This document shows, one piece after another, positions 1 through 64,000 of a stretch of 64,000 nucleotides of DNA. Within the stretch, counting starts at the first letter, position 1. Every line of letters starts with the position of its first letter. Both the position numbers and the translations under genes were made by a program. This DNA comes from Chrysaora quinquecirrha (taxonomy: Eukaryota > Cnidaria > Scyphozoa > Semaeostomeae > Pelagiidae): NCBI GenBank assembly GCA_014526335.1, contig JACTAT010000037.1:11472008-11536007 (forward strand), in the 5' to 3' direction. The notes below the pieces were generated by a model, which saw only the letters and a list, made by a program, of their open reading frames with translations, was not told the DNA's origin and did no database searches.

Positions 1-351
1 CGTCAGATCCAAATTCTGCAAAGCCACTGTATTTAAGTTTAATTTACTATTTGGCCAATTGAGTTAAATGATTTTTGCAACTGTGTGATTGGTTTTATTC
101 ATTTTGATATTATTATACAATATGATGAATAGCACTTTTAGTCATACAAATCCCTATTAAGTAACTGACGAAGCTAAAAAATTTGAATTAAGAACTTCCC
201 ATGTCAACAATTGCTAATTAACAAAACAAAACAGACATTGTTCATTGTTCACATTATATTAAACCTGAACAGAGCATAACATAACATAAACATAACAAAA
301 TAGCATCGATGGTGTCTTTCAATAAATTTTGGTAAATCAATACATTTTCTG
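1..351. other. No gene recognised
   Basis: AT-rich sequence downstream of the HECT-like gene. I see no coding-like stretch and no clear repeat. Confidence 0.5.
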
Positions 352-2640
352 CTAACAGAAGTCAATGGGCCAATCATCTTTATGTAGAATGTTGAGAAAT
401 TCTGACCAGTACTCTTGATATCCATCATAGGTAGATTGTAGATCCAAATTGATGCCACAGGTACTTGAAATTGGGTGCCTTTGCAAACCATGCAGCTTGC
501 TGAAAGAGATTTTTGTCTCCTCAAAACAGATCATATGAGAACCTGATATGAACTTCGGAAAATTGCACAGCTCTGGTTGCTTTAAGCCACCAATGAATTT
601 CTTTAAATATGCAAAAACTGCTCGTTCACAGTCTTTTTTTGGATTTGCATGCAGAATAGACAATACTTTCTTTGTTGCTCGTGTATGGCTACCTGTAAAG
701 CTAATGTAATTTTGGAAAACAAAGAACTCTTGGCAGTCAAATATAAGGGTTGACAAGACAGGTCTCAAGGACTCGCACACATATTTAAGAGCTTGGATAA
801 TTTCTTTCTGGGCCAATTCTTTAATAGGGTTATGGCAGGTATCCTTGCTCACAAGCTTGCTACCATCATATCTGGACATCATATCCTGGAAACTGTCAAT
901 AGACTCATTGTTGGGTTCCTCTGACCCACTAATCAACGTTGAAATTAGAGCACTGTCCTCCTGGTCTACACAGTGCTTCAAAGAGGCCAGCAGACAGTTG
1001 TCTGTGACGGTATCATCCCCACAAGGATTGCACAGACAAATGCCCTACTCAACTGCGCTGGCCAGTACTTTAGATCAATGAAACCTTTCACCAATATTCT
1101 TGTGCATGACTGCCACTGTCGCTCTTGTAGGTCATGACATAAACATGGCACACGCTCCTCCTCACCAAGGCAAACAGAAGTGTAAACAATTCGCCAAAAT
1201 GAGCTTACCACATCATGATAGACACCACCCGCATCTTTCCCAAGCTCTTCTGCTCCTGAAGCACCCACTATCGTGAATACAATAAATTTCTCAATAATAC
1301 CAGGATCTGAGAAGACATTTCATTAAACGCATTTGAATAACGAACTCTTACTTTCCATGCATTTTCAGTGCTCTCATCAGTGGGTAAAGAACTGCTGGAG
1401 ACATATGTGGCAGATGCATTTGCCAGTTCATTTTGTGTAGGGCAGAGAGGACTTGGCAAGGACTCTTGGTCTATGTTGGGTGGCTGGGTTGTCTTTTCAA
1501 ATGCAGGCACCCAACTGCTAGCAGCAACTACTTCATCTGATGAATTTATTGCTTCTTTTGTCAAATCTAGCTGTACGTCAGTGCTTTGTGACTGTAAGGG
1601 CTCCCTCACTTCTTTCCTTTCATCATAGCTGCACCATACGACATCAAAGGTCTCTGGAGATGTGATACTTAAATCTTCAAGAGTCTTGTCCTTACACTGT
1701 GGGATAGTTCCAAGACGGGGACTGCTCACCTTAAAATCAGCAGTAGACCCATTCTGAGAGCCTATGAAATTCAAGAGCACTGTCACACTGTAGTTTCTGC
1801 TGAATCATCTCTGCACAGATGTACCATTTGGCATCTGGAACTTTAATGGCATAGTCAACTCTTCCAAGCTGCTTTCTTGTTCTGGGAAATAATTTCCCGG
1901 TAATTCTCCATTGACTTGCGTTTAGCCCCTGACTCATTCCTGTCTTCCCATTCATTGATTTGAGCAATCTGATCTACATACAGGATTTTCGCTGATTCTT
2001 CTTGGTCAACAGGGTTAATTCTGACTTCATTACCATGTGATTTTTGCTAGGTAAATGTTGTATTAAATTCTGATGTAGAACAAAATGACCCTGCAGCAGC
2101 ATCTTTGTTACTGACCTCAAAACTGTTGACATGCTCGTGTTTTTTCCAAACAGGTTCGTGAAGTCATCCTCATCAAATGAATTGTCAACATTTTCTTCCA
2201 AAGCTGGAGCAAAGGACACTCTTCTCGGGTTTTGTTTCCTCGTAACTGACTGGTCTTTGAATTTTTAATACAAGTAAAATCGCAAATTGTAGATGTTTAT
2301 TGTGTCAACATATCTCCTCAAGTTAAATGGCTTTGCACCATCTGCAGTATCTATTGTTGACAGATTATCAGCTGACTCATATTCCTCAATGTTGTGCTCC
2401 ATCATATGTAGCTCTCCTACTTTATTCACCCCATTTAGAAAGAAATGACTAGTCAATGCAGAGTGCAGGACTTCAAATTTGGTGGTCCAGGGAAGCTTTA
2501 TTCTAACAGTCTCCTCGCTCTGCTTTAACCTGGATATAGTTCTCTGTTATTGGGTTAAAATGCTTCCAGCCTAATTGGACAATTTTTGTTTTCTTTTTGG
2601 GTTCTTCACTATCATTTGGTTGTTTCTTTTTGATTTCTTC
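352..2640 (-). pseudogene. HECT-domain E3 ubiquitin ligase-like gene, broken
   Basis: Seen, reading right to left: an N-terminal block (2265-2610) with IVQLGW and an FFLNG motif, of a kind often placed ahead of HECT domains in cnidarian proteins; a Ser/Thr/Glu-rich linker (1268-1967); the HECT N-lobe (978-1310) with KDAGGV, SSFW, VPCLCHD and W...RILVKG; and the C-lobe (352-1000) ending in SSTCG, where the Cys sits at the position of the catalytic thioester cysteine. Known: HECT enzymes take ubiquitin from an E2 onto this Cys and pass it to a substrate. The reading frame changes near 2500, 1310 and 1000, with no splice signals in the short gaps, so it reads as a pseudogene or as a gene with assembly errors. 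No start codon is evident; the 5' limit is where similarity stops, at a possible splice acceptor near 2640. The lineage resembles 'G2/M phase-specific E3 ligase-like' genes. Confidence 0.72.
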
Positions 2641-3053
2641 TTAGTGCTGACCTGCAGATAGGAATATTGAATACAGTTTCAATATATCTAAGTTAGAATA
2701 TCATTTTCATCTTCTAACAAGCTAGAACAAATTACAAACCACCAAAAAGTTCATAAGCATTACATATAGATCAGATAGCATGGCACCTGCGTGCCCCCCC
2801 CCCCCTTCCTGGTCAAGACAACAAAAATACAAAAGTAAACAAACTTTTACTGCTTTTTCATACATTCCCTTAAGCCTTCTTTCATTGATCTGCTTATGAG
2901 AAGCATCTAGTTCTTCTAAAAAGGACATTAGCAGCCACATCAATTACAGTTTATACATGTTAACATTACATTTTAGCATTGATTTAAACATATTAAAATA
3001 CAATATATAAAAAAATCCACTTGACCTTTTTACCTATTTTACTGGGACTTAGC

Positions 3054-3132
3054 CCTCCTCCAGCTCTTTACCACAATTGTGGCAATATTTTGATTCATTA
3101 GTAACACAACATGCCCAACATTCATCACAAAA
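3054..3132 (-). CDS. Possible zinc-ribbon exon upstream of the HECT-like gene
   Basis: A short open stretch reads QFCDECWACCVTN...KYCHNCGKELEE, with four CxxC-type cysteine pairs typical of a zinc ribbon. On the - strand it starts right after a TTTTCCAG acceptor and ends at a weaker possible GC donor. It lies upstream of the HECT-like gene in the same direction, so it may be a 5' exon of that gene; that link is inference. The interval 2641-3053 between them holds a poly-C run (about 2795-2806) and no other recognised exon. Confidence 0.35.
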
Positions 3133-3402
3133 CTGGAAAAGAATGGATTCAAGTTAGAGTCTAGGGGCAGTCCAGTGGAGAGTTATAGACAACCTCTTAT
3201 TAGTCCATCCTGCACAGGTACCAGAAAATAAATGGAGCAAACAAATATAAATAAATAGAATGAGAAGAATTTTCATACAAACCTTAGCATTCGAAGGGCT
3301 TTCCATCTATACTCATTCATCATTAATAACCCACTTCTTCTCTTCTTCTCTTGAGTTTCCTTTTTGTGGGCATGGCACAAAACAGAAAATGTTGTTGCTG
3401 TT

Positions 3403-3494
3403 AACTTGGAACTCATAACTCGGAACACATAACTCAGAACACATAACTCGGAACACGTAACTCTGAACATGTAACTCAGAGCTTGTAACTCGTG
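3403..3494. repeat. 14-bp minisatellite (AACTCGGAACACAT-like)
   Basis: About six degenerate units of 14 bases of the form AACTCGGAACACAT. The open frames found here on the - strand are only the translation of the repeat. Confidence 0.8.
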
Positions 3495-3607
3495 AAAAAG
3501 AGGAAATAATATTCAGGGGCAAAATGTCACAGAAATCAATGTTTGTCTATAGAGGAATGGTATCACTTTACATTGGAAAGATGATTGCTGAGACCCCCTG
3601 AAGAAAA

Positions 3608-3650
3608 TCGTAAGTCGTAACTCGTAAGTCGTCACTCGTAAGTCGTGAAT
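3608..3650. repeat. Short tandem repeat (CGTAAGTCGTAACT-like)
   Basis: A second small array of about 14-base units built from GTAAGTCGT and AACTCGT, possibly related to the array at 3403-3494. Confidence 0.6.
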
Positions 3651-4179
3651 GGCACGAATGAGCCACTGTAAGTTTCAGGTGAAATTTTTTTTGTAAGAGA
3701 CCATTGCAAAAGACAATATGTAGCTACTACGACAGCATAACACAACCGACTCTAATCATAGGTGAAAACAGTGTAAATTCCATTTCTCAGTTTGATAACA
3801 GTAAAGATGTCTTTCTGGGATGTCTTATGAAATGTCATATTTCTATAACTAAGCAGCCTCACCTTCATTCACTGCTCAACTAAAGTGACAAGCCTATAAT
3901 ACAACCTCATTTTCATTCAATACTTGTTTTCACTTTTGAAGGCTAATATCTTTGTCAGTACCCAGTCACTACAAGCATAGACAAATTTTTATCAATTGCA
4001 AAGAGCTAAGCAGGCTCCCAAATGCCGTTATGTAAGTTCTTTCTTATTTCAAGATGCTTCTGTATTTATTTTGTGCCTGTCGGCACTTGAGTATGCACTG
4101 TTGGCTTCGGTGGCAAATTATGAAGTCAAAACAACCAACCTAACATAAAAATTGATTTTATACAACATAAAAATTGATA

Positions 4180-4512
4180 TTATTTATGAAACAAGCGTGT
4201 AAAGTTTACTCTTGACGCCTAATTTTATTCTCATATCCTGAAAAACAAAAATTATAGACTTCAAACAATGCCTGCCAGAATGCTTTTAATTTCCTACTCA
4301 ATGCAACATCTCCCCTCTCCCATCTGCAAACAGTGAAAACTTTTCAGATGCATATGAACATTGAAATCACACAGCAGCACCTTTCAACATAACATAACAA
4401 TATTGTTTTCCGGGGGGATTGAGTCTGTGATTTGTGCTTGGAATTGTAAACACTCTTTCATGGGAAAAAGGCTGGAAATATTATGGGTGTTCAAACAAAT
4501 TCTCGCAGACAT
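4180..4512. repeat. Dispersed repeat, copy 1
   Basis: Starts near TATGAAACAAGCGTGT and is repeated in the same orientation at 15068-15425 with moderate divergence. The shared part includes GATTGAGTCTRTGATTTGTG. No protein family was recognised. The copies lie on either side of the Academ-like element but outside its ends, so they are not its termini. A CRE-like TGACGTCA occurs downstream near 4638. Confidence 0.7.
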
Positions 4513-5001
4513 TGTTTGAAAAATGAAAGTCGTATTTTTCATCAGATGTGGTCGAAACATTGCATTTATGGGGTATTTTCGAGTGGAGAATTCCGATATT
4601 GTAATAATATTGATCTATATGATTAGTAGGTACATCTAATGACGTCACAATTTATAGATAGGAGAGGTAAATCTGCTTTAGCAGACAAAGATTCAATGGC
4701 ATATTTGTAGTTTTATATGTTGAAACAATTGCTGTATTGTCTATAAGTGTAAATAAAATAAGACCTCTACACATGTTATAAAGCTCGCCAAGAACAGGGT
4801 TAACATAGAGGTCTGGGAACTAGTGTTTGAATTTTTATTTTGAAAATAAAAATGTTATTTTTAATGTCTGAAAAGTTGTTCTCTGAGCTTATGAAGAGGA
4901 ATATTATGTTTGTCCTGAACATGTTGATAATGCGTGATACCATATTCTTATCTTTTTTTGGAATAAAACATATTGCCGCACATATGATACAGCTTAAATT
5001 C

Positions 5002-5190
5002 TTATGAACCGGAAAGTAGACAATGGAATTGAATGTTGAACTGAAGTGTTGAACTTACTATTTTTTGTTCAAGAGCTTGCCTGTCACGCTCTCTTTTGAC
5101 ATTGTTGAAGACATTTTCGATAGGATTCAAGGTAGTGGTGTACCTTTCAGCAGGTGTAGCTATGTTTTTGTGGTAGTGTTCCCTCCACAC
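5002..5190 (-). pseudogene. Tc1/mariner-like transposase C-terminal fragment (tentative)
   Basis: The stretch LNPIENVFNNVKRE resembles the last catalytic block of Tc1/mariner/IS630-type transposases (usual form S-P-D-L-N-P-I-E-x-V-F). Only about 60 residues are open and no other transposase motif was found next to it. It could be a chance match; confidence is low. Confidence 0.3.
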
Positions 5191-5216
5191 TGAGTCTCCT
5201 TTCTAATTCTGCCTTT

Positions 5217-5800
5217 CTAATATGTCCTTGTTGTGAAGCTGGCTTTAGATGCTTTAGATGCCTTTGATGAGCTGGCAGCTCGGGGGGAAAGTGATTTAAA
5301 TTTTGTAGTGTCCAAACCAGCATTCTTCGGCATTGTCATCACCCATCTAGTGATGGTAGGTTTAGAAACTGGTTTGTAGGGAGGAGCAAAACTTAGCAAA
5401 AATGAGCAACGCTTAGCCAAACTTAGCCATTGTGCCTGGAGCTCTTGCATTGATGATAAGCTTGGAAGCTGATTCTGAAATGCTTGTGTGCTGCATTTCT
5501 TCCCTGAGATAAGCCATGCCGCTAGCCTTAGTGTGTTGTTTCTTAGGAGGGGATCAGTCTTCCCCAGATGGTTTGAGAGTAATTGTAACATTTGCGGCAA
5601 CAGAATAGGGTTGTGAAACGTCATTTCTAGTAGCTGTGTGTACCATGGTTGGGCAGCTCATACCACTGTGATTATATTCATATCGATGGAGTGTTTCTTT
5701 GCTTTCTGGAGGGTCTGGCCTATCAGGTTGAATTGTGGAAAAGCATACGGGAACATGTGACTCCAATTTTTTTGGAGTGCTTTCTTTGCTACACTACCAG
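5217..5800 (-). pseudogene. DIRS-like tyrosine recombinase, internally deleted
   Basis: The C-terminal part carries TITRWVMTMPKNAGLDT followed by SPRAASSSKASK, the end of a DIRS-type tyrosine recombinase. Upstream, NPILLPQMLQLL and LRLAAWLISG match the linker that precedes the recombinase in these elements. Sequence between the linker (about residue 75) and the C-terminal box is missing, so most of the recombinase core is deleted. In the usual H-x-x-R box the His position is Leu here. The family integrates a circular DNA intermediate without a target duplication. Same strand as, and just downstream of, the RNase H and RT parts, as expected for gag-RT-RH-YR order. Confidence 0.75.
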
Positions 5801-6084
5801 GTTCTTTCTTGCTGCACGGAAGTTGGTGAGATACCCATGATGCAAATAGATCTTTTTGTGGTTTTCCCTACACAAGGCAGACTTTTTTAAAGATTATTGG
5901 ATTCAGTTTACATTCGCTAGAATCCCAAGTGTTCCTGGATTCCCAATCCAGGATTACATTCAATTTCGAAGGGACATATTCTACTGTAAGGGCGATCCCC
6001 CTTTACAACAGATATAGCCATATCCTTTTTGCTATAGCTATCAGGTCCTCGCTTTTTGTTCCCCCTTTGTTTGCTATGTAGTGC

Positions 6085-6365
6085 GGAATTGTGGTATTCT
6101 CTCTTGGAGATGTATGGATTTTACTTCCTTCCCCTTTGTGAATGTTTTGATTGCTAGTTCTTTCGACAATTTACAAGGCATTCATGTGAAGCTTCTTTTC
6201 TCTCTCTGTCCATGCCTCCCCTGTCAACATATCCAGACAGGCTGCCCCCCAACGTCCTTGAGACCCCCCTGCTGCATCCAAGGATATTATCAGCTCGGGT
6301 TGATGTACTTTGACTGGTTTGCCAATTGCATTGTGGAGGATCAGGTTCTCCTTCAACCAGCATAG
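6085..6365 (-). pseudogene. DIRS-like RNase H domain, frameshifted
   Basis: The - strand reads KPVKVHQPELIISLDA, then WGAACLDMLTGEAWTE and HMNAL, which match the first two catalytic blocks of DIRS-group RNase H. A frame change is needed within the first block and another after the HMNAL block. It lies between the RT (6432-7100) and the recombinase, in the order expected for a DIRS element. Confidence 0.7.
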
Positions 6366-6431
6366 CTTGACTAGAGCTTTGGGTATCAGAGAGAGTTGGG
6401 ACTTGAATGTTTTTGATCTCTTGCTCCTTCT

Positions 6432-7411
6432 TTAGATATCTGATTTAGATACCTTCTTTAGGTTCTGGATATATCTGACCTGAAGATGGGCTGGTGAGAA
6501 AGCTTTTGCAGTTGATATCAGCTTTCCTATGAGACTGGCAAGCTTCCTTACTGATATTGTTGTGTTCTGTGTTACCTGCTGACAAAGCTGAATAATTTTC
6601 TCTACTTTGGATTCTGGGATAGAGAATGTCATGTCCTCTGAGTTGACTATCGGGGTTAGATGTGACTTCCCCCAGTTTATCACAAATCCCAGATTTTTAA
6701 CACAAAGAGGACTGTGTGCAGCTTCTACCTCGTAAAGTTTGTTTGCAAACAAAAGCATGTAATCCATGTATATCACTATTCTGAAGTTTATTTTCCTTGA
6801 AATGGTTATGGGGGTTTTTATAATTTTTGTGAACTCCCTTGGAGCTGGTCCCAGTCCGAATACTAGAGATGTGTACTTGTACAGGTTTCCGTCCCACATG
6901 AACCTTATTAATTTCCTGCTTTCAGCTGCTATGTTCACTGAGTAGTAGGCATGCTTTTGATCTATTTTTATCAATAGATCTCCCTGTCAGAGAAGGTTCT
7001 TTACCTTTTTTAGGGTCTCCATTTTGAATTTCTTGTGTGGCCCGACAGCATTGAGGGGTTTTTGATTCACTGTTGGTCTGTATTGCTCTTATTCTTTCTT
7101 TTCCCTTATGAAAATGTGGCTTATTATTCCCCTTTTAAATGTTTTACTTTTTGAATAACACTTATTTTCAACATGTTTGCTATCTCCTTGGAAACAATTA
7201 AATTTGTTCCTCGCTCATTCCAAAATGTCTTGGGATAGCACTTTGCTGAAAGGTCTGCAATAGTGGAATTTTGTAGCCTCTGACCCAGTGTAGAATCGGC
7301 TGGTCTTTTGTTAGTTTCCCCCACTGCGGGAGGAAATTAGTGTACTTCCGGTCAAAAGTGACCCATCTTTGATTTGAAATCTCCAGGGTCGATTTAGAAT
7401 ATTTCAGCAAT
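6432..7411 (-). pseudogene. DIRS-like reverse transcriptase, inactive
   Basis: From right to left: RWVTFDRKYTNFLPQWGKLT and ILHWVRGYKIPL (the N-terminal region seen in DIRS elements), SKEIANMLKISVIQKV, then FKMETLKKVKNLL and IKIDQKHAYYSV (palm motif A), FGLGPAP (motif B), and IYMDYMLL at motif C, followed by ENLGFVINW-like and LASLIGKL motifs. The motif C pair, normally YIDD, is YMDY, so a catalytic Asp is lost. In-frame stops lie near 6985 and 7093, and frame changes near 7200 and 7140. Diagnosis as DIRS group is firm; the subgroup is not. Confidence 0.85.
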
Positions 7412-7465
7412 AAAATTTGAGGTTAGGTTGAAATTCAGTTTTTCACATAGAATTGCCTGCCTAAA
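7337..7465. repeat. Empty-site paralogue of the Academ-like insertion target
   Basis: GTGTACTTCCGG..ATTTCAGCAATAAAATTTGAGGTTAGGTTGAA runs unbroken here. The same sequence occurs split at 8797-8881 and 14859-14912 on the two sides of the 5,977-bp element. TTT at 7416-7418 corresponds to the duplicated TTT. Confidence 0.85.
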
Positions 7466-7769
7466 ACGGGATCACATCATCGGAAAACAAGGAAATCAAT
7501 CTGGAAATGATACAGAGAAAATGGGCGATGGTGGAGATTACGCCAGACACAGCACAGCTCAGGAACAGGCCACTGGCTCAAGCTCGGAAAGGCAGGCAAG
7601 TCCAATGCGGCTCAAAAGGGGGCTACATAGCACTGTCCTGCAATTAAGGGGCTAAAATGCACCCATACCAGCAAGAAAGCAACAAAACGGAAAGCTAAAA
7701 TGCCAATAAAAAGTGGATAGAGAAAAAGAGAGGAGAGAACTTTCCTCCTCTTCTTAAAGTACCTCTACA

Positions 7770-8587
7770 TCCAGCACAGACAGCTACAGCAGCATATCGT
7801 CCTCATCTTCTGAGGAGAACAAGGAGGAAACATGGTGCATGATAAAATCCGAAGACATGATTTCATGGAAGCTGCCACAAAGGTCTCTAATGCAGATTTC
7901 AAAGAAAACATTTAAGACGTATCTCGGGGAGGCAAAAGCCCCCTTCGCTGCTGTCAATGAGAAATCCTTGGCCAGAATCTCTAACAAAATGGGATTTGTC
8001 CACAAAGGCAAATATACCAAGCTAAAATCAGAATTTAGAAAAAATAGAAAAAAAGTCCATGGTATTTATCTCACAAGCAGTTTCTGCTGTCACCTTTCAC
8101 AGAAGATCTGTTCCGACAGTATTTGGCAAGAAAACAGAAAGAGCCCTGAGATGGCTGAAGGAGAAGTACACTAAGCCTCCAAAAGAGGCCACTCCTGATC
8201 TGTTTGGAACTGAGTTCCCGAAAGCAGTACAAAACGATGCAAGATCTGTTGATCAATCAATTATCCGTTATCTGCAAATGCAATCCAAGCAGAAATTCAT
8301 GCCCTTTCAAGGGGGCTCTACGGTCAGATCCAGGCATTCCAGCTACACCGTGGAGCACACCAAAGCTGCACAAATCTCAACAAGAGGATCAAAAGGTAAA
8401 TCTTCTACCCACAATGATGAGAAAAAGATTCATCTCCAACACAGAGCTAAAACCTTTACAAAGGACACATGTCCACAATTTTGGGCCTAATAAGCCCAAC
8501 AACAACATCCCTACCCATGGAGGGGAGATGTTTCTGCCTCCAAAAAGGAGTTTTCATGCGATGATAGACATGCTAGTACCTCAATGA
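7770..8587 (+). pseudogene. Gag-like frame, possibly of a second DIRS copy (tentative)
   Basis: A Ser-rich acidic stretch (about 7770-7825) leads into SEDMISWKLPQ and NKMGFVHKGKY, then, after a frame change near 8058, RALRWLKEKYTKPPKEATPD and DLFGTEFPKAVQ..SVDQSI. I recall similar SEDMISWKLP blocks in cnidarian DIRS gag proteins, but this is memory, not a search. It points away from the DIRS RT on the - strand, so it would belong to a second, head-to-head copy. It might also be an unrelated host exon. Confidence 0.35.
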
Positions 8588-8881
8588 CAAGAAAAATACA
8601 ATTTTGGTGATTTTCATTTTCGATGATGTCATATTTGAAAATAGAAATGTTGATGAAAATAAACAAATTATACATGAATCGATAGCACCTTGTCTGCTGA
8701 GTCTAAAAATGCATATATTATTCATATCAAACGCAATTGAGGCAAGTAAACACAAATTTAAAACGAAATTTGTGCACTTTATGACATCATCAAATTAGTG
8801 TACTTCCAGCCAATACAAAAGCGACCCATCTTTGATTTGAAATCTCCATGGTAGATTTGGTATATTTCAGCAATAAAATTT

Positions 8882-9245
8882 TAGACAGGGCATATAGTCT
8901 AGCAATCTAACAAAATGCCTAATTTAACTTTTTATTGTGGAATCTGATAGATTAGGTAGGAAGCTTCAAAAAACCACCGAATACCTTTCCAGGAAAACTT
9001 CTGGCGTCACGTGACTGATGGCATCAAATGCGGCAAAAATTGTGCACAAATCCTGCGATAACTCGTGAACGGTATAAAATATAAACTTAAAAATGGCATA
9101 TTTGGTATCGGCTAAATAAGACCTTTTGAATGATATACAGTTTTATCAGTCTGCTACATATTTGAAATTTTCCTCCTCCGCAGCGTCCGCAAATTTTATT
9201 CTTTAAAGTCGTTATTCGGATTGGGCTATGCAAATAGAACTGACT
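8882..9245 (+). repeat. Left terminal inverted repeat of the Academ-like element
   Basis: About 355 bases. The outer ~315 (to CCTCCTCCGCAGCG near 9187) pair almost perfectly with 14545-14858; the inner 50 are more diverged but still alignable (ending at GCTATGCAAATAGAA). Confidence 0.9.
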
Positions 9246-9378
9246 TGACTCTTCCCAAAATTTTCTCTCTTTACTTTTAAGATAGCATATCACGCTGAAA
9301 TGCGATGCCTGAAATGAACGATTAAGTACTCAACTACAAGAAACCAAACGCTGCAACACTATTATGTACAAAAATGAT

Positions 9379-10080
9379 CTAAGGTAAATAGTCACTGTTG
9401 GAAGAGTCCGTTTTTTCTTCTTCTGATGTCGTAAAGTCTTTTTCCCAATCAGAACTATCTGAAGCTCCTTCTGTTTCATTCATAGCACTGCTTTCTCTTT
9501 GTTCCATGTCGTCGCTTGTGTCGTTACTTCTTTTCGTCCCTCGGGGAGTGACTTTTTTCCTTTTCTGCGAAGGTTCTGTTTGCTCAGCTTCTGATTCTTT
9601 ATCAGCTTCAGAACCATCTCCAGTGTTACCTGTTTTCTTCCTGGATTTACCCCTTTGTCGAATAAGAGATCTTGGCAACTGATTTCCAGTGAACCAAACG
9701 GGATTTACAAATTTCTTGTCGTGGTCAATTTTCCATCCGAAATCTTCAATGTTCAACGGAACTATGTGATGGTTCAAGCAGTTCAGCCAAATATAAGATT
9801 GTAAATGGACCCGTTTTATCTCTTGACAAACTGAATCTGGGTCAGGTAATAATGGTGCTGAAGATTTCACTTTCATTTTCAAATATTGCTGTACCCTCGT
9901 CTGGACATAGCTGTCTTTATCCTTTCCATGGTACATAAATATTTGAAAAAATTTCTTTGCGTTTTCCACCGTCTGATTAGAAATGGAAGTGCTCTTACCC
10001 AGTTGATCAATGAGAGCTAAGCCGCTTTTGTCTTTCAATTTTCTTAAAAATTTTTCTTAAAAACTTTTATCTTTCCTTTA
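9379..10080 (-). pseudogene. Academ-like protein, C-terminal part
   Basis: The frame starts with FNKGKIKVFKKNF just after the nuclease segment, then continues with KDKSGLALIDQLGKS, a Tyr/Trp-containing region (HLQSYIWLNCLNHH, LNIEDFGWKID) and a long acidic and basic low-complexity tail rich in Ser, Glu and Lys ending at 9379. In relatives I recall, this part ends in a Cys-rich region; none is present here. A few codons after HALTG (about 10087) are lost and the frame changes near 10035. Confidence 0.65.
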
Positions 10081-10086
10081 TTGAAT

Positions 10087-10611
10087 TTAGCCGGTTAGAG
10101 CATGTATCTGAGGTAACACTGTGCAAATTTCAGGGCCAAAGTTATCAAATATCAATCGTACATCAACATACTTCTCGTGCTCAATCTTCATGTGCCATTC
10201 TTGTGAGGCATGGCAGTGTACCATACCATGAAGCAATAGGATAAGCACGTCTGTATCCTTTGCAACAATCACAGCAGGGGATTTATCTTGAGCTGCATGA
10301 AGCACACTTCTCATGTCTGCTTCCCCGTGGTTGCAATCTTGCATTCGTTCCACTCCATTACTTCGAATCAGCCAAGTTTCCTCTTTGTAATTGATGATAA
10401 GCGGGATCTTCAACAATCGTCTGCCGTCTGTACTTCTGAAAAATGAGCTTGCAAGTCGAATAAGATCTTCCTTATTTTCGTTGTTGTCGAAAAACTCTAG
10501 CCATTCCTTTTCTTGAAGCATTTTTTGGTCTACACTTTCCAGACGTACTCTGCGAGATGTTTCTCCCCGCGCAATTCTCGTTGATGATTTGATGCTATAC
10601 GTAAGTATCAT
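10087..10611 (-). pseudogene. Academ-like protein, XPG/PIN-like nuclease part
   Basis: Carries NHGEADMRSVLHAA, then AVIVAKDTDVLILLLHG and LPQIHALTG. The E-A-D and D-T-D acidic residues are spaced as in XPG-I/PIN-type nucleases, which cut branched or single-stranded DNA. Upstream is an NWQ/EW-like block (KEWLEFFDNNENKEDLIRLA). It joins the upstream part by a one-base frame change near 10605 (NDTY / SIKSS). Nuclease function is inferred from motifs only. Confidence 0.6.
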
Positions 10612-11203
10612 TGACGATTTCTACTTGTACTGCATCTGCTATTGCAGGAGGTATTGCTGAATGGAGAACAGCGACCAGCCACTCTCTATATGTTTGCTTT
10701 GGTTTCACTGTTCTAAAGAGGGCCATACCATCAATAATCCAACGTGCCTTCAGTGGGATAGCGCTGGAAACCGCTTTTGATTCATTGATCAAATAGTTTC
10801 GGAAACTGGCTTTGTCTGATTGTCGCAACATGTTGTTTGGTGTTGCAAGACTCAATAGAAGTGTTGTAATTGGAAATGTGAACGCTTCTTCAAGCGATGT
10901 TGCTTTTGCCACTAGAATTCCAAAGGCCTGTCGATCTTATTTGAGGATGGATACTGCTTTAGGTGTACTCTTTACCTTTTCAAGCCCGGTTTTCAGCTTT
11001 ACTCTTTTGATTGGATCAAATATACTTTTTTCTTTAGTTACAAGTCGTTTTTGGACAAACCCTTTGTATCTGGTATTGCCAATTTCTGGTGCATTCATTA
11101 GCCCTTCAATTACTTCTGTATCGATTTCTAAACCCGTACAGATTACTTTTGCAGGACCATTTGAAAATGGATCCGTTTTATAGGAATGCAACTTTTCTTT
11201 CAA
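10595..11203 (-). pseudogene. Academ-like protein, segment before the nuclease part
   Basis: One frame from 11203 to 10595 with a single in-frame TAA near 10935. It contains KVICTGLEIDTEV, KGFVQKRLVTKEKSIFDPIK, and WIIDGMALFRTVKPKQTYREW. The IDGMA-type block precedes the nuclease motif in related large proteins and may supply another acidic residue of the nuclease fold. No function is claimed beyond that. Confidence 0.6.
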
Positions 11204-11730
11204 AGCAGTGACATCGCTATGGTGTTTTGCTTTACCACTATCCGTAAGATCTTTGTGAGTCGCCTGGTTTTAATGTTGAGTTTATCACGCATTGTAAGGC
11301 GAAGCTTTGCGTGAATGTGAACCGTTTTCACCCATTTGTTAGTTGTATCGATATTGGTACTAAATCCGGATCTGAATGGACCTGCTGTCCCTTTGGTTTC
11401 GCGATTAAAATATTCAGTGACAAAATCCCCGTGAACAGTTGCAAACTTTTCTCCCGACTAATTTGCTCCGAATCCCCTCTCGAGCAGTTCTTGATAGGCT
11501 GGATTGTTGCTTGATTTCAAATCCGTCAATAGCACATGCTGAAGTGTCAAATAGCGAGAGTAGTTTTGGTGGTCGAAAGCAAACACTTGCTTCAGCATTT
11601 CTCGTTCTGCTTCAAGATGTCTTTCGAAATGTCCTTCACGAACGGCAGAGACCAGAGCTAGTAAAGACGATATATCTCTCAAGTACGCAGCAGTCATTGT
11701 TTGTTGAGGACTTTCACAGCTACTTATCTC
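11204..11730 (-). pseudogene. Academ-like protein, middle segment
   Basis: Reads FERHLEAEREMLKQVFAFDHQNYSRYLTLQH.. and, after a frame change near 11458, a stretch with FNRETKGTAGPFRSGFSTNIDTT-like content (about 11330-11440). FDHxNYxRYL and an H-x-Q/N-rich block after it are features of this protein group. It joins 11737-12354 with a short frame change. Confidence 0.6.
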
Positions 11731-11736
11731 ACGAAC

Positions 11737-12560
11737 TTACTCTTCAAATTCATCTAATTCTATAACGGCTTCAAGTGCTTCTGTGGATGGATTTTCTCTC
11801 AGTGACTTCAGGCTCTCACGCAGACCATCAGATAAAGACGCGTAGTTGTCCCGTAGTTGTTCTGTACCATACTGGACAAGAGCAGCGAATGACTCTTTCA
11901 GAATTCGCATACACCGATAATAATGCTTTCCTCCAAATGCTTGATCTACAGAACCAGCAGAAATTGTCCCTGCGTCAACAAACCAATCTTTGTAGCCAAT
12001 ACACGAATGCCTCTTAAATATTAATTGCTGGCAAACACGTAATTGGTGAAAGCCACCCATAAGGACAATGATATTCTTATAGAGACCGCTATTCTTCCAT
12101 ATTATCTGCACAAGCCTGGCATAAACCTCTTCGTCTGTGTGGGCAAAAATATGTTTTAATCCAAGATCATCCATTACATGTTTGAGGGTGTCAAGATAGT
12201 TCTTGCATACTGAAATATTGGGTGGTTGATTTATTACAGGCATGTATTCAATGAGCGATTTTTTTCTGCTTGCGATCAGAAACCTTTCTATTGAAAGCAG
12301 TCCAAGACCCCAACATTGGTAAATCAGGTTCACCATCAGTAGCAGGCAGACCACTTGCTAATGACCACACTACATCTCTGCGAAAGCTTTCTTCGAGGAG
12401 CTCTGTGCCTTAATCATCCTGATAAGCGGGAAATGCAAGAGGATCCGCTCTCGCACCAAGATGATATTCTTCAATATTGTTAGTAACAATTTCCTCACAG
12501 GGAACTAGTTCTTGAATTGTTGATTTCGTTTCATGAAGAATGCTGTCACCTGTAATAAAT
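11737..12560 (-). pseudogene. Academ-like protein, GGFH core segment
   Basis: Begins at a splice acceptor TTTATTACAG (about 12551) and reads DSILHETKSTIQELVP, LGARADPLAFPAY, LPATDGEPDLPMLGSW, then, after a frame change near 12260, EYMPVINQPPNIS and NIIVLMGGFHQLRVCQQLIF and SVDQAFGGKHYYRCMRILKE. The GGFH block and the acidic residues upstream look like the central catalytic part of the large family protein. An in-frame TAA lies near 12415. Which residues make the DDE triad cannot be settled here. Confidence 0.6.
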
Positions 12561-12636
12561 CAAAATTAGGGTATTTAATTATTCATAAATCTGGAATCTG
12601 CTCAAGTCTATACATCAGAAACAGAATCTAGAAAAT

Positions 12637-13475
12637 CTACAAAAATTTACATGGAATAAATGGCTGAAATAGTGTGCTGTTCGTATCATGAGTGGTTCCA
12701 ACACCGGTAAGAGTTTCCTGGCGGCCATCATTGTTATCAATGGTAGAATGTAGAGGGTATCCTTTCACAAAACGTTTGTGTACTTCAATCTGAGCGGAGG
12801 ACCATGCATCATTGTATTTTCTGATTTCATTGTACGAAATTGAATGGCCAAGATTGTGAAGATGTGCGGCTGCCTTTTTACTACCAGTAAGTCTGTGTAT
12901 TGTCAGTCCTAGCATGGCTTGTTTTACATTCTTCTGGCGAGTGATTAGCGACTGCCAATCTGATGCTATTGACCAAATGTTATTGGCAATGTTACTTGAC
13001 TGCGTAATGGCATAACCTTCATCATTGGTCTTAAAATTCGGATACATCGTGGCATATATAATATTGTACAATTCAGGCATCGGGCCCTTGTTGAAGTGTG
13101 CAATCATTTCATCAGGATTTATTGGTAAACTTTCTGGCTCTCGCTCTTTGAATTTGCTCTTGATGAAATTCGCAAACGAACGAATGTGATCCATATCCCT
13201 CAGTCCATGGCCAAGCAGTGTTGCAACACTATACCCGCAGGGATTCATGAGCGCCGAATGAACAATAACGTATTTCCCTGTTGTAAAAAAATCAATTTCG
13301 GATCCAAATTGCTTCACCAATTCTCTCTTCAATGACACAGTGTGCATGAAAGCAGGCTCTAAGTTATTTTCTTCGCATATAACCTTTATGTCTTATAATA
13401 ACTGGTGGAGAAGATATGCCTCCTTCTTCCCAATTACTTTCCATCCAACAATTCTGAAGAACTCATCGATTATGA
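12637..13475 (-). pseudogene. Academ-like protein, exon before the intron
   Basis: Reads FIIDEFFRIVGWKVIGKKE, then HTVSLKRELVKQFG, AMLGLTIHRLTGSKKAAAHL, HNLGHSISYNEI and TIDNNDGRQETLTGVGTTHD. These blocks, in this order, are shared with a large family of cnidarian and fish proteins. The exon appears to end at FIP..GTAAAT (about 12651), and joining to TTATTACAG/GTGACAGC at 12551 keeps the frame, giving an intron of about 100 bp. A TAA near 13390 and a frame change near 13475 interrupt it. Confidence 0.65.
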
Positions 13476-14174
13476 ATTGCTTTTTTTGTCTTTCGAAGAT
13501 TCTTGTTCTTCTTCAACACTCGAAAGCTGGTTTATTGCATACTTAAGGTAACAGTTTTTATGAATATAAATATCAATGGCAAAAAGATCAAAAGACTGTC
13601 CACCTTGCAATACCTGCAGTCTTTTTGTGGCCTCGTGAAATCGGTAAGTAGGTTTAGAAATAAACAGCTCAGTCCTTGCATGAATCCTTTGACGAGAGCT
13701 TTCCTGTTCACATCTGCCAAGTCCAGCTTGATTATATGATCCACCGTCCGTTTCCCTTCTTTCATTACAAATAAAACAAATTTGTTTTCTTTTTTTGGCT
13801 TCTCTTTGTGATCTTCTAGTCTGAACATCACTTGTTAGATCCTCTGATTCTTGTTCGAGAACACTTGTCTTAATTTCTCTGTATCTTTTCCTGTAGTTTT
13901 CCACTTTCGTTCCAAATGTAATACTACAATTTTGATGAGCTTTACCAAATGCTTCAATAACATCACCAATTCGCGAGTGAACATAACGAAAAGAGAAATA
14001 CTTGTCATTTCGATCGATATCAATACAGTTCCATTCTTCTGCAATCCTCTTCAAGTTCTCCCTTCCTTGCTGTGAAAAACTTTTTTGGGAATCTTTTTGC
14101 GAAAAAGAACCATCACATAATAAACAATTTTCACTTGTTTGTTCAAGACTGAGAAATGAAGACGATAGGGCCAT
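13470..14174 (-). pseudogene. Academ-like protein, N-terminal Cys-rich region
   Basis: A 234-residue frame with ENCLLCDGSF near residue 15, then RKQICFICNER near 130 and DIYIHKNCYLKYA near 210. The C-x-x-C pairs followed by H-x(n)-C suggest zinc-binding. It has a Met start (MALSSSFLSLEQ) about 330 bp inside the right TIR and the ATG is the first in the element, so it is taken as the protein start. It joins the next part by a frame change at about 13475. Confidence 0.65.
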
Positions 14175-14504
14175 ATTCCTTCACATTTTTTGAATGTAGT
14201 GAAACAATCGAACTCGACCAGCACATAAGCGATCAAAAAGAGTAATGCACAAAATTGTAGAGAAATGTAAATGATATTCCCATAACTAACAAGCAAATTC
14301 AGTCATTCTTTCAAACTTCACTTTCTCACCTAACATAACTTCGCTTTGTCGTCACAACACCGGAATGATCTTCAGATGCCCCGACAGACATTCATATCAA
14401 CTCTCAATGGGGCTTTTCCTGTTATTCTATAATATCCATTATGTTTTATGAGTAGAGATATGAAAAGCAGTTGTTTTTAGAATCACACGTTTTCGAGAAT
14501 TTCT

Positions 14505-14858
14505 ATTTGAATAGCGCAATTCAAGTAACAACTTTCAAATAGTAATGTCGTGGTCGCTGCGGAGGAGGAAAATTTCAAATATGTAGCAGACTAATAAAAC
14601 TGTATATCATTCAAAAGGTCTTATTTAGCCGATGCCAAATATGCCATTTTTAAGTTTATATTTTATACCGTTCACGAGTTATCGCAGGATTTGTGCACAA
14701 TTTTTGCCGCATTTGACGCCATCAGTCACAGGACGCCGGAAGTTTTCCCGGAAAGGTATTCGGTGGTTTTTTGAAGCTTCCTACCTAGTCTATCAGATTC
14801 CAGAATAAAAAGTTAAATTAGGCATTTTGTTAGATTGCTAGACTATATGCCCTGTCTA
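14505..14858 (-). repeat. Right terminal inverted repeat of the Academ-like element
   Basis: Inverted copy of 8882-9245, ending ..TATGCCCTGTCTA at 14858 and followed by the TTT duplication (14859-14861). The gene's 5' end lies just inside, so the promoter is probably within or next to this repeat. Confidence 0.9.
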
Positions 14859-15067
14859 TTTGAGGTTAGGTTGAAATTTAGTTTTTCATATAGAATTCCC
14901 TGCCTATTTCTTGAATTTTCATCAAGAGCGATCGCAGATTCAGCCATTTGATGAAAACAAAACGAACAATGATGGCAAAGTGGAGGACTGGGACCTAGGT
15001 AGGGCACAGGTTCCTTCTAACGCAAATTAAGTCTTAAGATTTCGTAATAAATGAAATTGACATTTTT

Positions 15068-15449
15068 TATGAAACAAGCGTGTCAAGTTTACTCTTGGTG
15101 CCTTATTTCCTTCTTATATGTTGAAAAACAAGAATTTCAGACTTCAGACAATGCCTGCTAAAATACATGGAATGCCACATTGAATTTCCTATTCAACGCA
15201 ACATCTCTCCTCCACCCTCTTCAAAGAATGTTGGTTTACTGAATAATAAAACTTTTCAGGTGCATATGAGCATTTAAAACACGCAACAGCACCCTTCAAA
15301 ATAACAACATTGTTTTCAGGGAAGGGGGGATTGAGTCTATGATTTGTGCTTGGAATCGCAAACACTTTGATGCCAAAAAGGCTGGAAATATGATGGGTGT
15401 TCCAACAAATTCTGGCAGGCATTGTATTATCAATTGTGGTTGGCATCAT
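15068..15449. repeat. Dispersed repeat, copy 2
   Basis: Matches 4180-4512. On the - strand it has an 86-residue open frame (15189-15449) with MPARICWNTHHISSLFG and NNVVILKGAVACFKCSY; the matching part of copy 1 is broken. The frame may be a fragment of an unrecognised gene. Confidence 0.65.
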
Positions 15450-17500
15450 TTCAATTGAACTTTCAGAATCTGATATTGATTACTTTATTCTTTTTGAAGG
15501 TAAAGCTCTTGTCAAATGAGAAGAAGCAATGATATGCGACTATAGGGCTTGTACACCATATCTTTGTATTTATCTAATTGAACAAGTTCATATGGTTCTC
15601 ATGAAAAGTAATGATTTTACTGAAATCTTAAAATTTTTAGGTCTGTCAGTGTACCCTAGTGTGTAATCATCAAACCTATCAAATACTGGTCATGGTCCCC
15701 GTGTTTGTCCATACTTGCTCGCAGTTGTACTACTTTTATTGTGGTTGATCACACTTTCACACTCATTCTTTTTCGTTTCACTGGACTCAAACTACCGTTT
15801 TGAAATCTCATAGTTCCATTATTTACCATGATGTGTTTCAGAGCCACAACTTTTTGGCTTTGTCTCTGCCAATGCCGTCGGCTGCACACGTTTTCAACAT
15901 TCTCAAAAAAGTAGGATGACATGTGGTGGGCTTTCTCAGGTTCACTTGCTTGCCATCATAATGGTGCCCTGCTTTCAACTTGAAGATCTTTCAATATCTT
16001 GTTGCACAAAAGTGCTAACAGTAAATTTCCCTTCACCTTTTAGAGTGGCAGAATATCTAATCATTTGAGACAGTAGGTCTATCTGCCTCACAAACTCATT
16101 TTGCCTTACATTCGAGAAATTAAAGGTGTAACTGTTTAGTGTTTCATGATGAGTAATTACCTGTAAATAGGGCCATTCTTTATAGTCCCTTATTGCTCTC
16201 AAAAAATTTGTTTCATCATCATTTGTTCTTGTGTCTCATTGAAAAGGATGGTTAATATAAAAATTACAAAAATACTCACTTGAGCACTCAGTATTTTCTA
16301 CATCATCTTAGAGGATTTCACCATCTTCAATCCTGGTTCAGGTCATCTTCTCACTCATAGGTTACAAAATACAAAACAAAGTCTTTTCTATTATATTCTA
16401 ACATTTCTTGCCATTGTCAATGGTTTTCAACTGTATCAATATAAATTGCTGTATTTTAACTGCATAGTTCCACTTTCAGTTACAGTTTTATATATTTTAA
16501 CATTCCTCTACATACAATTGATCAATAACACTACTACAATACTATGTGCAATACAATTTTTATTGCAAAGAAAACATAAAACAAAGTTACAAGATAATAA
16601 AATGTTTAACAAAATGTATAATGCTTACTGTTAAAATGTTTGATGAAATGGGCCTTTTTTTAGGAGTAGCTCTTGGTAGATAGGTTAAACTAGGTGAGGG
16701 CGTCCGTTTTTTCAAGATGGGATAAGAGTTATCTCAAAATTTTTTTCAAGTTTGGTTCAAAACTTTTCCCCCCAAAATGAAGCCTCACGATTTGTCCTCT
16801 TGCTATCGTGTGAACAATCAAAATGGGGAACTCACAAAACAACATTTCACAAATCAATTATTGGTTGGAAAAACAATTTAGAAGGTTGTCTTACTGTTTT
16901 CCTCTGGCTTTTTTTACTTTCTTGGCAACCTGTCAGTCAAACTCCAATTATCAGTGACATTAGAAAAATGTGAGAGAGCTTCTTTACAAAGAAGTGTACA
17001 GAACTCTTTTTCTTGTGAGAAATTTCGATTTCAGATAACATTAATTATAAATCTATAATTAATAAGATTGTTGATAAGTTAATACGGATTATACATTGTG
17101 ATTGATGCTCTGTTTTATCAGAGATTGGATTGATTTCAGAGCACATCGAATGAAAAGAGATAATTTTCTTAGAGCAGCAAATCAAGAGCGAAGTTAATAG
17201 TGGTTGCTTCATATCTAAAGAATTTAATATATTTTTACATGACATATCGCAGGGTATCAAATTCAGTGTACTTAATGTGCTGTATGAATACTGTACACTG
17301 GAACAAAATTAATGCAAGATAAAATTAGAGAAACACGGCTTTCTCAAATGAATAATATACAGCCTTCATCTCAAACAGGGATTGAGTGGTTTAAGAGATT
17401 CAGATTGCAGAGGAGGAGCAGATTGGAAACTACAGTTGGAAGAAATTACAGTCTTGGAATGTTTACAGCCCGTCAAAATCCAAAGAAAATTGTGGTGTAA
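15450..17500. other. No gene recognised
   Basis: A - strand open frame at 15975-16202 (EWPYLQVITHHETLNSY..) looks protein-like but I do not recognise it. The rest is AT-rich with short frames only. Confidence 0.4.
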
Positions 17501-17546
17501 GGTCCAAAGCAAAAACTGGTAGGAGTTGATTGTCCTGCAGCTTTTT

Positions 17547-17991
17547 GATGAAAAAGACTGGGTAGCAAAATTCTGTATGTAAAAGAGGACATTTGACTTA
17601 ATGTCTGACTTCATGTCTGTGTAAGGAGGATACAGTAGTGAGAAAAGCCATTGCTGTCGAGATAAGATGCTATGTCTCTTTGGAGATTAGCCATCAACTC
17701 AGCCTATAGAACAGTAGGACATCTTTTTTGAATTTCAAAGTCAAGCATAGGTGCAATTGTCCCAGAATTCTTTAATGTGATGTCTACAGAATTTCTGGTT
17801 AGATACATCAGCATATCCACTGGGTACAACTTCAGCAAAGTTGTACATTTATTCAAAACAAAATTGGGCATTGATGGTTTGGAGCTGTTGATGGCTCACA
17901 CATCCCTAAAAAGGCGCCATCAGATTTTCATGCAGATAACTATAATAGAAAAAGATGTTACTCAGTGCTCTTGCAAGTAATTGTAGATACA
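17547..17991 (+). pseudogene. PIF/Harbinger transposase fragment 1
   Basis: In changing frames the + strand reads DEKDWVAKFCM, KAIAVEIRCYVSLWRLAIN, AYRTVGHLF, then GAVDGSHIPKKAPSDFHADN and YNRKRCYSVLLQVIVD. These are the HTH region and the first catalytic Asp block (VDGSHI) of Harbinger transposases. The second and third catalytic blocks are absent; the sequence runs into a small inverted-repeat element at 17991. At least three frame changes or stops. Confidence 0.75.
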
Positions 17992-18064
17992 GTAAACACC
18001 CGCCTATAAGAGCCTACCATTTTGAAAGTCAGCCTCAATAGGTTCTTATATATTGGGTGTTTAG
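17991..18064. repeat. Small inverted-repeat element (MITE-like)
   Basis: AGTAAACACCCGCCTATAAG at the left pairs with ..TTATATATTGGGTGTTTA at the right. Size about 75 bp. It ends the Harbinger fragment. Confidence 0.5.
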
Positions 18065-18248
18065 TAGGAAATGACGCTGTTTAGGTTCTTAAATTGGTTC
18101 TTAACCAGTTGAAAAAGTCTCGTGCATAAAAGAAAATCTCTTGTGGAAACAAAAGTTTTAATATTTCAAAAGGGAATCATTCACATACTGTTCAAAGCAA
18201 CAAAACTAAAAAACATGTTTAGGAATGTTACTGTATACTTACGCAATT

Positions 18249-19066
18249 AAAATTCATATTCCTCCAGGCCTTGTGGTCTTATTTTTCCATCCTCTGAGCT
18301 ATCTGCTGTCATCAAGTAGCCTGTATTTTCGAAAAGTTTATTGAAAAATTCTTCTTTGGCTGAAATTTCTCTCCATGCTTCGCCAGTCCACGTGGTCATA
18401 AGTGCTTGTCATTCCCTTGCAGAAATATGATCATGCCATTTTGTGAGATTATCATTATTTTCAAGCCATCTTTCCATGGATTCTCCAATCTTCTTTTTTA
18501 TCATTTATCCTGTTAAAAATATACCAGTGCAATGATTTCCTTCCTGCAAACTTCATCAAAGTCCTTTACCTGCTGAAATCCAACATTATCTGCAAATATA
18601 ATTTTCTTACATATCTTGTTCTCTATTCCTGGAATCAATGTTCTGTAAAGCCATTGCTTATTCAAGTCTGCATCCATCCAAGCACAATGCTGGGAATAAA
18701 AATATATGTCACTATCATACTGCTTCTTGTCCTCATTTGTCACATTCCCTTTGCCTCTAAAAACTAGAGCAGGCTTTATGTTTTGCTCTCCCGATTCATG
18801 TATACAGAGCTGTAAGGTTGCCTGCCTCTTGTCAAGGTCTGTAAACCAATACCTGCTTTGTGCCCAATGCATCATACTTTTTTTTCCTTTTCCACAGCAA
18901 CTGGGAGAGGCGCTTGGTCGATATTATATCTGTTTTCTGGCCACCATCGACCATAATTGGGGTGCAAGGTAGATTTGTTGAAAGGATGGTGATTCTCTCT
19001 TTTTCGTAGATGATTCACGCCCACAGAAAGATGGTAAAGCTTGCAAAAGACAAAAAGCTCCTCCAA
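18249..19066 (-). pseudogene. DDE_1-type (pogo/jerky-like) transposase, broken
   Basis: Right to left: WWPENRYNIDQAPLP (first Asp block), WFTDLDKRQATLQLCIH, KPALVFRGKGN, SQHCAWMDAD, then KKIIFADNVGFQQ (second Asp block), and a C-terminal part with TKWHDHISARE, TTWTGEAWREISAK and TGYLMTADSSEDGKIRP. This is the order of DDE_1 family transposases of the Tc1/mariner/pogo group. A frame change lies near 18872, part of the third block is missing near 18510, and an in-frame stop lies near 18423. N-terminal DNA-binding domains were not found. Confidence 0.78.
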
Positions 19067-19138
19067 AAACAGTCCAAAGGGTGATTTCCAAACTGACCCT
19101 GTTGACTGCTGTGAGCACGATCACCCTGGAGAACGTCT

Positions 19139-19549
19139 GTGCAGTACTGTGGAGGATATTCACTACTGTGGAGGGTGTTCAGTACTGTCGGGGGATACCA
19201 TCAGTACATTGGAGGGTGTTCAGTACTGTGGTGGGATACCATCAGTACTGTGGAGGGATACCATCAGTACAGTGGAGGGTGTTCAGTACGTGTGGAGGAA
19301 TACCATCAGTACTGTGGGGGGATACCATCAGTAGTGTGGAGGATATTCAGTACTGTGGAGGGATACCATCAGTACTTTGGGGAATACCATCAGTACTGTG
19401 GGGGATACCATCAGTACTGTAGAGGATATTCAGTACTGTCGGGGAATACCATCAGTACATTGAAGGGTGTTCAGTACTGTGGGGGATACCATCAGTACTG
19501 TGGAGGGATACAATCAGTACGGTGGGGGGATACCATCTGTTATTACTGA
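19139..19549. repeat. 22-24-bp minisatellite (CAGTACTGTGGAGGGATACC)
   Basis: About 17 units of CAGTACTGTGGAGGGATACCAT with variants ending GATATT or GGTGTT. The same minisatellite returns at 25490-25640, so it brackets the block-and-palindrome array between them. Confidence 0.9.
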
Positions 19550-19555
19550 TATTCA

Positions 19556-21142
19556 GTTATGCAAATCAGGTTGCCCCATTGTGATGGCCCATCGTTCGAT
19601 TGTGCACGAAACGCTCCAGTCCTGGGCTATCTAGAAATGTGATTCTTTTTTTGATCGAAGCCCTTTCTACCCAGGTTGTGCATGCCGTATTTTTCTAAAT
19701 CTTTTGAGAACAGTAAGTTGGTGAAAATTTTGATCTTATCTCGGCCTCGAAAAGTTTCGTTTTCAATGGCGGCCATCTATCATGTTCCTTTCACTACACG
19801 TACAATGAATCTTTTGCGTGCAACTCTCAGGGGTTTATTCAATGACTTGCTGGCTTTAAAAGCCTGGATTCCATACAAAATCTTAACTGTTGTGCGACTA
19901 TCGCACAGTTGTGAGACGTGAGAATTTCTTTTAAATGCGATTATCGCATACGACCATAAATACAAATACTGACATTTTGGTCGTAGCAGAGCCTTCGCGA
20001 TTACATAACTACGATTTAGTTATGATGTAGTCTTTCTTACAAGATATTTCGAGAAATCAAAATGAAACACGTTTTCCAGACAATGGATACCTTTCCCAAC
20101 GGTATATTTATTGGCAGCGTGCGATTGTGTCTTATCTCTCAACTTCACGCTCAAATACAATACTACAGTACTGTTGTGAACAAAAAAGGCTTTTCCGACT
20201 CCAGCGATGTAAAAGCTTTTTATGTCTACAAAAGTCCCAAGACGAAAGTAGAGTTTTAAGAGTTGAGAATGAAATTTCAAAGAACATGAGAGTTTCTGGG
20301 GATTTCTCAAGGATTTTCTGCCACTTAATAGATGATTCCAGGTGAATTGGGCATTTCTGGGTGGTTTTGGGTGCTTTTCATCAAGTTATGGTTCGTTTTA
20401 AGTCCTTTTGGCTGGTTTTGAGCAATTTTGGGCTGTTTTGCGTTTTCGGTAAGTACGTTTTCACGTTTCCAGGGGTCAAAGGACGTCAAAGGACACTAGG
20501 AGACTGTAGGCCTAATTCATTTTGGAATTTACTTATATTCTTTCCGTTTTCAAGAAGAGTTCTTGCTTTGATTATTTCCCTAAATCGCCACGCTAAACTT
20601 TGTGTTTTACTGTTTCAATGCATTTAAAACATTACTAAGAGGCCCTAAATTTTTCGGGTTTCAAGTTGAATGTTCCTTTGAAAATTCAGAGCACAAAAAA
20701 CAAAACGAAAATCATTCGGATATAGCGAGATATTTATTGTTCATGAAGGACATTTAAAATTAAAGACTGCGATGAGATAGGGATAGGATTTTCGAATTTA
20801 CGCAGCAGTAATACTACTAACTTTGCGTCTTAAGTTGACACAAAAATGTTTGGAATATTCTCAGTAGATCTGGAAATTTGGTGGCGAAAAATTTCGTTAA
20901 GCATTTACCATCGAACTTTTTGACTTTTATTAAGGCTGTTAATAATAGAATTTTCGAGTGCAGACAGGGCATAGAAATGTTGCATTAGAATTCAAGTGGA
21001 TGGAACACAGTCAGAGATACCCTTAACCTCCATGACTCACTGGCTCACTATCCCCCCCAAGGTTTTGTTTTATAAAACTTGGCTTATATTTGACCTTCAG
21101 CTTTCATATTATAATGATGATGATGATGATTATTTTGATGGC

Positions 21143-21174
<32 letters not shown>

Positions 21175-21471
21175 CTGATGATGATTATGATAATGATGAT
21201 GATGATGATTATGATGATGGTAATAATGATGATGATGATGATTATGATTCTAATGGTGATTATAATTACTGTTGATGATGGCGATAATGATAATTTTGAC
21301 GGTGATGATAACTATGATGATGATGATGATGATGATAATGTTCTTTTTTGTCCACAGTTTAATACCCTATTATCAATTCTCTTATGTGTTTACTATTACA
21401 AGTAGACTAGCTTTTTAACTTGACGCCCGCGATGCGGGCAAGCTTTTTACCTTGACACCCGCGATGCAGGT
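19556..21471 (+). repeat. Repeat block A
   Basis: Begins ATGCAAATCAGGTTGCCCCA and contains marks shared with blocks B and C: TCTCGGCCTCGAAAAG, GGCGGCCATCTAT, a GAT/GATGAT microsatellite near its end and TTTGTCCACAGTTTAATAC. It ends in two copies of ACTTGACGCCCGCGATGCGG-like sequence. No coding capacity was recognised. The order of marks suggests a mobile or tandemly duplicated unit. Confidence 0.8.
21111..21342. repeat. GAT-rich microsatellite in block A
   Basis: Imperfect (GAT)n/(GATGATTAT)n. The poly-Met frames seen here are translations of the repeat. Confidence 0.9.
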
Positions 21472-21716
21472 GAATATTAGTACCAGTTTAGCCTTGGAAA
21501 GACAAGATTCCACTCAGCAGCCTTTTAACTTGCTGCCTTTTAACTTGCAGCTTTCTGAACTTTCGCTAGAGTCCGGGGAGGTTAGCTCCCCATAGCATCC
21601 CACAACCTCCCCGGACTCTAGCGAAAGTTCAGAAAGCTGCAAGTTAAAAGGCAGCAAGTTAAAAGGCTGCTGAGTGGAATCTTGTCTTTCCAAGGCTAAA
21701 CTGGTACTAATATTCA
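21472..21716. repeat. Long near-perfect palindrome 1
   Basis: From GAATATTAGTACCAGTTTAG to its reverse complement, with about 110-bp arms and a central spacer of about 26 bp inside GAGTCCGGGGAGGTT..AACCTCCCCGGACTC. It separates blocks A and B. DNA of this shape can fold into a hairpin or cruciform. Confidence 0.92.
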
Positions 21717-21735
21717 TCTCTATCACTAAACTCCT

Positions 21736-23496
21736 TGAATGCAAATTAGGTTGCCCCTTTGTTGTGGCCCATTGTTCGATTGTGCGCTAAAGGCTCCAGT
21801 CCTGGTGCACCTGGAAATGCGATTCTTTTTTTGATCGAAGCCCTTTCTGCCCGGGTAGTGCATGCGCTATTTTTCTAAATCTTTTGAAAAGCGAACGATA
21901 GTAAAAATTTCGATTTTCTCTCGGCCTCAAAAAGTTTCCTTTTTAATGGCGGCCATCTATTATGTTCCTTTCACTACACGAACATTGAATCTTTTGCGTG
22001 CAACTCTCAGGGGTTTATTCAATGACTTGCGGCTTTAAAAAGCCTGGATTCCATACAAAATCGTAACTGTCGTGCGACTATCGCACAATCGTGAGACGTG
22101 AGAATTTCTTTTCGTACGATTATCGCACGACCATAAATACAAATACTGACATTTTGGTCGTAACAGAGCCTCCATGATTAAATTACTACGATTCAGTTGT
22201 GATGTAGTCTTTCTTATAAGATATTTTGAGATATCAAAATGAAACCCGTTTTCCAGACAATGAATACCTTTCCCAACGGTATATTTATTGGCAGCGTGTG
22301 ACTGTGTCTTATTTCTCAACTTCACGCTCAAACACAATACTTCATTACTGTTGTGAACGAAAAAGGCTTTTCCGAGTCCAGCGATGTAAAAGCTATTTAT
22401 GTCAACAAAAGTCCCAAGACGAAAGTAGAATTTTAAGAGTTAAGAATGAAATTTCAAAGAACATGAGGGTTTCTGGTGATTTCTCAAGGATATTCGCGTT
22501 TTTGGTAGGTACGTTTTTACGTTTTCAGGGGTCAAAGGACGTCAAAGGACACTAGGAGACTGTAATTCATTTTGGAATTATTCTCATATTCTTTCTGCTT
22601 CAAGTAGAGTTCTTGCTATGATTATTTCCATAAATTACCGTGCTAAACTTTGAGTTTTACTGTTTCAATGCATATGAAACACTACTAAGACGCCATAAAC
22701 TTTCGGGTTTCAAGTTGAATGTTCATTTGAAAATTCAGAGCACAAACACACAAAATGATTATTGTTCCGATATAGTGCGATATTTATTGTTCATGAAGGA
22801 CATTTAAAATTAAACTCTCAATGAGATAGGAATAGAATTTTCGAATTTACGCAGCAGTAATATTATATTAATTTTGTGTCTTAAGTTGACACAAAAGCGT
22901 TTGGAGTATATTTTCAGTAGATCTGGAAATTTGGTGGCAAATAATTTCATTAAGCATTTACCATCGAACTGTTTGACTTTTATTAAGACTGTTAATAATA
23001 GGATTTTCGAGTGCGGACAGGGCATAAAAACGTTGCATTAGAATTCAAGTGGATGGAACACAGTCAGAGATACCCTTAACCTCCGTGACTCACTGACTCA
23101 CTATCCCACCCAAGGTTTTGTTTTATAAAACTTGGCTTACATTTGACCTTCAGCTTTCATATTATAATGATAATAATGATGATAATACTGATGACATGAA
23201 AATAATGATGACCATGATGACGATGACCTGATGATGATTATGATTATGATAATGATTATGATGATAATAATGATGATGATGATGAGGATGATTCAAATGG
23301 TGATTAAAATGTAATAGTTGATGATGGCGATAATGATAATTTTTGACGGTGCTCATAACTATGATGATGATGGTGATGATGATGATGATGATGTTCTTTT
23401 TTTGTCCACAGTTTAATACCCTTTTATCAATTCTCTTATGTGTTTACCATTACAAGTAGACTAGCTTTTTACCTTGACACCCGCGATGTGGGTGAA
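21736..23496 (+). repeat. Repeat block B
   Basis: Second copy of the block, close to A through most of its length (matching stretches around TTCTCGGCCTC, CTTTCACTACACGAACA, GCAACTCTCAGGGGTTTATT) but missing a section of about 150 bp present in A near 20340-20450. Confidence 0.8.
23160..23393. repeat. GAT-rich microsatellite in block B
   Basis: Imperfect GAT array at the same place as in block A, more interrupted. Confidence 0.85.
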
Positions 23497-23796
23497 TTTT
23501 TACCTTGAAACCCGCGATGCGGGTGAATATTAGTACCAGTTTAGCCTTGGAAAGACAAGATACCACTCAGCTGCCTTTTAACTTGCTGCCTTTTAACTTA
23601 CAGCCTTCTGAACTTTCCCTAGAGTCCGGGGAGGTTAGCTCCCCATGGTATCCCACAACCTCCCCGGACTCTAGCGAAAGTTCAGAAGGCTGTAAGTTAA
23701 AAGGCAGCAAGTTAAAAGGCAGCTGAGTGGTATCTTGTCTTTCCAAGGCTAAACTGGTACTAATATTCACCCGCATCGCGGGTTTCAAGGTAAAAA
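23497..23796. repeat. Long near-perfect palindrome 2
   Basis: 300 bp, from TTTTTACCTTGAAACCCGCG to its reverse complement. It includes the core of palindrome 1 and extends outward over one CCCGCGATGCGGG unit on each side. Confidence 0.93.
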
Positions 23797-23817
23797 TCTC
23801 TATTACTAATATTCTTA

Positions 23818-25068
23818 TTATGCAAATTAGTTGCCCCATTGTTATGGCCCTTTGTTCGATTACACAAGAAAGGCTTTTTCCCTGGGCCACCTAAAGATGC
23901 ACTTTTTTCTTTAATCGATCCTGTTTCTGGCCGGACACTGTTTAAAGATTTTGCTAAGCCTTTTGAAACCTATAAGTTGGTTAAAATTTCGATTTTCTCT
24001 CGGCTCGAAAAAGTTTTGATTTTGATGGCGGCCATCTATTGTGTTCCCTTCACTGCACGCACAGTGATTCTTTTCTCCTGCGGAAGTTTTTTTCCTAATT
24101 GCTCAGTTAATGTTGACATGAGCTGAAATTGGAGCTAAAATTACTCAGTATTTCAAATGGAGGAAACATTCAAAATTTACTCGATTTTTACTCAAAAGTC
24201 TTGCTGTAAAATTCTCCTAAAATTTCTGCAGCAAGTTGGACATTATTTCTGCTGTTGATTCCACAAATATTCTCAAGATTTATCACGCATCCCGACTCTT
24301 TTGTAAAAACATTTCCTAGAGGGCAAACGAAACTGATTCATTTTGGAATCTTACTGATATTTTTTCGGGTTTCAAGAAGAGTTCTTGCTTTGAAAGCTCC
24401 AGAAATCGCCAGGGTAAGAATTGTGTTTTGCTTCTTCGTCTAAAATTTTTCTACTGATAACGCACAGTTGAAAAATTTTAAAGCACTGTGCACGCAACGC
24501 AAGGGAAAAAACTCGTATGGCCTATGAAATATATAGGCCTACCCTATAGGCCTACCCTCTAGGCCTACCCTATAGGCCTACCCTACTCTATAGGTAGGCC
24601 TATAGGCCTACCCTATGAAACTCAAAGGCCTAAAATTTTTTGCGTTCATTTAAAAAGTCAGAGTTTGAACACAAAAAAGTCGACATTTAGTGAGATAGAC
24701 TATTTGTTGCTGATGTAGGAAATTTGAAATTGAAGTTTTGGAGTTTTCTGTGGGATGATGTGGGAAGATTTTTGAACTTTTACCAGGCAGTAATTTTGCC
24801 TGTAATAGGATTTCAAGTGCAGACAGGTCATATAAACATTTTGTTACATTATAGTTCAAGTAGATGGAACACAGTCAAAGATATCCATCACCTCCATGTA
24901 TATCACTTGCTCACAATGATATGGTCATGATGATGATAATGGTGATAACCATAGTGATGACCATAGTGATGATTGTGATGATGATGACAATAATGTTCTT
25001 TTTTTGTCCACAGTTTAATACGGTTTTATCAATTCTCCAATGTGTTTACCATTACAAATAGACTAGCT
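23818..25068 (+). repeat. Repeat block C
   Basis: Third and shortest copy. It starts like A and B (TATGCAAATTAGTTGCCCCA), diverges from about 24080 to 24640, then matches again through GGTCATATAAACAT.., the GAT array (24927-24988) and TTTGTCCACAGTTTAATAC. A relative in inverted orientation lies at 58735-58990. Confidence 0.75.
24525..24622. repeat. 13-bp minisatellite (TAGGCCTACCCTA) in block C
   Basis: About six units of TATAGGCCTACCC in the part of block C that A and B lack, with an internal inverted copy (GGTAGGCCTATAGG). Confidence 0.85.
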
Positions 25069-25491
25069 TTTAAACTTGATGCCGCGATACGGGCAAGCTT
25101 TTTACCTTGACACCCGCGATGCGGGTGAGCTTTTACCTTGACACCCGCGATGCGGGTGAATATTAGTACCAGTTTAGCCTTGGAAAGACAAGATACCACT
25201 CAGCTGCCTTTTGACTTGATACCATTTAACTTGCAACCTTCTGAACTTTCGCTAGAGTCCAGGGAGGTTGAGGGATGCCATGGGGAGCTAACCTCCCCTG
25301 ACTCTAGCGAAAGTTCAGAAGGCTGCAAGTTAAATGGTATCAAGTCAAAAGGCAGCTGAGTGGTATCTTGTCTTTCCAAGGCTAAACTGGTACTAATATT
25401 CACCCGCATCGCGGGTGTCAAGGTAAAAGCTCACCCGCATCGCGGATGTCAAGGTAAAAAGCTTGCCCGCATCGCGGGCATCAAGTTTAAA
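25069..25491. repeat. Long near-perfect palindrome 3
   Basis: 423 bp, from TTAAACTTGATGCCGCG to its reverse complement. It covers three CCCGCGATGCGGG-type units on each side, then the shared core. The central spacer is in the opposite orientation from palindromes 1 and 2. The two arms are nearly identical, so both strands show the same open frames, which are not genes. Confidence 0.93.
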
Positions 25492-25640
25492 TCAGTACTG
25501 TGGAGGATATTCAGTACTGTGGGGGGATACCATCAGTACTTTGGAGGATATTCAGTACTGTGGAGTGATACCATCAGTACTGTGGGGAAATTTTTCATTT
25601 CTGTGGAGGGTGTTTAGCACTGTGGAGGGATACAATCACT
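25490..25640. repeat. 22-24-bp minisatellite, second array
   Basis: Same unit as 19139-19549 (CAGTACTGTGGAGGATATT and CAGTACTTTGGAGG), about six copies, directly abutting palindrome 3. Confidence 0.88.
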
Positions 25641-25920
25641 GTGTGACGCTTGATCAGCACTGAAGAAAGTAAATCTTCATTTAATACCTCTTTTTTTGTT
25701 CAAGTGTTTATAGTTCCTAACGAGTTATTTCACACATGATTCTTCGATCCAAATATCCGTTTTCGTGACTAATCATGATTTTTTTTCGAGTAATTGAACA
25801 ATTATAAATATTGACAAAGAGCTTTTATGCTATACACGGATTGAAATATCTAGCTCCTCGACAAAACTCTAGTTTCCAGAATATTTCCGCTGTAAAGAGT
25901 TAACACGAAGTCGAGCGAAG

Positions 25921-27089
25921 ATGGAAAATCAGAAAGATTTGCCAAGCCCTAAGCCTGGTTGGCAAGTAAGAAAACCAAGGGGAGGAAGGTCTGGTAACGC
26001 TTCCAGAGGTGCAGGTTCGGAAAAATTTATGAAAAGAAGGTCTATGTTAGGGCGTATGCAAGAAGATAGTGATAGTAGCTGCTCCTTTACGTGTCTATCT
26101 TCAAAAGAGCACCACATTTCTCCACCACTTAACTTACCAGGACCTTTGGAAGGAGTAAGACCAAGTGGAATTGGCAGATATCGCATAGATGAGGTTGGAG
26201 GTGGACCAAGCGTGTTAGAAACACAAAGCATGAGCTCGATGGATAGTTTTGATTACGAAGAGTAAGGACAGTAAGCTCCTGAACATTTTCATTTCCAAAA
26301 CTCCTTACGTGAAATCCCAGGAAGTTCGATGTCACTGGCGATGGATTCAAATCAAACGATTTATAATCAAGAGTCGCTGAATCTGATCAACCATCTCGTA
26401 ATTCATATCCTACCACCCAAGAAACTCGAAGTTCTACCCCAAAAAACTTTATTTGCCCGTATCCTGGCTGCGAAACAACTTTTAATAGGAAAGATCACCT
26501 GAAAAAGCACCAGAAAATACACCAAGGGGATAAGGTTATATGTAATCATGAAGGATGCAGTAAGCTGTGCCGGGATAATTCGAATTTAAAAAGATAAAAA
26601 TTACTTAAACATGGATTGGATGGAAGATTTCAATTCGAGCATTGCCAAGAATCTTTTGCTAAAAGATCTTTACTGCTAAGACATCAGAGACAGGTTCATT
26701 AGAGTTTGATTTCGTCAAAAGGTAGCTTCAAGTGTGAGGTTTGCAGCGAGTCATTTTCCCATCTCCATTTGTTAGAGGGCCATATGGTCATACATAGTGG
26801 TCAGAAGTTATACCAATGTCCGTCCTGTAAAAAGGACTTTGCCTACAAACATAATTTGGCGGCTCATTCTAAGAAATCTTGCTCAACTGTTGACTCTAAT
26901 AAGGAGAGGGCTTTTCAGTGCAACGAACCTGAATGTGCTAAAACGTATACCGACATTAGAAGTTTGCAACAACATGTCAAGAAAGATCACTGCAACAAGA
27001 GATTTCTATGTTACAAATGCAAAGCAACTTTTAGCTACCAGTCAGGCTTATCATGCCATGGCAAAACATGCAAATCTACAGTACAATGA
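25921..27089 (+). pseudogene. C2H2 zinc-finger gene with one intron and two in-frame stops
   Basis: Exon 1 (25921-26261) starts at an ATG and encodes a Gly/Ser/Arg-rich stretch without known domain. Its end GAAGA/GTAAGG and the acceptor ATCAAG/A at 26371 give a 110-bp intron (26262-26371) that keeps the frame. Exon 2 (26372-27089) encodes about six C2H2 fingers: CPYPGCETTF..H, CNHEGCSKLC.., HCQESFAKRSLLLRHQRQVH (first Cys replaced by Phe), CEVCSESF.., CPSCKKDF.., a CNEPEC finger and CYKCKATF... TAA at 26595-26597 falls where finger 2 should have its first His, and TAG at 26700-26702 lies after finger 3. The gene would be a nuclear DNA- or RNA-binding protein. Either it is a recent pseudogene, or translation starts downstream near 26706 and yields a three-finger protein. 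Confidence 0.75.
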
Positions 27090-27512
27090 ATAAAGAAAAA
27101 TCTAACACGTTAAGATATTTTATGATTGGTTACTCTCTTCATGTTGTTAGAGGTATAGTTACTGTATAATCACTATAAGTAAAATCGTGTAATTTTTTAA
27201 TTATCACTATAAGCAAAATCATGTAATTTTTTAAGGATATATAACCCACGTTTTGTTACATCTAGTTCTGTTATATTAAAGTTAATTACTGCAAAAATGG
27301 TCAGTATGATTCAGTGTCATCTTATTTGGAGCATAAGAATGATATTATTAAATATTACTGTGTCATAATATGTACTCGTTTAGTTATGTAGGGTTGTGGA
27401 ATTAAGTTACCTATTTCTAGGCCGTTTCTAGGGTTAGTACTGTAAGATATCTATTGTATCATTTATAGGGCTTGTTGTGAACATGTGTGTGTTCAGGATG
27501 CTGAGAAAACAA

Positions 27513-27518
27513 CAATAA
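27513..27518 (+). terminator. AATAAA poly(A) signal of the zinc-finger gene
   Basis: AATAAA in CAACAATAAAGTG about 425 bp after the zinc-finger stop codon, the first canonical signal in a plausible position except one closer AATAAAG at 27088. Confidence 0.35.
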
Positions 27519-27599
27519 AGTGAAAATGTTTCCAAAAGAACTGAATAGTTTTCTTACGTTATTATAAGAGCTATAGCAGTCAAAGCGCAACTGTCATTT

Positions 27600-30139
27600 C
27601 CATTAGCTCATGCATGCACATTTTTTTAAGAGTTGTTACCTTAAATTTTTTCCCTGTGCCTCATTATTTGTGAAAATTTTCTATTTTGATCCAGAAATTA
27701 TTCTTCAATAATTCTATGTGACAGCTTGTGTAAATCCGATTTCATAAAAATTAGAAAATATTGGCTAGAATATAACTTTTTTCAAATTAAAACAATTTGC
27801 ACTGCTTTAGAACGATATTTCTCTATAAAAACAGCTCTTTTTACGGAAAAGCTACTTTTCCATGAAAAATCACCAAAAACGCATTGCCTAGCAACATGTC
27901 ACGTGACTAATTAAATTTCAAAGCTATAATTAGAATGCCCATTACCAGGAGATACTTTGTACCAAGTCTGGTTATCCTATCATGTATGGTTTCTGAAATA
28001 ACTAGGGGGGGGCAAAAAATGCCCCCCCCCAGTACAAAGTCGATCCAAAATACCCCAGTACAGATAGGGTTAAAGCTTAGGGCACATCTACTTGAGAGCT
28101 TAAAACCTTACCATAACAGCAGGGTTGTATGGACAAATGCTAAATTCCTTTCTTTCCCGGTTAACATCTTGCCAGACAAAAAAGCAGCAGGAAATTCATA
28201 ATGTAACCCTCGATGACAAGATCTGTTATGTACAAAAGTTTTTCAAAGGTATAAATTGCGCCCACCAAACTCACATTCTTTCTTTCACTTTTGTCTCATT
28301 ATTCGAAAGTTGCACAGACCACACAAAAGGTTGTTTAAATCTTTTGTCAAAATGGCTGGTTTCAGACGATTCGTACGCATTGCTTTTCAATTTGGAAACC
28401 AAGAAAATGATGACAACGATTCCCAAGATCAGTACTCAGAGCACAATGAAATGTCTCCATCCGTTTTCTTGTGAGATTTCAGAACAAGTACACCACTTCA
28501 GTAAGGGTATCTTCCACAGCCAATTTTCCTATATTTTATGGCCTCAGTAGTCAAGACAATCAATTTGCATTTCTATCTTCCCAGAGAAGTACATCCCCAT
28601 CATCGTTTTTGGAGGGGCAGTATGGGCAGACACAGAATAGGCCGGACACTCGGACTACGTCCAGGCAAATCAGAAATGTTGGGCAAGAAGAGCCAGAACA
28701 GCCAGAAGAAATGCCTAAGAGAGCCACCGAAGTGGAAAAAGGGACAAGAAAATGAACAAATGCAGAAATAGATGCTCTGGTTCTCTCATTGAGGGATTGC
28801 TTCATGAAGCCATAAGAATCCTGAAGCTTTGAGACGCATTCTAAATGCCTTAAACCAGAAGGGAAATGGAAAAAACCCTCGAACAGGCAAAGACAAAATT
28901 AACAAACCTTAAAGACTGATATAAGGACGCAAAGGACAAAAATAAAAAGAGTGGGTTGGCAAGAAATTTGCCTCAATATTATGATATATTTGACAAAGTG
29001 CTGGGCACAAGAAGCGTTGTTCAACTCGAAGAAGTAAGGGAGAGTGGGCAAGGGCATGGTATCGCTGAAGCTGAGCTTGGAGAGACTGAAAATGATGACA
29101 TTGCTCCAGTGAAAGGAGCAGTTGATGGGCAGACCATGAATGATGATGCGCCTTAGCCCAGGCGTTCAAAAAAGAAGAAAGCCTCCAAGTTTACAGCAAC
29201 AGCACACTTGGTCAATCTTATATACTAATTTTGTAGTAGTCAAGGCAACAATTTTGTCAGAGCATCTCCTCCCTGGCTGTTTATGTTACGCTTCTAAAAC
29301 CTGCACCCTTCTCTGCAACCTATTCTGAAGTTGAGCCATCGCTTGCCATATCTTTCGTAACTGCTACCGTTTCTTGGGTAAACGGGGGAAAAGCCCCCTC
29401 CTTTGTCACAAGGCATTGTCTTGCCCCATTAGAATCTTTTGTCTACATCCCAGACGTAGATAGCTTGCTTACTATATGTTAAATTCTTCTTACTTCATAA
29501 CGATGACTACAAGTAACGAAGCTGACTGAATATATCTACTAAATTTCATGTATACCTGGATTATTTACTGCGAAATAACAACTTTTCTCGATCTAAAAAG
29601 GTTTTAAGGTTGATGTTTACAGGAAAATGCAGTCAACCGGCTTGAATCGCATTGTGTTAATGCTTTTACCCCTTTCAATTGAAACAAAATGCCATTACCT
29701 GATTTCAAAAGCTTATTCAGAATTGCGTTTCATTTAAAGCAAAACAAAAACCCTTTTGAAAACTTTTGTGAAGGGTGCATTTGAAAGACAACAAAATCAA
29801 ATGCCATCCTGAAGTCTAAGCTGGCTGGATAACAGTATCTGACTATGCAGTATAAAACAGGACTATCAAACTACTAAAAGAGAAACAGGGCTACTAAACT
29901 ACCAAAAGACAAACAGTATCTTGCAGTAAACCCGGGTTCCTGACACGGGACTAAATCTCCATGATCAGACAGAGAATGCGTTCAATCTATTTTATTGCTA
30001 CGCTTTTTATCGAGGATCATTTCAGAGGGAAGGAAACAAGGACGCCTAGAAAGCTAAAACTTTCCACGAAACGAAAAAATGGACTAACCAACGGGCTTAG
30101 AAGCACGCCGAGGAACAGAATTAAGAAGAGGGCTGAATA
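27600..30139. other. No gene recognised; a few + strand open stretches
   Basis: Holds a G8..C10 inverted run at 28004-28030. Short + strand frames at 28347-28475 (KMAGFRRFVRIAFQFGNQE) and 28471-28755 (Gln/Arg/Glu-rich, followed by NAEIDALVLSLRDCF after a stop) look protein-like but match no family I know. They could be exons of an unknown gene or of an old transposon. Confidence 0.35.
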
Positions 30140-31350
30140 CTGTGAATAATTTCAGGACTGGGGAACAGGGCTAAGAAATGGGACTTAAGACCGAGTAATT
30201 TCAGGACTGAGGAACAGGCAGAAGGAGTGGGACTGAAGACCAGGAGTAATTTCAGGACTGAGGAACAGGACATAAGAATGGGACCTAAGACCATGAGTAA
30301 TTTCCGGACTGAGGAACAGGACTAAGGAATGGGACTGAAGACCATGAGTAATTTCGGGACTGAGGAACAGGACTAAGGAATGGGACCTAAGACCATGAGT
30401 AATTTCAGGACTGAGGAACAGGACTAAGGAATAGGACTGAAGACCATGAGTAATTTTGGGACTGAGGAACAGAACTAAGGAATGGGACTGAAGACCACGA
30501 GTAATTTCAGGACTCAGGAACAGGACTAAGGAATGGGACTGAAGACCATGAGTAATTTGAGGACTGAGGAACAGACTAAGGAATGGGACTGAAGACCATG
30601 AGTAATTTCAGGACTGAGGAACAGGACTAAGGAGTGGAACGGAAGACCACGAGTAATTTCAGGATTAAGGAAGAGGACTAAGGAATGGGACTGAAGACCA
30701 CGAGTAATTTCAGGATTAAGGAAGAGGACTAAGGAATGGAACTGAAGACCACGAGTAATTTCAGGATTAAGGAACAGGACTAACGAATGGGACTGAAGAC
30801 CACGAGTAACGTCAGAATTGAGAAAGAGGACTAAGGAATGGGACTGAAGACCACGAGTAATTTCAGGACTGATGAACCGGACTAAGGAATGGGACTGAAG
30901 ACCATGAGTAACATCAGGATTAAGGAAGAGGACTAAGGAATGGGACTGAAGACCATGAGTAATATCAGGACTGAGGAAGAGGACTAAGGAGTGGAACGGA
31001 AGACCACGAGTAAGGTCAGGATTGAGGAAGAGGACTAAGGAATGGGACTGAAGACCATGAGAAATTCAGGACTGAGGAACAGGACTAAAGAATTGGGCTA
31101 AAGACCATGAGTAATTTCAGGACTGAGGAACAGGCCTTAAGAATGGGACTGAAGACCATGAGTAATTTTAGGACTAAGGAACTGGATAAAGGAACGGGAC
31201 TGAAGACCATGAATAATTCCGGGACTAAGGAATCTGAACAATAATAAGTCTGAGGAACAGGACCAAGGAATGGGATAGAAAATCTGAACAATATCAAGAC
31301 TGAGGAACCGGACCAAGGAATGGGACGGAAGACCATCAATTATTTCAGGA
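30140..31350. repeat. 51-bp minisatellite, about 23 units
   Basis: Unit AGGACTGAGGAACAGGACTA followed by AGGAATGGGACTGAAGACCA and TGAGTAATTTC, 51 bases. Units vary by substitutions and small indels toward both ends. The - strand frames here are repeat translations. Confidence 0.95.
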
Positions 31351-31551
31351 CTATTTAAGGAACAGACCATAGATAAACAGAACTGCTGTACACTAACTAA
31401 TTTGAAACTTAGGAACATCATTGTGGACTAAGGACCTTGGACTAAAACAGAGGAACAAAACTGTGATTGGCACTAGGAAAAGGGACCCTGGACTAGGACC
31501 AAGGAAAATACTCAAATTTAGAAACTATGAGCTAAGTGGAGAAGCAGAGTT

Positions 31552-31625
31552 CATTGAGGCGGAGGTTCTTAAGGCAGTGGTTCTTGAGACAGAGGTTCTT
31601 GAGGCGGAGGTTCTATGAGGCGGTG
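31552..31625. repeat. 15-bp tandem repeat (GAGGCGGAGGTTCTT)
   Basis: Five imperfect units of GAGGCGGAGGTTCTT just after the 51-bp array. Confidence 0.8.
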
Positions 31626-31639
31626 GTCAGAGACGGGCA

Positions 31640-31800
31640 TGGGCTAGTGTATTGACTAAAATGCAAAAGCAGCACCAGGACAAAATGAAGCAGTTCCTTG
31701 ATGGAATGAGAGAGATGGAGGAGAGCAGCAGATGAGATACTACTGAAACATTATTTGGTGTTGCAAAGCATTTTGCGATGAAATAAAATGGCAGAGAGAA
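31640..31800 (+). pseudogene. Possible Harbinger partner (Myb/SANT-like) C-terminal fragment
   Basis: LTKMQKQHQDKMKQFLDGMR, a stop, then ETLFGVAKHFA. This resembles the coiled C-terminal tail of Myb/SANT-like proteins encoded beside Harbinger transposases, and it is convergent with the transposase at 32037-33330 as expected. The Myb domain itself is not visible; the minisatellite occupies the place where it would be. Tentative. Confidence 0.3.
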
Positions 31801-32036
31801 GATTCAGAAAGTGACACTGAACAGAACCTTTCTTGAAACTTCAAGAATCTAACTGTTTAATTTGCTAAATCGATTTTTAAAAATATGTTAAAGTAATTTA
31901 AGTAGCTAATCATCCTTCTGAATAACTAAATTAAATATAACTGTAACAAAGGTGTTCCATATATGTAAAAGAAAGAAACATATAAATGCTGTCCATTGTT
32001 TGTACAATACGCTATTGTTCTACTCGAAAGACTCGT

Positions 32037-33330
32037 TTATATTTTGTTCAAAATATATTCGAGTAGCATTTGCTGTAGGTCATCTGAAGATGAGCGTGTT
32101 TCTTGAACTTGGATCTTGTCTTCATTGTGTGGGTCCTCCACATCTTCACATGGCTCCTGACAGTCCTGGTAGATATTATGGAGCACTGAGCATGCAATAA
32201 CGACATCAGCAGCAAAGGAGGGTTCAAGATTCACCTTCTCTTACAATAATCTCCATCTCCCCTTCAGAGTTCCAAAAGCCCTCTCGATGGAAACTCTTGC
32301 TTGGGACATGGCAAGGTTAAACATTTTTCGACCGTGATCAATGTCTTTTACTTGAGGGAATGGCGATTAACCACTCTGAAAGAGGATAAGCAACATCACC
32401 AAGTAAATACGGTTTTATTTTGATTGATTCGTTCAGTTGAAAAACAGGTGTTGTCAATATGTGCTCCCTACTTGCTTCTTCAAACACCCAACTGTTTCTT
32501 AGAATACGTGAATCGTGAACAGAGACTGGGTTACCTGCAGACATGCTCAGAAATTTTAGGGAACCATCACATACACCTTGGCAGCCAATACTTTACCGTT
32601 GCTTTCTATTAAAAAAGTCTACCCTATTTCTTTCAGATGCCATAATTTCCACATGGGTACCATCTATAGCCCCAAAATCATTTGGGAGAGGAGAAAGATT
32701 TCTGAATGTGCTGACTGATCTGGCACAAGCCTCAGGTGTTTTGGGCAAGCAAATAGATTTGTCTCTTCTGAGATGAACAAGGGCACCAACAAAGTCCTTG
32801 GTAATCCGGCAAACAATCGAGCTGGAAATTCCAAAAACCTGTCCAATTGACTTATAAGAACCAGCATTCCCCAGCCACCAAAGTCCAACAGCCACCCTTT
32901 TTTCAACCGGAATTTTTGCTCGCATATTTGTCTGTTGTTTGACCAAATGACCATTTACAGCTCGACAGATAAAAGCAAATGTTTCATGACTCATACGGTA
33001 ATGAACATGTTTGGATCTATGTGTTTGCTTGTATTCAGATCAGCCCTATAAAACACATCGAATTCATTATCCTTTCAATGAAATACCCAAGCTTGTCTAC
33101 CACGATAAATGCTTGCAAAATATCTCATTGGTGCCATCTACATCTGCATGTTTCTAGCTGCCAAAACAGCAGAAGCAAAAGAAATCATGCTACGAAATCT
33201 GATCGGTCTGTAGATACACAGCCATGAGAAAAACAATAATTCTTCTTCTGACATTTTTTGGCTTCTGAAATTTTTGGCAGCACAGATTTGTTGAACAAAG
33301 GACTGGTCAAGGCTAAACACATCCAAGGGA
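32037..33330 (-). pseudogene. PIF/Harbinger transposase 2, nearly full length
   Basis: N-terminal part (33258-33000) with a Met start, MSHETFAFICRAV, EKRVAVGLWWLGNAGSYKSI and FGISSSIVCRI (HTH), then FGAIDGTHVEI (first catalytic Asp), CQGVCDGSLKFL, SVHDSRILRNS (second Asp), LLGDVAYPLSEWL, IERAFGTLKGRWR (catalytic Glu) and ADVVIACSVLHNIY at the C-terminus. All three acidic residues are present. Breaks: stops after NRKQR (about 32570) and after GRWRLL (about 32246), a frame change near 32345, and stops near the N-terminus. The family acts as a cut-and-paste transposase together with a Myb-like partner. Confidence 0.85.
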
Positions 33331-33439
33331 TGCTTAACTTGACCCAGCGGCTTCTTTCATCCGTTCTCGAGAACATTCTTAATTAAAGTTATCAAAATTG
33401 ATGATGTACACAGCAACAGTAAGTGATAATTCACTTAAT

Positions 33440-34275
33440 CCCTAAAAGAATTTAAGAAAGGCCTTTTTCAGCTCTCTTGTAGATGCGCCCTTAGTTTCTT
33501 ATCGAGATCGATCCCCAGTAACTTTTCTTCGTCACTTTCTTCTATCTGGGCTTCTCTTATATGTATATTTACTTTTTCTGTATTGCTCCCAAACAGAATA
33601 AAGTGGCATTTGTCTTCGTTATAGTTTTCTGGGAACCATGTGGCTAAATGGTTTGGATCTTGCTCAAGTTTTGTTATTATATTTGTAATATTATAGCCGC
33701 AGGTGTATATCATGGTATCATCAGCATAGTTTCATATTTCGAGTTGGATACTCCTAAATTTGTTTCTTGTTGCTGAAGGAACCATTGATTTTGACTCTGT
33801 GCTTTCTGTTCAAAAGATAGCTATAAATTAACACAAGAGCGCTCTTACTAAACTGGTAGTCATGCAATTTCGCTAGTAATAGCTCATGATGTAGACAATC
33901 AAAGGCTTTGGAGAGGTCCATTAGGACTGCTGCAGCAAAGCCTCAACTGTCTATAGATGCCTTACAGCTTTCCAAGAGTTTCAAAAGCGCATGTTGCGTA
34001 TTATAGCCCATTCGAAAGCCACATAATAGTGGGGAAAGAAAACAATAAGCAAAGGTCATTATTTGCTCATACATAAGTCATTCAAGATCCTTGGAAACTG
34101 ACGGCAACACAATAATGGGTCTGTAATTTTTCTTGCAAAACGCGTCATCTTTTTTATAAAGTGAAGAAGTCGACTCTCCAACTTTGATTTGAGTTTTGAT
34201 GTCAACTTTTGCCCATAATTCAATAGAGGAATACGTTATCTTTTTTGTTGCATTAACCAATTTGATAAGCATGCT
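33440..34275 (-). pseudogene. LINE (CR1/Jockey-like) reverse transcriptase fragment
   Basis: Right to left: YKKDDAFCKKNYRPIIVLPS, CGFRMGYNTQHALLKLLES, AVLMDLSKAFDCLHHELLLA (palm motif A) and YSYLLNRKHRVKING, then a jump to IYTCGYNITNIITKLEQD and GIDLDKKL. The F-x-D-D block is missing, apparently by deletion near 33725. Two in-frame stops. Non-LTR retrotransposon reverse transcriptase. Confidence 0.8.
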
Positions 34276-34529
34276 TGGGTCAGACCTTTAAGTAGTAAAA
34301 CAAAAACAGGTGTATCAAGTGTTTTAGCTTTTCAAAGCAACTTATGTTCTACTCAACGAAGACCGAAATTATAACAGGCAGATCACGGATCAGAATTTAT
34401 AAACAGTGCATTTCGTAAAATTGTAGAGAAAAATAATATTAAATTAATTTTTCTAAGATGACCCTAAATGTGCCGTAGTTGAATGATATAACAGAAAGAT
34501 TGTAAAGCATTTGGATAGCAGAAGAAGAT

Positions 34530-35165
34530 TGGGTGATTATAATTATATTCAAGTATTACAACAGTAGGTAGAGAGTATAAACAACACAAAAAATAGAAAA
34601 ATAGGAATGACAACTAATGAATTTAATGTGAATAATTGCCTGCTGGAAAATCTCAAAAAGTACTTGGCGAAACAAAAAAGTAAACTTCCAAATTCAACAA
34701 AAACAAATCGGCATTTTAGTGTTGGAAAATATGTGGGAAAAGCTTCAAGTGATAAAACAAATTTAATACATGTTTTCAAAAACAATGGACACATAAGATT
34801 TTTCAAATCATATCTATTCAAATATCATATTCTTCTTTGCATATATATTGAAAGATTTGGGATCGCAAATCATTGAGGGAAAATTCTATACAGAGCAATT
34901 ACGAAATATGCATATGACAACTCTGATTAACATTGGTAAGATATTAAAAAGACAGAAAATCAACAGCATTCAATGGTATTTAATAAAATGTTTAATTTAT
35001 CATCAGCCGGTTTTGATAACCAAAAGTCAACTGGAAGAAATGATGCAAAGGGAATTCAAACTAACAGAATAAAGCTAATTAATTTTATTTCACCAGAAAA
35101 TTCTTTTGATGCACTAAAATCTGAAATAGAAGAGAATGAACAGAATTTAAAACGTCACAGTTAAG
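34530..35165 (+). pseudogene. Polinton/Maverick integrase C-terminal fragment
   Basis: Reads NNTKNRKIGMTTNEF.., KQKSKLPNSTKTNRHFSVGK and, in another frame, IIEGKFYTEQLRN, the latter typical of the sequence linking integrase to a chromodomain-like tail in Polinton integrases. A following frame (34973-35164) reads ISPENSFDALKSEIEENEQ and may be the next gene. Frame changes near 34745 and 34845. The remaining catalytic core (D,D-E) upstream is not visible. Confidence 0.6.
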
Positions 35166-35814
35166 ATATATTTGAGAAAAGTGAAAAAGAAGAAGAGAGC
35201 AGAGCGCAAATCACAGCTATGGCTTAAAGGATTTATACAAAAAAATCCCAGAGGATCACTGCCATATCATAAGCTAAGGAGTCGAAGAATGACAGCAATA
35301 CATGTTTTAGAGTTATGCTGAAAGAAAGTATAAATTTAGACCGGTAATTAATATGCGTTATGACTTACACTTGTTCTGAATATAGAAAAAGTCGATTTCG
35401 CTAAATTTTGGTGGTGTAGAAGATTGCCCAGTCCACTCAATAGAAAAATCCAATATTTCAAAATAATTTTAATGTTAATGAAGAAGAAGAAGAAGAAGAA
35501 GGAGGAGGTGGTGAACTAGAGAAAAAAGGTTTAGGTACAAAATGTTGTATAATACACAAAATAAGACTTGATTGTGGACTGCCGATCAAGATTTATATCC
35601 AAGAATCTATTTATCACCTTCTGAAGTGCTTACTTGGAAAAACCATGGAGATTGGCATTTCAATAAGATCAATACGTTTTTGAATTCGAATTTTATTTTG
35701 GAATTTGATTTTAAAGGATAGGAACATGGCATTGACGATTAGCCACAGCAATCGATATAGACAGGGTATTTTGGCCTGCAATCTAAGGAAGTGCCTATCC
35801 TTTGTTTTTAAACA
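35166..35814. other. No gene recognised
   Basis: A (GAA)n run at 35477-35500. Short + strand frames continue the Polinton-like sequence but none was recognised. Confidence 0.4.
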
Positions 35815-37096
35815 TGATTCCCAGTAAATCGACTAGGTAAGGATCAGTAAGGATTAGCTAAGGATTAGTAAGGATTAGTAATGATCAGAAAGGATCAGTA
35901 AGGATTAAGCAATGACTAGAGGGGATCAGTAAGGATTAGTAAGGATTAGGTTAGGATCAGTAAGAATTAGGTAAGGATCAGTAAGGATTAGGTAAGGATC
36001 AGTAATGATCAGTAAGGATTAGCTAAGGATCAGTAATGATTAGCTAAGGATTAGCCAAGGATTAGAAATGGTTAGCTAAGGATTAGCTAAGGATTAGAAA
36101 TTTTTAGCTAAGGATTAGAAATGGTTAGCTAAGGATCAGTAATGATTAGTTAGGATTAGGTAATGATTAGGGAGGATTAGCTTAGGATCAGTAAGGATTA
36201 AGCAATGATTAGAGAGGATCAGTAAGGATAAGTAAGGATTACGTTAGGATCAGAAAGGATTAGTAAGGATAAGGTTAGGATCAGTAAGGATTAGGTAAGG
36301 ATGAGGTTAGGATCTGTAAGGATAAGGTAAGGATCAGTAAGGATTAGCTAAGGATTAGTAAGGATTAGTTAATTATTAGTAATGATCAGAAAGGATCAGT
36401 AAGGATTAAGCAATGATAAGAGAGGATCAGTAAGGATTAGTAAGGATTAGGTTAGGATCAGTAAGGATTAGGTAAGGATAAGTAAGGATTAGGTTATGAT
36501 CGGTAAGGATTAGGTAAGGATCAGTAAGGATTAGCTAAGGATAAGTAAGGATTAGGTAATGATTAGTTAAGGATAAGTAATGATTAGAGAGGATTATCTG
36601 AGGATCAGTAAGGATTATCTTAGGATTATGTAAGGATTAGCTAAGGATCATTAAGGATTAAGCAATGATTAGGTTAGGATAAGGCAATGATTAGGTAAGG
36701 ATTAGTAATGATTAGTAAGGATTAGATAATGATTAGTTAAGGATTAGGTAATGATTGGGTAAGGATTAAGCAAGGATTAGGTAGGGATTAGTAATGATTA
36801 GTGAGGATTAGCTGAGGATCAGTAAGGATTATCTTAGGATTATGTAAGGATTAGCTAAGGTTCAGTAAGGATTAATCAATGATTAGGTTAGGATCAGACA
36901 ATGATTAGGTAAGGATTAGTAATGATTAGTAAGGATAAGATAATGATTAGTTAAGGATTAGGTAATGATTGGGTAAGGATTAGGTAATGATTGGGTTAGG
37001 ATCAGTAAGGATTAGCTAAGTATCAGTAATGATTGGGTAAGGATTAGGCAATGATTAGGTAAGGATCAGTAAGAATTAGTGAGGATGAGGTTAGGA
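35815..37096. repeat. 10-11-bp minisatellite (TAAGGATTAG), part 1
   Basis: Over 100 degenerate units of the form AGTAAGGATY and AGGTAAGGATY. It is interrupted by the P-like element and resumes at 40915. Some units read GGTTAGGAT, giving a superficial likeness to telomere repeats. Confidence 0.95.
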
Positions 37097-37241
37097 CATA
37101 GTCAATAGAATTCAGATGGTCTGGAAACTGCGCGGTTTTCAAACGATGCCACTTTTGATGTTGAGTCTGATAATTTGCAGAATAATTGAAGCATGACAGT
37201 GCACAGCACACACAGCACAGGGCACGTACTCCATCAACATC

Positions 37242-38769
37242 ATGGCGACCTAAAATAGAAATCAAGTTGTTGTGGAAGGAGATGATCTTGTCACGATTTT
37301 AGAGTTACTTGAGAGTGATTCATTGGAAAAGAACTAGAAGATGATTTCTTGGAAGTAACCAAAGATGTAGGTAGACTTTTTTAATCTACGGGGGAAAGAT
37401 AGGCCTAAAAAGAATTTCATCAGTAAATTGTTGAGATCAACTTCAGTTCTTGACTCAAAAAACCTTAAGATCTCAACAGTCTTTAGAGGTAGATATAAAG
37501 CCTCAAGAAATTCTTTTACACTGAAACAAATTATCAGTTTCTTATAAAATAACAATAGGATAGGCCTAGAGGTAACTAATAGTATACAGCTAACTAATTA
37601 AAGTTGCCAGGTTTGACAGCTACTGTTTTCATTTTGAAAGCAGATGTTGCATAAAATTTCTTGGCAGAATCAAATATTTATCATGTATGAGCCCCAGGAA
37701 AATAAATTAAATTTTTTTTCAGATTCAGGATGGTGATTTCAAGTGCACAAAAGTTTGCAAATCACGAAGAGGTCTGACCAGGCACAAAAATGCCAAGCAT
37801 TACCAGGAAGGGGAAGAAAATAATAGGATCGAAAGCAGAAACGATGAAGAAGATACCAATTTACTTATCGCTCTTGTCAATGAAGGTATCAAAGTCATCT
37901 CGGAAGATAAATGTTTTCCTTCTGATTTTTGTAAACAGTTTAAGAGTTATGTATGCTCTAGCATAACTGGTGAAAACAAAAAACAAGAAATTGTTGCCCA
38001 GATTTTGAAAATGTTTAATGCTTTGCGGAAAACAGGCAATTTTGAGAAATTCTATGCAAAATTTTATGCAACTGTTGTTCCGAAACCATGCATGCTGTTC
38101 TCTCCACTAAATTCACATGGGGCAACACTTTCATGCACAAAACTTGCAGACAAGATTGTTGCAAATGCAAGATCAAATGCCCAGGAGCTCCCATCCACAA
38201 CCAGCAAGAATTCCCTTTCTGATCAGGAAAATCTTCTTTGCAATATCTTGGTGGGTACATCTTCTATAATTTGAATCGAAAAATTTACAGTTCCAAGCAC
38301 CACAACTCAAACGTTGGTCAACAGCACCTGGCAATATTGAAGGCTGGTGATAAATAATGACTCATTGTGCCCTCAGAAGCTAGTTGTTAACCTTAATAGA
38401 GGAGGACTTTGGAAAATAAATGAGACATCCCAAACATTTCTTACAATTGCTGAACTAAAGTTTCTACAAAACACAAATCTCAAGGACATAAAGAGTATTG
38501 ATTACAAAAAAATGGTCAGTGAGTTAAGTGTGGATCAAGACGTATTGGCTTTATATCAAATCCTTCTTAGTTCTGCTGTATTGCCAGTGGATGCTTATAT
38601 TGCCTATGGTGCTCTTGAGAAGATACTGATGCTTTACATAAAAGTTCGCTCATTCCCGTATGCAAAAGATATTGTTAACAAATTCAGGCTCAGTCAGAGA
38701 AAAGGCAAATCTAAGGCATTAAGAAAAGAAATTCAAAGAGCAACTGAAAAGCAGGCATCTAAGGAGTAA
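37242..38769 (+). pseudogene. Accessory gene of the P-like element
   Basis: A probable first exon (37242-37345, with VVVEGDDLVTILELLESD) contains a stop and a frame change. The main exon starts after a polypyrimidine-AG acceptor at 37722 and reads FKCTKVCKSRRGLTRHKNAK, a degenerate C2H2 finger, then ALVNEGIKVISEDKCFP, KTGNFEKFYAKFY and TKLADKIVANARSNAQ. A final exon (38347-38769) has LNRGGLWKI, ILMLYIKVRSFPYAKDI and ends in a Lys-rich tail. I recall this architecture beside THAP transposases in cnidarians; its role is unknown. An intron or gap lies at about 38251-38346. Confidence 0.65.
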
Positions 38770-38924
38770 TCCTATAGACTTCTCTCGACCAGAGAGTGGC
38801 AAACTATTGTCATTAACTTATAAGATGACTAATAAAACTCTATAAAAAAAGTCATTATCATTTATCATTTCCTCCTCGATTTTATTGGCTCAGTGTCAAC
38901 GTCATATCATTTGTTTTCTTTGCT

Positions 38925-40065
38925 GCTTCTTTTTCTTCCCTTTGTGTTTCCTCTGACTGGTAGAATTGATTGCTGGATCCTCAATTTATTTGTTTGATAG
39001 CATTGCTATAGTTTCTTAGTTACCTTCTGCTGGGAAGCTTGATTATTCCACTGTTAATAAAAGTCCCTCTTAATTCATCATATGCAGATGAAGATTTGCA
39101 TGCAATTGATAGACAGACACCACCTGATTATCATTGGATGATACCGTCGTCCATTTGCAGATCTTGGAGGGTTTTTCTGTTGTTGCTGCCAGAACAAATT
39201 CATGAAAGGGCTCATTTTTTCACCATTTTCACTTATCAGAGACAAAAGATCGTGACTGAGGTCTGAAGTGATTTCAAGGCTATTTTGATGAATTTCCTTC
39301 TCCGTTCCAGATATTCTACCTTCTAACTGTTCGCACTTCAATCTTTGAGCTTGTATGGTAAGCTTTAGTTGTTTTGAAGAAGTTAGGCTTATTGGTGCTC
39401 TTGCCTTTGCAGGTACTGAATGTCTTGCCTTAGTTTTCTTGTCTTGCTGATCCTGTTTGATTTCACGCTCATTGCATTTTTGACATTGGTTGTCTTTGAT
39501 AAGGACCATACAGTTTCTTGAACGGCATATTTCTATTGTTGAAAACGGGTTTTGGTTCTCAGTGACTGTGTCAGGGTCACCTTTCAGTGGCACCACATGT
39601 TTGATGGATTTTCCAGAGAAACATGCACTTTTGTGACCTTCGCATATGTTTAAACTTTCCAAATTATTCTTAATGTCAAAAATTGTAACATTTGGGACAT
39701 TTCTTTTAAAATCTCTGTACAGATAGTGGTCATAAGCAAGACTCAGATCAATGACAACATCAAATTCTGGCAACGTGTATGGTTCTCTATACTTTGTCAC
39801 ATGTAATTTATCAGGATCAGTTGTTATGGACCATTCCTTCAGAACAAGCCTTTTAACCCTGTTTTTGACATCTTGTAAGTCCTTGTAATAAAAAAGGGTT
39901 GCTAGTGACTGAAGCATCTTTAACAATATTTCTTGCAGGCCTTTCTGTTTTCCCTACTTGACTTTCACTCATACATGATTTTTGTTGCAGTGCTTCAGAT
40001 GGCAATGCCCCAAGTTTCAGGAATTTCTTTTTTAACTTTGGTCCATGATCTAAAAATAAAAACAA
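38925..40065 (-). pseudogene. THAP transposase of the P-like element, exon 2, catalytic core deleted
   Basis: Begins at TTTTTAG acceptor (about 40050), joining THAP exon 1 in frame to HHGPKLKKKFLKLGALPSEA. It goes on with YKDLQDVKNRVKRLVLKEW, FDVVIDLSLAYDHYLYRDF, STIEICRSRNCMVLI..CQKC, a basic linker, and PFMNLFWQQQQK / RYHPMIIRWCLS. After a frame change near 39090: SSAYDELRGTFINSGIIKLP, LRNYSNAIK. Sequence ends there, so the RNase H-like catalytic domain is missing. Another frame change falls in an A6 run near 39890. Without the core this copy cannot encode an active transposase. Confidence 0.75.
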
Positions 40066-40419
40066 TTTGATCAGTCACTGGTCATTATGCATCTCAAAAG
40101 TATGTAGGGGGCCCACAATAATGATGGGATACAAAAAAACTGAGGGGAGAAACCAAAAATTTGAAAAATGGGAGCGTAAAAAGGTAAACATAGACAATTC
40201 TGTTGCATTTTACACTTACAATGTTTTCTAAATTTTTACAAGGAAGGGGACTAGTCCCCCCTATCCCCCATGGCACAACCAGTGGGGCCCACCTCCAAAA
40301 TGGGTCCAAAATGGTTTGTTAAAAAGGCGGACTTTGAGGCCAGAAAAGCAGGGGACCACAAATAAACCACAAACGGAGCCCTTACTTTTGTTGAAACATT
40401 ATGAAGATCATCTTAAGTT

Positions 40420-40677
40420 TTAAAACTTACGTGTAGTAATATGGTCTGGTTTGAAATGTCTTTTGCAGATGTGCAGTGCATCGTTATCCAGCTGGCATTT
40501 AAAATTATCATCTTCAATTCTGTACTTTGTTATTATATTTAAAGCTTCTCTTCTCCATTGCTTTGACTTCTCATCAAGGCCCGTGGGCAACTTAAATAAA
40601 CTCAAACTTTCCAACTTGTCTTTCCCTCTCCGACGGCTAACTCCACAAAAATTAAAGTAACAATTTGCTCCTGGCAT
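40420..40677 (-). pseudogene. THAP domain exon of the P-like transposase
   Basis: 85 residues: start MPGANCYFNFCGVSRRRG, then SLFKLP, W..EAL and CKRHFKPDHI. The C-x4-C plus C-x-x-H cysteines and the Trp fit a THAP (C2CH) DNA-binding domain, which would bind the element's ends. It ends at GACCATATTACTACAC/GTAAGT, a strong donor, and a ~375-bp intron follows. The exon itself is unbroken. Confidence 0.82.
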
Positions 40678-40914
40678 ATTTCAAGACTTACGGCATATCT
40701 CAAGGTAACAGAAAAAAAATTAAAATAGATTGATATACAGTAACACAGCGAAGTAGCTAGTCAAGTCAGCGAGCTTATTCCAAAAACCCTTGATTTGCAA
40801 AGAACACTCTCACAGAGCTGTGCACTGTCACGCTTCGTTAATCACACGTTTGTTAGACAAAAGGATAAGACAAAGAGAACAATGAAGTATCCAGACCATC
40901 TGAATTCTATTGAC

Positions 40915-41115
40915 TATGGTTAGGATCAGTAAGGATCAGGCAATGATTAGGTAAGGATCAGTAAGGGTGAGATAATGATTAGTTAAGGATCAGTAAGGAT
41001 TAGCTAAGAATCAGAAAGGATCAGCTCAGGATCAGTAAGGATTATCTTAGGATTATGTAAGGATTAGGTAATGGTTAGGTTAGGATCAGTAAGGGTTAGT
41101 TAAGGTTTAGGTATG
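40915..41115. repeat. 10-11-bp minisatellite, part 2
   Basis: Continuation of 35815-37096 on the other side of the P-like element. Begins GTTAGGATCAGTAAGG. Confidence 0.9.
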
Positions 41116-41266
41116 GTCTGATTGGAAACGTCCTTCCTGTGCAAGTGTGGAATTCCTTTCCCACATCATATTGAATGGAGGAACCAGTCTATAAATTCAA
41201 GCAAGTTTATGCTCTAGGACTCAGGTGTTTAAGAGGTAGTCGACAATTATAAGTAAACAGCTAATC

Positions 41267-41757
41267 ATGAATCAGTATAAATGTGATCATTGTGAATTCT
41301 CTTCCAATTTTAAAAGTAATGTTAAGCGCCATGAACAAGAGATGCACGAGGAGAGTAGTGAAGAGTCTGACTCAGATGATGAGGTAGAAGTTGAAAGTGA
41401 CCATGATAATGATGAAACTGTCAACACTGAGGAGGATCTTCCTTTAGGGAAGGTATGGCCTTCAATGCGTAAGGAAGTGGATGAAGATGAAAACATACTC
41501 AAGTTTTCAGACGTAAATTTTTATATAATAGAATTTTTGAAAATTATGCTGTTGTGACTGTAGTCATAGCAACGATGCAAAAAGCACAGAAGGAAGATGG
41601 TATGGACATGCAAGAGGCCTTAGATTATGCAATTGAGATAAGAAAATATCTCATCATACGTCAAGCAAAGAATGATGAAGAAGAGGAAGCTAGTAATTCT
41701 GAGGATGCTGCTGTAAATGAAGTTGTATATAATAGATTTCCATATACCAGTACATAA
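41267..41757 (+). pseudogene. Small C2H2 zinc-finger gene, possibly frameshifted
   Basis: First frame: MNQYKCDHCEFSSNF..VKRHEQEMH, one C2H2 finger, then a Glu/Asp/Ser-rich region. After about 41500 the coding-like sequence moves to another frame: FENYAVVTVVIATMQKAQKE, EALDYAIEIRKYLIIRQAK, and an acidic tail to a stop at 41757. No convincing intron links them, so a frameshift is likelier. No family assignment; a small nuclear protein or a transposon-borne gene. Confidence 0.5.
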
Positions 41758-42150
41758 CTATGTTTATAAAATGTTTACACATTATTGTTTATTAATGTAC
41801 TGTTAGAAAATAGTGTCGTTTTCATGTGTTGTCATTCTTTGAAAACAAGGTTGTAAATCTTGTTGTAAATTTTAAAAATCTCCTTGTTATTTGCACTATC
41901 TTTAAGGAAATTTTTCCAGCTTTTTGGAATAAGAGCAGACTCTGCTACTCTAAGCCGCATTCTCTTTCCGCGTTTTTGTCGAGCTCCTTCTTTGATACAG
42001 TTTCTTTATACACAGCGAATATTAAGTCAATTCTCTTTATATTATCTACTTTTGCTTTACACATGCTGCATAGCCCGCATATCTACATAATTTGCAAAGC
42101 TGCAAACCAATTTTATACAAATGCATTGGCTGAACTTGGGCAAACCAACC

Positions 42151-43028
42151 CCAAGTCTAAAAATAGAATTTAGGGGTAAGATGTGAATAGGGTCTATATA
42201 ACATCGTTTTGACGCATCAAACTGCGCTTGACTGTGAATTACGACTTCCTATGACTTGTCGTTCTTCCCCTAAACCCAATGGTACAATTAGGGGTCTGGA
42301 CCAGATTACCCCCGTCTAAAAATAGAACTTAGGTGCAATATATGACTTGGGTCTATATCACATCTTTTTCAGCGTATTAAACTGCGTTTATGTGGTGAAT
42401 TGTGACTTTCTATGACCTGGCGTTCTCAGCTTAGGGCCAATTGTACGATTGGGGGGTCTGGACCAGAGTACCCCAGTCTAAAAATAGAACTTAGGGGCAA
42501 GATATGACTTGATTCTATATCACATCTTTTTCAGCGTATTAAACTGGGTTTATGTGGTGAATTGTGACTTTCTATGACCTGGCGTTCTCAGCTTAGGGCC
42601 AATTGTACGATTGGGAGTCTGGACCAGAGTACCCCAGTCTAAAAATAGAACTTAGGGGCAAGATATGACTTGGGTCTATATCACATCTTTTTCAGCGTAT
42701 TAAACTGCGTTTATGTGGTGAATTGTGACTTTCTATGACCTGGCGTTCTCAGTTTATGGCCAATTGTACGATTGGGGGTCTTGACCAGATTACCCCAGTC
42801 TAAAAATAGAACTTAGGGGCAAGATATGACTTGGTTCTATATCACATCTTTTTCAGCGTATTAAACTGCGTTTATGTTGTGAATTGTGACTTTCTATGAC
42901 CTGGCGTTCTCAGTTTATGGCCAATTGTACGATTGGGGGTCTGGACCAGATTACCCCAGTCTAAAAATTGAACTTAGGTGCAATATATGACTTGGGTCTA
43001 TATCACATCTTTTTCAGCATATCAAATT
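42151..43028. repeat. 161-bp satellite, about 5.4 units
   Basis: The start GTCTAAAAATAG recurs at 42155, 42314, 42476, 42637, 42798 and 42959, an almost constant period of 161. Each unit contains ACATCTTTTTCAGCGTATTA and TTGTACGATTGGG. Confidence 0.95.
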
Positions 43029-43305
43029 TAGTATTTTCTGAAATTTTGGTGCTTGTATCACAATTTGCACAATTCTTCTGCTTATCTCCCTCACTATATG
43101 ATAAAGGAATGCGCTTCTTTTATTATACTAATTGTTAATATGTTGGTATATTCTTTTATAGTTTTTAAATAGATATAAACGTCTTGTAAATCACCAACTT
43201 CATTTTCATTAATTGAATTTAGTATTATTTCTATATAATTGAATGTAGTAATTTAAGACAACTTATCAATATAACATAAAACATTCAGTGTCAATTAACA
43301 GTTTT

Positions 43306-43800
43306 TCAACCCCAATCTCCTAGGGCTTTATCATTAATTTCTTCTTTTATTTCTTCTATGAATGATGTTGCTACAGTCCTATCATGATATTTCATTAAAC
43401 CATCAGCAAGTTCTTCAATAAAAATCATTAACACAGCCATTCTTTCCCAATTTCCTTCTTTATCCAAAATTGGAAAAAGTCCACAAACTAGGTCTTTAGC
43501 TTCTAGCTTGGAAAAGACTTGATGTTGTTCTACTTGAGACTTTATTGAGTTATTAGAGCTAGCTCTTGCATATGTTAAAAGATCTCGCACCCAATAATTG
43601 TATGAACTGTTCATTGGGATTGATTGTCTCTCGAAAGATACAACTCCTAAATTGCAACATTCATAGTTCCTCTCCAAAGAATATGTAACTAGATTCTCCT
43701 GGTTAATTCCTGCTCCTTCTTCACAGCGTTGAATATGAAGTAGGCCAAAGTGATCATCTTTTCTTTGAGATATACAACTAAGCACAACAGGTTGAAGCAA
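43306..43800 (-). CDS. Bcl-2-like protein (tentative)
   Basis: An uninterrupted 164-residue frame, the longest non-transposon frame here. Residues 69-80 (YWVRDLLTYARA) resemble the first helix of Bcl-2 proteins. EGNWERMAVLMIFIEELADG at 115-134 resembles BH1 and helix 5 (usual G-x-N-W-G-R); the Gly before Arg is Glu here, while Trp and Arg are kept. The end (LGDWG, 160-164) falls where BH2 begins, and there is no C-terminal membrane anchor. Known: family members regulate mitochondrial membrane permeability in cell death, and large DNA viruses and adintovirus-like elements also carry them. It could be a host gene, a capture by an element, or a chance likeness. Two heat-shock-element clusters lie 85-200 bp upstream. 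Confidence 0.42.
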   Translation of the reverse strand: MLQPVVLSCISQRKDDHFGLLHIQRCEEGAGINQENLVTYSLERNYECCNLGVVSFERQSIPMNSSYNYWVRDLLTYARASSNNSIKSQVEQHQVFSKLEAKDLVCGLFPILDKEGNWERMAVLMIFIEELADGLMKYHDRTVATSFIEEIKEEINDKALGDWG

Positions 43801-43884
43801 AGTAAAAACAACAAACTCAACGGTTTAACCTTTTTGAGAGTTTCTGGACTGCCTTCGAAAAGCTTTCGAAAAGTTTTCGAAAAG

Positions 43885-43920
43885 TTCTAGAAAGTTCTTT
43901 CCTAGAAAGTTCTAACCAAT
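43885..43920. promoter_or_regulatory. Heat-shock-element cluster 1 plus CCAAT box
   Basis: TTCTAGAAAGTTC at 43885-43897 is a perfect TTCnnGAAnnTTC trimer. GAAAGTTC follows at 43905-43912 and CCAAT at 43916-43920. It lies 85 bp upstream of the - strand Bcl-2-like frame. Confidence 0.55.
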
Positions 43921-43985
43921 TAAATTTTATAATTATCAGGGGCTTTCCCATTTTCTGGGGACTTTCCCCAAAAGTCTTCGAAAAG

Positions 43986-44006
43986 TTCTAGAAAGTTCTA
44001 ACCAAT
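43986..44006. promoter_or_regulatory. Heat-shock-element cluster 2 plus CCAAT box
   Basis: The same module again: TTCTAGAAAGTTC at 43986-43998, then CCAAT at 44002-44006. The duplicated module begins TTCGAAAAG in both copies. Confidence 0.55.
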
Positions 44007-44079
44007 CAGATGGCAGGATTACTACGTCATTTTAGGACCTTTCCTTGGACTCTTGAAAACAAGGTTGGAGAAACCATTC

Positions 44080-44365
44080 CACTATAGCGCTAGCTGATGA
44101 AGTCACTGGATTCGTGAGAGGCTATTAGATTAATGGCTACTAATCTTAAACGAGGCTACTAATATTAAACGAGGCTATCAGTTTCAGACAAGATCTTAAA
44201 AAACCACCGCACTATAGCGCGAGCTGATGACGTCACTGTGCTTGGAGATCCATTTATGATGTCACTGGAGTCGGGGTACTCTTGAGGTTGGAGAAACCAT
44301 CGTGCTAGATCCATAAAACCGTTGCACTATAGCGTGACCTGATGACGTCATTGATGACGTCACTG
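44080..44365. repeat. CACTATAGCGC / TGATGACGTCAC repeats
   Basis: Three copies of a ~35-bp unit with CACTATAGCG followed by TGATGACGTCA. Perfect CRE palindromes TGACGTCA fall at 44228-44235, 44343-44350 and 44355-44362, and a one-base variant at 44098-44105. Confidence 0.7.
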
Positions 44366-44404
44366 ATAGTCGGATCCCAGTTATAGTCGAGCCACCCCTT
44401 TGCA

Positions 44405-45590
44405 ACCTACTGGGGTCTTTACTGGGTCTGCTGCCATTTCTTATATTCATTAACGACTTACCTAGTGTGTCAAAGAAACTGAAGTTTTATCTTTTTGCAG
44501 ATGATACAAATATTTACTTTGATTGTGATTCAATATATAAGCTTGTAAAGAAAGTGAACAAAGAATTGAAATTTGTAAAAAAGTGGCTGGATGCCAATAA
44601 ACTTTCACTAAATATTAGTAAAACTAATTACATTATTTTTCATTCTTTCAATATGACAATCCCTCATGACATAGCAATTAAAATAGGTGAAAAACATATC
44701 ATCAGAGCAAATTACGTAAAATTCTTAGGCCTCCCTTTGGATGAAAACCTTAATTGGAAATATCATCTGTCGGAGCTTTCTAAGAAACTAGCCTGAACAT
44801 GTGGCATATTTTTCAAAATTGGAAGTCTGCTTCCAACTCACACATTGATTAATGTTTACAATTCCTTGTTTATGTCATTCTTACAATATGGTATCACCGT
44901 GTGGGGTCAAACTTTTGATGCATATCTCGACCCTATATTTAAACTTCAAAAGAAAGCTGTGAGAGCTATCTCCCATGAGCATTTTATGTCTCACACTCTT
45001 CCAATTTTTAAAAACCTCAAACTGTTAAGACTTCAGGATATCTTTCGAGTTAAAATACTAAGTTTTGTATATGAATCACTCAACAAAATTAACCCCTCTT
45101 GCTTTTATGATTTACAAGGCAATCTCATCATGTTCATGTTTTGCTTACTAAGAAAAATAGTCTCCAATATGGCTTGAAGTCCATTCGCTACCTGGGGGCA
45201 AAAATGTGGAATGACCTTCTAGGGGAAATAAGATACTCTGTGTCTAAATATTCATTTAAAAGAAATCTTAAAAAATTTATTCTAGCTTCCTTTTAATTCG
45301 ACCAAGAAATAGTTTTCTTTTTATTCAAAAGTGAAATAATAATGCTCTGCCAACACACAATTACATTTCCAACAATGGGGGTGCTATCCTCTCATTAGTC
45401 TCCGGACTTCTAGGAGAGTTCCTCCATAGAAATTTCATTTATGTGCAAATAGACCAAAATTTAACCTTGTATTGATTCTCATTGTATTTTATTCCGTTGT
45501 ATTGTATTTCTATCTAATTGAATTTATTAAGTTTTGTGTCTTTTGTATTTAAATAGAATTTTAAATAAAATGAAATGAAAAAAAAATGAA
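44405..45590 (+). mobile_element. 5'-truncated LINE with 3' UTR and A-rich tail
   Basis: Starts inside the RT at LGLLPFLIFINDLP and ends in an A-run at 45580-45590 after AATAAA at 45563. The typical features of target-primed insertion are a 5' truncation, a 3' UTR (45300-45560) and a poly(A) tail. It sits inside the Harbinger transposase at 45600-46530, so it is the younger insertion. Confidence 0.85.
44420..45296 (+). pseudogene. LINE reverse transcriptase, C-terminal half
   Basis: INDLPSVSKKL, FYLFADDTNIY (palm motif C with both Asp), KKWLDANKLSLNISKTNY, LGLPLDENLNWKYH, then YNSLFMSFLQYGITVWG, LQKKAVRAI, and MWNDLLGEIRYSVSKYSFKR near the end. A stop at 44794 and a frame change near 45130 break it. 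CR1/Jockey-type; the endonuclease and N-terminal RT are absent. Confidence 0.85.
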
Positions 45591-45594
45591 AATG

Positions 45595-46530
45595 ACATAT
45601 GGTAGCATGTCATCATTTACCTTTCTAGGGGGAGGTACATAAAGTTTATCATCTTTCAAGGCCATACCCATTAAAGAGTTATTTAAAATATTTGCATCAT
45701 TGTCTCTACCATAATTTCCAATATCCACAAGAGTGAAGCAGTACTGAGCATCACACATGGCCATTAAAACTAAGCTATGAAACTTTTTATAATTAAAGTA
45801 ACTAGATCCACTGTTGGCAGGGCATTCAATAGCAATGTGCTTACCATCCAAAGCACCTATACAGTTTGGGAAATTCCAGGACTCTTCCATTCCATTTGCA
45901 ATTTGCTCCCATTCATTTGCAGTGTTGGGAGATTTCAGGTATATTTCATTTAATGCAACCCATATTCCAGTGCAAGTTTCCCTGATTACGTTACAGGCAG
46001 TGCTTCGGCCTACACAGAAATTAAAAGCCTGTGATTGTTGAGAGTCACCAGTTGCCAAATATCTTAGAGTGATTTCAAGTCTCTCGGCTGGCGAAATGGC
46101 TCTCTGCTTCTACACTGCCGTTTCTTGATGAAGGGAGCTGCTAGGCTCAACAGATGCTCCAACCGTTGTGAACTCATGCGTAGAAATTTAAAGAAATATT
46201 CTCTATCAAACAATTGCAGTTCTTGAACCAGAGTGTGGTAATGGCCGTATTGCTGTCTTTTCTTCAGTATTTCTCTAAGCTAAAATCTTCTGGGGTTTGA
46301 ATGCTTCATAGCTTTCTTCAAAAGCAACAATTTTTTTCGCAACAGCATTAACAATATCTTGTGCTGAGTAAGAACAACCAACTGATAATTTAAGGCTGCA
46401 GCCATAGCTTCGTAGGATTTTTGTACCAAACTTGAAAAATGGCGCCAAGAATGTAGTTTGTAATAACAAAAACACTTTCCATCATAACGACGCAGCTTGG
46501 ATTTAGGATCATGTGACCCACAAATCATCT
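45595..46530 (-). pseudogene. PIF/Harbinger (HARBI1-like) transposase 3, 3' part lost
   Basis: Right to left: LKKRQQYGHYHTLVQELQLF, FLRMSSQRLEHLLSLAAPFI, then, after a frame change near 46105, ISPAERLEITLRYLATGDSQ, NCIGALDGKHIAIECP (first Asp), FNYKKFHSLVLMAMCDAQY, LVDIGNYGRDNDANI (second Asp) and NNSLMGMALKDDKLYV. The third catalytic block (Glu) is missing; the frame ends at the poly(A) tail of the inserted LINE. The upstream stretch 46275-46528 is another open part with HSWRHFSSLVQKSYEA. Confidence 0.82.
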
Positions 46531-46631
46531 TGTTTCTCTATTTTTGCGATATATGAGAACACTTTCATCGCCAATCATCGGCGAGGATTGTCGACATGGT
46601 TTGCGGCATATGAGAACCAGGCCTAATCAAA

Positions 46632-47450
46632 ATGATGGCAACTAATCTAAAAATAAAAAAGACATCATCATCTGTTGATATGAGCGATCAAGAAACTACT
46701 TCCACACCTAGTATGATAGAAAACAGTGAAAGAGATAGCGAACATGAAGTTAATATGGAGCCTTTCAACAATACACTGCAAAGGCAAATGCTGGCAAAAA
46801 GACTAAAACTTCCTTTGTATAAAAACGAGGACCTATAATTGATAGTGCTGATGAAGAAGATAACTAATAAGTCTCTGTGTCAAAAAAACTTTTTTGCACC
46901 TATTAAACTTTTTCTTCCTCTAATGATATACAAATAGATATGAAGAAACTGAATTCTTTTTCTATGTGCAGTAATGGCAAGCAATAAAAAAGGAACTTAA
47001 GCAATCAAAAGCAACGCCTACAACTTCATCAAGCAACATTAGTCCAACTAAGAAGAAAAAGAAGAAAATAAAAAACATCCTATCAGCATTTATTTGACTA
47101 AGTCCTTGAATCTGATCTAATTTCGGAATGTAAAAAAATTTCTAAATCTGCCGTAAAAAGATTCTGCTGTTGCAGCAGATGCTGTCAATGCAGTTGTAAT
47201 TGATAATTGAACAGCAGCAACAACAACAAGATCACAACACAATAAGTATTGTATAGACTAATGAAAAACATATTAAAAACAGATAAAAAATATTTTAATT
47301 CCAAACCATAGTTTATCTTTTGTTTTCTGCGTCGCGGTGTTCCTGCTTGGTTTATTATATTTATCTCTTCGCCGCAAGAAAGACTTCTACACGCAGCAGC
47401 CAGTTAAGTGGTCTTTCCTTTCTCAATTTATTAATGAAAAACCTTATTTA
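46632..47450 (+). other. Polinton 5' side: no protein recognised
   Basis: A 68-residue frame (46632-46838) rich in Ser/Thr/Glu with a Lys-rich end, then AT-rich sequence with Lys-rich stretches (around 46990-47080). These could be a remnant of a Polinton gene, but no motif supports it. Confidence 0.3.
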
Positions 47451-47469
47451 TTCATTTATATATAGAACT

Positions 47470-49360
47470 AGAGTTGTATAACACAGAATCGATGAAATAC
47501 AGAGAAAAAAGAGCAAAAAGCACATGGAAAATTTGAAAGGTTGTAAAAAGCAAATGATAGAGAAAAGAAAAGAAATTTTCAACATCAATAGAGGATTCAA
47601 AAGACAATACAGCGTATGAAAAAGATTTTAATTATCAATGGTGTTACTTTGAGGAACATTAACTATTCCCTACTTCATAACGAAAGGAATAACAAATTCT
47701 GCAGCTTCTATGGAACACTGTTGGTGTTACTGAAACATTTAACAAGCTACATTAATCAGATCTCAGTGCTGGTGGATGGATTACAATTGGATAGACTTTT
47801 TCATAACATATTTAATCTTGATAATAATTCATTACTCTCTAAAGGAATAAATAAACATCATAAAAAGCTGTAAGAACTTTACTCTGTACTAAATTAATAA
47901 ATAACTGTCATATAGTAGGAGGACCATGAATTATATTCGACCATTGAGGAGAAGGTCTAATAGAAGGACATGACTGTGCTGCTTTGCATTATTATTGTTT
48001 ACAACAAGCAATGCCCACAGGACAACCTATAGTATGGAAAGTACATGAAAATCTAATAAAAAGAAGAAACTAGGTATTCTAATCTGAATTAATATAACTC
48101 TCATCAAAACTAACATCTTTTTCTAAACAAAAAATATGCTAATGTCATTTGTTTACATTTTTACAGCATTGTATGCAAAAGTATTGTCACAGATCAATTT
48201 AATAGAATTGCATATGAATTCAATGGTTTCTTTCATGCTTGTGAAACATGTCTAAGTAACAATGATATTACACAATCTGCCTTGCAATATGAAAATGAAA
48301 AACTTGTCAGCTACAGAAATATGTGCTTTTGATAAAGCTAGAGATAACTTTCTTGCAAATCGAAACTATACCATGATCCACGCAAAAGAATGCGAATGAA
48401 AAATTTGTAAACAGTAATGCTGAACATGAAATACATACATTCACAAAAGAAAACAGGCTATTCAACAGCGGTAAATTTCAAATAGTTTTAGAAGTGTTAC
48501 TTGATGATATACAGCATGGTTGGGTATTTGGTGCATTAGAAGTTTATATTCATTCTCCAGATGAACTATAGAAAAAATTGCAAGAATTCACTCCTATTTT
48601 CAAGAATGCATTGTCTCATCGAATACATGCAAAATTTGGTACAAGAATGTGGATTTTCTACAGCAGATAGACTTTTATTAATCAACTCTTACTTTGGTAA
48701 AAAATATGGACTAAATACTTCACTTGCAAAACGGTATCTTGAACATGAATTAAAGATAACAAAAATCTACTCCTTCATTCAGTATAGTCCAAAGTAATAT
48801 TTAAAGTAATATTTTAAGAATTCGTCTAAAACATTTCCAAAGATAAAGTTCCAGGAGATACAGATCGGTCTTCTATTATGCATGCAGAAACATCAAAACT
48901 AATCTGTAGTTCTGCATTTGGATTAACCATTATAAATAAAATGAATCAATGGAATGCCAAATAAACAACTAAACATTGGTCAAATACTAGACAGTCAATT
49001 AATGGATCATGGCGTTATTGAAGTAATCTCACCGAAATAAGTAATAAAAGTGGATCAAGCACATTACATTGGATGCAACTTTCCTTTGACGCCAAACTTC
49101 GAATGTTACAATTATTATTATGATTTCTTCTCCATCGTACTAATACCCGGTTCTTTCAAACTATGTGAAATGGACACTTTTAGCTTGTATACATATTTCA
49201 AAAATGGGAAATCATTCGAAGACAATGTAAAACCGGAATTTAACTGCAATGGTACAGATGAAAAACAAAAACAAGAATACTTAATAACTCCTACTCCTGA
49301 ATTTGGTAAAAGAATTCAGGGAAAATTGAGCAGTATGAACAAGAAAAGGCCGCTCTAACG
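47470..49360 (+). pseudogene. Polinton/Maverick DNA polymerase B, decayed
   Basis: Across frames: YEFNGFFHACETC (about 48210), GWVFGALEVYIHSPDEL (48518), EFTPIFKN, YMQNLVQECGFSTADRLLL, INSYFGKKYGLNTSLAKRYL, ITKIYSFIQYSP, SSIMHAETSKLICSSAFGLT, and DFF..FKLCEMDTFSLYTYFK with KPEF. These match, in order, the exonuclease-to-palm region of Polinton-type protein-primed B polymerases. The palm motif C, normally DTDS, reads DTFS, which removes a catalytic Asp. Many stops and frame changes. The C-terminal thumb is largely absent. Confidence 0.75.
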
Positions 49361-49544
49361 CATTTCTACTAAACGTGTCAATTTAAAAGACAGTACCAGT
49401 ACCATCCCTTAATAGATTTAACAATGTGATAAAAAAGCTTGTATATTCTTCATTATTTTATTTGTAAACATATATATTTATCTAACATACAAAGATTTCA
49501 ACAATTAACTTTTTAATTGGTTTTTTCTCTGTAAAAGATCATAG

Positions 49545-50235
49545 TATAAGCAAACTTGTCAGAAATTTGACACAAAGAGCAAAATTTTTTTAGTTTCAAA
49601 AACATGTTTCGATCATCCTGTGATCATCATCAGTTTAAATTTTACAAAATTGCTCAAAGAATTTATAGATCTAAGCACAAGGTCGTAAAAAACAATCGCA
49701 AATTTTAGCAAAAAGTAGCGAAATCAGTTTGGGTTAAAAACAAAAGGAGAATGAATTACACGTTCCTACAATAAGTTGAAACAATACAAAGACAAAGAAA
49801 AAAAAAGATCATTAAGAAAGCGCAAGATGATAAACTTGTCTGTTAAGGGATGGCTTTTCCAACCGTATGTGTATGGCTTCCTTAATCTTAAGTTAGTAAG
49901 ATGTGGGAGAAGAATCTAGAATGGAAAAGCTTTCAGGTGAACAGAAATTCTTACAAGAAGAAGAACTTTCAAGATGCTTAAAGATGTGAGAGCTCTTATC
50001 CACCAATAAGTGTTCCTGTACACGTGTCTTGAGGTGTCGGCATGTTTCACCGATATAACTGGCATCACAGCCTGCGCAAGAGAACTTGTAAACAACAGGT
50101 GACCTGAAGTTATTGGGGATAGGATCTTCCACACCGAGCAGGTTCCTTACCTTAAAAGATGAAAACACAAGTTTAATATCTAATACCTTACAATATTTCC
50201 TAATAAATAGTTTAATCTTATTTTGCCCTACCCTT
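49545..50235 (-). pseudogene. Penelope-like element 3' end with GIY-YIG endonuclease
   Basis: A 91-residue frame reads VVYKFSCAGCDASYIGETCR, then HLKTRVQEHL, SHIFKHLESS.., and FSILDSS; the GIY-YIG signature is in YKFSC..YIGET with the Arg of TCRHLKTR. It continues in another frame with KIKEAIHIRLEKPSLNRQVY and a tail ETDDDHRMIETCF near 49600. The Cys-x-x-Cys linker before GIY-YIG is typical of Penelope-like elements. The reverse transcriptase domain is truncated upstream of about 50235. Confidence 0.85.
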
Positions 50236-50439
50236 GAGAAATAAACAATAAATGGTAACGTAACTTGTAAAAACAGATGCTATCACTAACTGAGTTCCCT
50301 CCCGGGGCAAAGACTGGGGACAAGTGGCAGTAGACAAATTGATTTTTTCTCTGTAAACTTAATTTCTTCTTCTTTTTCTTCTTGCTAATCTTTCCATCAT
50401 AACCTCTACCATTTAATTTTTTCTGCATCACCAGCAAAG

Positions 50440-50620
50440 CCCATTCCCGCTGCTAAGCCTGCTTTGCCGCTGACTTGGCACCTTTCATAGCATACTTTTT
50501 CAGGGCTGTTTTTGTCAAATTCTTTGCGGCCAATTGTCCACCTTTTTTATAGCTTGACATGCTGTTCTTCATATTGCTGTACTTGTTAATACTCCACCCA
50601 CCTTGATATAATTTATTTAT
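50440..50620 (-). pseudogene. Small Gly/Lys/Ala-rich Polinton-like virion protein (tentative)
   Basis: Reads LYQGGWSINKY, then SYKKGGQLAAKNLTKTALKK and KGAKSAAKQAQ. GG motifs followed by basic and Ala-rich helices resemble the small core/minor proteins of Polinton-type elements, processed by an adenovirus-type protease in relatives. The frame is fused to the gypsy integrase upstream, so the gypsy fragment appears inserted at about 50620. Confidence 0.4.
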
Positions 50621-51570
50621 TGGTTTCATAAAGTTCTCTGCTTGTAAATTTGCTTGAGGCCATAGCGGAGTGACACTTTCATGTTTAATTCTATTTTGTT
50701 TCATATACACTGATAGTTTTGTATACACTAGAACAAGTTCTCAATTAGAAAAAGGTCCGCAAAAATCAATATGGACTGTATACCACAGTCCTTGTGCCAA
50801 TTCAGACATCTTTAAAATCTCTGGAGTATTTGCTTGTTTGCTTGACACGGAAGGCATTTATCAATTGTCTGCTTTGTTATGTCGATTTTAAGCCATATTT
50901 ACGCATTGCTCATTTCGATTTTGAATAATTTCAATAACTTTTTGCAGAGTTGCATCTTGTTTTGTTGCTTTTTTGATTTGTTTGATTGTCATTGCTTTTG
51001 GAATTGCATGATTTGCAAGAAAATTAACATATATCAATTCCTTTTGTAAAAATAACAACAAAGTTATCATCTTAAATACGAAGGTTCCATCATTCTATTC
51101 TTGCTGATGTCTTAGATTTTCTGTTTTCAAGAATCAGTTCAATAGGTTTGCAACCAGTGTACAACTGAAATTTGTTCCATATAGGTAAAGGTAAAGGCAC
51201 TCAATTGCCCAAACAATTGCGAAAGCTTCACGTTCGGTTTGTGAATAACGTTTTTCCACAGCTGACAATGATCGGCTGACATAGGCTACTATTCGGCGGT
51301 CATCTTTCCCAGGAGTCTTTTGAGAAAGAATTGCTGAGAGCCCCAAGAGGAAGCATCTGTTACCAGCTCAGTTTGTTTCTTGTTGTCAAAGTAGGCCATG
51401 ACATAATCACTGGTCAAAGCATCTTTAATATTTTGAAAAGCAGTTTCGTGTTCAATCGTTCAACTAAATTGAGAATTTTTCTTTGTGAGATCTCTCAATG
51501 GCTACATGCATCCTTTATATTGAAAATTTTTAGTAGCAATTGCTTACGGTATAATGGTTTTTCTGTTTCT
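50590..51570 (-). pseudogene. Ty3/gypsy RNase H and integrase remnant
   Basis: Right to left: FQNIKDALTSDYVMAYFDN, ELVTDASS / GLSAILSQKTPGKDDRRIVA, SRSLSAVEKRYSQTEREAFA (RNase H), NFLANHAIPKAMTIKQI and KQDATLQK, then CLPCQANN, LWYTVHIDFCGPF (integrase first Asp), a jump to KLSVYMKQNRIKHES and TPLWPQAN. The second Asp block of the integrase core is deleted. Several frame changes and stops. No LTRs were seen. Confidence 0.85.
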
Positions 51571-51869
51571 TCTTCGTCTCTTTCTTTTATTGTATTCTGT
51601 AATGTTGTTTTTGTTTGTTTGTGTTGTTTTGGTCATTTTTTGAGAACACAAACCTCATTTTGCAAATGAGTGTATGCAAAATGATTTTTGACAGGTGACC
51701 CTACGTCAAAATCAGCTTTTCATGTCTCGGGCAGTTTTGGTTACTTTTGGTTACCATGCAAACATACATGCTACACGGGTCCTGTTGCTAACGAAATTGA
51801 TGGTGTAGGCTTATCCCCTTATAGATTAGCTTTTGAGAATGGCCTTTAACTTTTTATAAACTAGTGTCT

Positions 51870-52280
51870 AAACACTTTGCTGACTATTTTTGTCTTCTTT
51901 ATTTTGTTAAACTCTTTGCCAAACTCTGTAGTCAACCTTTTTTTTAAATGTCGTGCTCCTTCCATCATTTTATTCACAGCTTTTCTCTTTAATTTTTGTA
52001 TTTGTTTAAGTGCTTTACCCACCGCAGCTTTTATTAATCCATCTGCTTTTGCCTGAGCTTATTTCAAAAGTTGTTTACCTGCTACTTTTTGAATAAAGCC
52101 AGCACCAAGTTTTTTATGTTTGATAAAGTTCCTGCTCCTCTTTAAAGGATTTTGCATAGATAATATTCCACCATGAATTCTATAAAATCCTCCTGTTCCT
52201 GTTGCATATTTATTGTCTCTTATAATTCCAGATATATTTCTTTGCACTTTAATTATTACTCCTATCTTTAACAAATACAA
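51870..52280 (-). pseudogene. Small basic Polinton-like core protein (tentative)
   Basis: Starts MYLLKIGVIIKVQRNISG, goes on with ATGTGGFYRIHGG, MQNPLKRSRNFIKHKKLGAG and QKVAGKQLLK, one stop (TAA near 52059), then AQAKADGLIKAAVGKALKQI and KLKRKAVNKMMEGARHLKKR. Basic, with Gly-Gly sites of the kind cut by adenovirus-type proteases. Together with 50440-50620 and the polymerase it supports a Polinton here. No capsid, ATPase or protease gene was seen. Confidence 0.4.
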
Positions 52281-52670
52281 ACTTATAATAACTTATACAT
52301 GATTAAAATCTTTTTACTCTCTTCTTTTAAAAATAATTTGTAGGTATAATAAAAATCTCTATTCATTTTCTTATGCCATTATTCTGTCCCTTTGCACAAT
52401 CAACACAATTAGAAAAAAAAATTAACCAATACCACAGACACTTAGTCTCTGCAGGCCTGCTCAAAAATTTTTTTTTCAAACTTTTTATTGGTTAACCTAC
52501 GCTTAGTCTCTGCAGGGATGCTTGAAATATTTTTCGAAAAAAAATTATTTGCTTAAAACCTAACATTTGGTGGGTACCCACCATATACTACTCATCATTC
52601 TTTATCAGTTGCTTCAAAATATTGCATTTTAGACATAATAGCTCTTTAACTTTAAGGCTGCTATGCAGGC
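52281..52670. other. No gene recognised
   Basis: A pair of similar ~70-bp stretches, each with CTTAGTCTCTGCAGG (52440 and 52503), and GGTGGGTACCCACC at 52570-52583, an inverted repeat. Confidence 0.5.
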
Positions 52671-53030
52671 AGCCTAGTTTTACCATAGTACCAGATTAGC
52701 CTTGGCAAGACAAGAGCCTTCCTTCCAAGAATTCATCGCCTTAGTAGGAACCATGTGACCTGTCTACCATCGTTGAGCTTTTGCTAGAGTCCGGGGAGGT
52801 TTAGGGTATGCCATAGAGTACTAACTTCCCTGGACTCTAGCGAAATTCAGCGATGGTAGACAGGTCACATGGTTCCCGTGAAGGCGATGAATTCTTGGAA
52901 GGAAGGCTCTTGATAATCAAAATCAAAACTTTTTTAAGCCAAGAGAAAATTTAAGTTTTTAGCAACTAATAGGTTTGAAAACGCTTAGCAAAATCTTATA
53001 ACAGTGTCCGGCCAGAAACTGGATCAATCC
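52671..53030. repeat. Palindrome 4 and inverted part of a block-C-like repeat
   Basis: Arms 52711-52808 and 52822-52912 pair, with the same core (GAGTCCGGGGAGG..CCTGGACTC) and outer TTAGCCTTGGCAAGACAAGA as palindromes 1-3, but a different arm sequence in between (CTTCCAAGAATTCATCGCC). A stretch at 52918-53030 matches the start of block C in inverted orientation. Confidence 0.8.
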
Positions 53031-53360
53031 AAAGAGGTTGTGGAATGCCATGGAGGACTAACCTCCCCAGACTCAAGCGAAAAGTCAGAACTATTTTTTG
53101 AGACATCACATCACTTTATCGTACACTCTAGAGGTCACGTGCTTGTTGTGTTAGAGACAAAATGTTGGAAGAAAGAATCTTGTCTTGCCAAGACCAATCT
53201 GATACTATTGGCTGCCTGTGTATCAGGGTGCAAAGTAAAAGCAGCTGAGTGACATCTTGTCTTTCTAAGGCTAAACTGGTACTTATTTGTGCTGGAATTG
53301 CAGGTTTCAAAGGTAAAATATCGTAAAGATCCTGCCCGCATTGCAGGTGTCAACTTAAAA
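53031..53360. repeat. Degraded fifth palindrome-family copy
   Basis: Contains GAGGTTGTGGAATGCCATGG (core spacer), GCAGCTGAGTGACATCTTGT and TTTCTAAGGCTAAACTGGTA of the family. The left arm no longer pairs with the right. Confidence 0.7.
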
Positions 53361-53399
53361 ATTCAAAAACTAGTCTGCCATTAATTGGGAAGACCTTTT

Positions 53400-54008
53400 A
53401 GAAAAAAAAATGGTATATTCCCATGTCTTAAAAGCAATGAGCCAATATAAGTTAATTGAAAAAAAGTATAAGTTAAAGGGAAATGTTTGTTAATGTTCAA
53501 AAATGAAAATATCTGCTGGCAGTGTTGAAGTTTTTAATGCCGTGTGCATTAGTAGATAAGCTCAAACACCAAGTCAAGGAACACCCTTTGTTTGAGTTTT
53601 TTCTTTTTCTGAACAGCTTCTGGGGAATTTTGCCAAGAAAATTATACTTTTCCTGAGAAAGGAAAGACATATTCCCATAGGCATGATCGGAGAATATGTA
53701 AAACCAAAGCTTCTTGCCTACATGAAGTACCATGGCATGCTCATGGAAGGGGGAGCTGCTGCAATGTGATATTTGGGGATCTCCTTGAAGTTTGAGATCT
53801 GGTCCCCCATTGGCCATGTGGCCTGGACCAGGTTAGTGCACTGCAACATACAATTGCAACATGTATGCATTTGTTTGTGTGATCTTACTGTGGCACAAAT
53901 GTGTGCTGCTACTCACTGTTGCACAAATGTGTGCTGCTTGTGATGAGATGTGAGATCACTGGGCACTGGTTTGGCCCTGAGATGAGCATAGCTGCGGTTG
54001 CTTACCTG
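53400..54008. other. No gene recognised
   Basis: A - strand frame (53497-53817) of 106 residues includes HAMVLHVGKKLWFYIFSDHA; it is not recognised. TGGCACAAATGTGTGCTGCT occurs in duplicate near 53890-53940. Confidence 0.4.
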
Positions 54009-54010
54009 AT

Positions 54011-54270
54011 ACGCTCTTAAACCGGAAATCGCTGTTGATTGGCTGATGCGATTTTCCCTAGCGACGTGGTAGCAACCGTTCAGTCGCGGTTCTTCACGGT
54101 GTGGAGCACAGTGAAACTCTCGTTGTTCAGGTTTCAAACGCACGTATTATCGATTTTTCATCATATTTAGCCTTGTTTACAGTTATCAACCTAGTTGTAT
54201 ATATTATAGTTGTAGTTTTATAAGTTTTGCCTCATTAAGTCTTTGTTTATCGCCCGAATTTTACATTTGC
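54011..54270 (+). repeat. Left terminal inverted repeat of ISL2EU
   Basis: Pairs with 57253-57512 with few mismatches. The YqaJ gene's ATG is 70 bp inside it, so the repeat likely holds the promoter. Confidence 0.9.
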
Positions 54271-54340
54271 TATCGTACATCATTGATTAGGCCCACTACA
54301 CGGGTTTACATAGGATACGGTTCTGTGAATAATTCTCGAT

Positions 54341-55636
54341 ATGGCACAAGAAATTATAACCTTTGGTGGAATAACGAAGTTTTTTAAAGATGCTCTAAAC
54401 TGTATTGCAAAAGGTGAACTGAAATTCAAAGCTGATTTTGTACTGGACTTGCGTGTCATTGATCATACGATTTATGCAAAAGTCAGGGCATCTATGAAAG
54501 ATAAATCCTACAGTCTTACTTTAACAGTTGATGGTGAAGGTGGTATCAGAGAAGGAAAATGCGAGTGCCCTCGTGGAAATTGGCTTTGCAGTCACATGGC
54601 AGCATCTGCAATCTATGCAAACAAGAAAGGTCTGTCCAAAACAGACCTTCCAAATTCGTGGATTGCAAGGCCGAAGAAAGCTGCAAAGCAAGATGCCAAG
54701 TCATATGCAGATTACTTCCCACAGCCAAAGTCAAATTTCAGTGCCATTAACCGACCTGTTAATGACACAGACAGGGAATTTGTTTTTTCAGCTTTGGCAG
54801 CTACTGCTCTTCAAGTTCCAATGCAGTGGATTGTGGGACCAGAGCCACCATCTCAAACACATGACCCAAGAGCACCTTGTTTAATTGAGGACATCATTGA
54901 AGACTTTGTTGAAGACAGAAACACGTTTCTTGCCAAATGCAAAGTTACCAATGATCAAATTCATTGGCTTGCTGAAAAGACCATTGAACAGCGAAAATCA
55001 CAACTCTGGGGTCAATATCGCCGACTTCGCCTAACGGGAAGCAACTTTGGTGATGTTATAAAGGCCTGTGAAAGGAACAGCCAGCAAAATCGTCCATTCC
55101 CACCATCATTATTTAAGAAGTTGAGAGGAGAATACAGTATTGGGTCTAAGGATTCAATATTATGGGGGCAAATGCATGAGGAAGTTGCAATTGCTGAGTA
55201 TGTTAAAATCACTGGCAATGCAATCAAACCAGCTGGGCTCTACCTTTTCCCTTGTGGTTTCCTAGGTTGCAGCCCAGATTGACTTGTTGAAAAAGCTGAT
55301 AAAGGCAAGGGGGTCTTAGAAGTCAAATGCCCCTGGAAATATAGAAATATTACAGTTGAACAGATCCTTGTGGCAGAGCTAAAAGAAAAAGATCAAAAAG
55401 ATAATTTTTATCTCACAAGAGAAAAAAAGTTGAACAAGGCACATAATTATTGGCAGCAGGTTCAGGCTGAAATGGCAGAAACTCAAGTTGAATGGGCCCA
55501 CTTTGTTATCTGGACTACTAAAGGAATTGAAGTTGAGAGAGAGAGTGACTGGGAAAGTCATTATCTTCCAATTCTCAAAAATTTCTATTTAAATGAACTT
55601 ATGCCAACATGCTATACAAAAGAACATGCAGTTTGA
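54341..55636 (+). pseudogene. SWIM zinc finger + YqaJ-type nuclease of ISL2EU, one in-frame stop
   Basis: Starts MAQEIITFGGITKFFKDAL. A SWIM zinc finger (KCECPRGNWLCSHMA, residues 77-91) comes first. The YqaJ part follows: QRKSQLWGQYRRLRLTGSNF, WGQMHEEVAIAEYVKITG, FLGCSPD (an acidic metal-binding residue), LEVKCPWKYRN (the E-x-K motif) and YWQQVQAEMAET. A single TGA at 55280-55282 interrupts at SPD/LVEK, where relatives have Gly (GGA to TGA); the frame then continues unbroken to 55636. YqaJ proteins are lambda-exonuclease-like nucleases. Its job in transposition is unknown. Confidence 0.85.
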
Positions 55637-55715
55637 ATATATGAGTTTCATGTTTTTTCAGTTACTATAAACATGAAATTGAAGTTAAGAGATAATGTGG
55701 GTTCGAATTTCAGTC

Positions 55716-57210
55716 TCAAATTTCAGTCTCTGAGTTCTCTGCGGTTGATGTGGATTTCACATAGTTTTCTAGGACACCAGAAATAATGGGTGATTGGAAA
55801 TTCACTAGAACGGCACAAACCTGTACAATCTTACTTATAAAAGGCCTCAATTTTGCATTTGGATTATCTAAAATTTTATAGTTGCGAAGTCTTTCAATTG
55901 CTCTCTCCACGTGTATTCTACAACCTGCAATTTTTCTTGAAAAAATAGCCTCATTTTTGGAGAGCTGTGTTTGCCCGACAGAAAAGCTGGCAAGTTCAGA
56001 AATACGTTTTTTGGCATCAGATCATGAATCAGGAAACCCTTATCAGCAAGAATCAAGTCACCAGCCTTAAGATGGGTTATGATATTGGATTTATCAGTAA
56101 CAACTTTGTCACTTGTGCTCCCAAGAAATGCATCACTAACAAATGTTATTGCCCCATTTGGGGAAACACCAATGAGAAATTTTGCTGTTAAGTTGTGCTT
56201 GTAGTTGCTGTATGATGTAAAAGCTGCTTGGAGGTCACTTCTTGGAGTGGCAATCTTAAACTCTGTGCAGTCAATTATAACTCTGCAGTTTGCAATGTCA
56301 CCAAAAGATTCTGGCAAACTGCACTTATTCTTTTCTTGTGAAGGCAGGGCTGACATCATCCCATGAAAGAATATCTTATGCAAGGCATCCAGATATGTCA
56401 TTGTGATATTCTGTATAGTTGACTGACTAACAGAATACCTTCTTGCAATATCAAAGTAAGGAAGATAAAGTTTCAGTCTCATAAGCAAAATAAGAAGTTG
56501 ATCTTCCATACTTAAAGATACTACAGGTTTCCCTGACCAGTAATTAAAGGGGGAAAATCTTTGAAAAGTTTGGATCATAACTTCAAAAGCTGGTTTTTCA
56601 ATTCCAGTGTAGCTCTTTACATCAGCATTACTGAGGTTCTTAAATAAAAAGCAACTTTTTTCCAATGATTCATTGACAAATTTAAGTCTCTGTATTTCAA
56701 AATTCAGAGCCTGCAGGTTCTCCCCATTAGCAAAGGACTGACTATGACTGTCAGATACAACTACTGGACAAGAAGTCTCAGTTAAGTCTCCAGAAACTTG
56801 GATTTCAGCGGCATTGGGTAGCTCTTGCTCAACACTTGTGGCTTGAACATTTCGATTTGCAGAGAAAGCCCGACCAGAGCGCTTTTGCATGCTTTCATCA
56901 ACTTCATTGCCCCGAAGGTTTACACTTGGAACTGCATTCTTGAGCAGCCTTTTCTTTTTGAATATATTTGGGGTGTCTGTCTTTGGTACTGTAAAGTCCG
57001 AGTCTAAAAAATGCTTTGAACACACATATGAAGTATAGATGTTGGTTTAAAACCTTCCCTACACACTCGGCATATCCATGCTTTCAAGAGATTTGAATCC
57101 TTTGGGTATTGGAAAAACGACGTATCTGCATTACTTGAGGAAGAAGAATAACATCCGTAAACTGAGCAGTATTTCGGCATTTTTTCTTCAGATTCTTTTA
57201 TCTCAATCAC
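55716..57210 (-). pseudogene. THAP-DDE transposase of ISL2EU, three frame changes
   Basis: THAP domain first (57177-57000: MPKYCSVYGCYSSSSS.., W, then CSKHFLDSDF after a +2 shift in a GT repeat near 57022). Next a linker, SYTGIEKPAFEVMIQTF, MEDQLLILLMRLKLYLPYFD and RRYSVSQSTIQNIT (HTH), then VIIDCTEFKIATP (first Asp), SYSNYKHNLTAKFLIGVSPN, LILADKGFLIHDL (second Asp) and, after another shift near 55985, AGCRIHVERAIERLRNYKIL (Glu). All three catalytic acidic residues are present. The end lies about 80 bp from the YqaJ stop, so the two genes converge. Confidence 0.85.
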
Positions 57211-57252
57211 GATCAGAGGCTGTCCTATGGCCTAGGAAATGCCACGAAAGTA

Positions 57253-57512
57253 GAAATGTAAAATTCGGGCGATAAACAAATTCTTAATGAGGCAAAACTT
57301 ATAAAACTACAACTATAATATATACAACTAGGTTGATAACTGTAAACAAGGCTAAATATGATGAAAAAATCGATAATACGTACGTTTGAAACCTGAACAA
57401 CGAGAGTTTCACTGTGCTCCACACCGTGAAGAACCGCGACTGAACGGTTGCTACCACGTCGCTAGGGAAAATAGCATCAGCCAATCAACAGCGATTTCTG
57501 GTTTAAGAGCGT
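57253..57512 (-). repeat. Right terminal inverted repeat of ISL2EU
   Basis: Inverted copy of 54011-54270. AT at 57513-57514 is the second copy of the target duplication. Confidence 0.9.
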
Positions 57513-57529
57513 ATTAAGCGAGTACTTCA

Positions 57530-57665
57530 TGATAGACAATGAACTTTGAGACCATTGAATGATTGAGCTCTTGATATTGCGACATACAGTTGTCCATGGT
57601 TGAAGACTGGTTGGGGGAGGTAGACGATGTGACTCAACAACTCGCCATTAATAGCAAATCTTTCA
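57530..57665 (-). pseudogene. Helitron-type (PIF1) helicase C-terminal fragment
   Basis: The - strand reads VYLPQPVFNHGQLYVAISRA, then FNGLKVHC; H-G-Q-L-Y-V-A-x-S-R is the last helicase motif of Helitron RepHel and PIF1 proteins. The ISL2EU element starts at its 3' side, so the insertion probably cut a Helitron copy. No Helitron end was located. Confidence 0.7.
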
Positions 57666-57679
57666 TATACATGTTCTTA

Positions 57680-58295
57680 GCATTTATACAGAAAGATAAT
57701 CCCTCTTGACAAAATGTTGATTCGTTTCATACTGAAATTTTCATAGACATGTTCTGACCATCTTGATAATAAATACTATGTCATCTTTACATAATTCTGG
57801 TTACTTTTGTATCAAAACAGTCTTATACATTTTTTTTGCATTTCTATAAATACAAATCCTTTTGATATAATTTTGAATCGTTTCATACCAAAATTTGTAT
57901 CAACATGCTATGATAATGTTGATATAAAATGCGTACAAGGCCCCTTTTTACAGAATTCTGGTTGCTTTCATATCAAAACAGTTGTACCTATTTGCAGCAA
58001 TTCTATAAATACGAAGTCTCTTTTCAGGTTTTCACCTAATTTTGAATTGTTTCATACCAAAATCTGTGCAGACATTTTCTTAGCATGTCGATGATAGATA
58101 CAAAATTCTTTTTACATAATTCTGGTTGCTAGTTTAGGGCTATACGTGTTCAGCATTTGTGTAAATACAAAATCCCTTTCAACATATTTTGGGTATGTTT
58201 TGAAACTATTTTTAAATCCCTTTCACAAGATTCAGATTCCCTTTCACAAGATTCAGATAAGCTGATTAGTTTCATACTATTCATATGCATACGGA
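57680..58295. repeat. Degenerate ~155-bp tandem repeat, about four units
   Basis: Marks ATAAATACRAAATCCCTTT, TTGAATCGTTTCATACCAAAA and ACAGAATTCTGGTTGCTTTC recur every ~155 bp with much variation. Last unit shortens into copies of CCCTTTCACAAGATTCAGAT. Confidence 0.75.
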
Positions 58296-58734
58296 TGTCC
58301 TGAATACATGCATTTTACAGAGCATTTATATCAAAAAATAGCTTCCTACTAAAAACCAAGGCCTTTTTGCACAAAAGCTCAGAAGGAAACTTACCTCTTC
58401 GTTGTTGTTAATACCTTTCTTAAGTAATTGCAACTAAAATAAGAAAACAGTCTGGAAAATGCCAATGAAACTAAAACTTTCACAAAAACTGCAAGTCCAA
58501 AACAACACTTTTCTAAAGCCAGTGCTACACTCACTCATGGAGTGAAAAAAAAAATTGGTAAAAGCATGTTTCCCGTGATATAAGGAAAAGTCATGGGTCC
58601 ACATCAAATGAAACAATAGAAAATTTGAATTTTAACAATGGATCTTATTTTACAGGGCATCATAAATTGAGATGTTTGTGTTAACAAAATAAATCTTGTT
58701 GGTAAACAACTTCCACCAAACAATAGAAATCAGT

Positions 58735-58990
58735 AGGCGTGCACGCAAGAAACAACACTGTGACCACCATTCGAGCAAAACTTTTTCGAAGCAAGAGAAA
58801 GTCAACATTTTAACCCACTTATAGGTTTCAAAACGCTTAGAAAAATCTTTAAACTGTGACCGGCAAGAAACTGGATTTATTAAAAAATAAGCAAGCTTCT
58901 AGGTGGCCCAGGGGAAAAGCTTTTTCGGTTGAATCGTTTATAAGGCTCAGTACGGGGAGCAGAACAATTGTCAACCTGATTTGCATTTAA
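58735..58990 (-). repeat. Inverted copy of the start of block C
   Basis: Reverse complement reads ATGCAAATCAGGTTGAC.., CCCTGGGCCACCTAGAAG, CCAGTTTCTTGCCGGTCACA and GAAACCTATAAGTGGGTTAA, all marks of block C. Shows that the block family is dispersed, not only tandem. Confidence 0.8.
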
Positions 58991-59880
58991 GCATATTAGT
59001 GATACAGGAAAGCAAATAACAAATCTGACTTCTGTTCTCTTTTTCTAGTCTGCTTTTTCTTTTATTCCCTTCTTTGGAATCTATCAAGACTCCTCCAGTC
59101 GGGACATCTCGTGATGTTGAAGATCCGTGTGAGCAAATGTTTTTCTTGTCAATGGATAATTCAGAAAACAATTTTTGACAACAGCAAGGGTGTCATGTGT
59201 CGATGAAGTAAGAAGATTCTAGGTCAAAAACTTTTGACATTTGTAACTTTCATTGCCTGATTTGTCTTGCGCAAAACAATGTGATTAATCTCATCTCAAT
59301 TTCTATGGAGTATTGTATGTTTTAAGACAATGTGAGGATAATTACAAGGAAATTATTCAATCCAATCTAAAATGATTATTTCATGTAATCTGATTTGTCG
59401 TTTGTAAAATTCTATTTATGTTTATCCTTGATTATAAATATTGTAACCAATAGGTAAGTGTAGGAATTGTGAAGATTTGTTACATTCGTATCTACGGATT
59501 TGTGGGAGGTCCAAGATTTTGGCTTTTTCGATTGTTTGTAGGATCATAGTATGGGGTACATCAGACTTTAATGGGACTGCATCCATGTTATTATTACAAA
59601 ACGTCAATTCACGCTCATTTCTAGGTGTGCTTCTCACATAAAGACACCAGGTAGAATCAGTCTAGAGAACTAAGAATGCAAGGCTTTAAACATATATGCC
59701 CTACTATAAACTTTCTATATGTTATTAAAAATTAGATTAAGATGAGTTTAGCAACTGCACCAACCAATTCTTATTGCAATACTTTTGCTTTTAATTTGCA
59801 ACTATAATACAAAAGGGTTCAACAGGAAAAAACACCTCACTGGAGCTGCTTGCTGGAACTCCAAAGAATTCTTGCTTTGA
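58991..59880. other. No gene recognised
   Basis: A - strand frame at 59422-59637 (PLKSDVPHTMILQTIEKAKI) is not recognised. Confidence 0.4.
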
Positions 59881-59887
59881 GTTGAAT

Positions 59888-60094
59888 AAAATATATAATA
59901 AAAGGAACAAGGCAAAATGGCACAGAAAAAAACAACAACAAAATCAATCTTGTTTGCGAATAATTCATCCTGCCATGCAGGACTTCATCAAGGCTACTGA
60001 GAATAACATCTAGCAGATATTACAAATCAATCGAAGATATACAGTTTTCTGTGCCATTTTGCCTTATTCCTTTTATTATATAATACAAAAGGTT
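59888..60094. repeat. Inverted-repeat element, ~205 bp with ~37-bp ends
   Basis: TATAATAAAAGGAACAAGGC at the left and its complement at the right (..GCCTTATTCCTTTTATTATA), enclosing GGCAAAATGGCACAGAAAA and complement. The middle has ATCCTGCCATGCAGGACTTC, an inverted repeat of the kind found at Penelope-like 3' ends. Confidence 0.65.
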
Positions 60095-60848
60095 GAAAAG
60101 TGATCCACGCTTATCTAACATTAATCTTTTTAAGAAGGCGTTCAAAATATGCAGTGCATTCTTCAGTTTATATTTAATTATTCAATTATTTCCAAAGCCA
60201 TCAGTGTCAAATCAAATTTGATTTGTAGTAGCTAAGAAATGTTACACCAAGAAATGATGTAGCTTTGCGTCATATGTTTATCTATTACACCTTTGAGTGT
60301 ATAAGACATTTTTGATGAAAGGCCACCATTATAAAATTTTACAAAATTTGGAGCTACAGAGTTCATACTGTCCAATTAATAACAGGCATTCCAACATAGG
60401 AAAATTTTTGTAAGTGCTTGTATTGATAAATTGATGAGTGTTTCCAGTTGCCGACTTTTTAAGAGCTATTAGTCTGGATGAAAAGTTTTACCCCCAGTGA
60501 CATCTCACAGTCAAAGCCAGTTTTAGTATTGGCAACTTTGAATGCTCATAAAAAGGCAATAGTGGAAGAGCCACCGTTAAACTCTACAAGTAGACTCAAC
60601 TTCGGGTTTTTTAGTTAAGCATCTTGAAATTATGAAAATTTTAATCATGCTGGCTTTTTGTTAAAAAGCTGTAGGTACATCATTTCTGCATAGGTGACTT
60701 TTGAGTATGCAAAATTTCAAAATCAGGAATAACATAGATCATAACTTAATGTTCCGTAGGTTCTGTTTTCGCAAGTTTCATTAGTTATCAAGAGTTATAT
60801 TTGTAAATATTAGACTCTTTCTCTGGTTTTGTCATTGAACTTTTGTAA

Positions 60849-61105
60849 ATTACTGTAAATCCTCAAATTGGCCCCCCCTCAAAGGGTAAAAAAATGCTCC
60901 CCTCGAATTAGCCCCCACACTAAAGCGAGAAATTATTGACATTTTTGCCTTATGAATTTATGACAGAAAAATGCATTCTCTATTCCAATAATATATCATG
61001 CTTTTGCGAATAATGTTTCAAGCCACCTGGTTATAGCCCCTATCTCAAATTAGCTCCCCTTCCAAAATAAGTAAAATTGCTCATTTGAGGATTTCCGGTA
61101 ACTAT
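60849..61105. repeat. MITE-like element, ~255 bp
   Basis: TACTGTAAATCCTCAAATTG at the left pairs with ..TTGAGGATTTCCGGTA at the right. Inside are pyrimidine-rich runs (GGCCCCCCCTC, TAGCCCCC, AGCTCCCC). No coding capacity. Confidence 0.6.
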
Positions 61106-63199
61106 AATTTTTGGATGGAATGAACTGTTACTAAAAATTTCCATTCTTTCATTCTTGCTCTCAGTACTCTGAAGTTCCTGATAGCCCATCGGGGAGAATT
61201 AGCAATTCATCATACTAATGGTAATTTCTTACTGGCTGAGCCCTATGGGATGGAGTGTGGTAGTTGCGGAGATTTATTCTGATTCTTTCAGCCTTTTGTT
61301 CTCTTTCTTTCAGGTCCATGGAAGAAAATTATGCTGTGTATAGTACATGAGAAGAGTATTGTAAAGAGGGATATATAACTGGCTGACTTCTACATATTTT
61401 AAAATTAGTTCAAAATCAGCTTGGGAAGCAACAAACAATTCACCCTCACAGTATCCAGTCCTCTCTAATTGATGCACATATATGTTACCCAAAGAAGCGC
61501 CCTGTGATCCTTCTTTTTCACTTATCCTAACTAGCCTTCATATTGTCTTGGATGTACCTTTCAAACACTTCTTTCTCTACTAGCTGCCATATTTTAAAAT
61601 AGATGGAAATTACGACAACAGCACTTTTTTCTGAAAGCAAGTAGAAATGCACCTTTGTGTTGTTTCTGGAGCAGCAAGCACTTCCAGCAGGTAATATTTC
61701 TGTGATCCGTAATAAACCACAAGGTTGTATGCCTCATGTCAGGGTGGGCATTTTTTTGGTCTTGTATACTCTATCAGAACCTATATCTTTCTTAAGGCAA
61801 TCAACTAGCATACCATCTGCAGGGACTTCAATTAGTGTTTACCATTTTTATTGTGAATTAACCCGAAATGGACGGTGCACCTTTTTCAATATAATCAATT
61901 CATAGAAGAGTAGAGGTTTACCATAGGCAGACAACATTGCTAGAGCATGCGTTTCCTTTCACTATCCCATACGATTGTGTGAGCAAGTTCAAGTGAAACC
62001 TGAGTTGCTTGACCGGTTTTGAGCTCATTTTCTTTAAGAACTCCCTTTGCATTCTTCACTGATGACACATCGAGTCTATTATACAATTTGCTTCCTATTC
62101 CTTTGACAGATGCTTGGGAACACTGCTCCATCCATCCATCGATGCCTGATATATGTTGGATTGGTTCTAAATATACTCAAGTCATTAGGATCGTACAGTT
62201 CAATATTTCAGTACAGATAACAACTTGGAGTGTTATCTAATAACGATATGAGATTGAGATAGAATCTCCTCCTGTATATCACAATCTAATATCCGGATTT
62301 TGTACAGAAGCGCAAATGATGTACAATTTTAGTATGAAAATAAGTTATCTTGATCTTGATAATGGCTTTATAGTTACCTGTTTCATCAAATTCCGCAAGT
62401 GTAAAAGTGAGCAAATTATAACTGGATGCAAATTTTTCAGCTGGCTTATGAATAGCTTGCAAAGAATATTACATAAACTGAAATAACTACCTGGTAGTTA
62501 ACATCTTCTTACAAACCCCTCCTCTTAAAAAAACTATACTGTTTATCTGGATCTAGAATCTAAAATAAAAGCTGTAACAAATGGGCCTTATCAGATCTCA
62601 TTCTTTTTTATACAATAACAATTACAATCCATGGAAGTTTTTAACTTAACAGCCTAGTTTTATGTAATATGCTTTAATTTTACTTAACAGCCTAGTTTCT
62701 GTCAGTAATATTTGTTTTTTTTACCCTGATCTCTTCTGAGACAGAAAGTATTCCTAGCCTTAAGACTATGGCATATATAACTATCATCATTCTGTATCCT
62801 TTTTCATAGTGCCATTGTTAAAATTCCTTACATGCTTGTTAAACATTCTCCTAAGAGCTTTGTTCCAAATTAGAAACATGCTGGGGGCATTCAGGAAAAA
62901 TAGTATGTTATTTGCTTAGTTCTTTAATTTAATACAGTCTTTTTGCAAACCATGAAAGTTTGTTGATTGATTACAATTCTCAGCAAGTCTAATAAAATTA
63001 AGATCTCAATTATAACGTTACGAGGTAGTGGTAGGTCCTGCTTCAGTCACTTCAAGGGTCGAGGTGTTGGTATCTTACCCTGTGGCTTTTTTGCAAGAAT
63101 CACATTTAGCAAGTGTTTCTTCAATTTCTTCAATATAAATACCTGTGGGTGTAAAAATTTGAAGATGTTTAGCTTTAATGAAAAGTTTACATAATAAAC
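61106..63199. other. No gene recognised; a coding-like but broken stretch
   Basis: Around 61300-62130 both strands hold open frames of 60-80 residues without a match I know; the - strand pieces, e.g. NELKTGQATQVSLELAHTIV, might be remnants of a transposon. CAACAGCCTAGTTT recurs near 62650 and 62690. Confidence 0.3.
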
Positions 63200-63735
63200 G
63201 ATTCAATTGGTCTTAATAATGAACCTCAAAACTAACATGATTATCTTTCGCTTCCTTTCCATCTTTGGTAATTGGGTTTTTCAAACAAGCGTATTTGTTG
63301 CAGAGAGCTTTAGACATCTCCTCTAATTCAGTAGCTGTAGGCTCTCTTGGTACTTTTAAATTGCAACACATAGTTCTAATGTTTGAGATTGTATTTCTGA
63401 TTAACCTGTTAACCAGTTCTGAAGACATTGATAGCCTAGAAACTGATCAACTATCTCACTGTCTGAATAGAGAACAAAAGCAGGTGATGTCAACTTTAAA
63501 ATATTTGCTCCTTTGCTGTTATCAGGGTGTTTACTAGATGGGCTACTCTGTCTTGAAGATGCCACTGAACCACTGAAAGAGGATAATTCAAATTTTGCAG
63601 GCAGAATGCTTTCTGGTCTCAAAATTGGGCATACAGTAGATTTTAGCACAGGTGTTGATGGCTTGTTTCCAGCTGACTCAGACTCAAAAGGTAGCAACGA
63701 GTCATTGAAGCTGCTGTCCTCTTTCCAATAACATA
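63200..63735 (-). CDS. Partial gene at the window edge, unrecognised (SAMD3-like guess)
   Basis: Two - strand frames that run on with a frame or exon change near 63405: the first (63401-63697) is Ser/Pro-rich, with LPFESESAGNKPSTPVL, CPILRPESILPAKFELSSF and YSDSEIVDQFLGYQ; the second (63213-63428) reads SSELVNRLIRNTISNIRTMC, REPTATELEEMSKALCNKY and ACLKNPI. The second part resembles a block found after SAM-type or BEN-like regions in cnidarian proteins, from memory only. The gene continues beyond what I can assign on either side. Confidence 0.35.
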
Positions 63736-64000
63736 GAAATGTATCGATATGAATTATAGTAAAAAACCAGAAAAGGGAAGCTTAAGTCCTTGAAGAATGA
63801 AACATACACCAGAATTGGCATAAAGACTTATAGGGGCATAAAATAATTTATTACATTAAATTCCGTTAAACCTAATTTATTCATATCAAAAAGCATATTC
63901 ATAAAAATTGCATATCCAAAAGCATATAAGCCATTCCCAGAAAGTTTTGTTCTTTAGTAAAGAGAATAGATTAGTGGCATGAAATATTAGTGATTTTTTA

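Follow-up and report, generated by a model that had tools for sequence, protein, structure and literature searches.

A degenerate, very probably Academ-type DNA transposon, delimited to the base and belonging to a multi-copy family

Introduction

The Academ superfamily of DNA transposons includes the named lineages AcademX and AcademH. According to PMC10045372, target-site duplications are 3 or 4 bp long in AcademX and 9 or 10 bp long in AcademH, and these lengths are linked to the encoded helicase and nuclease. A RecQ helicase is also mentioned for Academ in PMC3627910. For Academ elements of bivalves, a mean length of 5.6 kb is reported.

The element described here occupies positions 8882-14858 of the window, that is, of the whole 64,000-nt stretch of DNA that was analysed, and its 5,977 bp lie near the bivalve mean. 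Very probably it represents an Academ DNA transposon of the nuclease-bearing (AcademX) type, autonomous and moving by cut-and-paste, of which this copy is degenerate; the assignment rests on features as described in print rather than on sequences of labelled Academ elements. On this reading, the family is new but of a kind already known.

Ends of the element and insertion site

The termini of the element, TAGACAGGG...CCCTGTCTA, and the adjoining repeats are as follows.

8879..8881, plus strand: left copy of the target-site duplication TTT, from the junction and the duplication count over copies
8882..9239, plus strand: left terminal inverted repeat, starting TAGACAGGGCATATAGTC, a terminus shared with other copies
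14501..14858, minus strand: right terminal inverted repeat, ending CCCTGTCTA, likewise shared with other copies
14859..14861, plus strand: right copy of the duplication TTT, from the junction and the duplication count over copies

The two arms, 8882-9239 and 14501-14858, measure 358 nt each and are 93% complementary. At the left junction AAAATTT is followed directly by TAGACAGGG, and at the right junction CCCTGTCTA is followed by TTTGAGG. These readings confirm the ends, the TTT duplication and the inverted repeats of about 355 bp given in a preliminary description of the locus, whose translation of 14174-13470 was also correct.

An unoccupied paralogue of the insertion site, AAAATTTGAGG, contains one TTT only and matches the flanks of the element at 91% over 69 nt and at 94% over 49 nt. 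The preliminary description had placed this paralogue at 7337-7465 and used it to mark the point of insertion; the single TTT and the matching flanks bear out that use, although the repeat stops at 7463, not 7465. The occupied repeat around the element is also longer than was thought, comprising 8525-8881 plus 14859-14906.

Genomic copies and the 3-bp duplication

A search of the window's own assembly (328 Mb, 740 contigs) with the first 419 bp of the element returned 31 matches, the window's own included. Together, the window and 15 fetched stretches (16 loci) contain all 31, and both termini are present at nine of these loci. Copies that share the ends lie on several contigs and differ in their flanks, so that the termini first read from a single copy recur elsewhere in the genome.

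The duplication recurs as well. Six of the nine testable copies of the family carry an exact 3-bp duplication (TTT in the window, CAA in L009, ATT in L010, TAC in L011, TTT in L016 and GTA in L017), compared with a 3-bp match expected by chance in 1.8% of cases (20,000 trials with random pairs of window positions at the same spacing). Two of three bases agree in L012, L013 and L014, which are internally deleted; another seven loci (L015 and L018-L023), at which one or both termini are missing, were left out of the count. When four families are considered (nine elements of the window element's family and seven others), the duplication is exact in 12 of 16 elements. Lengths of 1-8 bp were tested, and none of the 16 elements matches at 4-8 bp; thus, no duplication of 9 or 10 bp is possible with the same ends.

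Copies L009, L010, L011 and L016 are 99.6-99.75% identical to one another. Identity between the window copy and each of them is 97.6-97.7%, with 126 private substitutions in the window copy, which is therefore older or more decayed. The family as a whole appears to have multiplied recently.

Two structural variants were observed among the copies. In L016 (G000:C313:91569-98369), the left end is an inverted duplicate of the right end: its terminal repeats share 99.7% identity, a 789-bp segment of the right interior is repeated in inverted orientation at the left, and the TTT duplication is still exact. Five other copies (L012, L013, L014, L015 and L022) are internally deleted to about 2.4-3.0 kb, with one identical set of breakpoints in L012, L013 and L015 and most of that set also in L014 and L022. 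Judged from their sequences, these five are a non-autonomous subfamily.

A second family at the insertion site

The repeat that the element interrupts, and its unoccupied paralogue, match a second group of elements, designated family B.

7334..7463, plus strand: unoccupied paralogue, the outer end of another terminal repeat of family-B type, ending CCTGCCTA
8525..8881, plus strand: inner part of a family-B right terminal repeat, interrupted by the element, from matches to family-B copies
14859..14906, plus strand: outer 48 bp of the same terminal repeat, ending CCCTGCCTA, from matches to family-B copies

The occupied copy (8525-8881 plus 14859-14906) amounts to a whole family-B right repeat of about 405 bp. 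In a genome search with the 132-bp empty-site stretch, the best 40 of 206 candidates were scored as matches, and these form at least 11 inverted pairs about 3.1-3.9 kb apart. Five such pairs were fetched and proved to be elements of 3.3-4.0 kb with long inverted repeats and the termini TAGGCAGGG...CCCTGCCTA, one right end reading CCCTGTCTA instead. The 3-bp duplication is exact in four of the five, with none in L045.

A separate genome search with P0001, the closest homologue of the encoded protein, yielded at least 77 matches (the best 50 of 916 candidates), many of them divergent and several in long open frames, and two, L049 and L050, were picked for their open frames. L049 measures 6,263 bp; its inverted repeats are 462 bp long, its duplication is GTA, and it has the motifs GGFH, HEEAD, DTDV and GCD. 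In L050, the inverted repeats span about 345 bp and the motifs are DNNDG, GGFH and GCD; if its termini are taken as TAGACAGGT...ACCTGTCTA, the element is 5,952 bp long and shows a TAA duplication. Family B aligns in register, at 76%, with the first 156 bp of the L049 inverted repeat, and therefore seems to be a non-autonomous relative of an Academ-like element; of its interiors, the open frames listed for L044 and L045 were covered. The "empty site" is the terminal repeat of this second, seemingly Academ-like family with its 3-bp duplication, and the window element seems to be nested in the end of a smaller, apparently related cousin.

Another reading took stretch 7334-7465 and the occupied copy for the split repeats of a DIRS/Ngaro retroelement that flank a gag-like frame. 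It was rejected because of the inverted pairs and their 3-bp duplications, and because 7466-8524 yielded no second copy in the genome search and its frames no Pfam match at E <= 1.

Other repeats were observed elsewhere in the window. At 52711-52912, two termini of the TAGACAGGT type, the terminus of L050, point towards each other within a 66-nt inverted repeat, at a distance of about 90 bp. A further element with terminal inverted repeats (54009-57514; arms of about 260 nt, 98%) encodes a DDE_Tnp_4 transposase with a sub-cut-off THAP match and, on the opposite strand, a YqaJ-like nuclease, and resembles ISL2EU. Repeated units recur about every 1.6-2.2 kb at 19559-25609, with near-perfect palindromes (arms of 121-188 nt, loop of 20 nt), and tandem arrays occupy 30091-31357 (period 51 bp) and 42129-43026 (period about 161 bp).

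The broken gene and its homologues

On the minus strand, the element contains the remains of one long gene.

9379..14174, minus strand: broken transposase and nuclease gene, recovered by tblastn with homologue P0002 as six stretches in three frames with internal stops
13539..14126, minus strand: doubled Cys/His N-terminal region, CxxC (14126)...HxNC (13937) and CxxC (13778)...HxNC (13562), with the same motifs in homologues
12550..12650, minus strand: likely GT...AG intron of 101 nt, across which the frame changes and the predicted protein P0001 reads
11404..12744, minus strand: RNase H-type transposase core (predicted), with TIDNNDG at 12744-12724, AHTDEEVY at 12144-12121, GGFH from 12057 and VHGDFVTEYFN at 11436-11404
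10090..10741, minus strand: FEN1/XPG-type nuclease domain (predicted), with WIIDGMALFR, IVNDTY, NHGEAD and AKDTDV

One of the frame changes is accounted for by the likely intron at 12650-12550. The window copy reads NHGEAD where the 13 aligned homologues have EEAD, and the final conserved motif of the nuclease, GCD, is lost from it and present in L011.

With a read-through of the window gene as query, 7,997 candidates were scored and 24 proteins found. The closest, P0001 (LOC130657893, an uncharacterized protein of Hydractinia symbiolongicarpus), is 96% identical over 70% of the query and 98.7% identical in alignment to copy L011, which makes a hydrozoan close to Hydractinia the probable host. 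P0002 (1,567 aa) aligns at 50% along the entire query and shares 19-25% identity with P0021-P0024. One homologue, P0020, is filed under a Flavobacteriaceae metagenome bin; our guess is that it represents animal DNA in the bin, not a bacterial gene.

Homologues of 1,567-1,625 residues have the doubled Cys/His N-terminus. Two CxxC...HxxC units are found in the window copy and in P0001-P0004, and P0006 is without the first Cys of the first unit. Across the 13 aligned homologues, the invariant or nearly invariant residues of the transposase part (P0002 numbering) include D479, N480, D482, D644, GxFH at 670-673, D880, E884 and N887, with GxFH invariant in all 13; those of the nuclease part include D1113, D1153, E1251, E1252, D1254, D1274 and D1276. 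The D of GCD (P0002 position 1330) is kept in all 11 alignment rows that cover it. The set that starts at D1113 fits the seven acidic positions of FEN1-type nucleases.

Predicted folds and domain families

Structures were modelled for two homologues shorter than 1,567-1,625 residues, P0001 and P0008 (pTM 0.56 and 0.76), rather than for the broken protein of the window. The P0001 model predicts a D-D-E RNase H core that matches the P-element and Hermes (hAT) transposases, with the D-D-E (presumed triad D480, D647 and E887 in P0001 numbering) conserved in the alignment, and a FEN1/EXO1/XPG-type nuclease fold is predicted at the C-terminus in a homologue model. By itself, Foldseek matched neither model to anything at E <= 0.001, and the top rows for the C-terminal model were unrelated proteins. 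In the predictions, the resemblance to P-element and hAT transposases extends to a large helical stretch that precedes the final catalytic residue, but identity in the structural alignments is 6-9% and the nuclease domain is extra here. Similarly, the predicted nuclease shares its fold and the seven acidic positions with FEN1, EXO1 and XPG; it differs in being joined to a transposase in one protein and is 9-16% identical in the listed alignments.

In Pfam, PF20231 (DUF6589) is common to the homologues, five of six lying above the curated cut-off and 20 of 23 matching at E <= 10, and the window's own broken piece matches it weakly (E 0.067). Pfam assigns this family no function; here it corresponds to P0001 717-905, late in the transposase core. 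No mention of DUF6589 was found in the literature searched. A helicase family was absent at E <= 1 from the eight pieces of the window element and at E <= 0.1 from six homologues, and among 23 homologues scanned at E <= 10 the sole helicase-related hit was weak (E 0.22) and fell on the winged-helix part of Lhr.

Classification and alternatives

The element fits AcademX by its encoded nuclease and its 3-bp duplication, both of which are tied to that lineage in PMC10045372; a DDE/D RNase H-fold transposase is predicted here, and the window copy differs in being broken. AcademH is a named lineage of the same superfamily, but the same paper gives it a duplication of 9-10 bp and a helicase, in contrast to the 3 bp seen here and the absence of a helicase family from the Pfam scans. 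The preliminary description had pointed to Academ from the duplication and an XPG-like motif, and both grounds have gained support, the former from its recurrence and the latter from the FEN1/EXO1/XPG-type fold in the homologue model. Against the Academ reading stand the three of nine testable copies of the window element's family, and the one of five family-B copies, without an exact 3-bp duplication.

The same description had left room for a separate group on account of the Cys-rich N-terminus and GGFH. A separate superfamily, with a nuclease and a short duplication as in Academ and a transposase lineage of its own, could draw on the great divergence of the families (19-25% between P0002 and P0021-P0024) and on the fact that Pfam names the core DUF6589 only, the comparison with Academ being by published features, not labelled sequences. 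Both AcademX properties given in print, the nuclease and a duplication of 3-4 bp, are nevertheless present, and the supposed deviations proved common to relatives (GxFH in 13 of 13), which makes a separate superfamily improbable.

P elements and hAT transposons duplicate 8 bp of the target, and the P element has a THAP domain at its N-terminus. Membership in the P-element superfamily is suggested by the best structural match, yet the identity in that alignment is 6%, the duplication here is 3 bp with none of the 16 elements matching at 8 bp, a FEN1-type nuclease is predicted at the C-terminus, and no significant sequence match to P transposase was seen. Nor did Pfam scans of eight element pieces and six homologues match THAP, although a diverged domain may escape the profile. 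Such membership is very improbable. More generally, the Pfam scans of element pieces and homologues listed no transposase family from any other superfamily, and the Academ reading withstands this check.

PIF/Harbinger elements also make a 3-bp duplication, with a TWA/TAA preference, and encode a DDE_Tnp_4 transposase; they are disfavoured by this family's exact duplications TTT, CAA, ATT, TAC, TTT and GTA and by the lack of a DDE_Tnp_4 match in Pfam scans of the element pieces and six homologues. Finally, nothing was found in favour of there being no transposon at all, but an inverted repeat arisen by chance or a duplicated gene surrounded by an assembly artefact. This can practically be dismissed, since copies that have these ends occur on several contigs, their flanks differ, and six of the nine testable ones have an exact 3-bp duplication of their own.

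Proposed mechanism and significance

For the Academ-type element, a mechanism may be proposed in which the Cys/His fingers and a winged-helix-like part of a single long protein bind the 358-bp inverted repeats. The D-D-E RNase H core of this protein would then cut at the TAGACAGGG ends and join them to target strands 3 bp apart, which would account for the 3-bp duplication. The C-terminal FEN1/XPG-type nuclease may trim flaps or branched ends during excision, gap closure or repair. The window copy would have inserted in this way into the right terminal repeat of the smaller, apparently related element, its reading frame having been lost since. It is conceivable, and suggested only tentatively, that one polypeptide combines a P-element/hAT-like DDE transposase with a complete FEN1-type flap nuclease, that this nuclease performs a chemical step of transposition for which other eukaryotic cut-and-paste transposases depend on the host, and that DUF6589 is the catalytic core of the whole class.

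In a published account of Hydractinia, about 60% of the repeats were left unclassified (PMC11067881). For a genome close to that of Hydractinia, the present work describes an Academ-type element to the base and from multiple copies. It also ties DUF6589 to a transposase core of predicted P-element-like architecture, a connection that would allow matching "uncharacterized" proteins to be annotated as transposases.
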